This document shows, one piece after another, positions 1-64,000 of a stretch of DNA of 64,000 bases (position 1 is the stretch's first letter; each line of letters starts with the position of its first letter). This DNA is from Dioscorea cayenensis subsp. rotundata (Eukaryota; Streptophyta; Magnoliopsida; Dioscoreales; Dioscoreaceae): the NCBI RefSeq assembly GCF_009730915.1, contig NC_052481.1, positions 21,116,461 through 21,180,460 of the forward strand, in the 5' to 3' direction. The notes beneath the pieces are model-generated. The model searched no databases and was not told the origin of the DNA. It saw nothing but the letters and a program-made list of their open reading frames with translations. Both the position numbers and the translations under genes were made by a program.

Positions 1-387
1 AGCAAAGCCATTTTCATCACCACTATGTTTATTTTTTTCTTGCTGCAGGGTCCTATTTTGGTAGCCAACAACACCCATGCATGTGTGCATCAAATTTTAT
101 TTTCTGGGTTTAGATGGAGGGATTCATTCTGTTAAGAGGGCTTGGTTTTGGTTCTGTGGTTAGCTTTTTGCTTGTTTCAATTAAATTGTTTATTTTTTTG
201 AAAAAGAAGACTTTTGCTTATTTCATTTTATTATTTTTTTTTTTTTTAAAGAAGCCTTTTCTATGATTCCAAAGTTGTGCTTTTGGATTCATAAAATTGG
301 CTTCTATTGAGATTGGCTACAATATGACTTGCCTGGATGTGTAATTAATTGATCACTTATTATAAACATGATTCACATACAAATTTG
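1..387. other. AT-rich non-coding DNA upstream of APO fragment
   Basis: No coding exon can be supported here. It contains T-rich tracts and a pyrimidine-rich stretch ending in cag near 49 that could be a splice acceptor. Because a piece of an APO coding exon lies immediately downstream, this may be intron of a gene that starts left of the window, or simply unrelated DNA. The similarity to the right-hand APO gene stops at about 388. Confidence 0.35.
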
Positions 388-562
388 CTTGCTATGTGTG
401 CAAGCAGGTGTGCAGATACCTGATGCTTACAGACCAATGATGCGGATCGACATTGTGGTTCCAGAAGGGTTTTTACCCAGACTTATGCTTGATCTCTTGT
501 CTTATGCTCCTACCCATAACAATGATGATGATGTCAAAATAATTAAAACTTGTTATCCTTGA
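388..562 (+). pseudogene. APO protein 3'-end fragment (degenerate copy)
   Basis: About 23 codons, beginning at the Leu-Cys-Val-Gln-Ala-Gly stretch and running through IPDAYRPMMRIDIVVP, match the C-terminal part of the APO domain encoded at 63668-64000 on the other strand. APO proteins (Accumulation of Photosystem One; DUF794) are plant organellar RNA-binding proteins. After VVP the two copies diverge. The right copy has a short acidic end and a stop, while this copy lacks those codons and reads about 30 unrelated residues, which are really the homologue of the other gene's 3' non-coding DNA. Only the last portion of the domain is visible, and the zinc-ligand-like Cys/His part is absent here. 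I read it as a truncated duplicate. It could instead be the last exon of a gene extending left of the window. Confidence 0.6.
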
Positions 563-1005
563 CTAGTTGGCCAATTATGTGATTTTATTTCATATATCTT
601 GAATATGTATGGTTTAGTTTTATTATGTTCGATGCAAATCTAATGTGTATTATATTGATTTGATTCGACGCAAAAGCTTAAATTGATAGGATGAGAGATC
701 CGGGTTTGTATCTTTGCATCTTATTGTATTGATCTTGTAAAATCAATTGATCAAGTCTGGAAATTATGTTCAACACAAATCAAATATATATTATATGCAT
801 AGTGTACATGGTAGATTCAAATTTTTGTTTTATCAAACCAGCAACACATAGCTATGATTGGGGATCTTTGACCATAGTTTTAGAAAAATTCTCAATTACC
901 ATGACCTGACTTACTCAAAAAGGACATCAATGGAATCTGAGTTACTTAAAAAGGACACCAATACAAACACTGTGATACATCATTATGGTGGCTGCCGCTC
1001 TTTAT
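388..1005 (+). repeat. Left arm of an inverted duplication (APO 3' end plus glucanase 3'UTR)
   Basis: Read on the plus strand, this segment aligns collinearly with the minus strand of about 63752 down to 63120. Shared landmarks in order are: the APO codons; the phrase aaacttgttatccttga; gattttatttcat; a cgacgcaaa block; a stretch ending caaatatatatt; a gctatgattggggatcttt-like stretch; and the aaaggacaccaata...tgtgatacatcat stretch. The last one is the reverse complement of the glucanase 3'UTR at about 63138-63175. Identity looks like roughly 70-80 percent with small indels. The arm ends where the putative MITE begins. Confidence 0.8.
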
Positions 1006-1008
1006 TTA

Positions 1009-1385
1009 GGGTGTGTTTGTTTGGGTGTATTTGGTTTTACATGTAAAACCAAATACTTTACTTTATAAAATTCATTGTTTGTTTGAGTGTATTTAGCAAA
1101 TCCTCGATGTAATCGAGATTACATCACAATAGTTTTTGGATGTGTTTTGGCTTTTACGCCCCAAATTGGGCGTAAAACCAAATCCTGTGAGTTGAAAACC
1201 AATGTATATATATAAATACATGCATACATACACATACATATACACATACACATACATTTATATATTTATATAAACATATACAGGTACTTTTACACATATA
1301 CATATACATACTCATATACATATATGTAGATATACATATACTTATACATATATATATATATATATATATTCATATACGTATATAT

Positions 1386-1427
<42 letters not shown>

Positions 1428-1443
1428 TCATATACATATTTTT

Positions 1444-1523
<80 letters not shown>

Positions 1524-1965
1524 ATATATGTATACATATACTTATACATATATATATACTTATATATGTATATATATATACATATATATACATACATATA
1601 CATGTACTTATACCAATATATATTTATATACATATATACACACACATATACATGTACTTATACAAATATATATATATATATACTCATATACATATATGTA
1701 TATATACACATGTATATATATATGTATATTTATACATATATATACTCATATACATATATATATATACACACATATACACATGCATTTTCCAATTACAGAT
1801 TTACAAATCCTTTCAAACAAATATAAAATTTTATAATACAGTAATTTCAGTTACATCTAACCAAACACAAGATTTGATTGCACTGTATTTTGAAAACCAA
1901 GTATTTCTAATTACATTGTAATTAGAAATCCACTGCATTTAGAATTACATCCAACCATAGTATAT
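1009..1965. mobile_element. Putative MITE containing a long TA microsatellite
   Basis: The left end reads gggtgtgtttgtttgggtg. Near the right, ctaaccaaacaca (about 1857-1869) and a second tacatccaacc (about 1940) are rough reverse complements of it, as expected of terminal inverted repeats. Several short palindromes occur: ggttttacatgtaaaacc near 1031, a ttttacgcccc/gggcgtaaaa pair near 1153-1180, and a tttctaattac/gtaattagaaa pair near 1904-1929. There is no coding potential. The exact ends and target duplication are not resolved, so the class is uncertain. Confidence 0.35.
1200..1785. repeat. Very long TA / TACA-type microsatellite
   Basis: Nearly 600 bases consist of (TA)n runs mixed with tacata, catata and tatgta variants, the purest stretch being about 1450-1520. 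All open frames here encode only repetitive Tyr-Ile-Thr-Met-His strings and are not genes. The length probably varies between individuals. Confidence 0.95.
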
Positions 1966-2089
1966 CTCTGTACTTTTTTTTTATGGCTCTAACTTTAATT
2001 TAAATGTAATTTATCCAATTTTTTCAAAAAAAAATTCACAAATACTGACAAAAGTTGTTTAATGTAAACTGAAGGTTTTCACCCTTTTC

Positions 2090-4761
2090 GTGTTTTACAA
2101 AATATTCACCCTTCTCTTAGTCGTCTTCAGCAAACTTTCCATTATTCGACGCAAAAAATTCATTTTGGAAATAAAAAATCAATTTTCCATTGTTCTCAAA
2201 TGTCTTCGCACCGATAATGCTTTTAGAATTTGTCTCTTCTCAGCAGAAATTCTTTTATGTCAGCCCTTTGGGATTATTCATCAAACCACCCGTCCCACAC
2301 ACTTCTCAACAAAATGGAGTAGCTGAAAGAAAGCATCGTCACATCTTGGATGTTGCACGCACTCTCTTGGTAGAGCGTAATATTCCTATGTATTTGTGGT
2401 CTCGATGCTATCTCGATCGCAGTCTATCTTATTAATCGTATGCCTTCCGCACCCTTAGGGGAGAGGTTCCTTTACGTCGCTTTTCTACCTAATACCGAAA
2501 GTCGTTTCACTTATCCCCTCGTGTTTTCGGGCTGTGTTGGTTTTTGTTCAGATTTAACCCTAGTTTGGACAAGTTACGCCCTGCTGCGCTTTAAATGTGT
2601 TTTTGTTGGTTATTCCCGCACCCAACGTGGATATCGGTTGTTTCATCCGACTAGCTCGAAGTATTTTGTGTCTACGGATGTCACGCTTTTTGAGTCTCAA
2701 TCATTTTTTTCTCGATCTCGGGCTCACGATATGTTAACTACGCTCATCTCGATATTGTTCTCCCCATCCCCTGCTCCCTCGGTCCCCTCCGCCCGCGCCT
2801 ATGCCTAGTGCGACGCTCCTCCATTGGATATGATGTTGGTCGTTTTGGACGGGTTTATCATCGACGCCAACGTGTACCGCCAGCCACTCCGCCCCTCCGG
2901 TCCTCTCCCCGACCATGCGATCCGCTCTCGATCTTCCCATTGCCTTTCACAAAGGTATTCGTTCTTGTACTAAATATCCCATCTCCCTTTTTATTTCTTA
3001 TGATAATCTTCACCCGTCCTTCAGCACATTTGCTCTTTCCCTGTCTCGCCGAAAGTCAATTCGCAGGACTCTACGAGATGCGCGCTTTGCTTTCCACAAT
3101 GGCAAACGACAAATGGATGAGAAAAATGGAAGCCTTGAGATCTCGTGGTACATGGGACGCTTGTGCCTCGCCTGCGATGCCCAAAGATCGCCACTCACGA
3201 TGGGTCTTCTCGTCAAGCTACAAAGCGGATGGTGCAGCTTGATCGCTAAAAAGCCCTGTTAGTGGCCCGTGGTTTTACTCAAACTTATGGTGTTGATTAT
3301 GCCGAGACTTTTTTCACCCGCTGCTCGTCTCGAATTCCATTCGCATTCTACCTGCTTGGTAGTTATGAATCGATCATGGACACTCGTCAACTTGATGTGA
3401 AGAATGCCTTTCTCTATGGAGACTTAGTTGAGATCAGTGTTTATGGAGCAACCTCCCGGGTATGTTGCTTAGGGGAGAATCTAGTCTGCCAGCTCAAGAA
3501 AGCGATCTATGGTCTGAAACAAAGTCCTCGTGCATGGTTTGACAAATTTAGTGTAATTGCAGTTGTAGATGGTTTTCGCAGGTGTAATGTGGATCATTCT
3601 GTGTTCTATAAGAACACTTCATCCCGGGTTAGTGTTGTACTTGATGTATATGTCGATGACATCTTGTTGACGGTGCAGTGATCGCCGTGGAATCTGAGAG
3701 AACTAAGGAGCATTTAATGAAGCATTTCGCTACACGAGACATCGGACGACCCGATACTTCCTTGGTATTGAGTTTGCATATGCCAAAGGAAAGACGACGC
3801 CTCACAGGGAAGTATGTGTTGGACTTACTTGAGGAGATCGGGTTTATTGGGTTGTAAACCGGAGAATACACCTATTGAGCGAGCCACCACCCTTTTTGGG
3901 AGACATCTTCCCCATTTCTCAAAGATCCTGGTCAATACAGACGTTTGATTGGCAAGCTCATTTATCTAACTGTTACTCGTCCTGATATATGTTACGCAGT
4001 TGGACTCCTGAGTCGGGTTTATGCACGAGCCACGAGAGTTTATCGGCAGTGGGTGCTCCGAGGGTTCTTGCATATGTTAAAGGAGCTCGGCAAAGGTCTT
4101 CTACTAAAAAATCATGGTCACCCTAGACGTTGCAGCGATATTCCGACTCGGGTTATCGCTGGTGATAGAGGAGCATGAAAGTCTACGTCGGGCTTCAGAC
4201 GTATGTCGGTGGAAACTTGGTTTACTTTGGCGAAGCAAGAAACGAATGTGGTTTTCGAGATCAAGTGCGAGCAGGTAGTACGATCGATGTCATGAGCGGC
4301 TTGTGAGATGGTTTGGGTGCAGTATTTTCTATCCGAAAGTTAGGATTCCCCTATCACAATACCCTATGCAGATGTTGTGTGATAACCGAGCCGCCATCTT
4401 CATTGCAAATAATCCAACATTCCATGAGCGTACCAAGCATGTGGAGGTTGATTGTCACTATGTTCGTGATATGGTACTAAAGGGAGTCATCTCTACGCCT
4501 GTGATACCCGATCGTCTCGAGCAATCGACGGATATCTTCACCAAAGGTTTAAATGTTAAAGTCTTTATTAATCTATGTAACAAAAGTCGGCATGCTCGAT
4601 ATATATGCTCCAGCTGAGGGAAAGTGTTAGAGTTATGTTATAGTTTATATTTGGTTAATGGGCCATACTGGGCCCATACCACAAAACCCTAATATTTCTC
4701 TATATATATCCTTGTACTCCTTTACTAATGAGATATACAAATTATTTCTCCTATTCTCACA
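2090..4761 (+). mobile_element. Decayed Ty1-copia retrotransposon, 5'-truncated
   Basis: Fragments of the pol polyprotein occur in canonical copia order on the plus strand. Late integrase comes first (NGVAERKHRHILDVARTLL at about 2317-2373), then the post-integrase segment with a CVFVGYS motif (about 2596). Reverse transcriptase follows (GVDYAETF near 3288, QLDVKNAFLYGDL near 3390, IYGLKQSPRAWFDKF near 3510, YVDDILL near 3648). RNase H is last (RPDICYAVGLLSRV near 3980, CDNRAAIFIANNP near 4380, ERTKHVEVDCHYVRD near 4429). Many frameshifts and stops separate these pieces. Gag, protease, the first half of integrase and the 5' LTR are missing. The element lies in a copy of block A; the paralogous site at about 44620 is unoccupied. 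It is a dead copy. Confidence 0.85.
4625..4761 (+). repeat. 3' LTR of the Ty1-copia element
   Basis: A purine-rich gctgagggaaag tract immediately precedes TGTTAGAGTTATG, and the block ends with ctcaca, giving the standard TG...CA limits and a short LTR of about 137 bp. It contains a tatatata promoter-like stretch near 4701. Block-A sequence resumes directly afterwards at aaaatcatttcccataat, which the copy at about 44625 shows uninterrupted. No matching 5' LTR was found. Confidence 0.7.
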
Positions 4762-6060
4762 AAAATCATTTCCCATAATAAGGAAGATGAACTCAAGGCA
4801 AGTAGAAGGTACACTGTGGAACATTGATGATTTCATCTACATGGCCATATGCGCCAATGTCTGAATAAAAACAAGATCCAAGCAAATAATTCCTTAATCT
4901 CATTCTGTACACAAACATATGCATTATTAGAAAGACAAATTTATTCCATATTTGAATGAATTGGTACCAAAGGAAACCATTCATTCTGATCAACATCGCT
5001 AAAATATGCTTGACTATAATCAAGAAATTGATTATATAGTCAGCACCATCAAATGCAGTTATTTTAGTAGAATGGAAACAAGTTAACAGGGACGAAACCT
5101 TTTATTCTCAACCAGAGTACAAGAGAGGAATGTTTAGCATTATAACAGAATTTATTATCAAACGCCTGTGAAGAAAACAATAGACAAAATATTAGCTTCA
5201 AAATACGTGTGATTATAAATCCAAGCTAAAATAATTAGGAGCATAACTTCAAAACTAGTGAATCCCTAAAATCAAGTCTTTTATTATCAGAAGGGAAAAC
5301 AACAGGGCATTGTGCAATACTTTCTCGTCAGAAAAAATATCAAAGCACCTTATTATAGCACCACTTGTAAAGTATTCCATTTTTCATTCTCCTCTAATAA
5401 GGGTAGAAACTACAGCATGTCTTGACAACAGACGTGAACATATAGCAAAACTAAGCTACACCAACCCATGTTTGCCAAACTTCTCCGAAATTTTGTCCCA
5501 AAACTACATATCCAAACAGCCAAAACGAAATTAAACCTCCAATTCTTGGATTTCTAAAACCCTAATACAGAATTCAAGATAAAAAAAGGATTAAATTTTC
5601 AGTAGGAAATCAAAATCACGAATCCTGAAAATTAAGAGTCAAGATCCAAGATGGCCAAAGATATACCAATCGGCCTTGTTCGTAGTCTTCGACGCAGACG
5701 AAACCGATGAGGAGGTCATCGACGGCCTCGAAAGCGGCATTGCCATCGACGCCGAAGTCGAAGTCCTCGTCAGCTAGGAACGTTGATAATGTAGTTCGAT
5801 GATGGGCTTATCAACCTCCATCATCCAACGGGCTAGCACCTCGTGCACCACCGAACTCGCAACCTCCGCCATCGCCGCGCCTCTTCTCCGGCTCCTCCAT
5901 TGCGGCGATAGCTCAATGAGGCTTTGGAAGCTCGAGGAGCTTTATGAGCGGGTTTGGTAGGTAAACGGGCGCGGTTGGGTTCGAACCTAATTGGCTGACC
6001 AATTAATTAGCTGGTTGTGTGGCAACGTTGACACTTGGTTAGACCTCCTCTAGGGTCATG
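4762..6060. repeat. Block A, copy 1 of the RLP-cluster module
   Basis: This is the first of four copies of the same segment (others about 28530-30622, 35690-37240, 43797-47870). Shared landmarks include gaagatgaactcaaggcaag, catgtcttgacaacag-type sequence, ccatgtttgccaaacttctc, and a GC-richer end carrying a first-exon-like fragment. Its left part is cut off by the copia element. No complete gene lies in it. Confidence 0.8.
5667..5872 (-). pseudogene. First-exon-like fragment of an unidentified gene, copy 1
   Basis: On the minus strand an ATG at 5872 opens MAEVASSVVHEVLARWM. The later part, after a frame change, encodes an acidic stretch with ADEDFDFGVDGN and FEAVDDLL, ending at a plausible splice donor (ttg|gtatat). 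The copy at 30279-30485 keeps the whole reading frame, whereas here an indel causes a stop after about 32 codons. The acidic VDDLL-type stretch recalls N-termini of plant GATA factors, but no zinc finger is present, so identity is unproven. There is no downstream exon nearby, so it is a captured fragment rather than a working gene. Confidence 0.45.
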
Positions 6061-6092
6061 TTGAGTCGATTTCGCTTATAAAAAAGTAAATA

Positions 6093-6147
<55 letters not shown>

Positions 6148-6150
<3 letters not shown>

Positions 6151-6241
6151 TTGAATAAACTACAAATTTATTAAAAAAAAACAAACGAGAACAAAACAGA
6201 AATATAAAAGCAACAAAACAAAACAAAACAAAAATGCAACT
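6148..6241 (-). mobile_element. L1 LINE 3'-tail fragment (minus), split by another tail
   Basis: The stretch gaataaactacaaatttatt followed by an adenine-rich segment is the reverse complement of the family's 3' end (aataaatttgtggtttatc). It continues after 6354, because a second tail in the opposite orientation has inserted at 6242. Confidence 0.55.
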
Positions 6242-6342
6242 TTTTCTACTTAACTTTTGTTGATGGTACCTTTTACCGTAGTATTCCCCTGTATTTCTTC
6301 TTTTGCAATAAATCAGTGGTTCATCCATTTTATTCAAAAAAA
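6242..6342 (+). mobile_element. About 100-bp L1 LINE 3'-tail insertion with target duplication
   Basis: It ends caataaatcagtggttcatc plus an A-rich tail, matching the family 3' end. The direct repeat aaaaatgcaact flanks it on both sides (about 6230-6241 and 6343-6354). It is a severely 5'-truncated LINE copy nested in an older tail. Confidence 0.7.
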
Positions 6343-6799
6343 AAAAATGCAACTATGCAAACAAGTAAACAACGACCCTCTAAAAAATAGTTAGAATTTG
6401 TTATTTATTTATTTATTTTTAAAAAAGGGATAACAGCTTGTTGTATAAAGAGGAGGCAGTTTTAGGCTTTTAGCCTAGCAAAATAATACAAGATAAGGCA
6501 AACAAAATAAGAAAGCCAAAACTAACTTATTAGCAATGCATGATGAAGTCTTGAAAATCCTTAGCGGTGAATGCAAGTCTTCGTAGAATATAACATACTA
6601 GCAAAAGATAGTGGTGATACTTTGAAAATAATCATCAAAGATGATCATTTATATATTAATGGACACTGGAATGAACTTTTGGAGTTGAGTCTTTACGAAA
6701 ATTAACATTATGCAAACAAAAAATATTGATCCTATATTTAATAGTTAAGGTGAAATTATTGATTTTGATGAAATTTTTTTGAAATTAACTTAAATAATT

Positions 6800-6968
6800 T
6801 TTTTTTAATAATAGGCGACAAGCGCTTTTTTTTAATGAATAGAGCCCGGATGTACAGTGTATGAACAATGTATAAACAGTATATAAACAGTACTGCCAGG
6901 GGAGGGATTTGAACCTATGACCTCCCCCTTTACACTTTGGTGTCATACCACTAAACTATCCAATGGTT
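6800..6968 (-). mobile_element. tRNA-derived SINE
   Basis: Read on the minus strand, it starts caaccattggatagtttagt. It has an A-box-like tagtttagtggtatgac and a B-box-like ggttcaaatccctcc, then a non-tRNA body and a tail with gcgcttgtcgcc followed by a T/A-rich end. The flanking direct repeats gaaattaacttaaataatt (6781-6799) and gatttaacttaaataatt (6969-6986) are the target duplication. The spacer copy at 49440 shows the single, unoccupied site. It shares the cttgtcgc tail motif with the SINE at 20555. Confidence 0.8.
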
Positions 6969-7329
6969 GATTTAACTTAAATAATTACTTTGATTATTTT
7001 AAACTTTAATAATCGTTTTGTTTCTAACAAATCTAAATCATAAAGAAGAAAACACTCTAAGTTTAATAATGTCCACGCTCAAAAACAAAGAAAATATATG
7101 AATCTATGGAAAAGTATTTATCTTTAAAATAAAAATAATATTAAAAATAATCATAAATATTCACAAATTCTCATTTTGCTAAATCATATTACTTAAGCTC
7201 AAAGACAAAATATTCAACATGGACCATTTAGCCATTGGTATCGTGCAACATATTAAAGTAAAATTCACTACATAAAGAAATCAATTATTTTCAACAACAA
7301 AATTATGCGATAAGCAAGCATGGTTAATG

Positions 7330-7465
7330 TTAAGACAGGGACCCACCACCCTAACTTCTTCATAACCGCAGTTACAGGGAAGGGTTGGTGGTGGTATATC
7401 AACTAGAGAGAAGCGTCTCCCACAGGCGATGTGGGACTATGGTCCTGAGCCACTGCGTCCCAATA
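7330..7465. other. Unclassified ~140-bp insertion
   Basis: Absent from the paralogous spacer at about 50090. It contains ccaccaccctaac and, about 45 bases later, its near-reverse complement gggttggtggtgg, which could form a hairpin. It may be a small MITE or SINE; I do not recognise it. Confidence 0.4.
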
Positions 7466-7984
7466 GTTAAATTATAGAATCTAATAATGAGAGAAATTTT
7501 GTAAACTGTTGGATATGAGCCACCCCAAGCCCATCTCTTACACACCCAAACTTAGCCTTTGTTTCTCATAAGTTCTATAGAAAAGTTATAGTCCCATTTC
7601 AGAAAAGTTCTCATTATCTTTTATAGATTTTTTGTCCCAATTACTGTGCAAAGTGCTTTAAGAGAGACTATGCTTGGTTTTACTTTGTCTTTTTGGTATT
7701 TTTTCATTTATTATTTTACTTTCTCAATCTTCCCAATGGATAATTTTTTAATTGTTGATCTACCACTATATAAACCTCCCTTTATTTTATACTTCATCTT
7801 TATCTCTGTTTTCTCAAACTCTTCTCTTTGCTGAACATGCTATGCAAAGAAATTGTTTTACTTGAAAGAAAGTATATCATAGCCCTTGGAGTGAAATCAT
7901 TGTATCTATACGAAAATGCCTAATTCAGTGTTAGGACAATGCTTAGCACACTTAATCCTAGACCAGATCCTTCTAATACTATTT

Positions 7985-8065
7985 TATTATCATAATAAAT
8001 TTTATTGTTAATTTAATTGCATGTTCAGTAATAAATTTATGGTTTATCCACTAAAAAAATTCATT
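7985..8065 (+). mobile_element. L1 LINE 3'-tail fragment
   Basis: The phrase aataaatttatggtttatcc plus an A-rich end matches the 3' terminus of the LINE family in this window. It lies inside extra DNA not present in the paralogous spacer. No clear target duplication was resolved. Confidence 0.5.
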
Positions 8066-8601
8066 CCATGCTATAATTGCAAAATGTTTTCAGCATAAAC
8101 TGGCTCAATTCCAAAGGAAAGATATCTGATTTTGCAGAAAAACATCTAGCATGAATACAATAGGTATTGAATGTTCACATATTGTCATATTGCTATACCA
8201 AGCCTATTAAAGCAAAATTTATATTATATAGAAAGGACTGAAACCATTGTGGTTTCTGCAATTTACTTGGCTGGACCAAAATTAAAAAGAAAAAAAAAAG
8301 AAAAGAAAAGAAAAAAAAGTAAATCATATCTGTTGTATTAAATTGATTATTTTTGAGGAACAGGATGTGCTATGCTATAATTTATTGAAGTCCAAAGAAC
8401 CATTCTTAGGAGCTTTCACTGCTCGCATGCAAGCAAATTTGCATGCGAATCATCTTTATAATGAGAATCAACTACACATCCAAGCAAGCCATCCCACAAT
8501 CAATCTCAAGAGAAGCAATTTTATAAATCTAAAAAGTTAGAATTATAGGGAAAAAAGGGCTTCTTTATTTAAAAAAAAAATCTTCTTTTCAAATAAATGA
8601 A

Positions 8602-11600
8602 TTATAGGGGTGACCTGTTTGGGTCCACCTGCGGAGACCTCTTAGGTCCGCCTGTCATGTATAGTTTATTTATGAATATTATTTCCTGGAATGTTAGGGA
8701 GTGCAGGTCGACCCAGCCAAACGCTTTCTAGTTAAGGACTTTCTTTTGTCTATCGCGCTGGAGGTCTCGTTGTCTTCAAGAGTCTAAACGCGGATTTTTC
8801 CCAATGCAATCTGGAGGGAGGTGGGGGCTCTAAATTTGATGACTTTCGCTTTTTGTGCTGCTGAGGGTCAGTGGGGGCATGGTCATTGGTTGGAATAGTT
8901 CGATTTTAACTGGTTCGGTGCTCTTTATCGGGGAGTTCTGCTTAACTGTAGAATTCCATGATAAACGGGATCATTCTCAGTGGCGGTGCACCTGCATTTA
9001 TGGTCCAAATGCCCGCCATCTCAAACACCCGCTTTTGGGAGGAGATTCGGAGGAGTGGTGGCGGGGGAGGCCTTCCTTGGGTTATCTGTGGAGATTTTAA
9101 TGCGATTTTCTTGGTCAATGACAAAAATTCGGGGATTCCCTGTTTGGATGATATCCACCACGCATGTGGCCTGTTGAATGACCTCTCCTTGTATGAACCT
9201 CCTGCAGTTGGCAGAAGATTTTCTTGGACTAATGGTCATTCGGATCCGAGTTGGGTTAAATTGGATCATTTTTTGATCAATTCTGATTGGGGACTGCGTT
9301 TCCCCAGGGTTATTCGACACCGCTTTCATCGAGGCTTGGATCGGACCATGTTCCGATTCGCCTTGAAGTGGGGACTCACGTCCCTAATCCTAGGCCGTTT
9401 CGTTTTAAGCTGGCGTGGTGCTCTGCTGATGGGTTCCATGACCTAATTCAACTCTGGTGGTCTGAGGGAACCTTTGTTGGTTGTGGGGCCTTTATTTTGG
9501 CTAAAAAAGTTGCTTTGCTTAAGAAGAAGCTAAGGATTTGGGCCAGGACCTGTTTTGGTTCTATCAAACTCAAAAGGTTGGCTCTGTTGAGCGACTTAGA
9601 TACGATTGATGTGGCCAAGGAGACCAGTCCGCTGGGTGAGGCAGACTTAGCTAAGGAGCAGGATCTCCTTCACGAGCTGGGAGTTATTCGTAGGCAGGAG
9701 GAGATTTATTGGAAACAACGCTCTAGAGCGAACTGGCTGAAGGAGGGGGATGCGAATACTAAATTCTTCCACGCTGTAGCGAATGGTCGGAAGAATAGAA
9801 ACTTTATTCCCAGACTTATTCATGAGGGCTCCAGCGTGTTCGATCCCCGGGACATCGGCGGTATGTTCACCTCGGTGTTCAGGACTCAATTCGGATGCCA
9901 ACGTGATTTTAGGTTTCAAATTAATTGGCATCATCTCCTAGCCCTCAAAATCGCCCTGTGGATCTTTCGAACCTTGAGGCTCCGTTCACGGTTGATGAGA
10001 TCAGCGGGCGGTGTTCGCGTTGAGGGGCGATAAAGCACCGGGACCGGATGGCTTTCCTATTCATTTTTTCCAACGCTTTTGGGACATTATCCAAACGGAA
10101 CTGGTGATTCTATGTGAAGATTTCTTTTTTGGGAGGGCCAATTTAGAACGCATAAACTGGGCTTCTATTGCCCTAATTCCTAAGGTGGAATGCCCGGAGT
10201 TGTTGTCGGATTATAGGCCTATCAGTTTGATCAACTCTACCCTCAAGATCATCTCCAAGCTGCTAGCTACTCGACTGAGTAAGGTGATTGGGTATCTTGT
10301 TGACAATTCGCAGTCGGCCTTCGTCAAAGGCAGATGCATTGTTGACAACTATCGCCCTACGGTGAAGAATTGATTTTTAGCATTCATAGCGTAGGCTTCC
10401 GGGCCATATCCTAAAGGTTGATTTCTCAAAGGCGTTTGACTCGGTGGATTGGGACTTTCTCTTTGACCTTCTGGAAGCCAGGGGCTTTGGCAGACGTTGG
10501 GTTGGCTGGATGCGAGCTCTTCTTTTCTCTTCTAAGGCCAATATCCTCGTCAATGGTTCACCAAGTGGGTTTGTGCGTTACCGTCGAGGATTGCGGCAGG
10601 GGGACCCTCTTTCACCCTCTTCTATTCGCTCTGGTGTCGGATGTGTTGGGGACCATGTTCTCTCATGCTTTAAACTCTGGTGTGTTGGTGGGGGTCTCGT
10701 TGGGCAGCCAGGGTAAGATGTGTAATTTGCACTACGCGGACGATTTACTCATCGTAACTTCTGAGGGGTTTGGAGGACTTGCGTATCGTTAAGCTGTTGC
10801 TATATCTGTTCGAAGGGATGTCAGGGCTGGAAACCAACTTCTTAAAAACTTATCTGTTCTCTTCTCGCGCTGACCAACTTCCGAGTCATGCTGAGGCCCT
10901 GACCCTTAGCTGTGCGGTTGGCCGCCTCCCGGTTACATATCTTGGTATACCTATTTCTGGAAAAAGGGCAAGGTAGAGGGACTAGGAAATCCTCATGGCC
11001 AAGGTCCGGGGGAGGTTATCCTCTTGGAAAGCTCGCCAGTTGTCTATCGGTGGTAGACTTACTTTGTTAAATTCGGGTTCTCTCCGCAATTCCAACGTCA
11101 TCGGATGTCTATCTTTCGACTCCAGATGGGTGATCGGGGGAGGTGGATGACTTAGGAGGGACTTTTCTCGTGGTCGGGGCCCTCGATCTAGATAAACCCA
11201 AATGTCGTCTGGTCAGCTGGAAGAGTATTTGCAGACCAAAGGAGTTAGGTGGGTGGGGCATTCTCGATTTGAAGGTTTTTCAACCCTGGCCCTTCTTGGC
11301 AAATGGTGGTGGAAATTGTACTCGGATGCGAGCTGGTGCGAGTGGCCGATTGTGCGTTATAATTATGGGATTTCGATGGAACCTCGCATATTCACCGTCA
11401 CGGAAGGACCTCTTTCTTTTTGGAGCGGTCTTCTCGATCGCTTCACGGCTCTAAGAGGTTGACTCGTGCAAATCGTTTCGATGGTTCCCGACGTTATTCG
11501 GAAAGATAAATGGCTTAAACCGTCGGGCGCCTATGAATATTTGGCCCTCGATTTGTTTTTCGAGTCGAGTAAACCCCTAACGGCACTGTTAAGGATCTTT

Positions 11601-12589
11601 TTCACATTCTAGATATTACACCTTTTTTTGGAGGATGCCGAGGGTGGTGAGTTTTCGGAGACTTTCACCCTCCGCGAGGATCCGATCGAGGATGATCTAA
11701 AATGGTGGGCTCTAACTCCCGACCAGGCGCTTCTCATAAATCCTTCTACACCTTTCTTGTTGATGGAGGGATTAAATGCCCAATGGCCGTGGGTTGTCCG
11801 GAATTCCCCGTGTCCACGGAAGGTTAATATCTTCAATTGGCTTGCTTGGAAGAATAAAAATCCTTACTTTGGAAAAATTTAGCTCGGGCTGACTGCAGAT
11901 GACTTCCTACCACTACTTGTGTCCCGTGCCATGCGATCTGTGAATCATGGACCATCTTTTTCCGTAATTGTCGGTTTGTTCAACCAATTTGGGGTTTCTT
12001 CCTAAACCTTTTTGGTTTTATGGCGCTTCCTCTTTCCTTAGATGAAGTGTGGGGATCTTGGTGGTTTAATCTAGCCCTAATCATGCGACCCTTAGGCGGT
12101 GTCATTGTGAAAGCGATTATTTGGCATGTCCGGCTTGTTAGGAATGATCGCATTTTTAATCTTTGGTTGTTTGTCCCCTCTCACCGTGATTTCGAAGATT
12201 GTTCATGCTCTGATTCTATGGTTTTCTGCAGCCCCTCCTTCTCAGCAAGCGAGCTTTGGTGAGCATGCTTCTACCTTGCGTCGCAGTCTGGTGTTCTCTG
12301 CGCATCATGTTGACCCCACAGATGGAGTGACTCCTAGTGGCGTGGACCCAGCTCAGGATCTGGGGCAGTGAGTTTATTTGTTGTTCCTGGTCAGCTGTTT
12401 GGCCAGGGGTGTGTTTGACTATTTGTTTTTGGCTACCTTTTTGTTTCCACCTCTAGTGGACTGTTTTTTCGCTTTTTGTGGTTTTGTCTGTTCGCTTGGG
12501 TTGCTCAGTGGTGTATCCGTTTATCTTTTCCTTTCTCAATCGTATGGTTTATCCACCTTTTCAAAAAAAAAAAATAAAAATAAAAATAA
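8602..12589 (+). mobile_element. L1-type LINE, nearly full ORF2, inactivated
   Basis: ORF2 of a plant L1 element begins near 8672 with MNIISWNVR, the start of the AP-endonuclease domain. Endonuclease motifs such as WVICGDFNAI (about 9078) and RRFSWTNG follow. The reverse transcriptase carries KAPGPDGFP (10028), SDYRPISLINS (10207), SQSAFVKGR (10311), DFSKAFDS (10421), RRGLRQGDPLSP (10583) and the catalytic HYADDLL (10733). A C-terminal segment with GGWGILDL (11250) and the zinc-knuckle region follows, then a 3'UTR ending ggtttatccacctttt plus A-rich repeats. Many frameshifts kill it. ORF1 is absent, so it is 5'-truncated. The direct repeat aaataaatgaat (8591 and about 12590) is the target duplication. 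It inserted into the 3' flank of an RLP copy, and the matching unoccupied site lies at about 13770. Confidence 0.9.
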
Positions 12590-12929
12590 AAATAAATGAA
12601 TAAATAAAACAAACAAAAGGCTAATGATAGAACCAATAAAATTTGATGCAAACCTGGGTGTTGTTCGCTTCCAGAACGCGACTGCAGCAAGGGACACAAA
12701 CGAAGTAGGGACCAAGATTGTTTTGCCTTCAACGCTAAGGACTTCAAAGATAACCTCATACACTTTTCACCCCAGTTATAAAAATTAAAGAAAACATTTA
12801 GATGCTAGAGCCTAGATGATTACTAAAATACTCATGATTCAAATTTAAACAGTAAAAATAGATATATGGAGAAGTTCTCATAAAAATAAAAAGCAGAGAA
12901 ACACAAATACAGCATTAGAAATGCATATA

Positions 12930-13245
12930 TATATATATATATATATAACTTTGTCTGACAACATATTGTCCATGCATCGGAAATAGGCATGCTCCAATTC
13001 TTCTTGAATGCTAATACACCCCAAACTGTCCAAAATCCAACTGCAAACCCTGACAAAGATCCAATGTACACCCATAGCATCCCATCATCATCCTTTCGAT
13101 CAAGTGACTCTTTTTTAATTATTCCACCATCTTTAGTGCAATTGTTACCGAGAGGCGCTCCACAAAGATGATTTCCAATGTAAATGGAGGAGTCATTGAA
13201 TGTACTGAACTGATGAGCAAATGGTATCCTTCCTGTCAAGTTGTT
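12930..13245 (-). pseudogene. LRR receptor-like protein, C-terminal scrap
   Basis: This encodes only the end of an RLP: a last repeat fragment (NNLTGRIPF), the IYIGNHLCGAPL cap region, an acidic linker, and the membrane segment (YIGSLSGFAVGFWTVWGVLAF). The cytoplasmic tail is then shifted out of frame around 12990-13010 and runs into a TA repeat. Upstream it is cut off abruptly by a LINE 3' fragment starting at about 13246. Comparison with the intact genes shows a point-mutated and frameshifted remnant. It cannot make a receptor. Confidence 0.85.
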
Positions 13246-13590
13246 CATACGGTGCTCCTGTGGTGTAATGCAGTGCCAGATTCCAAGAGAGCAAAATTGG
13301 AGGAGCCGCTAAAGAAGATCAAGCGGAGTCTTGAGTTCATATCCTCTAGGGACACGGAGTCTGTCCCCCCTGAGCCTCCTTCCTCCCCTGGCGTGGTGTA
13401 GTTTCTGAGCTTCTGTTTTCCCTGTGAGTGGTCTCTTGGGGGGTGGGGGTGCAGGGGTTTGTTTCCCCCCTGTTTTGTGTCCTGGTTGTAGTGGTTGCTT
13501 TCTCCACACTTCTTGTGGTTGGTCTAAACTAGTCCCGTATTTTTGTACTGCTTTTTCCTATTAATGACGTATGTTTTATCCACTTTTTTT
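13246..13590 (+). mobile_element. L1 LINE 3'-end fragment
   Basis: It encodes the C-terminus of ORF2 (AVPDSKRAKLEEPLKKIKRS), closely matching the LINE end at 51265-51330. The 3'UTR follows and ends atgttttatccactttttt plus adenines. It sits exactly at the break of the RLP scrap, so its insertion, or a rearrangement at it, removed the rest of that gene. Confidence 0.75.
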
Positions 13591-14211
13591 CAAAAACAAA
13601 TGTGTATACTAATCGCCTTTATATAATAAGAATAAATTACCCATTCAAGCAAGCTATCCCAGAGTTAAACTCAAAAGATGCAGTTTTATCACGCCAAAGG
13701 CATAACTTTGGAATCATAAAAACAAAAGGCTTCTTTTTCCCAAAAACTTAGCACACTAAACCTTCTTTCTCAAAAATAAATATATAAATAAATTGAAACA
13801 AACCACAGGCTAACAATAGAACCAAACCCAGGCCTTCTAAATAGAAGGAATAGGTCCATCTAAACTCAAATATAAAATTTGATGCAAACCTGGGTGTTGT
13901 TGGCTTCCAATACAGGACCTGGCAGCAAGAGACCCATAAGCAAAGCAAAGATGAAGATGGTTTTGCTTTAAACTCTCAGAATTCCAAAGATACCTCACAA
14001 ACTATTCACCCTAATTATATAAAAAAAAAACAGCTAGATGCAGGATTACGGATTACTAAAATATTTTCCATACATGATTCAAATATACACAATAGAGAAG
14101 CAAAGATACAGATAAGCTTTCATAAAAATAAAAAGTAAAGTGCATAAATTTTAATAAAACATTAAAAAAAAGTCTATGTGTATATATATATATATAATCT
14201 TTCTGAGTACT

Positions 14212-17200
14212 CTAATGATTTACCGACATCATCTTGATCCTCATCCTGGCAAAGCTGACTGCAATAAAAACATAGATCTTGTTGTATGTGTTGTCTACGC
14301 AATGGAAATAAGCATGCCTCCATTTCTTCTTGAATATTAAGACACCCCAAATAGTCCAGAATCCAACTGCAAACCCTGACAAAGATCCAATGTACACCCA
14401 TAGCATCTCATCATCTTCATCTTTTCCATCACTTAACTCTTCAGTAATTATTCCACCATCTTTAGTGCAATTGTCACTCAAAGGATATCCACAAAGATGG
14501 TTTCCAATGTAAATAGAGGAGTCATTGAATGTGTTGAACTGATTACCTGATGGTATCCTTCCTGACAAGTTGTTATATGATACATTGAAGTGTTCCAAGA
14601 ATGTCAAGTTTGATAAAGTTGCAGGTATACTTCCTGAAAGTTCATTTCTTGATAAGTCTAGTGATTGTAGCTGCTTCATTCTACCCAATTTGTTTGGAAT
14701 CTCACCCCCTAAAGTATTTCCAGAGAGGTTTAAACTCTGAAGAGCATACAAACTTGCTAGCTCTTCCGGGATGTTCCCTGACAACTCATTATTGGAAAGG
14801 TCAATGTAATTTAGATATCCAATATTGCGTTGATTATATTCATCATCTCTTCCTCTAAAACTTAAGAGCATGGTATCTTTATATTGGATCACAAGAAGTA
14901 TCCAACCAATAGTGTCTGGGAGCATTTGCATGGCAGTCAAGTTGCTCAAACTCTTTGGAATAGGACCTGAGAGATTATTGCTTGACAAATCAAGTATTTG
15001 TAGATATTGGAGTTGAGAAAGTTCTTGTGGGATGTGATTAACAAAAGCATTCGACTTTAACATAAGAACCGTTAAATATGATAGCCGTTCTCCTATCCAT
15101 GCTGGTATGCTTCCAGTGAAATTGTTGTGCCTGAGATCAAGAGTGACCAATTGACTGCAGTTCTTTAGGGAATCAGGGAATTCACCGGATAATTTATTAT
15201 CGTTCAACAATAGAAAGTTTAGATTACTAAGATGAGATATTGAACCTGGAATAGGCCCGGATATATTGTTGTATGCCAAATTAATTTCTGATAGTGTAGA
15301 TGAATCCGACCAGCAATCAAGGAGCTCACCTGATAAATGGTTTTTAGAGAAATCAATGCTTCCAATGTCTTTAATCTGACACAACCATTCAGGAACGCTG
15401 CCATTTAATTTGTTCATGGAAATTGAGATGCGAAGAAAATTAGAAAAAAATGTGTTATTTAGTATAATTGGGATAGGACCTGAAAAAGAATTATTAGAAA
15501 GATCTATGTAAGAAATGATGGGGCTTTTGATGTGGAAATTTGGTAAATTACCTGAAAAAGAGTTATTAGAAAGATCTATGGAAGAAAAGGTGGGGCTCTT
15601 CATGTGGAGATTTGGTAACGGACCTGAAAACAAATTAGAAGAAAGATCAAGGATTTCCATGTGAGTGAAAGTTAAGAATTTGGGTATCATCCCTTGAATT
15701 TGATTAAAAGAGAGGCCTAAATAAATAAGGTTGCGAGTAGTCAAGTTCCACAACCAGTCAGGCACTGTGCTTGAGATTCTATTTTGGGACATATCAAGTG
15801 TCTTCAACATGTGTTGTGTCTGAAGCCACGTTGGGAATTCCGGACCAACTAAGCAAGACCTGATTCTTAACTGATTGAGAAGGAAAGGAGGAACCCAGTT
15901 AGCACTCACATTGAAAACCGGTGAGTTACTAGACATATCAAGTGTTTTTAAATTCCCAAGTTGAGTGAAGTGTTCTTCAGCTATAGCACCACTCAGCTGA
16001 TTATAAGAAAGATCCAAATGTACCAGCTGTGCAAGGTTTCCAAACTCCTTTGGTAATGTTCCTGTTAGTTGATTATCATTAAGCAATAATTCCTCCAAAA
16101 AAGAAAGTGATGCTAGGGATGAAGGAACAGAGCCGGAGAATGAGTTGCGTGAGAGATCAAGAAGCTTGAGATTCTTGATTTCTCCAATCCAGTCTGGTAT
16201 ATCTCCTTTAAGTTCAGTGGAACTTAAGTGCAAATGAGTGAGACTATTCTTAAGACAGCCAGAAAACCCACCTTCAAGTTCAACCAGTCTCTTGTTGATA
16301 CTCAAGCTTGTCAAGTCCAGAGTTTGCAAGCTGCAAAGACTGCCCATGCTTTCAGGTATGCTTATGCTTATCTCACTGGGTTGACTCTTATAATAATTAG
16401 GACCAATAAATATACTTGTCATGTACATTATGGGAGAAGGTACCGTGATAGTGGGGTGATAAAGTTCATTTTGACTGAGGTCTAGAGATTGTAGGCTCTT
16501 GATGTTGAACAACCAGGAAATCCCCGAGAAATTGATATGGTTGTAAGAGAGGTCAAGAACAGACAGAGATGAGAAATTGAGATGAGGAATGGAATGTGGA
16601 AGCTTTTCTAACTTACAATTGGACAGGTGCAGCTCATTTATGGAAGGAAGCTTGTTGAGAGCTAGGAACAGGCTAGTTGACATGTTGCCCAAGTTGACAA
16701 AACTCATATCCAAGTGTTGCAATGAAGTGAGATTAGAAAGCCATTGATAATCATGCCCGATATTATCAAAATAATTGACTCTGAGGTCTAGATATTGAAG
16801 GCTCTTTAGGTTGAACTGGAAGGAAGGCACTGAAAAATTGATGTAGTTTTCAGATAGATCAAGAATGGAGAGAGACGAGAAGTTGAGATGGGGAATGAAA
16901 AGAGGAATGCTTTCAAGCCCACATTGAGACAAACGTATCTCCTTTATAGAAGGAAGCTTGTTCAGGGCTAGAAACAAGCAACTTGATGAGTTACTCCTAA
17001 AGGTGACACCACTCACAACAAGGTGTTGCAGTGAAGAAAGATGAGAAAGCCATTGATGAGCTGGATCATCAACATAAACTCCACCATAATTGTGTGAGAG
17101 GTCAAGAGTGTGCAAACTGGAGAGATTTCCAAAACCAGCAGGAATGGATCCTTGAAATCCAGAATAAGAGAGATTGAGGTACCTCAACTCCTTGAACTGA

Positions 17201-17634
17201 CTGATGAATGATGGAATACTTGTTCCATCGAAGAAGTTGCAACTCAAGTCAAGATAATTCAAATGTTGAAGTTGAAGCAAAGATGGAGAGATCTCACCTC
17301 CCAGCTGCAAGTAATTCGAGTCATCCCAGTAATAAGACTCGTATGAATTCGGATCCGGACCCTTGAGTTCCAGTGCAAGAATGTTGCCAGTGAGGTTGTC
17401 ACAATGGACTCCTTCCCATGAGCAGCAGTCTTGTCCAATCACCCAAGATGACAGCTTGTTGGAAGGATCTTGGATGTGTTTCTTGAAATCAAGAAGGGCC
17501 ATTCTCTCACTCTCTATGCAATTGGCAGGATATTTAGAAATGGGAACAAGAACTGCTGCATCATTGCAATGCAAAGCATGCCCAAATAGCAGCAGCAGCA
17601 ACAGCAGCTGCAATACACTTAGAAGGACAGACAT
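14212..17634 (-). CDS. LRR receptor-like protein (RLP, EIX/Cf-type), 1140 aa, intact
   Basis: A single uninterrupted frame encodes a complete receptor-like protein. Residues 1-26 form a Leu-rich signal peptide. Residues about 38-82 are the LRRNT_2 cap, with the paired-cysteine motif QDCCSWEGVHC. A long array of extracellular 24-residue LRRs (LxxLDLSxNxxSGxIP) follows, interrupted near the C-terminus by the usual non-LRR island (around TMLLSFRGRDDEYNQ). Then come the last four repeats, the YIGNHLCGYPL cap, an acidic linker (GKDEDDEM), and a transmembrane helix at about 1079-1101. The cytoplasmic tail is about 39 residues, contains YVFI, which fits a YxxPhi endocytosis signal, and has no kinase. 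Such RLPs (tomato EIX2, Cf and Ve1 families) sit in the plasma membrane and signal through SOBIR1/BAK1-type partners; the ligand here is unknown. A block of about 100 residues near the N-terminus is internally duplicated, and a short FSGxLPN repeat is doubled near residue 690. It is intronless, as is usual for the family. Lengths of 900-1150 are normal. Confidence 0.93.
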   Translation of the reverse strand: MSVLLSVLQLLLLLLLFGHALHCNDAAVLVPISKYPANCIESERMALLDFKKHIQDPSNKLSSWVIGQDCCSWEGVHCDNLTGNILALELKGPDPNSYESYYWDDSNYLQLGGEISPSLLQLQHLNYLDLSCNFFDGTSIPSFISQFKELRYLNLSYSGFQGSIPAGFGNLSSLHTLDLSHNYGGVYVDDPAHQWLSHLSSLQHLVVSGVTFRSNSSSCLFLALNKLPSIKEIRLSQCGLESIPLFIPHLNFSSLSILDLSENYINFSVPSFQFNLKSLQYLDLRVNYFDNIGHDYQWLSNLTSLQHLDMSFVNLGNMSTSLFLALNKLPSINELHLSNCKLEKLPHSIPHLNFSSLSVLDLSYNHINFSGISWLFNIKSLQSLDLSQNELYHPTITVPSPIMYMTSIFIGPNYYKSQPSEISISIPESMGSLCSLQTLDLTSLSINKRLVELEGGFSGCLKNSLTHLHLSSTELKGDIPDWIGEIKNLKLLDLSRNSFSGSVPSSLASLSFLEELLLNDNQLTGTLPKEFGNLAQLVHLDLSYNQLSGAIAEEHFTQLGNLKTLDMSSNSPVFNVSANWVPPFLLNQLRIRSCLVGPEFPTWLQTQHMLKTLDMSQNRISSTVPDWLWNLTTRNLIYLGLSFNQIQGMIPKFLTFTHMEILDLSSNLFSGPLPNLHMKSPTFSSIDLSNNSFSGNLPNFHIKSPIISYIDLSNNSFSGPIPIILNNTFFSNFLRISISMNKLNGSVPEWLCQIKDIGSIDFSKNHLSGELLDCWSDSSTLSEINLAYNNISGPIPGSISHLSNLNFLLLNDNKLSGEFPDSLKNCSQLVTLDLRHNNFTGSIPAWIGERLSYLTVLMLKSNAFVNHIPQELSQLQYLQILDLSSNNLSGPIPKSLSNLTAMQMLPDTIGWILLVIQYKDTMLLSFRGRDDEYNQRNIGYLNYIDLSNNELSGNIPEELASLYALQSLNLSGNTLGGEIPNKLGRMKQLQSLDLSRNELSGSIPATLSNLTFLEHFNVSYNNLSGRIPSGNQFNTFNDSSIYIGNHLCGYPLSDNCTKDGGIITEELSDGKDEDDEMLWVYIGSLSGFAVGFWTIWGVLIFKKKWRHAYFHCVDNTYNKIYVFIAVSFARMRIKMMSVNH

Positions 17635-17719
17635 TTCTAGTTAGGGAGATATTATTTGTGTATTTTCTTTTTTTTGCTGAGGAGCACTTTTGTTGGGATA
17701 AGTAGTTGCTTCCTTTCTT

Positions 17720-17740
17720 TATATATATATATATATATAT
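17720..17740 (-). promoter_or_regulatory. Candidate TATA box of the 1140-aa RLP gene
   Basis: On the minus strand the (TA) run reads into tatatataaag, about 85-105 bases before the ATG at 17634. That is a reasonable position for a core promoter with a 5' leader of 55-75 bases. It is a sequence match only. A LINE fragment starts directly upstream of it. Confidence 0.35.
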
Positions 17741-17741
17741 G

Positions 17742-18178
17742 TTATGATCTATCGATCAAGGTCTGCAGCACCTGCTCACTCTTTAATGGTTAAAATTGCT
17801 AATATGCTACTTTCCTGGTTTTCAGCGACCGATGTTAACCAACAGCAGTCTTTGGCTGTGGCTACTCGGAAAAATCAAGTCACTCAATCAACTCTCATCA
17901 ATGAGGGAATCCAACATTTCGGCGATTCGGATCCCTAATCTTTGCTCTAGAGTAGAGTTCTTCACCCTGTCACTCTGTTGACCTGCACTCTGCATTGGTG
18001 CTTTCGTCTTCATAGTGCTTTTATCTTCTCGTTCTTTGCTTTTCCTTGTTATGTATCTTAGAAGATCTTATACCTCACCTCTGGTGAGAGTTTCTGTACT
18101 TCTACTGTATTTTTTCGCAATGTTTTATTTTCAATAAATTTGTGGTTTATCTACTTTTATCAAAAAAAAAAAAAAAAG
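17742..18178 (+). mobile_element. L1 LINE 3'-end fragment in the RLP promoter
   Basis: It encodes the last part of ORF2 (a MLLSWFSA-like segment, as at 48705-48730). The 3'UTR follows and ends aataaatttgtggtttatct plus a run of 15 adenines. It is about 435 bp, and severe 5' truncation is typical of this family. It lies about 110 bases upstream of the RLP start codon. Confidence 0.8.
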
Positions 18179-18530
18179 TCTTCGGGGCACAAATTTTTCC
18201 ACAATGAGGAAAGAGATATGCCCAGAAAAAAGAGGCATGCCATGTACCACCTTGAATCAAGGTCAAATTTGGACATATTTGAGTTAGAATTGACTTAAAT
18301 TAGATCAAAATTATTTTTTAATAAGAATTAAATGAAATTACTGCACTTAACTAAGTTATACACAGTGACTTTTTCATATTTCACAAAAGAATAGACTTTT
18401 CCTAGTTTACACTCTTCATTTATTTTTATCCTGACCTCAATCTCATCTGACCATGTCAATTCTAACGTGAAAAGGAGAGATGGTTTTTTACTTGGTTTTC
18501 AATTAAAAAGAATAATTCATGCACCTATGA

Positions 18531-20125
18531 CTTATCCAGACTGTCCGAGCGAGACTCCCCACTTGGAAATCTACTTATCTCTCCCTTGGTGGTCGTCTAA
18601 CCCTTATCAATTCTGTCTTATCCACAATACCTGTTTACTGGATGACAGTCTTCAAACTACCTGCTTGGGTAATTAAGGAAATTGATAAGACTCGTAGGGA
18701 CTTCCTTTGGAAAGGACCAGACTTGAACTCTAAAGGAGCTAGACTGGTCGCTTGGAATCGAATCTGTCGGCCTCGTCTCTTGGGAGGTTGGGGAATTCTC
18801 AATCTTGCCGAATTCAACAAAGCTCTCCTTGGAAAATGGTGGTGGAAGTTTATTTCTAACCCTAACTCGTGTTGGGCTAAAATCATCAGATCCAACTACT
18901 CCATCACTTTACCTGGAACTTTGTTTCACACTCCTCCTAGAAACAAATCCTTTTTTTGGGCCGGTGTCATCACTACCCTAATATCTTTTAGATCATGTAT
19001 TTCCAAAACTGTTAGAAATGGAAAGGATACTCTTCTTTGGCATGATCGATGGACGGGGGGACAAGTACTTAAGGATCTCTGGCAAACACTATTCAATGAC
19101 TGTTCCCAACCTTGGATTTCCCTTAGACAATTCTCGCTCCTTAGCAACTCTGCTGAAAGTTATTTTCATTCCGCAACACGTGATGATTTGTCTACTATCT
19201 TAAACTTAATTCCAGTTTGTTCTCATGATCAGGATGATTCCATTACTTGGACCTTGGAAAAGAATGGTATTTTCACTGTTAAATCATTCTATAATTTTTT
19301 AATTGATGGTGGAATGCGCAGTCCACTGTATTCTAAATTTTGGAAAACTCTTTGTCCAAGTAAAATTACTCTTTTTTGCTGGCTTGTTTGGGACAATAAA
19401 ATTCACACACTCACTAATCTCTTTAAGAAGGGATGTAACCCAAACGCCATCGAGATACTTGCACTCTTTGCCACAAGAATTTCGAAAGCGTGGATCATCT
19501 CTTTTTAGATCGTGTCTATTCTTCCCTGCTTTTTGGTCCTACTTCTCCAACACTCTTGATCTTCAATCTCTACCTCCCACAGTTTTCAAGCATCTGGACC
19601 TTATGGTTACCTTCATTACATTCAACCATTAGATTGTTGTGGGACTTACTCTCTAGAGCAATTATCCGGAATATTTGGGTCGGAGCGAACGACCGCATCT
19701 TTCAAAACACTCTGCATTACCTTTTTCCTAAAGTATTACTCAAAAATCATTAATATGTTGCTTGCTTGGATTTCTCTGACTTCTTTACCCCACCAAAGAA
19801 CCGAATGAAGCCTCAAGAAGATAAAAGCGCTCCCCTCGACTTTCGAGCGCAGACGGACCGCGAGATAACACCGGCAATCTTGACACTCCATTGATTCGGG
19901 GAGTAATCTACTCTTTCCCTGCACTCGGACCGTCCCCGTGACTCGAGACGGATCTCTTCGCTTTCCCAGCTGCGTTATTTGTTTACTTGTATTTTCTTTT
20001 CTGAGTTCTTCACCGCTGGTGAGAACTCTTTACTTTGTTTACCTTGTGAGTTGTACTTTTCGAAAGCTCGCTTTTTCTTTTTCAATAAAGTAGTGGTTTA
20101 TCCACTTTTTATCAAAAAAAGAAAA
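18531..20125 (+). mobile_element. L1 LINE, 5'-truncated, 3' half of ORF2
   Basis: It starts in the reverse-transcriptase C-terminal region (YLSLGGR-like near 18574, then KLPAWVIKEIDKTRRDFLWK at 18651). It continues with an open frame at 18642-19508 through GGWGILNLAEFNKALLGKWW and FTVKSFYNFLIDGG, then breaks. The 3'UTR ends gtggtttatccactttttat plus A-rich sequence. It is inserted in the first copy of module P. The closest relatives in the window are the minus-strand LINEs at 24709 and 45112. Confidence 0.85.
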
Positions 20126-20344
20126 AGAAAAAAAGCCAAGCAAAGGCCTAAAATGTATTTGGACCAATTGAGAATCTGAGATGGCTATGTTTTACCCCCA
20201 CAGTATTGTGAATTGTTAGTAATTTGAAAATCATAATTTTCCTTAAATTTCATGAATTATTCACTCGCATTTAAAAAAGTAAAATAAAACCATAATAATG
20301 GTTTATGGTGGAATGAGATTTAACCAATATATATATAATTCAAT

Positions 20345-20391
20345 TTCTATTTATGAATTGTGGTTTATCCACTTTTTCAAAAAAACAAAAA
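20345..20391 (+). mobile_element. 47-bp L1 LINE tail insertion
   Basis: Only about 34 bases of LINE 3' end (gaattgtggtttatccactt) plus an A-rich tail are present. The flanking repeat aatatatatataattcaatt occurs on both sides (20325-20344 and about 20392-20414). The paralogous module copy near 23550 lacks the insertion. It is one of the shortest inserts here. Confidence 0.75.
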
Positions 20392-20554
20392 AAATATATA
20401 TATATAATTCAATTAAAAAAGTTTTCCTTTCTACATATGTTTTAGTTTTCCTTTCATATATAAAATATGTTTTTTCCTCAACTATGAAAAATTGCTACCC
20501 TTAAATGAATTTACTTTATTCATTTTGATCCCATATATAAAAATAAAGTTAAAA

Positions 20555-20668
20555 AAACCAAAGCATAGCATGGTGGTTTCCTACCTAACTTGTGTTTGGA
20601 ATGTCTCGAGTTCGAAACCTCTCATTGGGATAAAAAGGTGCTTGTCGCTAATTTGTCAAAAAAAAAAA
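20555..20668 (+). mobile_element. tRNA-derived SINE
   Basis: It begins ccaaagcatagcatggtggt, with a tRNA-like head (A-box-like gcatggtggtttcc, B-box gagttcgaaacct). It ends ggtgcttgtcgctaatttgt plus a poly(A) run. The flanks show aaagttaaaa on both sides (20545-20554, 20669-20678). The head cannot fold as a functional tRNA with a clear anticodon arm, so it is a SINE and not a tRNA gene. Confidence 0.75.
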
Positions 20669-21274
20669 AAAGTTAAAATTTTAGTTTTGAATAATTTTAT
20701 TATTTAACGGAGAGTATTTCTTTTTATGAGTTTAAATTATAGAGGAGGGTTTTTTACGGGAAGAGATGCCAAACAACTTAACATTTTTTTTTTTAAATTT
20801 GTTTTAAAAAAAATTTAGACCAACTAAGAATTTTAGCCAATCTTTAATTTGAGAGAGTGATCTTAACATCCTCATAATAATTCCTCTCTTGACTTGTCAC
20901 TTGACTTGGAATAATATGCAATTGTACCTCATAATAATGGCTATAGTTTTCTTCCCTGTGAAATTTAGTTGCTACATAAATCTATGTCAAATTAATTGCA
21001 TATCAAAGAAATTTTGGGGATATGACTCCAAATCAATATACTTTTTCAAGCTCATGCTTGTCATCTCTCTCATGACAATATCAGTTTCACCTTTTATTCA
21101 GTTTTCAATTAAAGAGAATATTAGTTTATGGACACGTGGTTTTCTCATATTTCACAAAAGAATACATTTTTCCTTGCTTATGCTTCTCATCCCTTTTTGA
21201 TCTTGATCTCGATCTTATATGGCTACGCCAATTCTAACGTCAAAAAGAGAGATGTTTTTTTTTTATTTGTCTTT

Positions 21275-23272
21275 CTTTTTTTTTTTTGATAAAGTGGATA
21301 AACCACAATGCATTAATCAAAAAAAGCAAGTTCAAAACACAAAAACAAACAAATCATCCACTATAAGTGGAAACAAAAAGACACAAACAGGCAGGAAAAC
21401 AATAGTCCAACATGGACCGAAAGGACACACCGAGACATAGGGGGAGGAGAGAGGGACTCCTCCAAGACTCAGCACCATAGTGGACCACTAGCCAGAGGAC
21501 TCCTCGTGCCTATCGGGCTCCATCTCCTCGTGAGGGGGGCCTGGGAACTGGATGCAGCGCCGAACCGCAGCAATAGACTCCTCAAGCCTGTGCAAATCCC
21601 TAGCAGGGACCACTGGAATCCAAGAGATATACATATGACAAATTTTCAAAAACAAAGCATGCCAAGGAATAAAAACTGAGTTGAAAATACAGTTATTTCT
21701 AGCAAGCCAAATTTGCCACAAAAACACTCTAGCAATCAAAGAGCATGACAAAGTGAGCCGAGGGCTAAGCTCGCGGTACCAGTCATCCCAGAGGTCCGAG
21801 CAGGAAGAGGGAATACATGGGAAAGAAAAAATGCTAGCAAGACGATCCCATATATCCCTCGCCAAGGGGCACCTAAAAAACAAATGATCGATTGACTCAG
21901 TATCCGAGCAACAAAGGAGGCAGGTTGCAGTGGGCAGCTTGTTGCAACCACGGGCAAAAAGCGTGTCAAGCGTGAGGATTTTCCTTTCCCCAACCAACCA
22001 TGCAAAAGCAGCAATTTTTCGTGGGATGAAGCGTTTAAAGATCCTCGGGGTGATACTGCATCTCAGTCCCCTGTCGATAAGGAAATTGTAGAAAGACTTG
22101 ACAGTGAAAGAGCCATCAGCAGTAAGCTTCCAGACTTTGAGGTCAGGAAGATCCCCAGACGCAGAGCGGAAGCTAGTACTAAGCTCAGCCAAATAGGGAT
22201 CGTCTCCCAAAGAGCCTGTGGGGAGATCCAAGAGCATCTCCCAAACAGTCACAAAAGGGGAGATAGTCGAGTGGAAAGCTTCAGCCCAGCGGTATTTAGG
22301 GGCACAACCATCGTGCCAATTATCCAACCAAAAGAGTGTGGTGAGTCCATCCTTGACGTGGGAGCGAAGGCAGGCTTTGAAAACTTCCAACGACGGGAGA
22401 AGGCCTTGCCAAAAGAAAGAGCTCCGGCGATGGCGGGGTACCCAAAGGTTCCACCTCGGATGTTGTTGGAAATAATTGAATAGAATGGGCGCCGACCCAC
22501 ACCAGGAATCAACCTTTAAGATTTTCCACCACCATTTCCCGAGAAGAGCACCATTGAACTCGGCAAGATTGATGATCCCCCAGCCCCCTTGATTCCTAGG
22601 GAGACACAGTCTAAGCCAGTTGACCAGACGCATTTAGGCCTATCCAGATCAGGACCCTTCCACAAGAAATCTCTTCTTAGGCCGTCAATACGTTTGACCA
22701 CCCACTTAGGGAGACGAAAGATCGACATCCAGTAAGTGGGTAACGCCGACAAAACGGAATTAATGAGAATGAGCCTGCCCCCCAGTGACAGGTAATTGGC
22801 CTTCCAAGAGGTGAGCCTATCCTTGACTTTGTGGATGAGAACCTCCCAGTCCTGATATCGCGGCCTTCTACCAGCAATCGGTACCCCCAGATATGTGATC
22901 GGGAGGGTGCTAGCAGCACAATTAAGCGTGCCCAGGGAAGATTGGCTGGGCAGGGATCCAAAACCGGTAGAGAACAAGCAAGTTTTGTGGAGGTTAATCG
23001 CCAAACCAGATATATCTTTGTAGATAAATAGGATTAACTTAATAATCTTAAGGTCCTCGGTCCCTCCTGCTGATAAAATGATCAGATCATCTGCGTATTG
23101 CAGATGGCAAACATTTCCAAAATTACCAAGCGGGACCCCATACAGAATGTGTGAAGTAAGAGCATGGTTGAACATAGAGCTGAGCACGTCAGCCACAAGA
23201 ACAAAGAGCAGCAGCGACAGGGGGTCCCCTTGACGCAAACCACGCTGGTATCTGACATATCCTTCAGGAGAG
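21275..23272 (-). mobile_element. L1 LINE, 5'-truncated, ORF2 almost intact
   Basis: Read on the minus strand, it starts in reverse transcriptase (RYQRGLRQGDPLSLLLFVL, then the catalytic QYADDLIIL near 23090). It continues through LPITYLGVPIAGRRPRYQDW and RRDFLWKGPDLDRPKC. A single frame change near 22630 joins it to a 381-codon frame. That frame carries GGWGIINLAEFNGALLGKWW, FTVKSFYNFLIDRG and the zinc-knuckle-like CLLCCSDTESIDHLFFRC. The 3' end is at 21275-21300 (gtggataaaccac on the plus strand). It is inserted in the second copy of module P, with loss of about 80 bp of that module. The few lesions suggest a relatively young insertion. Confidence 0.88.
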
Positions 23273-24078
23273 CCATAAGCCATGCAAAGGCCTGAAATAT
23301 TTTTGGACCAATTGAGATGGTTATGTTTTGACCTCAGAGAACTGTGAATTGTTAGTGATTTGAATTACATTAAATTATGACACTCAATTAGGACATAAGC
23401 CAAGTCAAATGATTACAATTTGAGTAAAATAGTGTTTGATAATAAGTAATAATGTCATAATTTTTACTTAAATTTCATGATTTATTCACTCTCATAAAAA
23501 AAAATAAAATAAAACAATGATACTAACTATGGTGGAATAAGATTAATCAATACATATAAAAAAAAAAAATTCAATTTTAAAAAAAGTTTTGCTTCCTACA
23601 TATGTTTTAGTTTTCCTTACATATATAAAATATGGTTCGGTTCCTCAACAATGAAAAATTGCTAGTCTTTAAATGGACTTTGATTTTTCATTTTGAGCCA
23701 TAAATAAAAAAATATAGATCAACCAAGAATTTTAGTCGATCTTTGATTTGAGAGAGTGGTCTTAACATCCAACCGTCCCTCATAATGATTCCTCTCTTGA
23801 CTTGACTAGGAATAGTATCCAATTGTACCTCATAATAATGACAATTTTTTTCTTCCTTGTGGAATTAGTTGCTACATAAATCTATGCCAAATTAATTGCC
23901 TATCAAAGAAAATTTGGGGGTATGACTCCAAATCAATAGACTTTTCCAAGCTCATGCTTGCCATCTCTCTCACGACCATATCAATTCCACCGTCAACAGG
24001 AGCAACAGTGTTTTATTCAACTTTCAATCAGAGATGGATATGTGGCTTTTTCATATTTCACAATAGAATAAATTTTTT

Positions 24079-24329
24079 GCCAACGACCTTCGGGTCTATT
24101 GGTACATGGATCACCGATAGAGCTCTCACCAAGTGGTGAGAGTTCGATTCTCGGCTGAGGGTACATTTCTGGGAGTTGTGAATAGTGGTTGTGTACGAAT
24201 GGTTCCAGCGTCCACGTGAGCACGGCCCCGTCCTCACTTGTTCCACCGAGGCTTGTGCACGTCCCTGGGGTCTCTAGTGGGTTCGCCCTGCTCCTCTTCC
24301 AAAAAAAAATAATAATAAATAAATAAATA
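24079..24329 (+). mobile_element. tRNA-derived SINE (family 2)
   Basis: The head reads gccaacgaccttcgggtcta with a B-box gagttcgattctc. A body with ggctgagggtacatttctgg follows, then a GC-rich 3' part and an A/T-rich tail. The target duplication aataaattttt flanks it (24067-24077 and 24330-24340). The module copy near 21155-21175 shows the empty site. A second member lies at 55495-55735. Confidence 0.8.
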
Positions 24330-24708
24330 AATAAATTTTTCCTAGCTTATGCTTGTCATCTCTTTTTTGATCTTGATCTCGTTCTTATACGAGTATGCCA
24401 ATTCTAATGTCATAAAGAGAGATGGTTTTTTATTTGTCTTTCAATTAAAAGGAGTAATTCATGCATAAATGGCTTTTCATATATCACAAAAGAAATATCA
24501 AAGAAAAAAAACCATGCAAGAACCTGAAATGTATTTGCACCAATTGAGATGGTTATATTTTGACCTCTGAGTATTGTGAATTGTTAGTGATTTGAATTAT
24601 ATCAAATTATTACACTCAATTAGGACATAACCCAAGTCAAATGATTAAAATTTGAGTAAATAGTGTTTGCTAACAAGTAATGATGTCATAATTTTTACTT
24701 AAATATTA

Positions 24709-27253
24709 TTTTTATTTTTTTTTGAATAAAGTGGATAAACCACAAATTTATTGAAAAAGAGCAAACTGAAAACAACAAAGTACAAAAGAAAGTACAACAA
24801 GCATAGGAGCTAAGCAGAAGTCTGTTATCCTCACCAGTGATGAGAATAACAGAATACAAGGAAAACAAAAAGAAAGATAAAAGAGGAGCAATCTGAAGCC
24901 GGCGAAGTCAACCATAAGGAGGCACAGGCCGACGAGAGAAGGAGGAAGCGGACTACTCCCACAGATCGATCGGCGCCCGATCACCAGTCGCAGCAGGAGG
25001 ATCCGGGGCCGAGGAAGTTTAAGGAACGCTTGATCTTCGAGAACCCTCCGAGTCAATCAAAGAGTGGGAGTCGAATCTGCAGTAATCCAGAAAGAATCAT
25101 ATTAGCCAGTATTATAAATTGTAACAGAAGTTTGTGAATATTTTTGGTTAAAAATACGGTTGTTGCGTTCCAGCCAGATATTCCAGAAGATGGCTCGGGA
25201 ACAGAGGTCCCAGAATATTTCGAGGGAAGAATTAATGAGGGAATCAATTGGTCCAAATGTTATATCTTGAGGAGGGTAGAATTTCGATGTCGAATAAACA
25301 TTTGAAGAATGACCAAATTCGCTCAGAGTAGAATCTGATGTAAGAAAAAGGTGGTCCACCTGATTCGATGTTATTATGGCAAAAGGGTACAAGTGTCGCT
25401 AGCGGAAGGGTTGCATCCTTTTTGAATAGGTTCTCAAGAGTTAGAATTTTTGTTATCCCGGGCAAGCCAACAGAATAAGGTGATTTTGCTAGGAGACTTA
25501 GTTTTCCAGAAATTGGAATAAAGTTGATTAAGAAGTCCTCCATCAATTAGAAAAATTGTAAAAAAAGATTTGATCGTGAAAGTTCCATTCTTTTCTAATG
25601 ACCCGGAAGTAAGAGTCATCATTATCATTGGAACAATCCGGTAAAGAATTTAGAAGTCTGATGATATCATTTGTAGTGGCTGATCTAAAGAGATTACCCT
25701 GGGAGTTGATAATAAGAATAAATTGTTTTAAGGTAATCCAAGGGTAAGGACAGTCCAGAAAGAGAGAATCATAAACGTTTCTAGGTGACCTGCCCTCTAA
25801 CCATCTATCAAACCAGAATAGAGTTTTTTCACCATTGCCAATTGATTTGGTTAGGCAGGAACGGAATGAATGAAGTATGGTATTAATTCCCGCCCAAAAG
25901 AACGATTTATTTCTGGGGGGTTGTGAGAAAAGAAAGGTTGGGGAGTCACTGTAAAAATAATTGGCTTTAATGATCATGGACCAGCATGATTCTGGTGCAG
26001 TAATGAATTTCCACCACCATTTGCCAAGTAAGGCTTTATTGAATTCCTGAAGATTAAGGATGCCCCAGCCACCCATGCTTCTGGGTCGACAAATTCTGTT
26101 CCAAGCAATTAATCTTAACCCCTTAGATCCCAGGTCCGGGCCTTTCCAAAGAAAGTCTCTCCTGATTTTGTCAATATCATGTATGACCCAGGTAGGAAGT
26201 TTGAAAACTGACATCCAATAAACTGGGATGGAAGATAACACAGAGTTGATAAGAGTTAAGCGACCCCCCAAAGAGAGGTAAATTGCTTTCCATTGAGTGA
26301 GCCGAGACCGAACAGAATCAATCAGCATCGCCCAGTCAGCTCTTCTAGGGCGTTTACCAGAGAGGGGTACCCCTAGGTAAGTGATGGGAAGACAATCTCT
26401 ATTGCAATTAAGAATTCTTGCAGAGGAGGGATTCGGTTGAAAACCGAAAAAGGTGGAGTAAAGACAGCTTTTTGAGAAGTTGATAGAGAGACCGGAGCAG
26501 CCTTCAAATAGGTAAAGAATTAATTTAACAATTTTAAGGTCTTCATGTCCACCCCCCGAGAAATGATAAGATCATCAGCATATTGTAAATGGCAAATGCT
26601 GTTAGAATGGTCAAGTTGTACCCCAATCAGAACTTTGGAATGAATCGCGTGGTAGAACATTGCACTAAGGGTATCAGCCGCTAAGGCAAAAAGAAGAGGA
26701 GAGAGAGGATCCCCTTGTCTTAGGCCTCTTTTGCAGCGAATGAAACCCTGAGTAGTACCATTAATGAGAATTTGAGTTTTGGCAGATTTGAGAATAGTGT
26801 GTATCCATGAGATCCAACGATTACCAAAGCCTCTAGCTTCTAGAATCTCAAGTAGAAAATTCCAGTCCAAGGAGTCAAAGGCTTTAGCGAAATCGACTTT
26901 AAGAGCGTGGCAGAGAATTTTTCCTTTTTGAAGATTGAAAATCACTTCCTGAGCAGAGAATAATATTATCAGCGATACATCTACCCTTAATGAATCCGGA
27001 TTGAGAATAATCCACTAATAAGCCAACCTTTTGGCTTAATCTAGATGCAAGGATTTTTGGAAATGATTTTTGCAAGTGGAATTGATAAAGGCTGATGGGT
27101 CCGAATTCGAAAACTTCAGTTGGGGATTTGGTTTTGGCTATAAGAGCAATGTGAACCCAGTTGAGGCGTTCAAAGTTTAAAGTGCCATCATAAAAGTCAC
27201 TGCAGATTTGAAATAGATCTCTCTGAATAAAACTCCAATGTTTTTGAAAGAGA
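24709..27253 (-). mobile_element. L1 LINE, 5'-truncated, RT and C-terminal region
   Basis: On the minus strand the reverse transcriptase shows SGFIKGRCIADN (about 26990), DFAKAFDSLDWNFLLEI (about 26890), RGLRQGDPLSPLLFALA (about 26720) and QYADDLII (about 26580). A 261-codon frame follows (YLSLGGRLTLINSVLS, RRDFLWKGPDLGSKG, GGWGILNLQEFNKALLGKWW), then broken C-terminal pieces. The 3' tail lies at 24709-24745 (gtggataaaccac). The direct repeat ttaaatatta (24699-24708 and 27254-27263) is the target duplication, and the empty site is visible in the module copy near 23470. Confidence 0.9.
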
Positions 27254-27708
27254 TTAAATATTAAAAAAAATAACAATGAATATGATGGAATGAGATTAAC
27301 CAATACATATTACAAAAAAAAAATCAATTAAAAAAAGTTTTTCTTCCTGCATATGCCTTAGTTTTCCTTTCATATGGTTTGCTTCCTCAACAATGGAAAA
27401 TTATTAATCCTTACATGGACTTTGATTATTCATTTTGAGCCAATAAATAAAACAAAAAGTTGAAATTATTGTTTGGAATAATTTTATTATTTAATGGAGA
27501 GTATTTCAATTATAATTTTTTTAAAAAAAAAATATATAGAGGAGAGTTTTCTTACAAAGAAGAGATGCCGAACAACTTGGCATCCTAATTTTTTTTCTTT
27601 ATTTTCTTTATTAAAACAAATATAGACTAAATATGGATTCAAACAAACCATTAATTAGAGAGTGATCTTAACATCCAACCGTCCCTCATAATAATTCCTC
27701 TCTTGACT

Positions 27709-28115
27709 TGACCCGGAATCATAATTACTTGTCTTTTCTTGTAGTCTTTTTCCATTATATATTTCTTGATTTGAAATAGTGATCTTAACATCCAACTATC
27801 CCTCATAATAATTCCTCTTGACTTGACCTCAAATCACAATTGCTTGTCTTTTCTTGTGGTCTTTCTCCATTATATATTTCGTGTATTGTTTGTCTTTTCT
27901 TGTGGTCTTTCTCCATTATATATTTCGTGTATTGTGACCCGGAATCATAATTACTTGTCTTTTCTTGTAGTCTTTTTCCATTATATATTTCTTGATTTGA
28001 AATAGTGATCTTAACATCCAACTATCCCTCATAATAATTCCTCTTGACTTGACCTCAAATCACAATTGCTTGTCTTTTCTTGTGGTCTTTCTCCATTATA
28101 TATTTCGTGTATTGT
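27709..28115. repeat. 226-bp tandem repeat with a nested 46-bp repeat
   Basis: The segment beginning gacccggaatcataattact at 27709 restarts at 27935. Within the first unit, a 46-bp stretch beginning ttgtcttttcttgtggtctt is itself present twice (about 27843-27888 and 27889-27934). The repeat derives from the end of module P. The overlapping open frames are repetitive and not genes. Confidence 0.85.
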
Positions 28116-28529
28116 TCCTCAGTAATAAAAGTTTCTTGCTTCGAATATTTCACTACTATCACAGATAATAAAACCTCTTTTTTTTTATATATATATATAT
28201 AACAAAAATTCATTGGCTTTTTTTTTTTTTGCAATGAGTTACATTCATTGACCTGATTTTTCAATTTTCCATTGAAGAGTGTCATTGTTGTTGCCTGGTC
28301 CAACACATGGGAATATCTGAGAGATAGATACTAACCCTAATGAGCTTCAGACCCTAATGAGCTTCAGTACAGTAGCTACGCAACAATACAGGCCTAATGA
28401 ACTTTTTATAGGCCAAGAACTAGAGGACGAAGTAGATTGACATGGACTGGTAATCAAAAAACAGAATTTAACTGCAAAATAGCTAAACTGATGACAATAA
28501 CTGAAGTCAAAATTATAAAGTAATCACAA
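28116..28529. other. Non-coding DNA between module P and block A
   Basis: AT-rich sequence with T runs at 28170 and 28220, and a short direct repeat (cctaatgagcttcag, twice near 28340-28365). Nothing gene-like is seen on either strand. Confidence 0.5.
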
Positions 28530-28689
28530 TATAAGAACCACAATTAGTAGATCCTAGCTAGTATGATATATGCTTGAATACTCCATGGCACAAATCTAAT
28601 TTACCAAATAGCATAAAGAGACAACATGCAAATGTTTTGGCAAAGGAATTAAAAAACAAAATCTTGGACAACTAATGGGTTTATATTTA

Positions 28690-28835
28690 AATAAGTAAAA
28701 CTACTAGCTATTCAACTATCTACGTCTATTCCAAAATTTGAATTCTTAAACAAAGTATTCCAAAATTCGAATTCTTATACTTACTAGCTATTCAACTGTC
28801 TATGTCTTTTCCAAAATTCAAATTCTTAAACAAGT
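28690..28835. repeat. Local ~95-bp tandem duplication in block A
   Basis: The string tactagctattcaact followed by a tcc-aaaattcgaattctta-type stretch occurs twice (about 28700 and 28790), with a third partial copy of the second half between them. The other block A copies (35870, 43990) have one copy. Confidence 0.6.
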
Positions 28836-30278
28836 AAGGCCCTCCTGGATAACTGATAGATGCATCACTGCAAACAAATGGAAGGTAGCAATCAAGTTCA
28901 AATCAGCATTTAGTTAGAGAAATTGAGTAAGCAGACAAAGGAATTTCTAGTTCAATCATAAGCAAGCAAATAATATTGACGAACAATTCAAAAAGAAGGA
29001 GAAAGAAAGAAGAAAAAGTTACTAGCTCAGAGGGCCACCTGATTGACGTAAAAAAGTCACTGCAATTAGAAGTTTGAATAACATGTTTATTCACATATAA
29101 GACAATCCCTTTTCAAAAACTTAGTAGTTTGCCTTCTAATCAAGTTATTAGAAATGAAAAAAAAAATCCAATCGGCTAAATTACAACAAGACTAGAGGGA
29201 ACTATGCACGTGAATATACCTCTTCTGCAGGAAGTGAGAAAAGAATAAATTTGCATTTCAAGCATTTAGAATCAAAACTTGAAACTTATTATGGGCAGAT
29301 CAGGTCAATTATCAAGTGTGGGGAATTCAAATTTGTTGCTGCAGAAGAGAATGATGCAATGTTTAACAAAGCAAAGTGGATTTTTGATAAAGAAATTTAT
29401 AAAATAATCAATAAAGAATCATTTCCCATAACAAGGAAGATGAACTCAAGGCAAGCAGGAGGTATACTGTGGATCATTGATGATTTCATCTACATGACCC
29501 ATTCAGTCTAATGCCTAAATAAAAACAAAATACAAACAAGTATCTTTCTCAGCTCACACATATGCAAATTAGAAAGACAAATTTATCCCATGGTAAAAGT
29601 AAAACTGAACTATTACCAAAGGAAATCACCCATTCAGTCCAAAATAGCTAAAATTTGGTTGATTATAATCGAGAATAGAGTATGTACTCAAGCACCATCT
29701 AGTGTAATTATTTTAGTAGAATAGAAGCAAGTTGATAACGATGGAACCTTTATTCTAGACTGGACAAGAGAGGCGCGCTTAGCATAATAACAGAATTTAT
29801 CAATAAATTCCTGTGAAGAAAACGATAGGCAAAATGTTACCTTCAAAGCACATGTATTATATAAACACAAGCTAAAATAATCATGAGCATCACTTCAAAA
29901 CTAGTGTATCCCCAAAATCAAATCTTTAATTGTCACAAGGGAAAATATTATAGGAATACTTGTAAAGTAGTCCATCTTTCATTGTCCTCTAATAAGGGTA
30001 GAAACTATACCATGTCTTCCCACAAGAGATGTGAACATATAGCAAAGCAAAGCTAACACCAAACCAACCCATGTTTGCCAAACCTCTCCGAAATTTTGCC
30101 CCAAAGCTACATATCCAAACAACCAAAACGAAATTAAACCTCCTCCAATTCTTGGATTTCTATAACCCTAACACAAAATTCAAAGAAAGCAAAGAAAAAA
30201 AATTAAATTTTCAGTATGAAACCAAAACAAAAATCCTGAAAATCAAGAGTCAAGATCCAAGATGGCCAGGGATATTAC

Positions 30279-30485
30279 CAATCGGCCTTCTTCGTAGTCC
30301 TCTACGCAGATGGAATCAACAAGGAGGTCATCGACTGCCTCGAAAGCGCCATTGCCATCGACGCCGAAGTCGAAGTCCTCGTCAGCTAGGGAAGTTGAAA
30401 ATGTAGTTGGATGATGGGCCTTATCAACCTCCACCATCTGACGGGCCAGCACCTCGTGCACCACCGAGCTCGCAACCTCCGCCAT
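30279..30485 (-). pseudogene. First-exon-like fragment, best-preserved copy
   Basis: From the ATG at 30485 the minus strand reads MAEVASSVVHEVLARQMVEV, then a Ser/Thr-rich segment. An acidic segment follows, containing ADEDFDFGVDGNGAFEAVDD and later CVEDYEEG, and it ends at a possible splice donor (gattg|gtaata). This is the only one of four copies whose frame is open throughout. GC content is higher than the surroundings, as expected of a coding exon. The acidic VDDLLVD-type stretch resembles plant GATA-factor N-termini, which is a weak similarity, and no following exon is recognisable within 2 kb. I class it as a duplicated exon fragment; expression data could overturn that. Confidence 0.45.
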
Positions 30486-30622
30486 TAATGCGCCTCTTCT
30501 CCGGCTCCTCCATTGCCGCGATAGCTCAACGAGGCTTTATTAGAAGCTCGAGGAGGTGCGGTTGGCTTTATGAACCGGGTTTGGCTGGCAAACGGGCGCA
30601 ATTGGGTTCGAACCTAATTGGA

Positions 30623-32010
30623 ACAAGCTACTTGAGATGCTGCTCAAGTTGATATTAGTCATATCCAAGTGTTGTAATGAAGTGAGATTAGAAAGCCATT
30701 GATAATCATGCTCGATGATATCAAAATAATTGTAACTGATGTCTAGATATTGAAGGGTTTTTAGGTTGACCAGGAAGGAAGGCACTGAAAAATCGATGGA
30801 GTTTCCATACAGATCAAGGATGGAGAGAGATGAGAGGTTGAGATGGGGAATGAAAAGAGGAATGCTATCAAGCCCACAACCAGACAAACGTATCTCCTTT
30901 ATGGAAGGAAGCTTGTTCAGGGCTAGAAACAAGCTGCTTGATGAGTTACTGCCAAAGATGACACCACTCACAACAAGGTGTTGCAGTGAAGAAAGATGAG
31001 AAAGCCATTGATGCGCAGGATCATCAACATAAACTCCATCATTATATGAGAGGTCAAGAGTGTGCAAACCGGAGAGATTTCCAAAATTAGCAGGAATTAG
31101 TCCACCAAAGTGAGAATTAGAGAGATTGAGGTACCTCAACTCCTCGAACTAACTGATGAATGATGGAATACTTGTTCCATTGAAGAAGTTGCAACTCAAG
31201 TCAAGATGATTCAAATGTTGAAGTTGAAGCAAAGATGGAGAGATCTCACCTCTCAGCTGCGAGTAATGCAAGTAAAAAGACTCGTCTAACCACGGATACG
31301 GACCCCTGAGTTGCAGTCCAACAATGTTGCCGGTGAGTAGGGATGGCAATGGGACGGGGCGGGGGCGGGGCATGCCTCTACCATCCCCACCCCGCATGGT
31401 AATAAGCGGGCCACCGGCGGAGGCGGGGCCGGGGCGGGCACTAGCAGGGCACTATTCTCGTCCCGTTTTTTGTTTTCCGTTAATCTCCCGCCTTGCTTAT
31501 AGTTATAAATAAGTATTTAAAATTCTTAAAAACATTTATAAAATAGATTTATTTTATAAAACACATATTTTTAAAAACAACTCATAAGAAATTTATTAAA
31601 AATTAAAAGAAAAATTCATTTACCCTATACATTATATAATATTTATAATAAATTAAATTATTATCGGGACGGGGCTGGGCAAGCAAATACCAAACCTGCC
31701 CCACCCCGCTCAAAATCGGGGCGGATCGGAGCGGGAACTTCGGGGCGGATCGGGTTTTGCCATCCCTACCAGTGAGGTTGTCACAATGGACTCCTTCCCG
31801 TGAGCAGCAGTCTTGTCCAATCACCCAAGATGACAGCTTGTTGTTTGGATCTTTTATGTGCTTCTTGAAGTCAAGAAGGGCCATTCTCTCTCTCTCTCTA
31901 TGCAAGCAGTGCATGATGATCTACTAATGAGTTCTACTAATACTAGTATTACGAGTAGTGGCAGCATACGAATGGCACCGCTCATTGCTGCTTGTGACGG
32001 TTTAGCGAAG
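30623..32010 (-). pseudogene. LRR receptor-like protein, N-terminal part, broken
   Basis: It corresponds to the first third of the intact RLPs: signal peptide region (31977 down), LRRNT cap, and LRRs up to the second NLTSLQHLDM block. Lesions: a short indel in the repeated ag of the signal/cap junction near 31895-31905 shifts the frame. The cap tryptophan is changed (QDCCSREGVHC). A 431-bp hAT element splits the gene at 31338-31768. An in-frame stop interrupts the sequence after FIS near 31150. The gene ends abruptly at about 30623, fused to block A. More than half of the ectodomain, the membrane helix and the tail are missing. The upstream flank is of the same type as that of the RLP at 37.8-40.6 kb. 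Confidence 0.9.
31338..31768. mobile_element. Non-autonomous hAT element (431 bp) inside an RLP pseudogene
   Basis: Terminal inverted repeats start tagggatggcaa and end ttgccatcccta, followed inward by GC-rich gggcggggc-type stretches on both ends and an AT-rich middle. The 8-bp target duplication is ccggtgag (31330-31337) and ccagtgag (31769-31776), with one mismatch. Both features are diagnostic of the hAT superfamily. There is no transposase. Removing it restores the continuity of the RLP cap-to-LRR junction seen in the paralogues. Confidence 0.92.
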
Positions 32011-32178
32011 ATGATGAGCTTTTCTTTTCTATCTCTATCTAATGATGGAAACTAAGTTAGGGTTCGCTTGACCAGTGAGTCACAAAGTCATGGAAATGGG
32101 AGTGTGATGCAAGTGTTAAGCATCCTCAATTTATTAGGGGAAATTAAAGGCGTTTGGTTTATCAAAGAAGGATTCGGG

Positions 32179-32992
32179 CAATGATTTAAAAATCGGGCCG
32201 GACCAGATCGGCCGGTTGAACTGGTTGAACTGGTTGAACCGGGAACCGGCCGTCAGTCCGGTTCATTTGTATATAGTGAACCGAGTTCTAATTGAATCGG
32301 TCATGAACCGTTGTCAGACTGGGAACCGGTGAGTCAGTTCAACCAGACCAACCGTTTTTTTTTAAAAAAATTGAACTTTGAATTTATTTGGTGGTTTATG
32401 TTTTATTAATATTGGAAAATTTGAATTTTATTACGTTAAAGTTGTGAATTGAATCAATTGATACTTGTGGACTTGTTTGGTGCTTTGTTATTTGTACTTT
32501 GAAGATTTGTAGTATTTTTGTATATAACTATGTATGTTCATGTTGAGAAATTAAATTTTATATAAAAGTGAAAGTTGTGAATTCTTCAAGCTTGTGCCTT
32601 GTGGTAGTGGTGGGCTTGTTTGTTACTTGTTGGTCTTGTTTTTTATTGTAGTCTTGTCTTGAGTCTTGTAGAGTATAGACTTGTTATATACTTATATCTT
32701 AAAAATAAAATTCATGCAGGGCTTGTGATTTGTGACTTGTGCGCTAGTAAAAGAAATACAATTTTAATTTTATAGTTATATTTATTAAATTACTATTTTC
32801 CTATTTTTTCTGATTTTTTTGGATTTTTTTATAATTTTATGAAATATTATTGTTATTTTTCTTAATTTATTTATTTAAAAAAAATTAAAAAAATAGAAAT
32901 CATTGAACCGGCCGGTCGAACCGGTTGGACCGGTTGAAACACGAACCGGTTGGCTAACCGGTTCACCAACCGGTCCGATTTTTAAATCCTTG
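32179..32992. mobile_element. Non-autonomous hAT-like element (~814 bp)
   Basis: Its ends read caatgatttaaaaatcgg and, reverse-complemented, caaggatttaaaaatcgg. Both are followed by strings of ccggttgaaccggtt-type subterminal repeats, while the middle is AT-rich and non-coding. The flanking octamers are gattcggg (32171-32178) and gttccggg (32993-33000). The uninterrupted site in the paralogous block at 40983 reads gattccggg, which confirms an insertion. Confidence 0.8.
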
Positions 32993-34133
32993 GTTCCGGG
33001 TTATTATTTTCTTTTAAGTTATTGATTTGGGGTTTCGAATCAATGACTTGTTTATATTTTTTTATTAAAAAAAATCATGAGGGGGTCACTTTAACTTGAC
33101 GTCTTTTTCAAAAGATAAAAAAATTAAAAAAAATAAATGAAAAAGAAAATCTTTAACTTGACAAAAGAGGTGGGAAGCTGGAATTGCCAAAATCCTTTCC
33201 GTGTTCAACCAAACACCATGGTAGGTCTTGGTGTGAAACTAGATTTAATTTCCCATTTTTTTCACGTCCAAGACCCAACTACCCACAGCCCATTGAAAAA
33301 ACAATATTTTAATTCTTTACCACAAAACGTATAGCATCTTGCAACCTTCTATTATTGGAATATCTTGGTCCCTCCTAATCAGTAGTTTTCAGCCAAAATA
33401 TATATATAATCATAAAAAATTATATACATCATTTTTATCTTTTTTCTAATATATGTGGTTTATCAATTATGCCAATTGTATTGAATATTTTGTGAAAACA
33501 TTAAAAAGGCCAAAAAATAATCTTTAGATTAAACTCAAAAACTTTTGTGTGGATTTATACAATTTAAAAAAAATAGATAAACCACACAAAAACTGTGTGT
33601 ATTTATGTAATTCAACAAAAAAAAATTAGAGGAAACACTACAAAACACCAAATAAAGATCCATGGCCGTCATGACTAAGATCAACATCATTCACCTCAGA
33701 CGGCACCACCCCCAACTCAAACTATTGAGTTAGCTAAATCCTTATGAGTTCCCGCATTCTCCAAGATCCCCCATTTCACCTTGATGGGATCACATAAAGT
33801 CTAAACTTAACTTCACCCCAAGCTAGCTAACTCCTCCAGCTTAGCTCTCTTTGACCCCGGAGCTACAACCATACATAATAGAATAGATTATTAATTTTAA
33901 AGAGGATTGAGAATGGCAGTAGACACGTAAAATGGCCCTAAATAGGACGTTCAACCCCCCTTCCCTGCCCGCGCAAAAAGGTGCTCAGCATTTTCACAAG
34001 CCCTAGTATACACCTGGAGTGGTTCCAAATACCCTCGGCAAAAGGATATTGAAAAAAGAGATAATCCACGGTTTTATATGCCATGTGGCTCAAATTGCAT
34101 GTGGCAGTTGGGAGCTTGATACTTCTCCTAGTT

Positions 34134-34626
34134 GCAAGGTTTGGGTAAATATCTTAAGTGAGTGGCTAATTTTCACTTTGGGTATCAAATTTCAATTTGT
34201 ATCATTTTGATTACCCAAGTTCAATTTGATTTCACTAGGAGGGTCTAAGGAGTTTCTAGAAGGAATTTGATGATATGGCTGCTAGAATTGCCTTATCATC
34301 TATTGACAAATACATACCACATCATTGACGATGCCCATGTGGCCACCTATTATGCAAATCAATAATGTCCATGCGTATATAATAGGTGGCCACATTGATA
34401 TTGTTGATGGCGCAGTATGTACATGTCAGCATATAAGAAACCGAATTGTTGTTGACAAAGTAATTCCGGCAGCTACATTATCAAATTCATCCTGGAAACT
34501 GCTTGGTAGCTTGCCTGCGAACCCAAATTGAAATTGGGTAATTGAAATGATATAAATTCAAGTTTGACGCTCAAAGTGAAAATTAGCTATAGTACTGTAC
34601 CCACTTAAAATATTTACCTTGCAAGA
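34134..34626. mobile_element. Long-TIR MITE, copy in U1
   Basis: The first ~100 bases are imperfectly inverted at the right end: gcaaggt...gtaaatatcttaagtg at left against gcaaggtaaatattttaagtg at right on the other strand. Both then run into ctaattttcactttg and a matching catttcaatt/cattttgatt segment. A second, internal perfect inverted repeat (gtggccacctattat / ataataggtggccac) surrounds a ~25-bp loop at about 34339-34394. The paralogous copy is at 42262-42760. The target duplication is not resolved, and Mutator-like is the most likely class. Confidence 0.6.
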
Positions 34627-35355
34627 TTATCGATCTTTCACATCTTGTTATCCCATATTAACTAGGTAATTATACTAATTTTCGAGGGACAAGCAAACTT
34701 CCGCATAAGTGGAGTGACCTTGGTTTGTACATTTCATTAAAAACAAACAAAGGGTTCAATTTCCCCAAAAAAAAGTAAAAATAAAAATTAACATATATAT
34801 ATTAGTATATTTATCTTTTAACGCAAAATAATATCAAGAAATTTAGTTAGAATTGTAAGTTTGAATTTTTGTTTTAGATTTAATTGTAACTTCAAAGACT
34901 GCATTAGCTTGTAAAAGTAGATGGTTGTCTTCCACTTTAGAACTTCAAAGCCTAATAACTAGTTTAATTTTCCCAAGTCTTTCCTCTCAAACTTTCGATA
35001 AAAAATTATTTTAGCATGTGAATGAATGCAAAGTCATCTCCTATAATGACTAATATTATTCATACACGAAAACAAGAAAGTTGTCCCGGTTGAAGTATGT
35101 CAAATGAACAAGACATGATCATATGAACTAGAAGAAAAACCAAGATTAGCAATAGTGAGCTAAATTCAGCCAATGAAGCACTGGGTGTTTGTTAAAGTCT
35201 ATATAATGCCCTTTGAAGTTGACACAATGGTTGAGGGGGATGATCAACTTCATGGGAAGGTTGCATATAGACGGCATCAATCAAGTCAAGCATTTTTTAC
35301 ATTCATTTAGTAGAGTTGCCACTAATGTCCTCTGGTTACTGCGGTCAAAAAGGTA

Positions 35356-35577
35356 TTAATAGAAGTGAAGCCAGCACAAGGAGCCAAAACTTCTCTTAAT
35401 TAATCCCATATTCTTGTGTAAAGCATCTAGCAACAAGTCAAGCTTTGTATTGGTTAATGGAGTTATCAAAACAAGTTTTAATTTTGTAAATCCATTTATT
35501 GCCAACAGTAGGCTTTTGAAACAGTAATTACACCAAATCTCATGTATGCTTTTACTCAAAAGAGTTTGCAACTCCAC
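35356..35577 (-). other. Short open frame conserved between two U copies
   Basis: A 73-codon frame (start MELQTLLSKSIHEIWC) is preserved at 43473-43676 as a 67-codon frame with about 90 percent identical residues. I recognise no domain. The two copies come from a recent duplication, so the conservation may simply reflect shared DNA. A Cys-Asn-Tyr-Cys motif and a hydrophobic centre are the only visible features. I do not claim it is a gene. Confidence 0.2.
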
Positions 35578-35689
35578 TGCATTGTAAATTTTGTAAAGCC
35601 ACTTCCAACTAATTTCAGATTTTTGTTTTAGGTTTATTTCTTCCTTTTTTGAGTTTTTACATGAATGTAAGAATATATATATATATAGA

Positions 35690-37240
35690 AGAACTACTAT
35701 CAGTAGATCCTAATATGATAGATGCTTCAATACTCCATGGCACTATTCTAATGTATCACATAGCCGAACAGATAACATGTGAATATTTTTGGCAAAGGAA
35801 TTGAAAAACAAAATCTTGCACAACTTACAGTTTTATATTTAAATAAGTAAACTGTAAACCTTATACTTACAAGCTATTCAACTGTCTAGATTATTCCAAA
35901 ATTCAAATTCTTAAACAAGGTAGGCTCCCCCGGATAACCGAATGATGCATCACTACAAACAAATCAAAAGTAACAATCAAGTTCAAACCAGCACCTCAAG
36001 ACATTGAGTAAGCAGGAAAAAGAATTTCTAGTTCAACCATAAGCAAGCAAACAATATCAATGAACAAGAAAAAAGAAAGCAGAAGAAGTTACTAGCTCAA
36101 AGGCCCACCAATTCAGTGTAAAAAAGTCACTTCAGTTAAAATTTGCTTGATTATAATCAAGAATAGATTATATAGTCAGCACCATCAAATGCAATTATTT
36201 TAATTAGTAGAATGGAAACAAGTTGACAGGGATGAAACCTTTCATTCTCGACTGGACAAGAGAGGTATGTTTAGCATCATAACGGAATTTATTATCAAAT
36301 GCCTGTGAAGAAAACAATAGACAAAATGTTAGCTTCAAAATACATGTATTATATAAACAAAAGCTAAAATAACGACGAACATCATTTCAAAACTAATGAA
36401 TCGCCAAAAATCAAGTCTTTCATTATCATAAGGGAAAATAACAAGACATTATGCAATACTTTCTCCTCAGAAAAAATCAAAGCACCTTATTATAGCACCC
36501 CTTGTAAAGCAGTCCATCTTTCATTGTCCTCTAATAAGGGTAGAAACTATACCATGTCTTCCCACAAGAGATGTGAACATATAGCAAAGCAAAGCCACAC
36601 CAACCCATGTTTGCCCAACTTCTCCAAAATTTTGTCCCAAAGCTACATATCCAAACAACCAAAACGAAATTAAACCTCCAATTCTTAGATTTCACAAAAC
36701 CCTAATACAGAATTCAAAAGAAAAAAATGGGGATAATTTTCAGTAGGAAATCAAAATCATGAATATTGAAAATCAAGAGTCAAGATCCAAGACGGCTAAG
36801 GATATACCAATTGAGTTTCTTCATAGTCCTCGACACAGCCGGAATCAACGAGGAGGTCACCGACGGCCTCCAAAACGCCATCGCCATCGACGCCGAAGTC
36901 GAAATCGTCGTCAGCGAGGACGTTGATAATGTAGTTCGATGATGGGCTTATCGACGTCCATAGCTCGACAGCCTAGCACCTCGTGCACCACTGAGCTCGC
37001 TACCGCCATCCATCGCCGCTCCTCTTCTCCGGCTTCTCCTTTGCGGCGATGGCTCGATAAGGCTTTAGAAGCCCCAGGAGATGGCGATTGGGTACTTATG
37101 AACCGGTTTGGTTGGCAAATGAACACGGTTGGGTTCGAATCTAATTGGTTAACTCAGTTAGTTAGCTGGTTGTGTCGCAACGTTGAGACTTTGTTAGATT
37201 TCCAATTTATGTTGAGTCGAATCAAGTTTGGAAGAGAGTA
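35690..37240. repeat. Block A, copy 3 of the RLP-cluster module
   Basis: It is collinear with copies 2 and 4 from ccacaatcagtagatcctaa-type sequence to the GC-rich exon fragment. It lacks the gaagatgaactcaaggcaag part (an internal deletion near 36130). Confidence 0.8.
36808..37009 (-). pseudogene. First-exon-like fragment, copy 3
   Basis: It starts with an ATG near 37009 and keeps VASSVVHEVLGCRAMDVDKP. It then frameshifts relative to the 30485 copy, so the acidic segment is read in another frame. It carries the same potential splice donor at its 3' end. It is non-functional by itself. Confidence 0.4.
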
Positions 37241-37269
37241 AATAAATAAATAAATGTGACTGATTTCAT

Positions 37270-37415
37270 TTTGAAATAATTTTTCTGGGCTTTCAGGAGA
37301 TCCTTTGTTTTTTTGGAGTTTATTATTGTTGTTCCACAGCTAATGAACATTGCTTTTTTAACTCGGAGTTTGCTTTAATTTGAAATGGTTTATCAATTTT
37401 TTCAATAAAAAAAAA
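37270..37415 (+). mobile_element. L1 LINE 3'-tail fragment
   Basis: Weakly similar to the 3'UTR of the LINE family, ending aatttgaaatggtttatcaa plus an A-rich tail with a short aataaaaaaaaa end. No target duplication was confidently identified. Confidence 0.45.
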
Positions 37416-37661
37416 TTAACGTAACTTTAGTTATTTTATATTTAAAATATACATATAATTTAATAAACATAAACAGTGATGAAAGAAAACACTATTTACC
37501 AAATTCTAATATCTGCCTACTCAAAAATCGTATCTTTTGATAATATCCAAACTCACACAAAAAGAGATCTACAAATCTAGAAAAAAAATATTTATTTATT
37601 TTTTAAATGAATAAATTATTTGTATTAATAAAAAATATTTATCTTTAAATGAAAATAATAC

Positions 37662-37663
37662 TA

Positions 37664-37703
<40 letters not shown>
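37662..37703. repeat. (AAT)n microsatellite
   Basis: About 14 uninterrupted AAT units within spacer S copy 2. Confidence 0.9.
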
Positions 37704-37707
<4 letters not shown>

Positions 37708-37822
37708 TTTAGAAATTCTTATTTTGCTCAATCACGTTAAGTATTAATTCTACTTAAAGTAAAACAAAAAAAATTCAACAAGAAGCATTTAGGCATAAGT
37801 GTTGTCTAACATGTTAAAGTCG

Positions 37823-40608
37823 TAGGTATGCTTCCTGAAAGTTTGTTTCTTGAAAAGTCTAGTGCTTCCAGTTGCCGCATTTTGCCTAATTTGTCAGGAA
37901 TCTCACCCTCTAAATAATTTCCAGAAAGGTTTAAACTTTGAAGATCATACAAACTGCCTAGGGATGTTCCCTGTTAACTCATTATTGGAAAGATCAATAT
38001 ATTTTGTATATACACTACCAAAGTCACCATATTCATCTTCTCTTCCCCTAAGACTTAATAACATAGTTTCTCCATGTTGAAGCACATCAGGTACCCAATA
38101 ATAAGCCTCTAGAAATATTTGCATGGCAGTCAAGTTGCTCAAACATTTTGAAATAGGGCATGAGAGATGATTGCTTGACAAATCAAGTATTTGCAAATAC
38201 TTGAGTTGAGAAATTTCTTGTGGGATGTTATTAACAAAGGCATTCCCTTTTAACATGAGAAACATTAATGATGGTAGGTGTCCTCCTATCCAGTTTGGTA
38301 TGCTTCCAGTGAAGTTGTTGTGCATGAGATCAAGTGCGACCAATTGACTGCAGTTTTTCAGGGAATTAGGGAACTCACCAGACAATTTATTGTGGCTCAA
38401 GAATAGTGATTTTAGAGAAGGAAGATGGCATATTGAATTTGGTACACCTCCAGTTATATTGTTGTATGCCAAATTTATATATGATAGTAGGGATGAATTT
38501 GACCAACAGTCAGGGAGCTCACCTGATAAATGGTTTTTGGAGAAATCAATGCTTGTACGTATCTTCTTTATTTGACACAACCAATCAGGAACACTGCCAT
38601 TTAATTTGTTCATTGAAATTGAGATTTCAAGATAAAAATGATTATTTACTATAATTCGAGAGATAGGACCTGAAAAGGAGTTATTAGAAAGATATATGCC
38701 AGAGAGGGTCGGGCTATGCATGTGGAGATCTGGTAAAGGACCTGAAAACAAATTAGAAGAAAGATCAAAGTGTTCAATGTGAATGAAAGTTAAGAATTCG
38801 GGTATCATCCCCCGAATTTGATTATTGGAAAGATCTAAGTAAATAAGGTTGTGAGTAGTCAAGTTCCAAAACCAGTCAGGTACTGTGCTTGAGATTCCAT
38901 TTTGGGACAGATCAAGTGCATTCAACTTGTGCTGTGTCTGGAGCCATGTTGGAAATTCTGGACCAACTGAGCAAGAGCTGATTCTTAATTTGTTGAGAAG
39001 AAAAGGAGGAACCCAGTTAGAACTCACATTGAAAACCAGTGAATTATGAGAAATATCAAGGGTTTCTAGTTTCTCAAGTGGAGTGAAGTGTTCTTCGGAT
39101 ATAGTACCACTCAGCTGATTATAAGCAAGATTTATATATTCCAGCTGTGAAAGCTTTGCTGGGGATGAAGGAACAGAACCAGAAAGTGAGTTGTATGAGA
39201 GATCAAGAAACTTGAGATTCTTCATCTCCCAGATCCAGTTTGGTATATCTCCTTTAAGATTAGCGGAACTTAATCGTAACTGAGTAAGACTATTCTTAAG
39301 ACAGCCAGAGAAAACGCCTACAAGTTCAACAAGTCTCTTGTTGATATTCAACTCAGATAGGTTTAGTGTTTGCAAGCTGCAAAGACTGCCTATGCTTTCA
39401 GGCATGCTTATCTCATTGGGAGGTAGTGTCATAAAAAACTCATTAATCACTCTTGGAAAAGGGTTGAAGGTGGGGTGATAAAAAAGATTGTCTCTGAGGT
39501 CTAGAGATTGTAGGCTCTTGATGTTGAACAACCAGGAAATCCCCGAGAAATTGATATGGTTGTCAGAGAGGTCAAGAACAGACAGAGATGAGAAGTTGAG
39601 ATGAGGAATGGAAAGAGGAAGCTTTTCTATCACACACTCAGACAAATGCAGCTCATTTATGAAAGGAAGCTTGTTGAGAGTTAGGAACAAGCTAATTGAC
39701 ATGCTGCTCAAGTTGACACCACTCATATCCAAGTGTTGCAATGAAGTGAGATTAGAAAGCCATTCATAATCATGTCCGATGTTAATAAAATAATTGTAAC
39801 TGATGTCTAGATATTGAAGGCTCTTTAGGTTGACCAGGAAGGAAGGCACTGAAAAATTGATGGAGTTGTAAGAGAGATCAAGAATGGAGAGAGACGAGAA
39901 GTTGAGATGGGGAATGAAAAGTGGAATGCTTCCAAGCCGACATCCAGACAAACGCATCTCCTTTATGGAAGGAAGCTTGTTCAGGGCTAGAAACAAGCTA
40001 CTTGATGAGTTACTCCTAAAGGTGACACCACTCACAACAAGGTGTTGCAGTGAAGAAAGATGAGAAAGCCAATTATGAGCAGGATCATCAACATAAACTC
40101 CATCATTATATGAGAGATCAAGAGTGTGCAAACTGGAGAGATTTCCAAAATTAGCAGGAATGAGTCCATGAAATCCAGAATAAGAGAGATTGAGGTACTT
40201 CAACTCTTTGAAGTGGCTGATGAATGATGGAATATGTTCTCCATGGAAGAAGTTGGCACTCAAGTCAAGATGATTCAAATGTTGAAGTTGAAGCAAAGAT
40301 GGAGAGATCTCACCTCTCAGCTGCAAGTAATGCAGGTAATAAGACTTGCATGACATTGGATCCGGACCCCTGAGTTCCAGTGCAAGAATGTTGCCAGTGA
40401 GGTTGTCACAATGGACTCCTTCCCATGAGCAGCAGTCTTGTCCCATCACCCAAGATGACAGCTTGTTGTCAGGATCTTGGATGTGTTTCTTGAAATCAAG
40501 AAGGGCCATTCTCTCACTCTCTATGCAAGCAGTGCATGATGATCTACTAATGAGTTCTACTAACACTAGTATTACGAGTAGTAGCAACATATACATGGCA
40601 CCACCCAT
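37823..40608 (-). pseudogene. LRR receptor-like protein, frameshifted and C-terminally truncated
   Basis: An open frame of 887 codons (40608 to 37945) gives a signal peptide, the LRRNT cap (QDCCSWEGVHC) and a full run of LRRs, including both copies of the ~100-residue N-terminal block and one LPDLHMHSP repeat. It continues through the island up to NELTGNIP. There an 8-base deletion, relative to the two intact genes, shifts the frame and gives a stop after RQFV. The homologous sequence continues in another frame as LQSLNLSGNYLEGEIPDKLG to SGSIPTTL at about 37823. It then stops dead at a junction with spacer S. The last repeats, cap, membrane helix and tail are gone. If expressed it could only yield a soluble, truncated ectodomain. 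Most of the frame is otherwise undamaged, so inactivation is recent. Confidence 0.9.
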
Positions 40609-43600
40609 TTCTACTTGTGATATTTGGTTTTGTTAAGATAATTAATGAGCTTTTCTTTTCTATCTCTATCTAATGATGGAAACTAAGTTGGGGTATAAAT
40701 AAGGCTAATTACTATTTTAATTTACTGTTTTTCCTCCATGTGAACGAAGCATTAGCAAAAAGTGTTTGCTTAAAAAGTGAAGTAAGTCACAAAGTCATCT
40801 AATGATGGAAATTGGAAAAAATCTTTCAAGGCGTGTTCGCTTTACCAAAGTGAGTCACAAAGTCATGGAAATGGGAGTGTGATGCAAGTCTAAAGCATCC
40901 TCAATTTATTGGGAAAATTAAGTAATAGCATTAGACTGAATATTGAGATTTGGATTCTAAAAGGCGTTTGGTTTATCAAAAAGGATTCCGGGTTATTATT
41001 TTCTTTTAAGTTGTTGATTGAGAGTTCGAATCAATTACTTGTTTATATTTCTTTTAATTGAAAAAAAAAAAATCATGAGGATCAAAGTGGTGGGAAGCTG
41101 GAATTGTCAAAACCTCTACTTCCACAATTTTGCTTTTTTATAAAATCAAAAAACGTGAAAGTTCAGCGAACTCAAATTTCACGAGGTCACTAACAACTTC
41201 TAAGTCCTTGGTATTTGGTGTGAAACTTTAACTAGGTTTAATTTCACACTTTCCTCACGTGCATCACCCCAGTGACCCCAAACCATCATATGAGTCGTCG
41301 TTTCACAGCACATTGAAAAAAACAATATTTTAACTCTTTAACAAGATCCACTAAACATTGCACAAAACATATAACATCAACTACCTTCTATTGTTGGAAT
41401 CTCCTGGTCCCTCCTAATCATTAGTTTTCAACGTAAATATATGTGTATACATATATTTCAATAAAAAAATATATAAGTTTTTTTCTTTTTTTTTCCTTGT
41501 GGGGTTGTTTATCCATTTTTTAATATTTATATATACACACGTCATATAATTGTGTCAATTGTAAAATATTTTGTGAAAACACTAAAAGGGCCAAAAAAAA
41601 AAAAAATTTAGATTAGACTCAAGAACTTTTGTGTGGATTTATGCAATTTATTTACAAAAATTGGTTATTAAATTAAAAGTAAAGAAATATAGACGTACGC
41701 TGATAAAGAAAAAAGAAATTTTTCAAAAAAATAAATAAATAAATAAAGAAAAAGAAAAGAAAAGAAAAGAAAATGTGAAGATAAAAAGTGGGGAGGAAAC
41801 ACCAAACACCACGCCCGACTCAGACTACTGAGTTAGATAGATCCTTGAGTTCCCGCACTCTCCAAGATCTCCTATATCATCTTGATGGGATCACAGAAAG
41901 ATTAAACTTCACTTCACTGAGCTAGTTTAGCTTTCTTTGAAAGGGGAGCTACAAGCATCCATAATAGAAATAGATTATTAATTTTAAAGAGGATTGACAA
42001 TGGTGGTAGAGCCGTATAATGGCCCTATATAGGATATGTCCACGTTGCTTTTTGCAGGGCCATGGCATTGCATCTCCATGAGCCTCAAAGGTCCCGAAAG
42101 GTGCTCGCCATTTGGGAAAGCCCTAGTATGCACCCGGAGTGGTTCCAAATACAATCGGCAAAAGGATATTAAAAAAAAGATGATCCACGGTTTTATACAC
42201 CATGTGGCTCAAATTGCATGCGGCAATTGGGAGCTTGATACTTTTCCTAGTTGCAAATTTTGGATAAATATCTTGAGCGACTTCCGTACTATGGCCAATT
42301 TTCAATTTGAGTATCTAACTTCAATTTGTATCATTTTAGTTACCTAAGTTCAACTTAATTTCACTGGAAGGGTACCAAGGAGTTTATGGGAGGAATTTGA
42401 TAATGTGACTGCTAGAATTGCCTCGTCATTTATTGACAAATACATGCCACATCATTGATAATACCCACGTGGCCACCTATTATGCAAATCAATAATGTAT
42501 ATGTGTATATAATAGGTGGCCACATTGACATTGTTGATGACGTGGCATGTACATGTCAGCATATGAGGCAACGAATTGTCGTTGACGAAGTAATTCCGAC
42601 AGTGACATCATCAAATTCATCCTGAAAACCCCTTGGTGCCTTCCCTATGAATACAAATTGAAATTGAGCAACTGAAATGATACAAATTGAAGTTGATGCT
42701 TAAAGTGAAAATTACCTATAGTACCGTACCCACTCAAGATATTTGCCCTGCAAGGTTTTTAATCGTTAACATCTTGTTATCCCATATTAACTAGGTAAAG
42801 ATACTAATTTTCGAGGGACAAGCAAACTAGCATAAGCAGAGTGACCTTGGTTTGTATATTTCATTAAAAATAAACAAGAGTTAAATTTCCCAAAAAAAAG
42901 TTAAATAAAAATTAGCATATATACATTTAGTATATTTTTCTTTAACTCAAAATATTATCAAGAAATTTAGTCAGAACGGTAAGTTTGGAATTTTATTTTA
43001 GATTTAATTGTAACTTCAAAGACTACAATAGCTTGTGAAAGTAGATGGTTGTCTTCCACTTTAGTAACCTCAAAGCCCAATAAATAGTTTAATTTGCCCA
43101 AGTCTTTCGTCTCAAACTTTCGATAAAAAATTTATTTTAGCATGTGAATGAATGCAAAGTCATCTCCTATAATGACCAATATTATTCATACACGAAAACA
43201 AGAAAGTTGTCCCTGTTGAAATATGTCAAATGAACAAGGCATGATCATCTGAACTAGAAGAAAAACCAAGACTGGCAGTAGTGAGCTACATTCAGCCAAC
43301 GAAGCACTGGGTGTTTGTTAAAGTCTATATAATGCCCTTTGAAGTTGACACAATGGTTGAGAGGGATGATCAACTTAATGGGAAGGTTGCATAGTGAAGC
43401 AATTTTGACATTCATTTAGTAGAGTTGCCACTAATGTCCTCTAGTTACTGCTGTCAAAAAGGTATTATTGTATTAATAGAAGTGAAGCGAGCACCAGGAG
43501 CCAAAACTTCTCGTAATTAATCCCATATTCTTGTGTAAAGCATCTAGCAACAAGTCGAGCTTTGTATTGGTTAATGGAGTTATCAATACAAGTTTTAATT

Positions 43601-43797
43601 TTGTAAATCCATTTATTGCCAACACTAGGCCTTTGAAACAATAATTACACCAAATCTCATGTATGCATTTACTCAAAAGAGTTTGCTACTCCTCTGCATT
43701 GTAAATATTGTAAAACCACTTCCAACTAATTTCGGATTTTTGTTTTAGGTTTATTTCTTTCATTTTGAGTTTTTACATGAATGTAAGAATATATATA
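40609..43797. repeat. Upstream block U, copy 2
   Basis: The 5' flank of the frameshifted RLP, collinear with 31977-35690 and, for its first ~400 bp, with 56590-57050. On the minus strand a ttatttatac TATA-like string lies about 85 bases before the RLP ATG. It contains the second copy of the long-TIR MITE. No gene is supported. Confidence 0.8.
42262..42760. mobile_element. Long-TIR MITE, copy in U2
   Basis: Paralogue of the element at 34134-34626, with the same layout and the same internal gtggccacctattat inverted repeat (about 42471-42530). Because the whole block was duplicated, this is one insertion event copied, not two transpositions. Confidence 0.6.
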
Positions 43798-45111
43798 TAA
43801 GAACACAACATAAGAACCACAATCAGTAGATCCTAATATGATAGATGCTTCAATACTCCGTGGCACTATTCTAATGTATCACATAGCCAAACAGATAACA
43901 TGTGAATATTTTTGGCAAAGGAATTGAAATTAAAAATCTTGTACAACTTACGGTTTTACATTTAAATAAAGTAAACTATATACCTTATACGTACTCGATA
44001 TTCAACTGTCGACTGTCTAGATCTATTCCAAAATTCAAATTCTTAAACAAGGTAGGCTCCCCCGGATAACCGAATGATGCATCACTGCAAACAAATAGGA
44101 GGTAACAACCAAGTTCAAATCAGCACTTAGTTAGAGACATTGAGTAAGCAGAAAAAAGAATTTCAAGTTCAACCATAAGCATGCAAATAATATCAATGAA
44201 CAAGAAGAAAGAAAGCAGAAGAAGTTACTTGCTCAGAGGCCCACCAATTCAATGTAAAAAAGTCACTTCAATTAGAAGTTTGAATAACAATTTATTCGCA
44301 GATAAGACAATCCGTTTTCAAATACTTAGTAGTTTCTCTTCTTTTCATGTAATTGGAAACGAAACAAAAAAAATCTAATTGGCTAAATTATGACAAGACT
44401 GGTGGATGCCCTAGTAACAATGCACATAAATATCTTCTGGAGGAAGTGATAAAGAATAAATTTGCATTTTCAACACATAGAATCAAACCTGAAACTTATA
44501 ATAAGCGGACCAGGTTGCTCATCAGGGTGAGGAATTCAAATTTGTTGCTGCAAAAGAAAATGATGTGATGTTTAACCAAATACTGGATTTTTGATAAGAA
44601 ATTTATAAAGTAATCAATAAAGAAAATCATTTCCCATAATAAGGAAGATGAACTCAAGGCAAGTAGAAGGTACACTGTGGAACATTGATGATTTCATCTA
44701 CATGACCATATGTGCCAATGCCTGAATAAAAACAAGATCCAAGCAAGTAATTCCTTAATCTCATTCTGTACACACACATATGCATTATTAGAAAGACAAA
44801 TTTATTCAATATTTGAATGAATTGGTACCAAAGGAAACCATCCATTCTGATCAACATGGCTAAAATTTGCTTGATTATAATCAAAAATAGATTATATAGT
44901 CAGCACCATCAAATGCAATTATTTTAGTAGAATGGAAACAAGTTGACAGGGACAAAACCTTTTATTCTCGACTGGATAAGAGAGGTGTGTTTAGCATTAT
45001 AACGGAATTTATTATCAAATGCCTGCGAAGAAAACAATAGATAAAATGTAAGCTTCACAATACATGTATTATATAAAAATAAAAAGCTAAAAATAACGAT
45101 CTAACATCATT

Positions 45112-47060
45112 TTTGAAGAGAAGTGGATAAACCACTGATATATTGAAAGGAAAGGCGAAAGTACAAAGAGTTAAATCCTCTCACCAGAAGTGAGGGGACA
45201 AAAGTACAGGAAATAAAACGAGAAGCTGAAAAAGTAGAAAAAGTCTAAGCAGCGGAAGACACCGTCGGCATCTCGAGCCCTGCCAAGAAAAGTAGAAGGA
45301 GCAACTACTCCCCGAGTCAGCTGTGGTCGGAATCGCCCGTAGGGATTTGAGGCTCTAGCTACCGTAGAAGTTGAGTGAGCGCTTTGATTTTTCTCGTGAT
45401 GCTTCAATGAGATTTAGTTGATGCCTATCGCCACTGTAGAGAACCAAGAAAGAAGCATATTAGCAGCTTTTATAGATAATATTGAGATGCGATGATGCAA
45501 ATCAACTCGAAGATGCGATTGTTTCTTTCAAGCCAAATATTCCACAAGATTGCACGGGAAGTGAGGTCCCGGAGGATTCATTGCTGAGGGACTAAGGATG
45601 GTATCCAATTGGTCCAGAGCAAAGGAATTGTCTGTGGAAGAGAGTTTGAATCTAAAATTTGAGAAAAAAATGCCCAGATGCGTTTGGAGAAAACACAATC
45701 GATGAAGAGATGATGAAGATTCTCGCAGGCATTGTGGCAAAGGACACGGTATCGGTGGAGTTTTTGAAAAATTGTAACCTTTCTTGAAAAGATTAGTGAG
45801 AGTGAGGATTTTGTCCTCCCCAGCAAGCCAGCAGAAAAGAGTGATTTTGCTTGGGCAACGATTTTTCCAGAAAAGGGAGTAAAGCGGACTGCGTATTCCA
45901 CCATCAATGAGAAATTTATAAAATGATTTGACCGTGAACGTGCCACTTTTTTTCAAGGGTCCAAGTGTGAGTATCATCTTGAATATGGGAGCAATCAGTG
46001 ATAATTTCAAGAAGAGCGAGATAACATATCGGGGTGGATGTGGGAAATAAAAGCTCGTGGTTGTTTAGAAACCCGAGAATCGCTCGATGGTAATCCAAGG
46101 GACAGTACAATCATTGTAGAGATCGGGCCAACAATCTTTAAGTAGAAGTCCAGCGTGCCAACGATCAGACCAAAGTGAAGTGTTAGAGCCACTTCTGATA
46201 GTTTTCGTGATACATGATCGGAAGGAGAGTAAAGTGGAGGTCACTCCTGCCCAAAAAAATGATTTATTTCTGGGTGGAATGTGAGATAGAATTCCATTAA
46301 TGTCACTTATAGAATAATTAGCGTGGATGATTTTGACCCAACTGCTATTAGGATTGCAAGATAATTTCCACCACCACTTTCCAAGTAAAGCGTTGTTGAA
46401 GGTCTGAAGGTTAAGGATTCCCCAGCCTCCCATTTCCCGCGGTCTAGTGATCCCTGCTCCAGTGCTATCAATCGACTCCTTTGGGTCCCCGGATCGGGGC
46501 CTTTCCAAAGAAAAATCTCTCCGGATTTTTATCAATTTCTTTAATCACCCAAGCGGGGAGCTTAAAAACCCGACATCCAAAGAAATGTGAAAGTGAGAGA
46601 GGACAGAGTTAATGAGTGTTAAGCGTCCCACCAAGTGATAAGTAATTTGCTTTCCAAGAAGTGAGTCTAGAGCTGAATCATGTCAATGAGTTTTGCCCAA
46701 ATATTTCGCTTGGGTCTCACGACCGTAAAAGAGGCACTCCTAAGTAGGTGATTGGGAGACAGCTTCGAGAGCAGTTTAGGATTCTAGCTGAGGAATGATG
46801 AGGTTGGAAGCCGTAGTTAGAGGAGTACAGGCAGCTTTTCGAATAATTAATGGTTAAGCCAGAGGATCCCTCATAAAGATACAGGATTAGTTTAATGATA
46901 TAAAGATCTTCTTGTCCTCCAGTAGAGAAAATTAGAAGGTCGTCAGCATATTGGAAGTGACAAGTGTTATCGGTATGATTCAAGGGAACACCCACCAAGA
47001 CTTTGGATTTGAGAGCGTGGAAGAACATAGCGCTCAGAACATCAGCGGCAAGGGCAAATA
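45112..47060 (-). mobile_element. L1 LINE, 5'-truncated, degenerate
   Basis: On the minus strand it starts within reverse transcriptase (LFALAADVLSAMFFHALKSK, then QYADDLLIFS near 46940, CLPITYLGVPL near 46750). It continues with RRDF, GGWGILNLQTFNNALLGKWW (about 46430) and FTVKSFYKFLIDGG (about 45920), and ends at the 3' tail near 45115-45140 (gtggataaaccac). Several frameshifts are present. It is most similar to the LINEs at 18531 and 24709. Confidence 0.87.
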
Positions 47061-47421
47061 ACAGAACATTGTGCAAAATTTTCTCGGCAGAAAAAATCAA
47101 AGCACCTTATTATAGCACCACTTGTAAAGTATTCCATCTTTCATTCTCCTCTAACGTGTAGAAACTACAGCATGTCTTGACAACAGGCGTGAACATATAG
47201 CAAAACTAAGCTACACCAACCCATGTTTGCCAAACTTCTCTGAAATTTTGTCCCAAAGCTACATATCCAAACAGCCAAAACGAAATTAAACCTCCAATTC
47301 TTGGATTTCTAAAACCCTAATACGTAATTCAAGAGGGAAAAAAATTAAATTTTCGAGGGAAATCAAAAATCACGAATCTCGAAAAATTAAGAGTCAAGAT
47401 CCAAGATGGGCAAGGATATAC

Positions 47422-47628
47422 CAATCGGCCTTGTTCGTAGTCCTCGACACAGCCGGAATCAACGAGGAGGTCATCGACGGCCTCGAAAGCACCATCGCCA
47501 TCGACGCCGAAGTCGAAGTCCCTCGCCGCCTAGGAACGTTGATAATGTAATTCGATGATGGGCTTATCAACGTCCACCATCCAACGGGCTAGCACCTCGT
47601 GCACCACCGAACTCGCAACCTCCGCCAT
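47422..47628 (-). pseudogene. First-exon-like fragment, copy 4
   Basis: The ATG at 47628 opens MAEVASSVVHEVLARWM, as in copy 1. An indel then shifts the acidic segment out of frame (it reads through a stop at the homologue of ADEDFDF). It has the same possible donor at its 3' end, and no further exon is recognisable. Confidence 0.4.
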
Positions 47629-48026
47629 CGCCGCGCCTCTTCTCCGGCTCCTCCGCTGCAGCGATAGCTCAACGAGGCTTTAGAAGCTCGAGGAGATGCG
47701 ATTGGCTTTATGAGCCGGTTTGGCTGGCAAACGAGCGCGGTTGGGTTTGAACCTAATTGGCTGACCAGTTAATTAGCTGGTTGTGTCGCAACGCTTGACA
47801 CTTGGTTAAACCTCCTCCAGGTTCATGTTGATTGTTGAGTCGATTCCGGCTTGTAAGAGAATAAATAAATAATAATCAAAGAAAATAAACTTTGGTTAGA
47901 GTTTGTTATTTATTTATTTATTTATAAAAAAAAAAGGAGAAATAACAAACTTGCTACATAAGGAGGAGGCAGTTTTAGCCTAGCAAAATAATACAAGATA
48001 AAGCAAAACAAAATAAGAATTCCTTG

Positions 48027-49040
48027 CGTCTCCTTTGCGCCGATGTACATCTGACCAGAAGAATTCCTTGTGTCTCCTTTGCCTAATGGAACGGTTCGGG
48101 AGTTGGCTTTGTTACTTGAGAGACCGCCATTCGTGAATTACCCGAGGTTGAGCAGCGTATCTCTAGCCTAAACTTGGCGACGAGGAGTGATAGTGACTTA
48201 AAGGTTTTGGGACTGACGGCCAACGGGTCCTTCTCTATCAAGTCCTTCTATTGCCTCTTGAATGAGGGAGGACTACAGTGCCCCCTTGCAAACTCCTTCT
48301 GGGAAGGTCCCTGCCCAAGGAAGGTTAACATCTTTAACAGGCTAGATTGGAAGAACAAGATTCTCTCTCTGGAAAACCTTGCTAGGCATAGATGTAATAG
48401 GCTACCGACAGACACAGGTGTGTTATGTCATTCTGATGTAGAATCGGTAGACCATCTTTTCTTAAAGTGTCAGTTCTCACGGGAGGTCTGGTCGTACATC
48501 AGTAGGTTCCTTCAGTTACCAGCGCTTCCCCTGTCGATGGCTCTCTTGTGGAGCGACTGGAGATCTGCCTTACGCCCAGCGGTTCGGGTGTTTAGGGATT
48601 GGGTTGTTAAAGCTTTTGTGTGGTCTATTTGGCTTACGCGAAACGATTATATATTTGCTGAGAAATGTGATAATCCCCTTGCTGTCATGATGAAGACTGC
48701 TCATTTGATGTTATCTTGGTTCTCTGCAGCTCCTGAAGGTTTGAGAGTGAAGCTTGCTGATCCTATCTCCTCCATCAGGCGCAGCTTAGAGTTCGCTGAA
48801 CCTCTCTCTGAGGGGGTGGAGGTCACCCCCACGATTGATGTGGATCAAGTAGGCGGTGAGGAGTAGCTCTTGTGTACTGTTTGGGTCAGGAGGAGACCTG
48901 TTGTTCCTCTTTTTTCTTTTCTCTCGTCTTTTGTTTCCACAGCTAGTGGATGGGTTATTGTACCTTTTGGTTTCTTTATTTTAATGCATGTAGTTTATCC
49001 ACCTTTTCAAAAATAAAAAAATAAAAAAAAATAATAATAA
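48027..49040 (+). mobile_element. L1 LINE 3' end with intact C-terminal frame
   Basis: A 230-codon open frame (48174-48866) covers the ORF2 C-terminus: FSIKSFYCLLNEGG, CPRKVNIFNRLDWKNKILSL, a zinc-knuckle-like CHSDVESVDHLFLKC, and MLSWFSAAPEG. The 3'UTR follows and ends tagtttatccaccttttcaa plus A-rich repeats. The aaaataagaa-type repeat flanks it, and copy 1 of the spacer (about 6505) shows the empty site. It is a close relative of the LINE at 8602. Confidence 0.85.
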
Positions 49041-49047
49041 GAAAGCA

Positions 49048-49190
49048 AAAACTTTTTTTTATTAGAAAAATATATGAATAAACCATATTTATTGAAAATA
49101 AAAAGAGTGTAAAAGATTTACAGCAAAAATAGTTTACTAGAAGTGGAGATAGATAACTAAAGGCATTAGAACATCCCAACAAAATAAAAA
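49048..49190 (-). mobile_element. L1 LINE 3'-tail fragment (minus)
   Basis: It begins with a T run, then tgaataaaccatatttattg, the reverse complement of the family 3' end. About 140 bp are present here and absent from the homologous point of spacer copy 1. Confidence 0.6.
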
Positions 49191-49392
49191 TAAAAGATAA
49201 TGGTGATACTTTGAAAATAATCATCAAAGAGGATCATTTATATTAAATGGCACTGGAATGAGCTTTTGAGTTAAGCCTTTACTAGAATTAACGATTTGCA
49301 AACATAAAATATTGAGGCTGTATTTAATAGTTAAGGTGGAATTATCAATTTTGATGAAAGTTATTTTAAAATAAATTTTTTGAGATTAACTT

Positions 49393-49434
49393 TTTTTTTA
49401 ATAAAGTAGATAATCCACAATTTATTGAATTTTT
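49393..49434 (-). mobile_element. ~42-bp L1 LINE tail insertion
   Basis: It contains aataaagtagataatccaca, the reverse complement of the family 3' end with little else. The flanking repeats are ttttttgagattaactt (left) and a near-identical gaaattaactt (right). Spacer copy 1 at about 6775-6795 shows the single site. Confidence 0.65.
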
Positions 49435-49784
49435 TTTTTGAAATTAACTTAAATAATTACTTTGATTATTTAATATTTTTAAAATTATTTCTTTTCTAAC
49501 CAAAGTAAATCATAATGAAGAAATCACTCTAAAATCTATTTATTTAAGAAAAAATCTTTTAATAATGTCCAAACTCAGTATATATATATATATGAATCTA
49601 GAGAAAAGTATTTATATTTAAAATGAAAAATAATACTAAAAATAATCATAAATATTCACAAATTCTCATTTTGCTAAATCATATTAATTAAACTCAAAGT
49701 AAAGCATAATATTAGGCATCAGTATTGTCCAACATGTTAACGTAAAATGCACTATATAAAGAAATCAATTATTTATAAAGAAAT

Positions 49785-50030
49785 TTTCAGTTGTCCTTTA
49801 CTCATGTGTTGTCCCTTTCTTTTGCAGTGTTTCTTATAGGCATGAATCACCTCTGGTGACTGTTGCTCTTTGTTGTGTTCCTTATAGTGCTTGCTCTTTT
49901 TGTTTCCTATTGGTTTATTCTGTTCTCTCTACTTGTTTGTTTGAGTTGTTTATTTTTTTGTCTGTTCGGTTTTCTGCCTATTTATTGTGTTTCTTTTCTT
50001 TTAATAAATTCGTGGTTTATCCATATTATT
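49785..50030 (+). mobile_element. L1 LINE 3'UTR fragment
   Basis: About 245 bp of LINE 3'UTR (cacctctggtgactgttgct resembles other 3'UTRs here) ending ataaattcgtggtttatcca plus A-rich sequence. The flank caattattt is repeated on both sides. Spacer copy 1 at about 7285 shows the uninterrupted site. Confidence 0.7.
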
Positions 50031-50265
50031 AAAAAATAAATAAATGAAAAAACCAATTATTTTCAAACAACAAAATTAATGCATAAGCAAGCATGCTCAA
50101 ATTATAGAATCTACTAATGTGAGAAATTTTGTAAATTTTCGGATATGTGCCAGCTCAAGCCCATCTCTTGTATACCCAAACCTAGCATTTGTGAGAAATC
50201 ATATTGCTATACCAAGTTTGTTAAAGCAAAATTTATATTATATAGGAAAGGACTAAATGTTAAGG

Positions 50266-50905
50266 ATCGAAGACAAAGATAATGCACAGCACTCACAATA
50301 TACTAGACACTCAACTTGTTGGAAGCCTTAGAGGAATACTGAAGCTTAATTGATATATTAAGACTTGACTTCAAAGCAAACAGAGATACAATATATAGAG
50401 GAAATAGTTGACTTAACCTACTGACACAACAATTAAACTTAAAGCAAAGATAAGACAAAACACAAAAAGCATAAAGCTACTTTGAAAAGTAAACATCCAA
50501 TCCTAGCGTGAATTCTTAATTCCTCCCATCCAATCCTAGCGTGAATCACAAAGTTAGAAAAAGTAAATACATGTTTATAGGAGGAGGCCTTCTATGCAAA
50601 AGATATTGATTTTTTAACATATTAATTTTTTTGATAGTATTTTAAACTTTTCAAATTTAATAGCGGTGCTTCTATGAAATATAATATTGAGTGGAAACCA
50701 TATTAAAAGATATTGATCTATCTTTTAATATATCTATGATAAACTTTTTGAGTGGCAATAAAAAATGTGAGTGTAGTTTACAACCTTAATACTCTCACGT
50801 TGGTGACTCCAAAATATTTATTTTATAAAAGTATATATTAAAATTAAAAATGAGAATTTTCCAAATTTATAATAAAGCAGAAATGTTATAAATTTTAATT
50901 AAATA
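50266..50905. other. Unclassified non-coding DNA
   Basis: AT-rich. A direct repeat of atccaatcctagcgtgaat occurs near 50488 and 50530. The part at 50266-50480 might be a decayed LTR, but no ends or polyprotein can be shown. No gene is seen. Confidence 0.35.
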
Positions 50906-51575
50906 AAAAAATCAATCTCGCTGCTAAAGGCTGCAATAAACTTCCGACAGCTACTTGTGTGTTATGCAATGCGGATATTGAAACTGTGGACCATTTGTTC
51001 CTCTTATGCCCTTTTGTTGTTAGATTGTGGGCTTTCCTTGCAGCTCGCTTTCATTTTCCACCCCCTCCTCACTCTGTTGAAGAATTGTGGGGGAGCTGGC
51101 GAGCTCTTATTCCAAAACCTATCAAGGATACCGTGGACCTTGTTATTAGATCTTTACTGTGGCATGTTTGCCTTGAGAGAAATGCTTGAATTTTTAACAA
51201 TGCTTATTATGTTCATCAGTCTGTGTTGTTGAAAGTTATTTATATGTTCTTGTCTTGGATAAATGCAGTGCCAGATGCCAAAAAAGCAAAATTGGAAGGG
51301 GCTGTGTCTACGGCCAAGCGTAGTCTGCAGTTCCTTGGTGGACAGATAGGGATTGACGTTGTTCCTACGGAGTAGTTCGTTTTGACGTTGTGCTCCAGTT
51401 GCTCTTTTTGGGCCTGAGTGACCTGTTCTTCAGTGTTGTTTTGCTTTTGGTCTTTTGTTTGTTTTGTTTCTTTTGTCTCTCTTGTACTTTTCAGTTGCTC
51501 TCTCGCCACTTCTTGTGGTGTTTTTTTTTCTGCTTTTTTTATTGCATGTGGTTAATCCACTTTATTCACAAAAAT
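50906..51575 (+). mobile_element. L1 LINE 3'-end fragment
   Basis: It encodes the zinc-knuckle-like end of ORF2 (CVLCNADIETVDHLFLLCPF, near 50957-51016) and the C-terminal AVPDAKKAKLEGAVSTAKRS-like segment (about 51265). One stop lies between them. The 3'UTR follows, ending gtggttaatccactttattc. About 670 bp. Confidence 0.8.
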
Positions 51576-51845
51576 CACTTCAAAACAAATCCAAACACTC
51601 CTTGTAATCATGTACCTTAAAAAAGTGGCATTTGTATGTGTAGGGGCTTAAGCTGGACTTTTATAATAAACTCACCTAAGCTCCTCACTTAATCTATTTT
51701 TTTGAGAACATTCGGTTGAAAAGAAATAAAAGTATTTTTAATAATGTAAAAATCCACCCGATTTATTCAACTAAAGATTGATAATATGTTACTTCTCTAA
51801 TTATCTGTGATCTTTGAACAAACAAAAATAAAATAGACTCATTTT

Positions 51846-52031
51846 CTTCTATCAAACACAACCTCAGCTTCATTGATTCTTCTTATATTGCTAGCGAGCC
51901 TAATCATACAAGAAAAGATCCCGTGAAAGATGCATGATACTATCAAGCACAACCTCAACTTCATTGATTCTTCTTCTTTTGCTAGCGAGCCTAATTATAC
52001 AAGAAAAGATCCCGTGAAAGATGCATGATGC
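51846..52031. repeat. ~94-bp tandem duplication
   Basis: Two adjacent copies of a segment with acaacctcagcttcattgat and agatcccgtgaaagatgcat, differing at only a few bases. It is non-coding, and it lies between a LINE fragment and the RLP 3' flank. Confidence 0.85.
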
Positions 52032-52089
52032 TCTCTTGATGGTGTTACCACAGACAGATTATTTATGCTTTTGATTGTCTCTGATAAAC

Positions 52090-52467
52090 CTTCTTGTGTT
52101 GTTTTGCAGTTTTAACGTTTTTGTATAAAACTAGATGCTATAGCCAAGAAGATTACCAAAATACTCTTATACACGATTTGAATTTACACAGTACAGGATC
52201 GAGCGAAGTTTTTGACAAAGTCGACAAACGACAAAACAAAGGACAAACGGCAGTGCAGTGCAGCACTCGGTGGCATTGAATGACCTCCCCGAGAATAATC
52301 CCCCGCCACGCGACTGGAGGGAGAACGGAGAATCCTCACACGTAACTCCCACAGGGTGACCCTAAATATGAATTATAAACCCGAGAGCGTAAGTCTTCGT
52401 TAGTACATTGGAGAAATATAAATATATACAACATTGGAAACGTATATGTATAACCTTTATGACCATT
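52090..52467. other. 3' flank of the 904-aa RLP with a GC-rich insertion
   Basis: About 52130-52200 resembles the 3' flank of the 1140-aa RLP gene (actagatgc, attaccaaaatact, acacagtaca). The segment 52205-52400 is GC-richer, has no counterpart there, and includes ccccgccacgcgactggagg. I do not recognise it, and it has no open frame of note. Confidence 0.4.
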
Positions 52468-55182
52468 CTAATGATTCGTTGTTATCATCTTGATCCTCAT
52501 CCTTGTGAAGCACAGTGCAACATAAACATAAATCTTGTCAAACGAGTTGTCCATGCAATGGAAATAGGCATACCTCCACTTCTTCTTGAATGCTAAAATA
52601 CCCCAAACAGTCCAGAATCCCACTGCAAACCCTGATAAAGATCCAATGTACATCCATAGCATCCCATCGTCTTCATCCATTCCATCACTTAGTTTTTCTT
52701 TAAATATTCCACCATCTTTAGTGCAATTGTCACTTAAAGGATATCCACAAAGATGATTTCCAACATAAATGGAGGGATCATTGAATGTGTTGAATTGGTT
52801 ACCTGATGGTATCTTTCCTGACAAATTGTTATAAGATACATTGAAGAGACTCAAGAAAGTCAAATTTGATAAAGTTGCAGGTATACTCCCTGAGAGCTTA
52901 TTTCTTGATAAGTCTAATGATTGCAGTTGCTTCATTCTACCCAATTTATCCGGAATCTCACCTTCTAAAGTATTTCCAGAGAGGTTTAAGCTTTGAAGAC
53001 CATACAAACTTCCTAGCTCTTCCGGGATGTTCCCTGATAACTCATTACTAGAAAAGTCCATGTAACTCACATATCGAATACGAGATCTATAATATATAAA
53101 ACTCAAGAACACGGTTCCACCATATTCGAGCAAAATATCAGGAGTTCCTTGAAGCATTTGCATGGTAGTCAAGTTGCTCAAACTCTTTGGAATAGGACCC
53201 GAGAGATTATTGCTTGACAAATCAAGTATTTGTAAATATTTGAGTTGAGAAATTTCCTGTGGGATGTGATTAACAAAGGCATTCCACTTTAACATGAGGA
53301 CAGTTAAAAATGATAGGCATTCTCCCATCCATGTTGGTATGTCTCCAGTGAAGTTGTTGTGGCTAAGATCAAGAGCGAGCAATTGGCTGCTGTTCTTCAT
53401 GGAATCAGGGAGCTCACCAGACAATTTATTGTGGCTCAAAAGTAATGACTTTAGATTACGAAGATTAAAAATTGAGTTTGGTAAAGCTCCAGATAAATTA
53501 TTGTATGCCAAATTTATATATGATAGTGCAGATGAATCCGACCAGCAATTAGGGAGTTCACCTGATAACTGGTTTATAGAGATATCAAGTGCTACAATTC
53601 CCTTCATTTGACACAACCAATCAGGTAAAGGACCTGAGAACAAATTAGCAGAAAGATAAAGATGTTCAATGTGAGAGAAAGTTAAGAGTTTGGGTATCAT
53701 CCCTTGAATCTGATTACTAGAGAGGTCTAAATGGACAAGGTTGCGAGTAGTCAAGTTCCACAACCAATGAGGCACTGTGCTTGAGATTTCATTATCAGAC
53801 AAATCAAGTGTATTCAACTTGTGTTGTGTCTGAATCCATGCTGGGAATTCAGGACCAACTGTGGAAGTGCTGATTCTTAATTCGTTGAGAAGAAAAGGAG
53901 GAACCCAATTAGAACTCACTCTGAAAACCAGTGCACTATCAGACATATCAAGTGTTTCCAATTTCTCTAGTTGAGTAAAGTGTTCTTCAGATATAATGCC
54001 ACTCAACCGATTATAAGCAAGATTTATATATTCCAGCTGTGCAAGTTTTGCTACAGATGAAGGAACAGAGCCAGATAATAAGTTATATGAGAGATCAAGA
54101 ACCCTGAGATTCTTGATGTCCCCAATCCAATCTGGTATATCTCCATTAAGATCGGTGGAGCTTAATTGCAAATGAGTGAGACTATGTTTAAGGCAGCCAG
54201 AGAAAAGGCCTCCAAGTTCAACAAGTGTCTTGTTGATATTTAACCCAGACAGATCTAGAGTTTGCAAGCTACAAAGACTGCCTATGCTTTCATGTAGGTT
54301 AATCTCACTCTGTTGGCTAGTATCAATATATCCATTTAGCATTCTGGAAGACCAGTACGTGGTCAGCTGATGAAAACCATTGAAACTGAGGTCTAGATAT
54401 TGAAGGCTGTTGATATTGAACACCCAGGAAATCCCCAAGAAATTGATATGGTTGTAAGAGAGATCAAGAATGGATAGAGATGTGAAGTTGAAATGAGGAA
54501 AGGAAAGAGGAAGCTTTTCTAAATTACATCTGGACAGGTGCAGCTCATATATGGAAGGAAGCTTGTTGAGAGCTTGGAAAAAGCTAATAGATGTGTTGCC
54601 AATGTTGTTGTAAGTCAAATCCAAGTGTTGCAATGAAGTAAGATGAGAAAGCCATTGATGAGCAGGATCATCAACATAAATTCCATAATTATATGAGAGG
54701 TCAAGAGTCTGCAAACCGGATAGATTTCCAAAACTTGAAGGAATTGCTCCGTGAAAGTAAGAATTAGAGAGATTGAGGTATATCAACTGCTTGAACTGAC
54801 CAATGAATGATGGAATACTTGTTCCATTGAAGAAGTTGCCACTCAGGTCAACATGATTCAAATGTCTAAGTTGAAGCAAAGATGGAGAGATCTCACCTCT
54901 CAGCTGCAAGTAATGTTCGTTTGATATCTGATGATCCGGACCCTTGAGCTCCAGTCTAACAATGTTGCCGGTGAGGTTGTCACAATGGACTCCTTCCCAT
55001 GAGCAGCAGTCTTGTCCCATCACCCAAGATGACAGCTTGTTGTTTGGATCTTTGATGTGTTTCTTGAATTCAAGAAGAGCTCTTCTCTCAATCTCCATGC
55101 AAGCACTGCATGATGATGTATTAATGAGGACTACTAACAATAGTATTACGAGTTGTAGCAGCACATACATGGCATAATCCAT
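52468..55182 (-). CDS. LRR receptor-like protein (RLP, EIX/Cf-type), 904 aa, intact
   Basis: A single intronless frame. Residues about 1-27 are the signal peptide. Residues about 28-75 are the LRRNT_2 cap with QDCCSWEGVHC. A long array of 24-residue LRRs follows, then the non-LRR island (around YGGTVFLSFIYYRSRIRYVS) and the final repeats (ELSGNIPEELGSLYGLQSLN onward). Then come the YVGNHLCGYPL cap, an acidic linker (GMDEDDGM), a transmembrane helix at about 843-865, and a basic tail of about 39 residues containing YVYV (a YxxPhi match). There is no kinase domain. It is a probable plasma-membrane receptor that needs an adaptor kinase, with unknown ligand. Compared with the 1140-aa paralogue it has only one copy of the ~100-residue N-terminal LRR block and lacks the LPNLHMKSP repeats, which accounts for much of its shorter length. 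The start at 55182 gives the expected hydrophobic leader. A TATA-like string lies about 40 bases upstream. Confidence 0.93.
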   Translation of the reverse strand: MDYAMYVLLQLVILLLVVLINTSSCSACMEIERRALLEFKKHIKDPNNKLSSWVMGQDCCSWEGVHCDNLTGNIVRLELKGPDHQISNEHYLQLRGEISPSLLQLRHLNHVDLSGNFFNGTSIPSFIGQFKQLIYLNLSNSYFHGAIPSSFGNLSGLQTLDLSYNYGIYVDDPAHQWLSHLTSLQHLDLTYNNIGNTSISFFQALNKLPSIYELHLSRCNLEKLPLSFPHFNFTSLSILDLSYNHINFLGISWVFNINSLQYLDLSFNGFHQLTTYWSSRMLNGYIDTSQQSEINLHESIGSLCSLQTLDLSGLNINKTLVELGGLFSGCLKHSLTHLQLSSTDLNGDIPDWIGDIKNLRVLDLSYNLLSGSVPSSVAKLAQLEYINLAYNRLSGIISEEHFTQLEKLETLDMSDSALVFRVSSNWVPPFLLNELRISTSTVGPEFPAWIQTQHKLNTLDLSDNEISSTVPHWLWNLTTRNLVHLDLSSNQIQGMIPKLLTFSHIEHLYLSANLFSGPLPDWLCQMKGIVALDISINQLSGELPNCWSDSSALSYINLAYNNLSGALPNSIFNLRNLKSLLLSHNKLSGELPDSMKNSSQLLALDLSHNNFTGDIPTWMGECLSFLTVLMLKWNAFVNHIPQEISQLKYLQILDLSSNNLSGPIPKSLSNLTTMQMLQGTPDILLEYGGTVFLSFIYYRSRIRYVSYMDFSSNELSGNIPEELGSLYGLQSLNLSGNTLEGEIPDKLGRMKQLQSLDLSRNKLSGSIPATLSNLTFLSLFNVSYNNLSGKIPSGNQFNTFNDPSIYVGNHLCGYPLSDNCTKDGGIFKEKLSDGMDEDDGMLWMYIGSLSGFAVGFWTVWGILAFKKKWRYAYFHCMDNSFDKIYVYVALCFTRMRIKMITTNH

Positions 55183-55215
55183 TGCTACATGTGATGATAG
55201 CTAAGACAATGGGCT

Positions 55216-55232
55216 TTTCCTGTCATATATAA
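55216..55232 (-). promoter_or_regulatory. Candidate TATA region of the 904-aa RLP gene
   Basis: The minus strand reads ccttatttatatatgac about 35-50 bases before the ATG. The frameshifted RLP has a related gccttatttatac at about 40690, so the core promoter seems shared by the paralogues. It would imply a very short 5' leader, which lowers confidence. Confidence 0.3.
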
Positions 55233-55494
55233 ATAAGGCTAATTACTTGCGTTAAGAAAAAAGTGTCTCAATTTGTAGGACCAAAGCATGTAACAAAAGC
55301 CGCCATTGATGAATTGACCGAGCTGTATATATCTTACTCTTCTTTTTCTTTTTCTTTGTTTAAACAAAGGCCACGAGCTGTATCTTGCTGAATTAAAATT
55401 TTCTTCCATCAAAATCAGGAATGTGAAGCAGGTGCAAGAGATACTGGTTCCTCACTTTGACCGTACGTAATTTTATTTTATTTTATTTTATTAT

Positions 55495-55735
55495 ATTTTT
55501 TTGACAAGAGGAACAGACAGCCCGAAGGCCCTGCTAAACCGTCAAGGGGGTGCACAAGCCTCGGTAGAGTAAGTGGGGGCGGGGCCCGCATACACATGGG
55601 CGCTGGAACCACCCGCACACAACCACCGCTCACATCTCCCAGAAATGTGCCCTCAGCCGAGAATCAAATTCTCACCACTCGGTGAAGAGCTCTATCGGCG
55701 ACCCGTATACCAACAGACCATTTGGTCGTTGGCAG
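55495..55735 (-). mobile_element. tRNA-derived SINE (family 2, second copy)
   Basis: The reverse complement starts gccaacgaccaaatggtctg, has a B-box-like gagaatttgattctc, and continues with ggctgagggcacatttctgg. It matches the SINE at 24079 over its full length. The tail is the T-rich (ATTTT)n stretch on the plus strand just left of it. No clear target duplication. Confidence 0.75.
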
Positions 55736-57050
55736 GTGCAGGTGGGGGTTTGAACTGTTTTGACATGAGAAAGCGCGTAACTAGTATAGCAATTCATCAA
55801 ACAATTAATGTGCAATATCAAAAACACCTAGCAATAGCATAATAAATTAACAATACAAGAAGGATATACAAACATTCATGCAAAAACAATATAAGAGATA
55901 CCAAATTTAACATGATTCGGTTAAAAACAAACCTACATCCGCGGGAGGACAATGCTTAACTATATTATGAGAAATAACAATAGTACAAGAAATAAGTACA
56001 AAGCTACAAGAGGATTACCAAGTTCTAAAAACTGAACCTCATCTTAAAAACAAAGATTTTACTTTATTTTAATGCAATCAAGCTAGAACAAGAGCTCTCT
56101 TCTGCACCTTTTTCATTCTTTCCACTCGCTACATACCCTATATATACAATAAAGTAATGTAGACCGTTAGATTAAAAGACATCAAGATTTAGCTTCATTC
56201 CAATGATCATAGATATCAAACCAACATGAACCACCTCCGTGTGGGACTGTAAATTATTGGTTATTCATTGTTTACTTAGACCGGTATTGTACATTAGGTC
56301 TCATTATAGGTTCCCTATAGGAGGAGTTATATTCTTCACCCCTCTAGGATTACATAGGAGAAGATTTATCATTATGGGGTTATAGTATTTTATATATCAT
56401 ATTGGGCGCACGTGATAGGCCCCTGCGTTACCATGCATATTAGTTCAACACACATGGTAAATTTTTATAAGGTTATCATAGCTTGTACACCTCCATATCT
56501 GTCTATCCCTTTAACTCCTTTAAGTGAAAAACACTTATCACTTGTTTGTCAATAAAAAAATATATTATGATTTGAATGAAGAATCTTGAAGGCTTGTTTG
56601 CTTGATCAAATTAAAGTGAGTCACAAAGTTATGGGCATCGGTGTGTTGCGAGTGTAAAACAACCTCACTCAATATATTGGGACAATTAAGTAATAGCATT
56701 ATGTTGAATATTATGATTTGAGTTAAAATTCTTCCAAGGCGTTCGGTTTCAAGAGAGTCGTGTAGAGATGGAGTCCAATGTTTACGTTAGGAAAGTGTTG
56801 GGAAGGTGGAATTCCCAAACCCTCTGCTTCACGCTTTGAGTTTTTCTAAAAAAATAAAATGTGAAAGTGCAGTGAAATTAGACTCACAAGGGTCACAAAC
56901 TTCAATTCCACAACTTGTTCAACCAAACAACCCGGTAGGTGCTTCCCACTTTCCTCATGTCCATCACCCCGTAACCCCAAAGACTAATAAAACAATATTT
57001 TAATTATTTAGCAAAGTCCATGAAACATTGCACGTACAAAAGCGTAGTAT

Positions 57051-57282
57051 TGAAGAGTAAAAAACAGAAAATGGAATTATTTGCAGAGAATGAGATTTCA
57101 AAGAATGTAACTAACTTTTAATTAAGAAAACGAATGAATATATTCTCATTACAACTTGAGACATTTATAATAGCAATTACACTCTTTAATTGCATCCTTC
57201 TGTCAAAGGTTGCATTCATGAAACAACACTAATATAACTGCAAATAACTGACAACTGAAGCTAAATTAATTGCTTCACAACA
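57051..57282 (-). repeat. 3' LTR of the second Ty1-copia element
   Basis: On the plus strand it begins tgaagagtaaaaaacag and ends cttcacaaca, giving TG...CA limits and about 232 bp. It abuts the end of RNase H (SKWQPT then stop at about 57285). No second LTR was found. Confidence 0.6.
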
Positions 57283-58643
57283 TTTCACGTTGGCTGCCAC
57301 TTGGATAATTGCATTAACATAGATCTGAAATAATTATGTTTGTGGATGGGGAGTGGCTTTGTAAATACACCAGCCAATTGTTCATCAATTCCACAATGCT
57401 TCAAAATAATCTTCCCATCTGCCACAAGGCCTCTGATAAAATGAAATCGTATATCCATATGCTTAGTTCTTCTATGCATTGTAGGATTTTTTGTTATGGA
57501 TTTTGCCGATCTACTGTCAAAAAAAAAATCTCAGTTGCTTCAACTTGAACTTGGCTCATGTCTTCAAATAATCTTCTTAACCATATTGCTTGACATGACG
57601 ATGACGTAGCCGCTACATATATACTCTGCCTCCGTTGTTGATAAAGCAGTTACCTCTTGCTTCCGAGAACTCCATGAAATTGCACTGGTACCTAGCATAA
57701 ACACACTTCCTGAAGTGCTTCTTCAATCATCTAATGATCTTGCCAAGTCGCTGTCAGTAAACCCAATTAGTTTTAAAGTTTGAAGTTCTTCCATACCAAA
57801 GACCAAAGTTAATTGTTCCTGCAATGTAGCGCAGCACTCTCTTGGCTACAGCACAGTGAAGTTTTGTAGGATTGCTCATGTACCTAGACACCATGCTAAC
57901 AGAAAATGAAATATCTGGTCTGATGTGGACCAAATAATTCAATCCTGCAATTAGGCTTCTGTTACATCTTTGCATCTATATTCCCACTGCCATCTTTGGC
58001 TTGCATTTTCTCTGCATTCATCGGAGTCAAAGCCTTCTTACATTGTTGCATGTTAAACTTATTTAATAAATTTTCTGCATACTTACTTTGACTAACAAAT
58101 ATTCCTTCATGCCCTTGTCTCAATTCCAGCCCAAGAAAATATTGCATTGGTCTCATATCACTCATTTCAAAAGTGTTCATCATTCCTGCTTTAAACTCAT
58201 CAATTAACAATTGCGAGGATCCCAAATAAATAATGTCATCAACATACAAACAAACCAATAACATATCATTGCTTCCTTTCTCCTTCTTCTTGTATAAAGT
58301 GGGTTCATTTACACTTCGTTCAAACCCATGATGTATGAAATAATGATCTATCCTGCTATACCAAGCTCTTGGAGCTTGTTTCAAACCATATAAAGCCTTC
58401 CTTAATTTATAGACTTTATTTTCACTTCCTTCAATCACAAATCCCTCTAGTTGATCAACAAACACATCTTCTTGAACCTCTCCATTCAAAAAAGCACTTT
58501 TCACATCAAGTTGATAAATTGGCCATTGTTGTTGTTGTTGTTGTGATGATAGTGCAAGAAGAACTCTTACTATTTCCAACCTTGCAACCGGTGAGAATGA
58601 CTCCTCAAAGTCCACTTGTTGCACATGTGAATACCCCTTTGCC

Positions 58644-59104
58644 TAGGGGTGTCAAACGGGCCGTGCCGGCCCGGGCCCGGCACGAGTTGGGCCGTGCTTG
58701 GCCCAAGCACGCGTCATCAGATCTTTGCCTCTCGAGCCGCAGGCTCCAAACCCCGGCCGTAGCTTTAGGGCTATTGCGGCCCTGCATGACACTGCTAAAC
58801 GTAAGTTTTTTAAAAAATAGTATATTTTTGTTTTTTAGTCATAAACGCTTTTAGTCTATATTTTTGAATTTTAGGATATTTTTATATTTTTTAGCTGAAT
58901 TTTAGGGGTATTTTTTTATATTTTTGGGGTTTAAAATAAAAAAATATAAATATAATATAACCTGCAGTACGTCTCGGACCGACCTGGTGGGTGGATTGAC
59001 CGTGCCGGCCCGGCACGATTTCTAGACGGGCCGTGCCGGCCCGAGCACGCATAGTGCTTGAGCCGTTGTGAACCCGGGCCGGGCCAGCCCGTTTGACACC
59101 CCTA
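58644..59104. mobile_element. Non-autonomous hAT element inside copia reverse transcriptase
   Basis: The ends read taggggtgtcaaacgggc and gcccgtttgacaccccta, perfect inverted repeats. GC-rich subterminal gtgccggccc motifs lie at both ends, with an AT-rich middle. The flanking octamers cctttgcc and cttttgct agree at 6 of 8 positions, a decayed hAT-type target duplication. The insertion point lies between the codons that would read KAR-like and the VDFEESFSPVA segment of the reverse transcriptase. There is no transposase. Confidence 0.88.
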
Positions 59105-59423
59105 CTTTTGCTTTGCCACTAACCTTGCTTTGTGCCTTTGAACAGTTCCATTTGCATGAAATTTTGTTTTGAATATCCATTTTAAGCCAATGGTATCCTT
59201 TCTGGTAGATCACAAAGTCCCCATGTTTTATTTTTCCAAAATTGATGTGATTTCTTCTTTCATAGCTTCTTGCCATTTTTTTTTTTGAAGCAACTTCTTC
59301 ATAGGTGATTGGATCCATGACAATAAAAGCATAGGAACAAGATTCATATAATTCTTTTTAAAGTTATGACCTTTGAAACTGAAGTTTCTCCATCTAAGGA
59401 ATTACTGTCGTTTGTACTTAATG

Positions 59424-59530
59424 AATTGTTGTTGTTTGGTGTGGTCCCACCATCTAAATTGTTATTGTTTGGTGTGGTCCCATCATCTGAATTGTTATTG
59501 TTTGGTGTGGTCCCATCATCTGAATTGTTA
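59424..59530 (-). repeat. 33-bp minisatellite within the copia polyprotein linker
   Basis: A unit beginning gaattgttattgtttggtgt recurs about three times in phase, encoding repeats of NNNNSDDGTTP. Because 33 is a multiple of 3, the frame is kept. It lies between late integrase and reverse transcriptase, a region that is normally variable. Confidence 0.85.
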
Positions 59531-59896
59531 TTGCTTGATGTGAGTAAAGGATCTGCAGCAACTTCGATTGAAATCCTCTTTTGTATTTTTGCTTCTGTAT
59601 TCCAATCCCATTTTGCACCCTCATTGAATACAACATCTCTGCTTATTATTACTAATCCATTCACTGGATTATATAACTTATATGCTTTTGATTCATTTAA
59701 ATAACCAATGAATATGCATTTCACTGATTTATCATCTAACTTTTGTCTATTGTGAGAATTTATTATGGAGTATGCTATGCAGCTAAATATTCTCAAATAA
59801 CTAACAATAGGCTTCATACCTTTCCAAGCTTCAAAAGGAGTACGGGTGAAAGAAAATAAAAATTGGTTACCCAAATTTGAACTGGGTTTAAATATA

Positions 59897-60199
59897 GGTT
59901 TAATTGTTAGGCATGCGTCCCCTGTAATTATATACTTTTCTCGCCTTTTGACTTTGTAATATTTTTAGATGACAGCTAAGTTCCTTATATTTAATGAGGG
60001 ATGAGTCATTCTAAATCATGCAGTGTAGATGGATATGCTAGAATCGCGAGCGACTTAATCAGATCCTAAAAATATCATAGCTGACTAGAATCCAATCCCA
60101 ACTCGACCAAATATGAGGACTTAATTATACCTAAAAATATTAAAAGGACTAAAAAGGTAGAAAGTACACAATTATAGGGACATATACAGCAATTAAACC
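59897..60199. mobile_element. Mutator-type MITE (303 bp) with perfect 9-bp TSD
   Basis: The left end ggtttaattgttaggcatgc and the right end, read on the other strand, ggtttaattgctgtatatgt begin a ~40-bp imperfect terminal inverted repeat that continues through gtccc and tatacttt/gtgtacttt. Both sides are flanked by ttaaatata (59888-59896 and 60200-60208). A 9-bp target duplication is characteristic of Mutator-like elements. It has no coding capacity. Confidence 0.9.
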
Positions 60200-60978
60200 T
60201 TAAATATACATATATTTACAAAAGCTAAAAGTATAAAAAAAAAATCCAAATCCTTGATTTAATCAATTTTAGAGCTATATATATATATATAATTTTAAAT
60301 TTTACATGGGCTAAAAGTAAAAAAAATATATCCAATTCCCTAATATAATCTCTTTAAAATATATTTATTTTTCTTTTAATTCCTCTCTACAGGTCCTCAT
60401 CAATCCCATCTTCTCTCTTGCTTCATTATTGATGAGACATTTGATGCTTCCGAAACTATTTTTTTTTTTGCACCGCTTAGGATTGATAAAGTTTTTTTAT
60501 TATTTTTTGTTGTGTAGAGTATACTATAATATTTTAATTTTTTTTGTAAATTATAAGTTTATTATATCTATTTTTTATGTAATGTTATTATATAAAAAAA
60601 TTTTTATAAAATCGATAAAACTTAAATTTGAATCCAGATATCCAATATATAGTACTAATTTAAACCAGGATGTGAGTCGAGTTTTTGCAATCCGAAAAAC
60701 CGAGTACCTGGTTTTGCTCATCCCTATATAAAATTTTATGGAAAAAAAATATATGATTAAACAATTTATATAATAGAAACTATTGTATACATTGAATTTC
60801 AAAGGTCTTATGGAGATTTATTGTACAAACAAATAAACGCAATTAAATTTTTCCAATTATTGATATTATAAGCAATATAAACAAAACTTAAATGTAATAA
60901 AAAAATTTAAATTTATTCATTAAAACACTCAGGAGCAGATTATATATTACTTTAATATTATTTTGTATAAATTGTATA

Positions 60979-60979
60979 G

Positions 60980-61019
<40 letters not shown>
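60979..61019. repeat. (AAT)n microsatellite
   Basis: About 13 AAT units directly upstream of the small LINE insertion. Confidence 0.9.
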
Positions 61020-61021
<2 letters not shown>

Positions 61022-61066
61022 TCAAATGTTAATATAAAATCCTCTTGCCAGACACCAAAATCTAGC

Positions 61067-61154
61067 TTTGTTTGAAGGCACATCTGTCTTCTAGCTATGT
61101 TGTACTTTTCCTTTATTTCTAATAAATATGGTTTATCCATTTTGTAAAAAAAAA
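61067..61154 (+). mobile_element. 88-bp L1 LINE tail insertion with a long target duplication
   Basis: It ends ctaataaatatggtttatcc plus a run of adenines, as in the other LINEs. A ~30-base direct repeat, starting aaaatcctcttg and ending aaaatctagc, flanks it (61036-61066 and 61155-61183), with two or three differences. It is a clean example of an ultra-short LINE insertion. Confidence 0.8.
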
Positions 61155-61446
61155 AAAATCCTCTTGTAGACACAAAATCTAGCAGCCTCCTTGCTTATGT
61201 TTCGATAGATTCCTTAGGATCAATGTTTTAAATTCAGAAAAAGAGAAAACAAAAAACAAAAAAAACCAAAAGCAAAAAAACAAAAGCCAAAGCAAAATAT
61301 TCAAAGTCACGCAAAAAAACAACAGGGATGAGTTGAGTACGCATCTCCAACACCCAAAACCAAAGAAAAGTATCTTGTAAAGCACCTGATCATCCTCTTC
61401 TTAACAACTCTCTCCTTCACCTCTTCCTGATCAGTTTTCACCAACA

Positions 61447-63054
61447 ATGGCCACAACCATCTCTGCATTTACCTTTCTCTTTGCTTTCTTCTTCATTCAA
61501 GGTAAACTTCTCAAACCTCAAAAACAACTTCACTGTTTCATTAAACTTAATTTGCATGCATAAATCAATCAATCAATATGATGCACATTTTCAGCAGTGC
61601 ATGGAGCTGCCATTGGTGTCAACTATGGCAGGCTAGCAAACAACCTCCCACCACCACCCCAAGTTGCCCGGTTCCTCGCCCAAACAACAACAATAACTGG
61701 CGTGAAGCTCTTCGATGCAGATCCTTTCGTTCTCCAAGCTTTCGCCGGCACAAATCTATCTATCAACCTTGCCATACCAAATGAACTAATACCAAAACTA
61801 ACCAACCTTTCATTCGCTCAGCATTGGGTCCATGTCACAATTCTCCCTCACATTCAAGTAACAAACATTACCCGTATTCTTGTCGGCAATGAGATACTCT
61901 CCACTGCAAACAAGTCCCTCATCAGAAGCCTTGTCCCTGCAATGCAAAACATACATACTGCTCTCACAGGTGTTGAGCTGCACCACCGTATCAAGGTCTC
62001 ATCAACACATTCCCTTAGCATTCTGTCCACCTCCACCCCACCTTCTACTGGACAATTCCGAAAGGGATATGATACACAAATGATCAAGCCAATGCTGAGC
62101 TTCTTGAGAGCCACAAATTCTACTTTCATGGTTAATGCATATCCTTTCTTTGGCTGCAATGCTGACACTCTTGATTATGCTCTTTTCAGAGGAAACACTA
62201 GAGTGTTTGATGAAAATACAGGGCTGGTGTACATGAACATGCTAGACGGACAGCTTGATGCAGTGTACTCTGCAATGAAGCTGTTGGGATTCACTGACAT
62301 CGAAATTGTTATATCTGAGACAGGCTGGCCATCCGTTGGAGATGAATCGGAGGCTGGAGTTGATATTGAGAGTGCCCGTGACTACAATGCAATGCTTCTT
62401 CAGCATGTAACATCTGGTGTTGGAACACCACTCATGCCGAATCGAACCTTTGAGACATACATCTTCTCACTTTTCAATGAAGATCTCAAGCCTGGGCCTA
62501 GATCTGAGAGGAACTTTGGCCTGTTTCATCCTGACATGACTCCTGTTTACGACATAGGAATTCTTCGCTCAGAGGTACACAAATATAATAAACTTAGGTG
62601 AAGAAAAATGTCAACATTCTCAGATACTTAATCTCTAAGTTTTACAGGGAGAATTACCTATGCCTGTGCGCTCAACAGTGCCTCCAGAGGTTCCAGACCA
62701 AGGTCAAATGAAGCAATGGTGTATTCCAAAGCTGAACGCTGACATAAAGGCATTGCAGGAGAACATAGATTTTGTCTGCAGCCAAGGCCTTGATTGCAAT
62801 CCCATACTACCAGGAGGAATTTGCTTCTCACCAGACATTACTCGAGCGCATGCTGCGTATGCCATGAATGAATACTTCCAGGCATTTGGGAGGAACTCCT
62901 ATAACTGTGACTTTGGCCAAACAGGAGAGATCACCACCACAGACCCAAGTAATTTTGCGGTTCTTTGTCTAATGATTTATTTCACCATAGATTCTTGTCT
63001 AATTGAGATTGTTGGAATTTCTTTGCAGGTTATGGAAGCTGCAAATTCAATTAA
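61447..63054 (+). CDS. Glucan endo-1,3-beta-glucosidase, GH17 + CBM43, four exons
   Basis: Predicted exons are 61447-61501, 61595-62574, 62648-62948 and 63029-63054; all introns have GT...AG ends, and the spliced length is 453 aa. Residues 1-22 form a signal peptide. Residues ~24-340 are a GH17 barrel starting AIGVNYGR, with the two catalytic glutamates visible in LVGNEIL (acid/base, ~E118) and VISETGWPS (nucleophile, ~E260). The end of the barrel is FSLFNEDLKPGPRSERNFGL. Residues ~365-453 are a CBM43 (X8) callose-binding module starting QWCIPK, with its cysteines, ending YGSCKFN. No C-terminal hydrophobic GPI signal follows, so a secreted apoplastic form is likely. The enzyme hydrolyses beta-1,3-glucan (callose or fungal wall glucan). 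Exon 2 has a tandem acceptor (cagcag), so one alanine codon may be optional. It converges with the APO gene to its right. Confidence 0.92.
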
Positions 63055-63109
63055 TAGGGAAGCATTGCCATAAAAAACAAAGCAATTCAAGCATCCATCA
63101 CTTGTTTTC

Positions 63110-63752
63110 CTTTGTATTACTGTTGGTAAATAGAATGATGTATCACAGCATTTCTATTGGTGTCCTTTTGTAGAAACTCAGGTCGTTGTCCATTTTCAGA
63201 AACTTGGGTTGTAATGATTTTTTGTTTACCTTATTGTCATTGTAATTGAAACTTTTTTCTCAAACACACAAATTTGTCAAGCATGATGCCTTAAGATCAA
63301 AGATTTCAGAATCATAGTTATGCCTTGCTAGTTAATTTGATAAATAAAAATTTTGCATATATATTGTATTGAATCAAATCTAAACAATATATGTTTAATT
63401 TGTGTTTAACATAGTTTACAAACTCGAAGATATAAAGATATAAGCCAGAGTATCACTCTATCAAGTTATGCATTTGCGTCGATTGAAGTCAAGATACCAT
63501 GTATTGGCTTGCATCTGAAAAAAATGCATCTAAAATCATATATATTAATAAACTTGAAGACAATATGAAATAAAATCATATAATTAGCCAAAATATCAAG
63601 GATAACAAGTTTCAACAATTTTGACATTATAAGACAAGCGAGTGAGTATAAGTCTCAGTGAAAGACCTTATGCTACTAGTTTTGCTTCTTCTGAGTCTGG
63701 AACCACAATGTCAATCCGCATCATCGGCCTGTAAGCATCAGGTATCTGTGCA
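63110..63752 (-). repeat. Right arm of the inverted duplication
   Basis: The counterpart of 388-1005 in opposite orientation. It holds the distal half of the glucanase 3'UTR, the ~400-bp intergenic DNA, and the last ~28 codons of APO. It is the better-preserved version, because both flanking genes are intact here as far as the window shows. Confidence 0.8.
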
Positions 63753-64000
63753 CCTGCCTGCACACATAGCTCCACCACCGCTGGTGCTTTACCGTAGAAT
63801 TTTTTTAGCTTGCTTGTCAATGGCGGGCCTTTGGGGTCCTGTACATGCCACACGTAATTAGGAGGAATCACTTCATCGAGCGTAGCATCTTGCCATCCAT
63901 GCTTCCCATCCCTCCACTGGTGCTTGAATGCACCACAGAGCTTGGCATTGTGTCCCCACGGCCCTACATGAACCTCTGTGCAATACCCACAAGCCTTCAC
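63668..64000 (-). CDS. APO protein, C-terminal part (runs off the window edge)
   Basis: The last 110 codons of an APO-family gene (DUF794), stop at 63668-63670. The visible residues form one APO motif: a CGYC pair, then HVGPWGH and a further cysteine (ligand-like C-x2-C...H...H...C). HKW-type conserved positions follow (RDGKHGWQDATLDEVIPPNY), then VWHV, then LKKFYGKAPAVVELCVQAGA and the MMRIDIVVP end. APO proteins are nucleus-encoded, target chloroplasts or mitochondria, and bind RNA to promote intron splicing; APO1 is needed for photosystem I. The first visible codon is GTG, so it is not the start; the N-terminus with the transit peptide and the other APO motif lie beyond 64000. Which of APO1-4 this is cannot be decided. 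Confidence 0.88.
   Translation of the reverse strand: MKACGYCTEVHVGPWGHNAKLCGAFKHQWRDGKHGWQDATLDEVIPPNYVWHVQDPKGPPLTSKLKKFYGKAPAVVELCVQAGAQIPDAYRPMMRIDIVVPDSEEAKLVA

Follow-up and report, generated by a model that had tools for sequence, protein, structure and literature searches.

At the two ends of the DNA analysed here (the window: 64,000 nucleotides, C11:21116461-21180460), the junction between an APO gene and a glucanase gene is present twice, on opposite strands: within an intact-looking locus at the right end, and as a fragment of about 594 bp at the left. On balance, the fragment is probably a small, old, inverted ectopic copy of the junction, made by illegitimate recombination or by a switch of template during replication. 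It has the appearance of a scar left when the gene cluster was reshuffled, not of an arm of a large mirror-image duplication. A preliminary description of this DNA had interpreted the two ends as arms of an inverted segmental duplication that enclose a cluster of RLP genes. Part of that interpretation stands, for the left end does hold part of the APO/glucanase junction, copied long ago and in inverted orientation; the two enclosing arms are not supported. The features concerned are collected in Table 1.

Table 1. Features of the window that bear on the left fragment and its origin (positions are those of the window)
Feature	Position	Strand	Basis and remarks
RLP 3' flank	1..390	+	Belongs to the RLP just left of the window; the same sequence lies behind other RLPs
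Junction of RLP 3' flank and APO exon	391..392	.	2-bp overlap (GC), read by eye in side-by-side sequences
Fragment copy: last APO codons, APO-glucanase intergenic DNA, to 80 bp past the glucanase stop	391..984	+	blastn, alignment, tblastx
Transposon-like and TA-rich DNA beside the fragment	1008..1960	.	Limits and kind judged by eye
Five RLP genes or gene fragments between the copies	12928..55101	-	At 12.9, 14.2, 30.7, ~37.8 and 52.5 kb; tblastn
Glucanase gene (GH17), intact-looking	61447..63054	+	Start and stop by eye; Pfam Glyco_hydro_17, E 9e-80, main exon
Right copy, part of the intact-looking APO/glucanase locus	63134..63770	-	blastn, alignment
APO gene, 3' end	63668..64000	-	Runs to about C11:21181416, past the window; PF05634 matches C11:21180197-21181416

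The reverse match between the ends is real. By blastn it comprises three collinear blocks: window 391-722 (+) pairs with 63770-63427 (-) (71%, E 1e-36), 751-871 (+) with 63427-63297 (-) (71%), and 937-984 (+) with 63181-63134 (-) (87.5%). The reverse-strand diagonal on which the preliminary description depended is therefore present, its limits (391-984 and 63134-63770) slightly shifted from those first proposed (388-1005 and 63752-63120), and the two opposite-strand copies keep the same internal order. The local alignment score of left against right copy is 162; the same-strand control gives 28, and 500 dinucleotide shuffles give a mean of 22.5 and a maximum of 33. What was copied is, as first described, a convergent APO/glucanase junction: APO codons, intergenic DNA and sequence past the glucanase stop, in order. 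The APO part of the left copy amounts to 25 codons (392-466), and 23 of the 25 residues (92%) are as in the right copy. At the other end the match stops 80 bp past the stop codon of the glucanase gene (placed by eye at 63052-63054), leaving on the left only the distal tip of that gene; transposon-like DNA follows, judged by eye to begin about 24 bp past the end of the fragment. Both points agree with the preliminary description. When window 388-1005 was searched against the genome (584 Mb, 2249 contigs; only the best candidates scored), 19 matches were listed; one is the left copy itself, and the right copy and a third place (C11:20990788-20991422) account for two each. Among these best candidates, 14 short matches elsewhere in the genome all fall within window 616-725, at 74-85% identity. 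Since this stretch aligns in both copies, it is probably an old repeat that predates the copying.

At its left limit the fragment is cut within an APO coding exon and abuts the 3' flank of an RLP gene. This gene (the Left RLP; L028:6781-9777) is an intact-looking frame, open for 998 codons from stop to stop, at C11:21113241-21116237 (+), and ends 223 bases before the window. The flank of the 14.2-kb RLP matches that of the Left RLP (72%) over a stretch that starts about 0.2 kb ahead of the window and stops at position 390, and the flanks of the RLPs in L012, in L027 and at window 8.6 kb match it in parts; past the 390 junction point, these last three share another sequence among themselves. 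A search of window 900-7000, past the fragment, for the rest of the RLP 3' flank in + orientation found nothing.

The fragment is also isolated within the DNA searched. A tblastx comparison of the 22.6-kb right region with 17 of the 24 fetched pieces, the loci themselves (L015-L018, L029-L031 and window 61301-64000) being set aside, gave only 391 to about 800 and repeat-like matches, and a tblastn search of 284 kb with the main exon of the glucanase gene gave only the two intact loci. No remnants of a locus-size arm were seen beyond the 0.6-kb core in either search, and a large decayed arm was rejected for the pieces covered. These results bear directly on the proposal that the whole APO-glucanase locus was duplicated in inverted orientation, that growth of the RLP cluster then separated the two loci, and that the left one decayed. 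Order and orientation are kept across the 594 bp, and the divergence is old, as this proposal would have it. But the left copy starts inside an exon, against RLP DNA, and neither gene could be traced further in the 17 of 24 pieces tested. Gene order differs, too: the left side reads RLP, APO tail, glucanase tip, and the right side, reversed, reads APO, glucanase and, after 6 kb, RLP, so that the one is not the reverse of the other. Permuted order, cut exon and missing remnants together argue against segmental-duplication arms, as do RLPs outside the pair, and we consider duplication of the whole locus quite unlikely.

Nor do the two copies enclose the RLP cluster, as had been claimed, for RLP sequences lie on both sides of the fragment. 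In addition to the Left RLP, an RLP fragment occurs 12 kb to the left on the same contig (21104439-21104886, -), and further left tblastn finds more matches on other contigs, some of them maybe from the other haplotype. Altogether, the window contig carries seven RLP units. Six are on the (-) strand (five between the copies and one outside), and the Left RLP alone is on the (+). Pfam finds LRRNT_2 and LRR in the frames at 14.2, 37.9 and 52.5 kb; the assignment as RLPs rests on this pair being found in four of four frames scanned with no kinase family listed, and on a transmembrane stretch judged by eye. The best solved relative is 7drb, a membrane-localized LRR receptor-like protein (also 7w3x; E 5e-150). 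Like other RLP gene clusters, this one has LRRNT_2 and LRRs but no kinase family, and comprises multiple copies, fragments and a mosaic of the kind left by gene conversion (discussed below); the genes themselves show nothing unusual. Much younger than the RLP copies are direct repeats of ~95% between window 41807-44939 and 49433-50257 and C11:21089456-21092597 and 21101155-21101965, which flank the left fragment on both sides. The first (window 41807-44939) has further nearby relatives and may be a repeat element.

When window 388-1005 and both near-identical APO loci were aligned globally, three ways, 558 sites could be compared, at 74.9% identity and, between fragment and right copy, a K2P distance of 0.308; some two dozen of the alignment columns lie beyond the matching limits. 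The preliminary description had judged from base-level divergence that the copying is not recent, and this is borne out. This distance is close to that between the 3' flanks of the Left RLP and the 14.2-kb RLP (0.302) and to the dS among four RLPs (0.28-0.39, six pairs), which suggests that the fragment is roughly as old as the RLP duplications, the measures being not strictly comparable. It would be far older than the third copy, for the two near-identical APO loci differ by a K2P of only 0.012 in the fragment stretch and 0.033 in the glucanase exon. Divergence of 25% from both of these loci argues against an assembly chimera of recent sequence as the source of the left fragment, and that reading was rejected.

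The right APO/glucanase locus looks intact on both sides, with coding DNA for ACBP, Hsp70 and thioredoxin beyond the APO gene. Some APO matches (PF05634) of the right copy have in-frame stops, but the best match is free of them; at the third copy, two have such stops. Another APO-family gene lies about 67 kb right of the window, at C11:21247754-21249543 (+). The third copy, C11:20989031-20991653, is 188 kb away and 97.6% identical to window 61381-64000. It is a direct copy, and this counted against the inverted-arms interpretation. Collinearity continues, with some interruptions, over C11:20979494-21018567 versus 21167004-21207061. This 39-kb direct copy takes in RLP, glucanase, APO, ACBP, Hsp70 and thioredoxin coding DNA, and is mostly 90-98% identical. 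Pieces longer than 500 total 37,768 aligned columns, with 1313 mismatches (3.5%) and 679 gap openings, 417 of them single-base. Piece identities are 90-98% except in the last 6.9 kb (78-82%), which holds 629 of the 1313 mismatches and is largely widespread repeat; a genome search with the end of the third-copy stretch (copy A) matched such a repeat. Copy counts exclude a genome search with the 10 kb right flank, whose listing lacked the query's own site.

Contig ends point to what this third locus is. The end of its contig falls within 1 bp of that of the window contig, and at the latter's other end the contig C11:20944995-20962552, reversed, meets it within 11 bp. For seven further contig ends, no such end-to-end partner turned up in the fetched DNA. 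Since two pairs of ends coincide so closely, the third locus is probably the other haplotype, left unpurged in the assembly; alternatively, it would be a true recent duplication whose contigs were broken at the same repeats. The reversed contig (L011-L013) matches 21088207-21093616 and then 21121222-21129419 (window 4762-12962), skipping about 27.6 kb that hold the Left RLP and the fragment. As this contig is presumed to represent the other haplotype, both may be absent there. The skipped part lies between direct repeats of about 1.3 kb (90-91%). The region is repeat-rich, and the order and orientation of contigs other than the window's may be wrong.

The RLP flank that breaks at the junction and does not resume in window 900-7000 invites comparison with chromosomal inversions at staggered breaks. 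The ~62-kb interior would have been flipped, the segment from the APO exon to past the glucanase duplicated in inverted orientation at the two ends, and the left copy later eroded to ~594 bp, while the right one stayed intact. A known mark of such events is single-copy DNA duplicated in inverted orientation at either end (PMC3355041); this occurs here, if the third copy is, as is probable, the other haplotype. The five RLP units between the copies are (-), moreover, and the RLP just outside is (+). But the next unit to the left is (-) again, and with six of seven units in that orientation the single (+) gene is more simply taken to be the inverted item. Loss of the whole left glucanase copy would be needed besides. 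An inversion would explain the interrupted flank, then, but RLP orientations do not favour it, and we regard it as unlikely. Drosophila mojavensis provides a precedent in the staggered-break scars of inversions 2h and 2q. According to PMC3355041, single-copy DNA is found inverted at two places, one copy being intact and the other reduced in 2h, which resembles the situation here; the differences are that neighbouring RLP orientations are mixed in the window and that the inversion is only a candidate. An inversion should also have put the other half of the broken RLP flank, reversed, at the right end; a reversed piece does occur at window 50257-49192, but it is for the most part 95% similar to the L027 unit and may be the 52.5-kb RLP's own flank. 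A staggered inversion limited to 391-984 is ruled out, as the right copy keeps both neighbours.

An ectopic copy accounts best for the junction within an exon against RLP flank, the lack of further gene traces in 17 of 24 pieces, the RLPs on both sides, and the intact look of the right locus. What calls for explanation is a copy, its inverted orientation, its sharp junction, its isolation in the DNA searched and its RLP-like divergence. For these we infer a repair event, set among the rearrangements that multiplied the RLPs. An end in the RLP 3' flank would have been joined to the last APO exon through the 2-bp overlap, which can also be due to chance; the copied stretch would have run to just short of the glucanase coding end; and transposons would have filled the region later. 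Against a simple insertion stands the missing remainder of the RLP flank on the far side (+ orientation, window 900-7000): either a more extensive loss took place as well, or the event was itself a breakpoint. Transposons may have replaced a flank that once resumed beyond the fragment, and the fragment's original right limit may have been removed, with transposon-like DNA starting so close by. Ectopic copies of gene fragments, and templated insertions at double-strand breaks, arise in plant genomes by illegitimate recombination. The left copy resembles templated insertions in being a short piece of unrelated genes, joined through an overlap of microhomology size and situated away from its donor. 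It differs from them in its age, in the target flank that does not resume past the insert in window 900-7000, and in having donor and target within one gene cluster region.

The permuted order might instead be the trace of a circle: a unit bounded by the APO tail and an RLP 3' flank would have closed on itself and re-entered the chromosome in reverse, which would yield the order RLP-APO-glucanase. Resemblances of the Left RLP are mixed in this regard. Its C-terminal 199 residues are closer to the 52.5-kb RLP, the one beside the glucanase (85.9%), than to the 14.2-kb RLP (79.9%), which speaks for a circle, but in its upstream DNA and its 3' flank it is like the 14.2-kb RLP and not the 52.5-kb one. 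Sequence comparison suggests that this mosaic may reflect gene conversion. Flank likeness thus lends no support to the permuted order as proof of a circle, and upstream of the Left RLP tblastn detected none of the glucanase coding sequence. We judge a circular intermediate very improbable. The same slender chance attaches to the wider proposal that the fragment is the scar of a circle holding an RLP and its APO/glucanase neighbour, that RLPs spread by such circles, and that the two haplotypes differ in presence and absence.

Capture of a gene fragment by a transposon of the Pack-MULE or Helitron kind is disfavoured, and has in our view scarcely any likelihood. Transposon-like DNA, identified by eye, does lie right after the fragment, but its other side is an RLP flank common to other RLPs, not a transposon end, and among the genome matches listed the two APO loci are the only other long copies. 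In the 900-2300 interval, 231 inverted repeats were found, and the 25 longest all lie within TA-rich DNA (1201-1785).

The left fragment is without evident function, although it could conceivably form part of a putative chimeric RLP 3' UTR. The outcome is mostly corrective: the mirror-image match between the two ends of the window marks a scar of 0.6 kb and no large inverted duplication. The fragment, an old mark that a single RLP copy bears, could help to order the events that built the cluster. The near-identical third copy warns that two haplotypes may have been placed end to end, which would inflate the number of copies counted for the RLP cluster and its neighbours.
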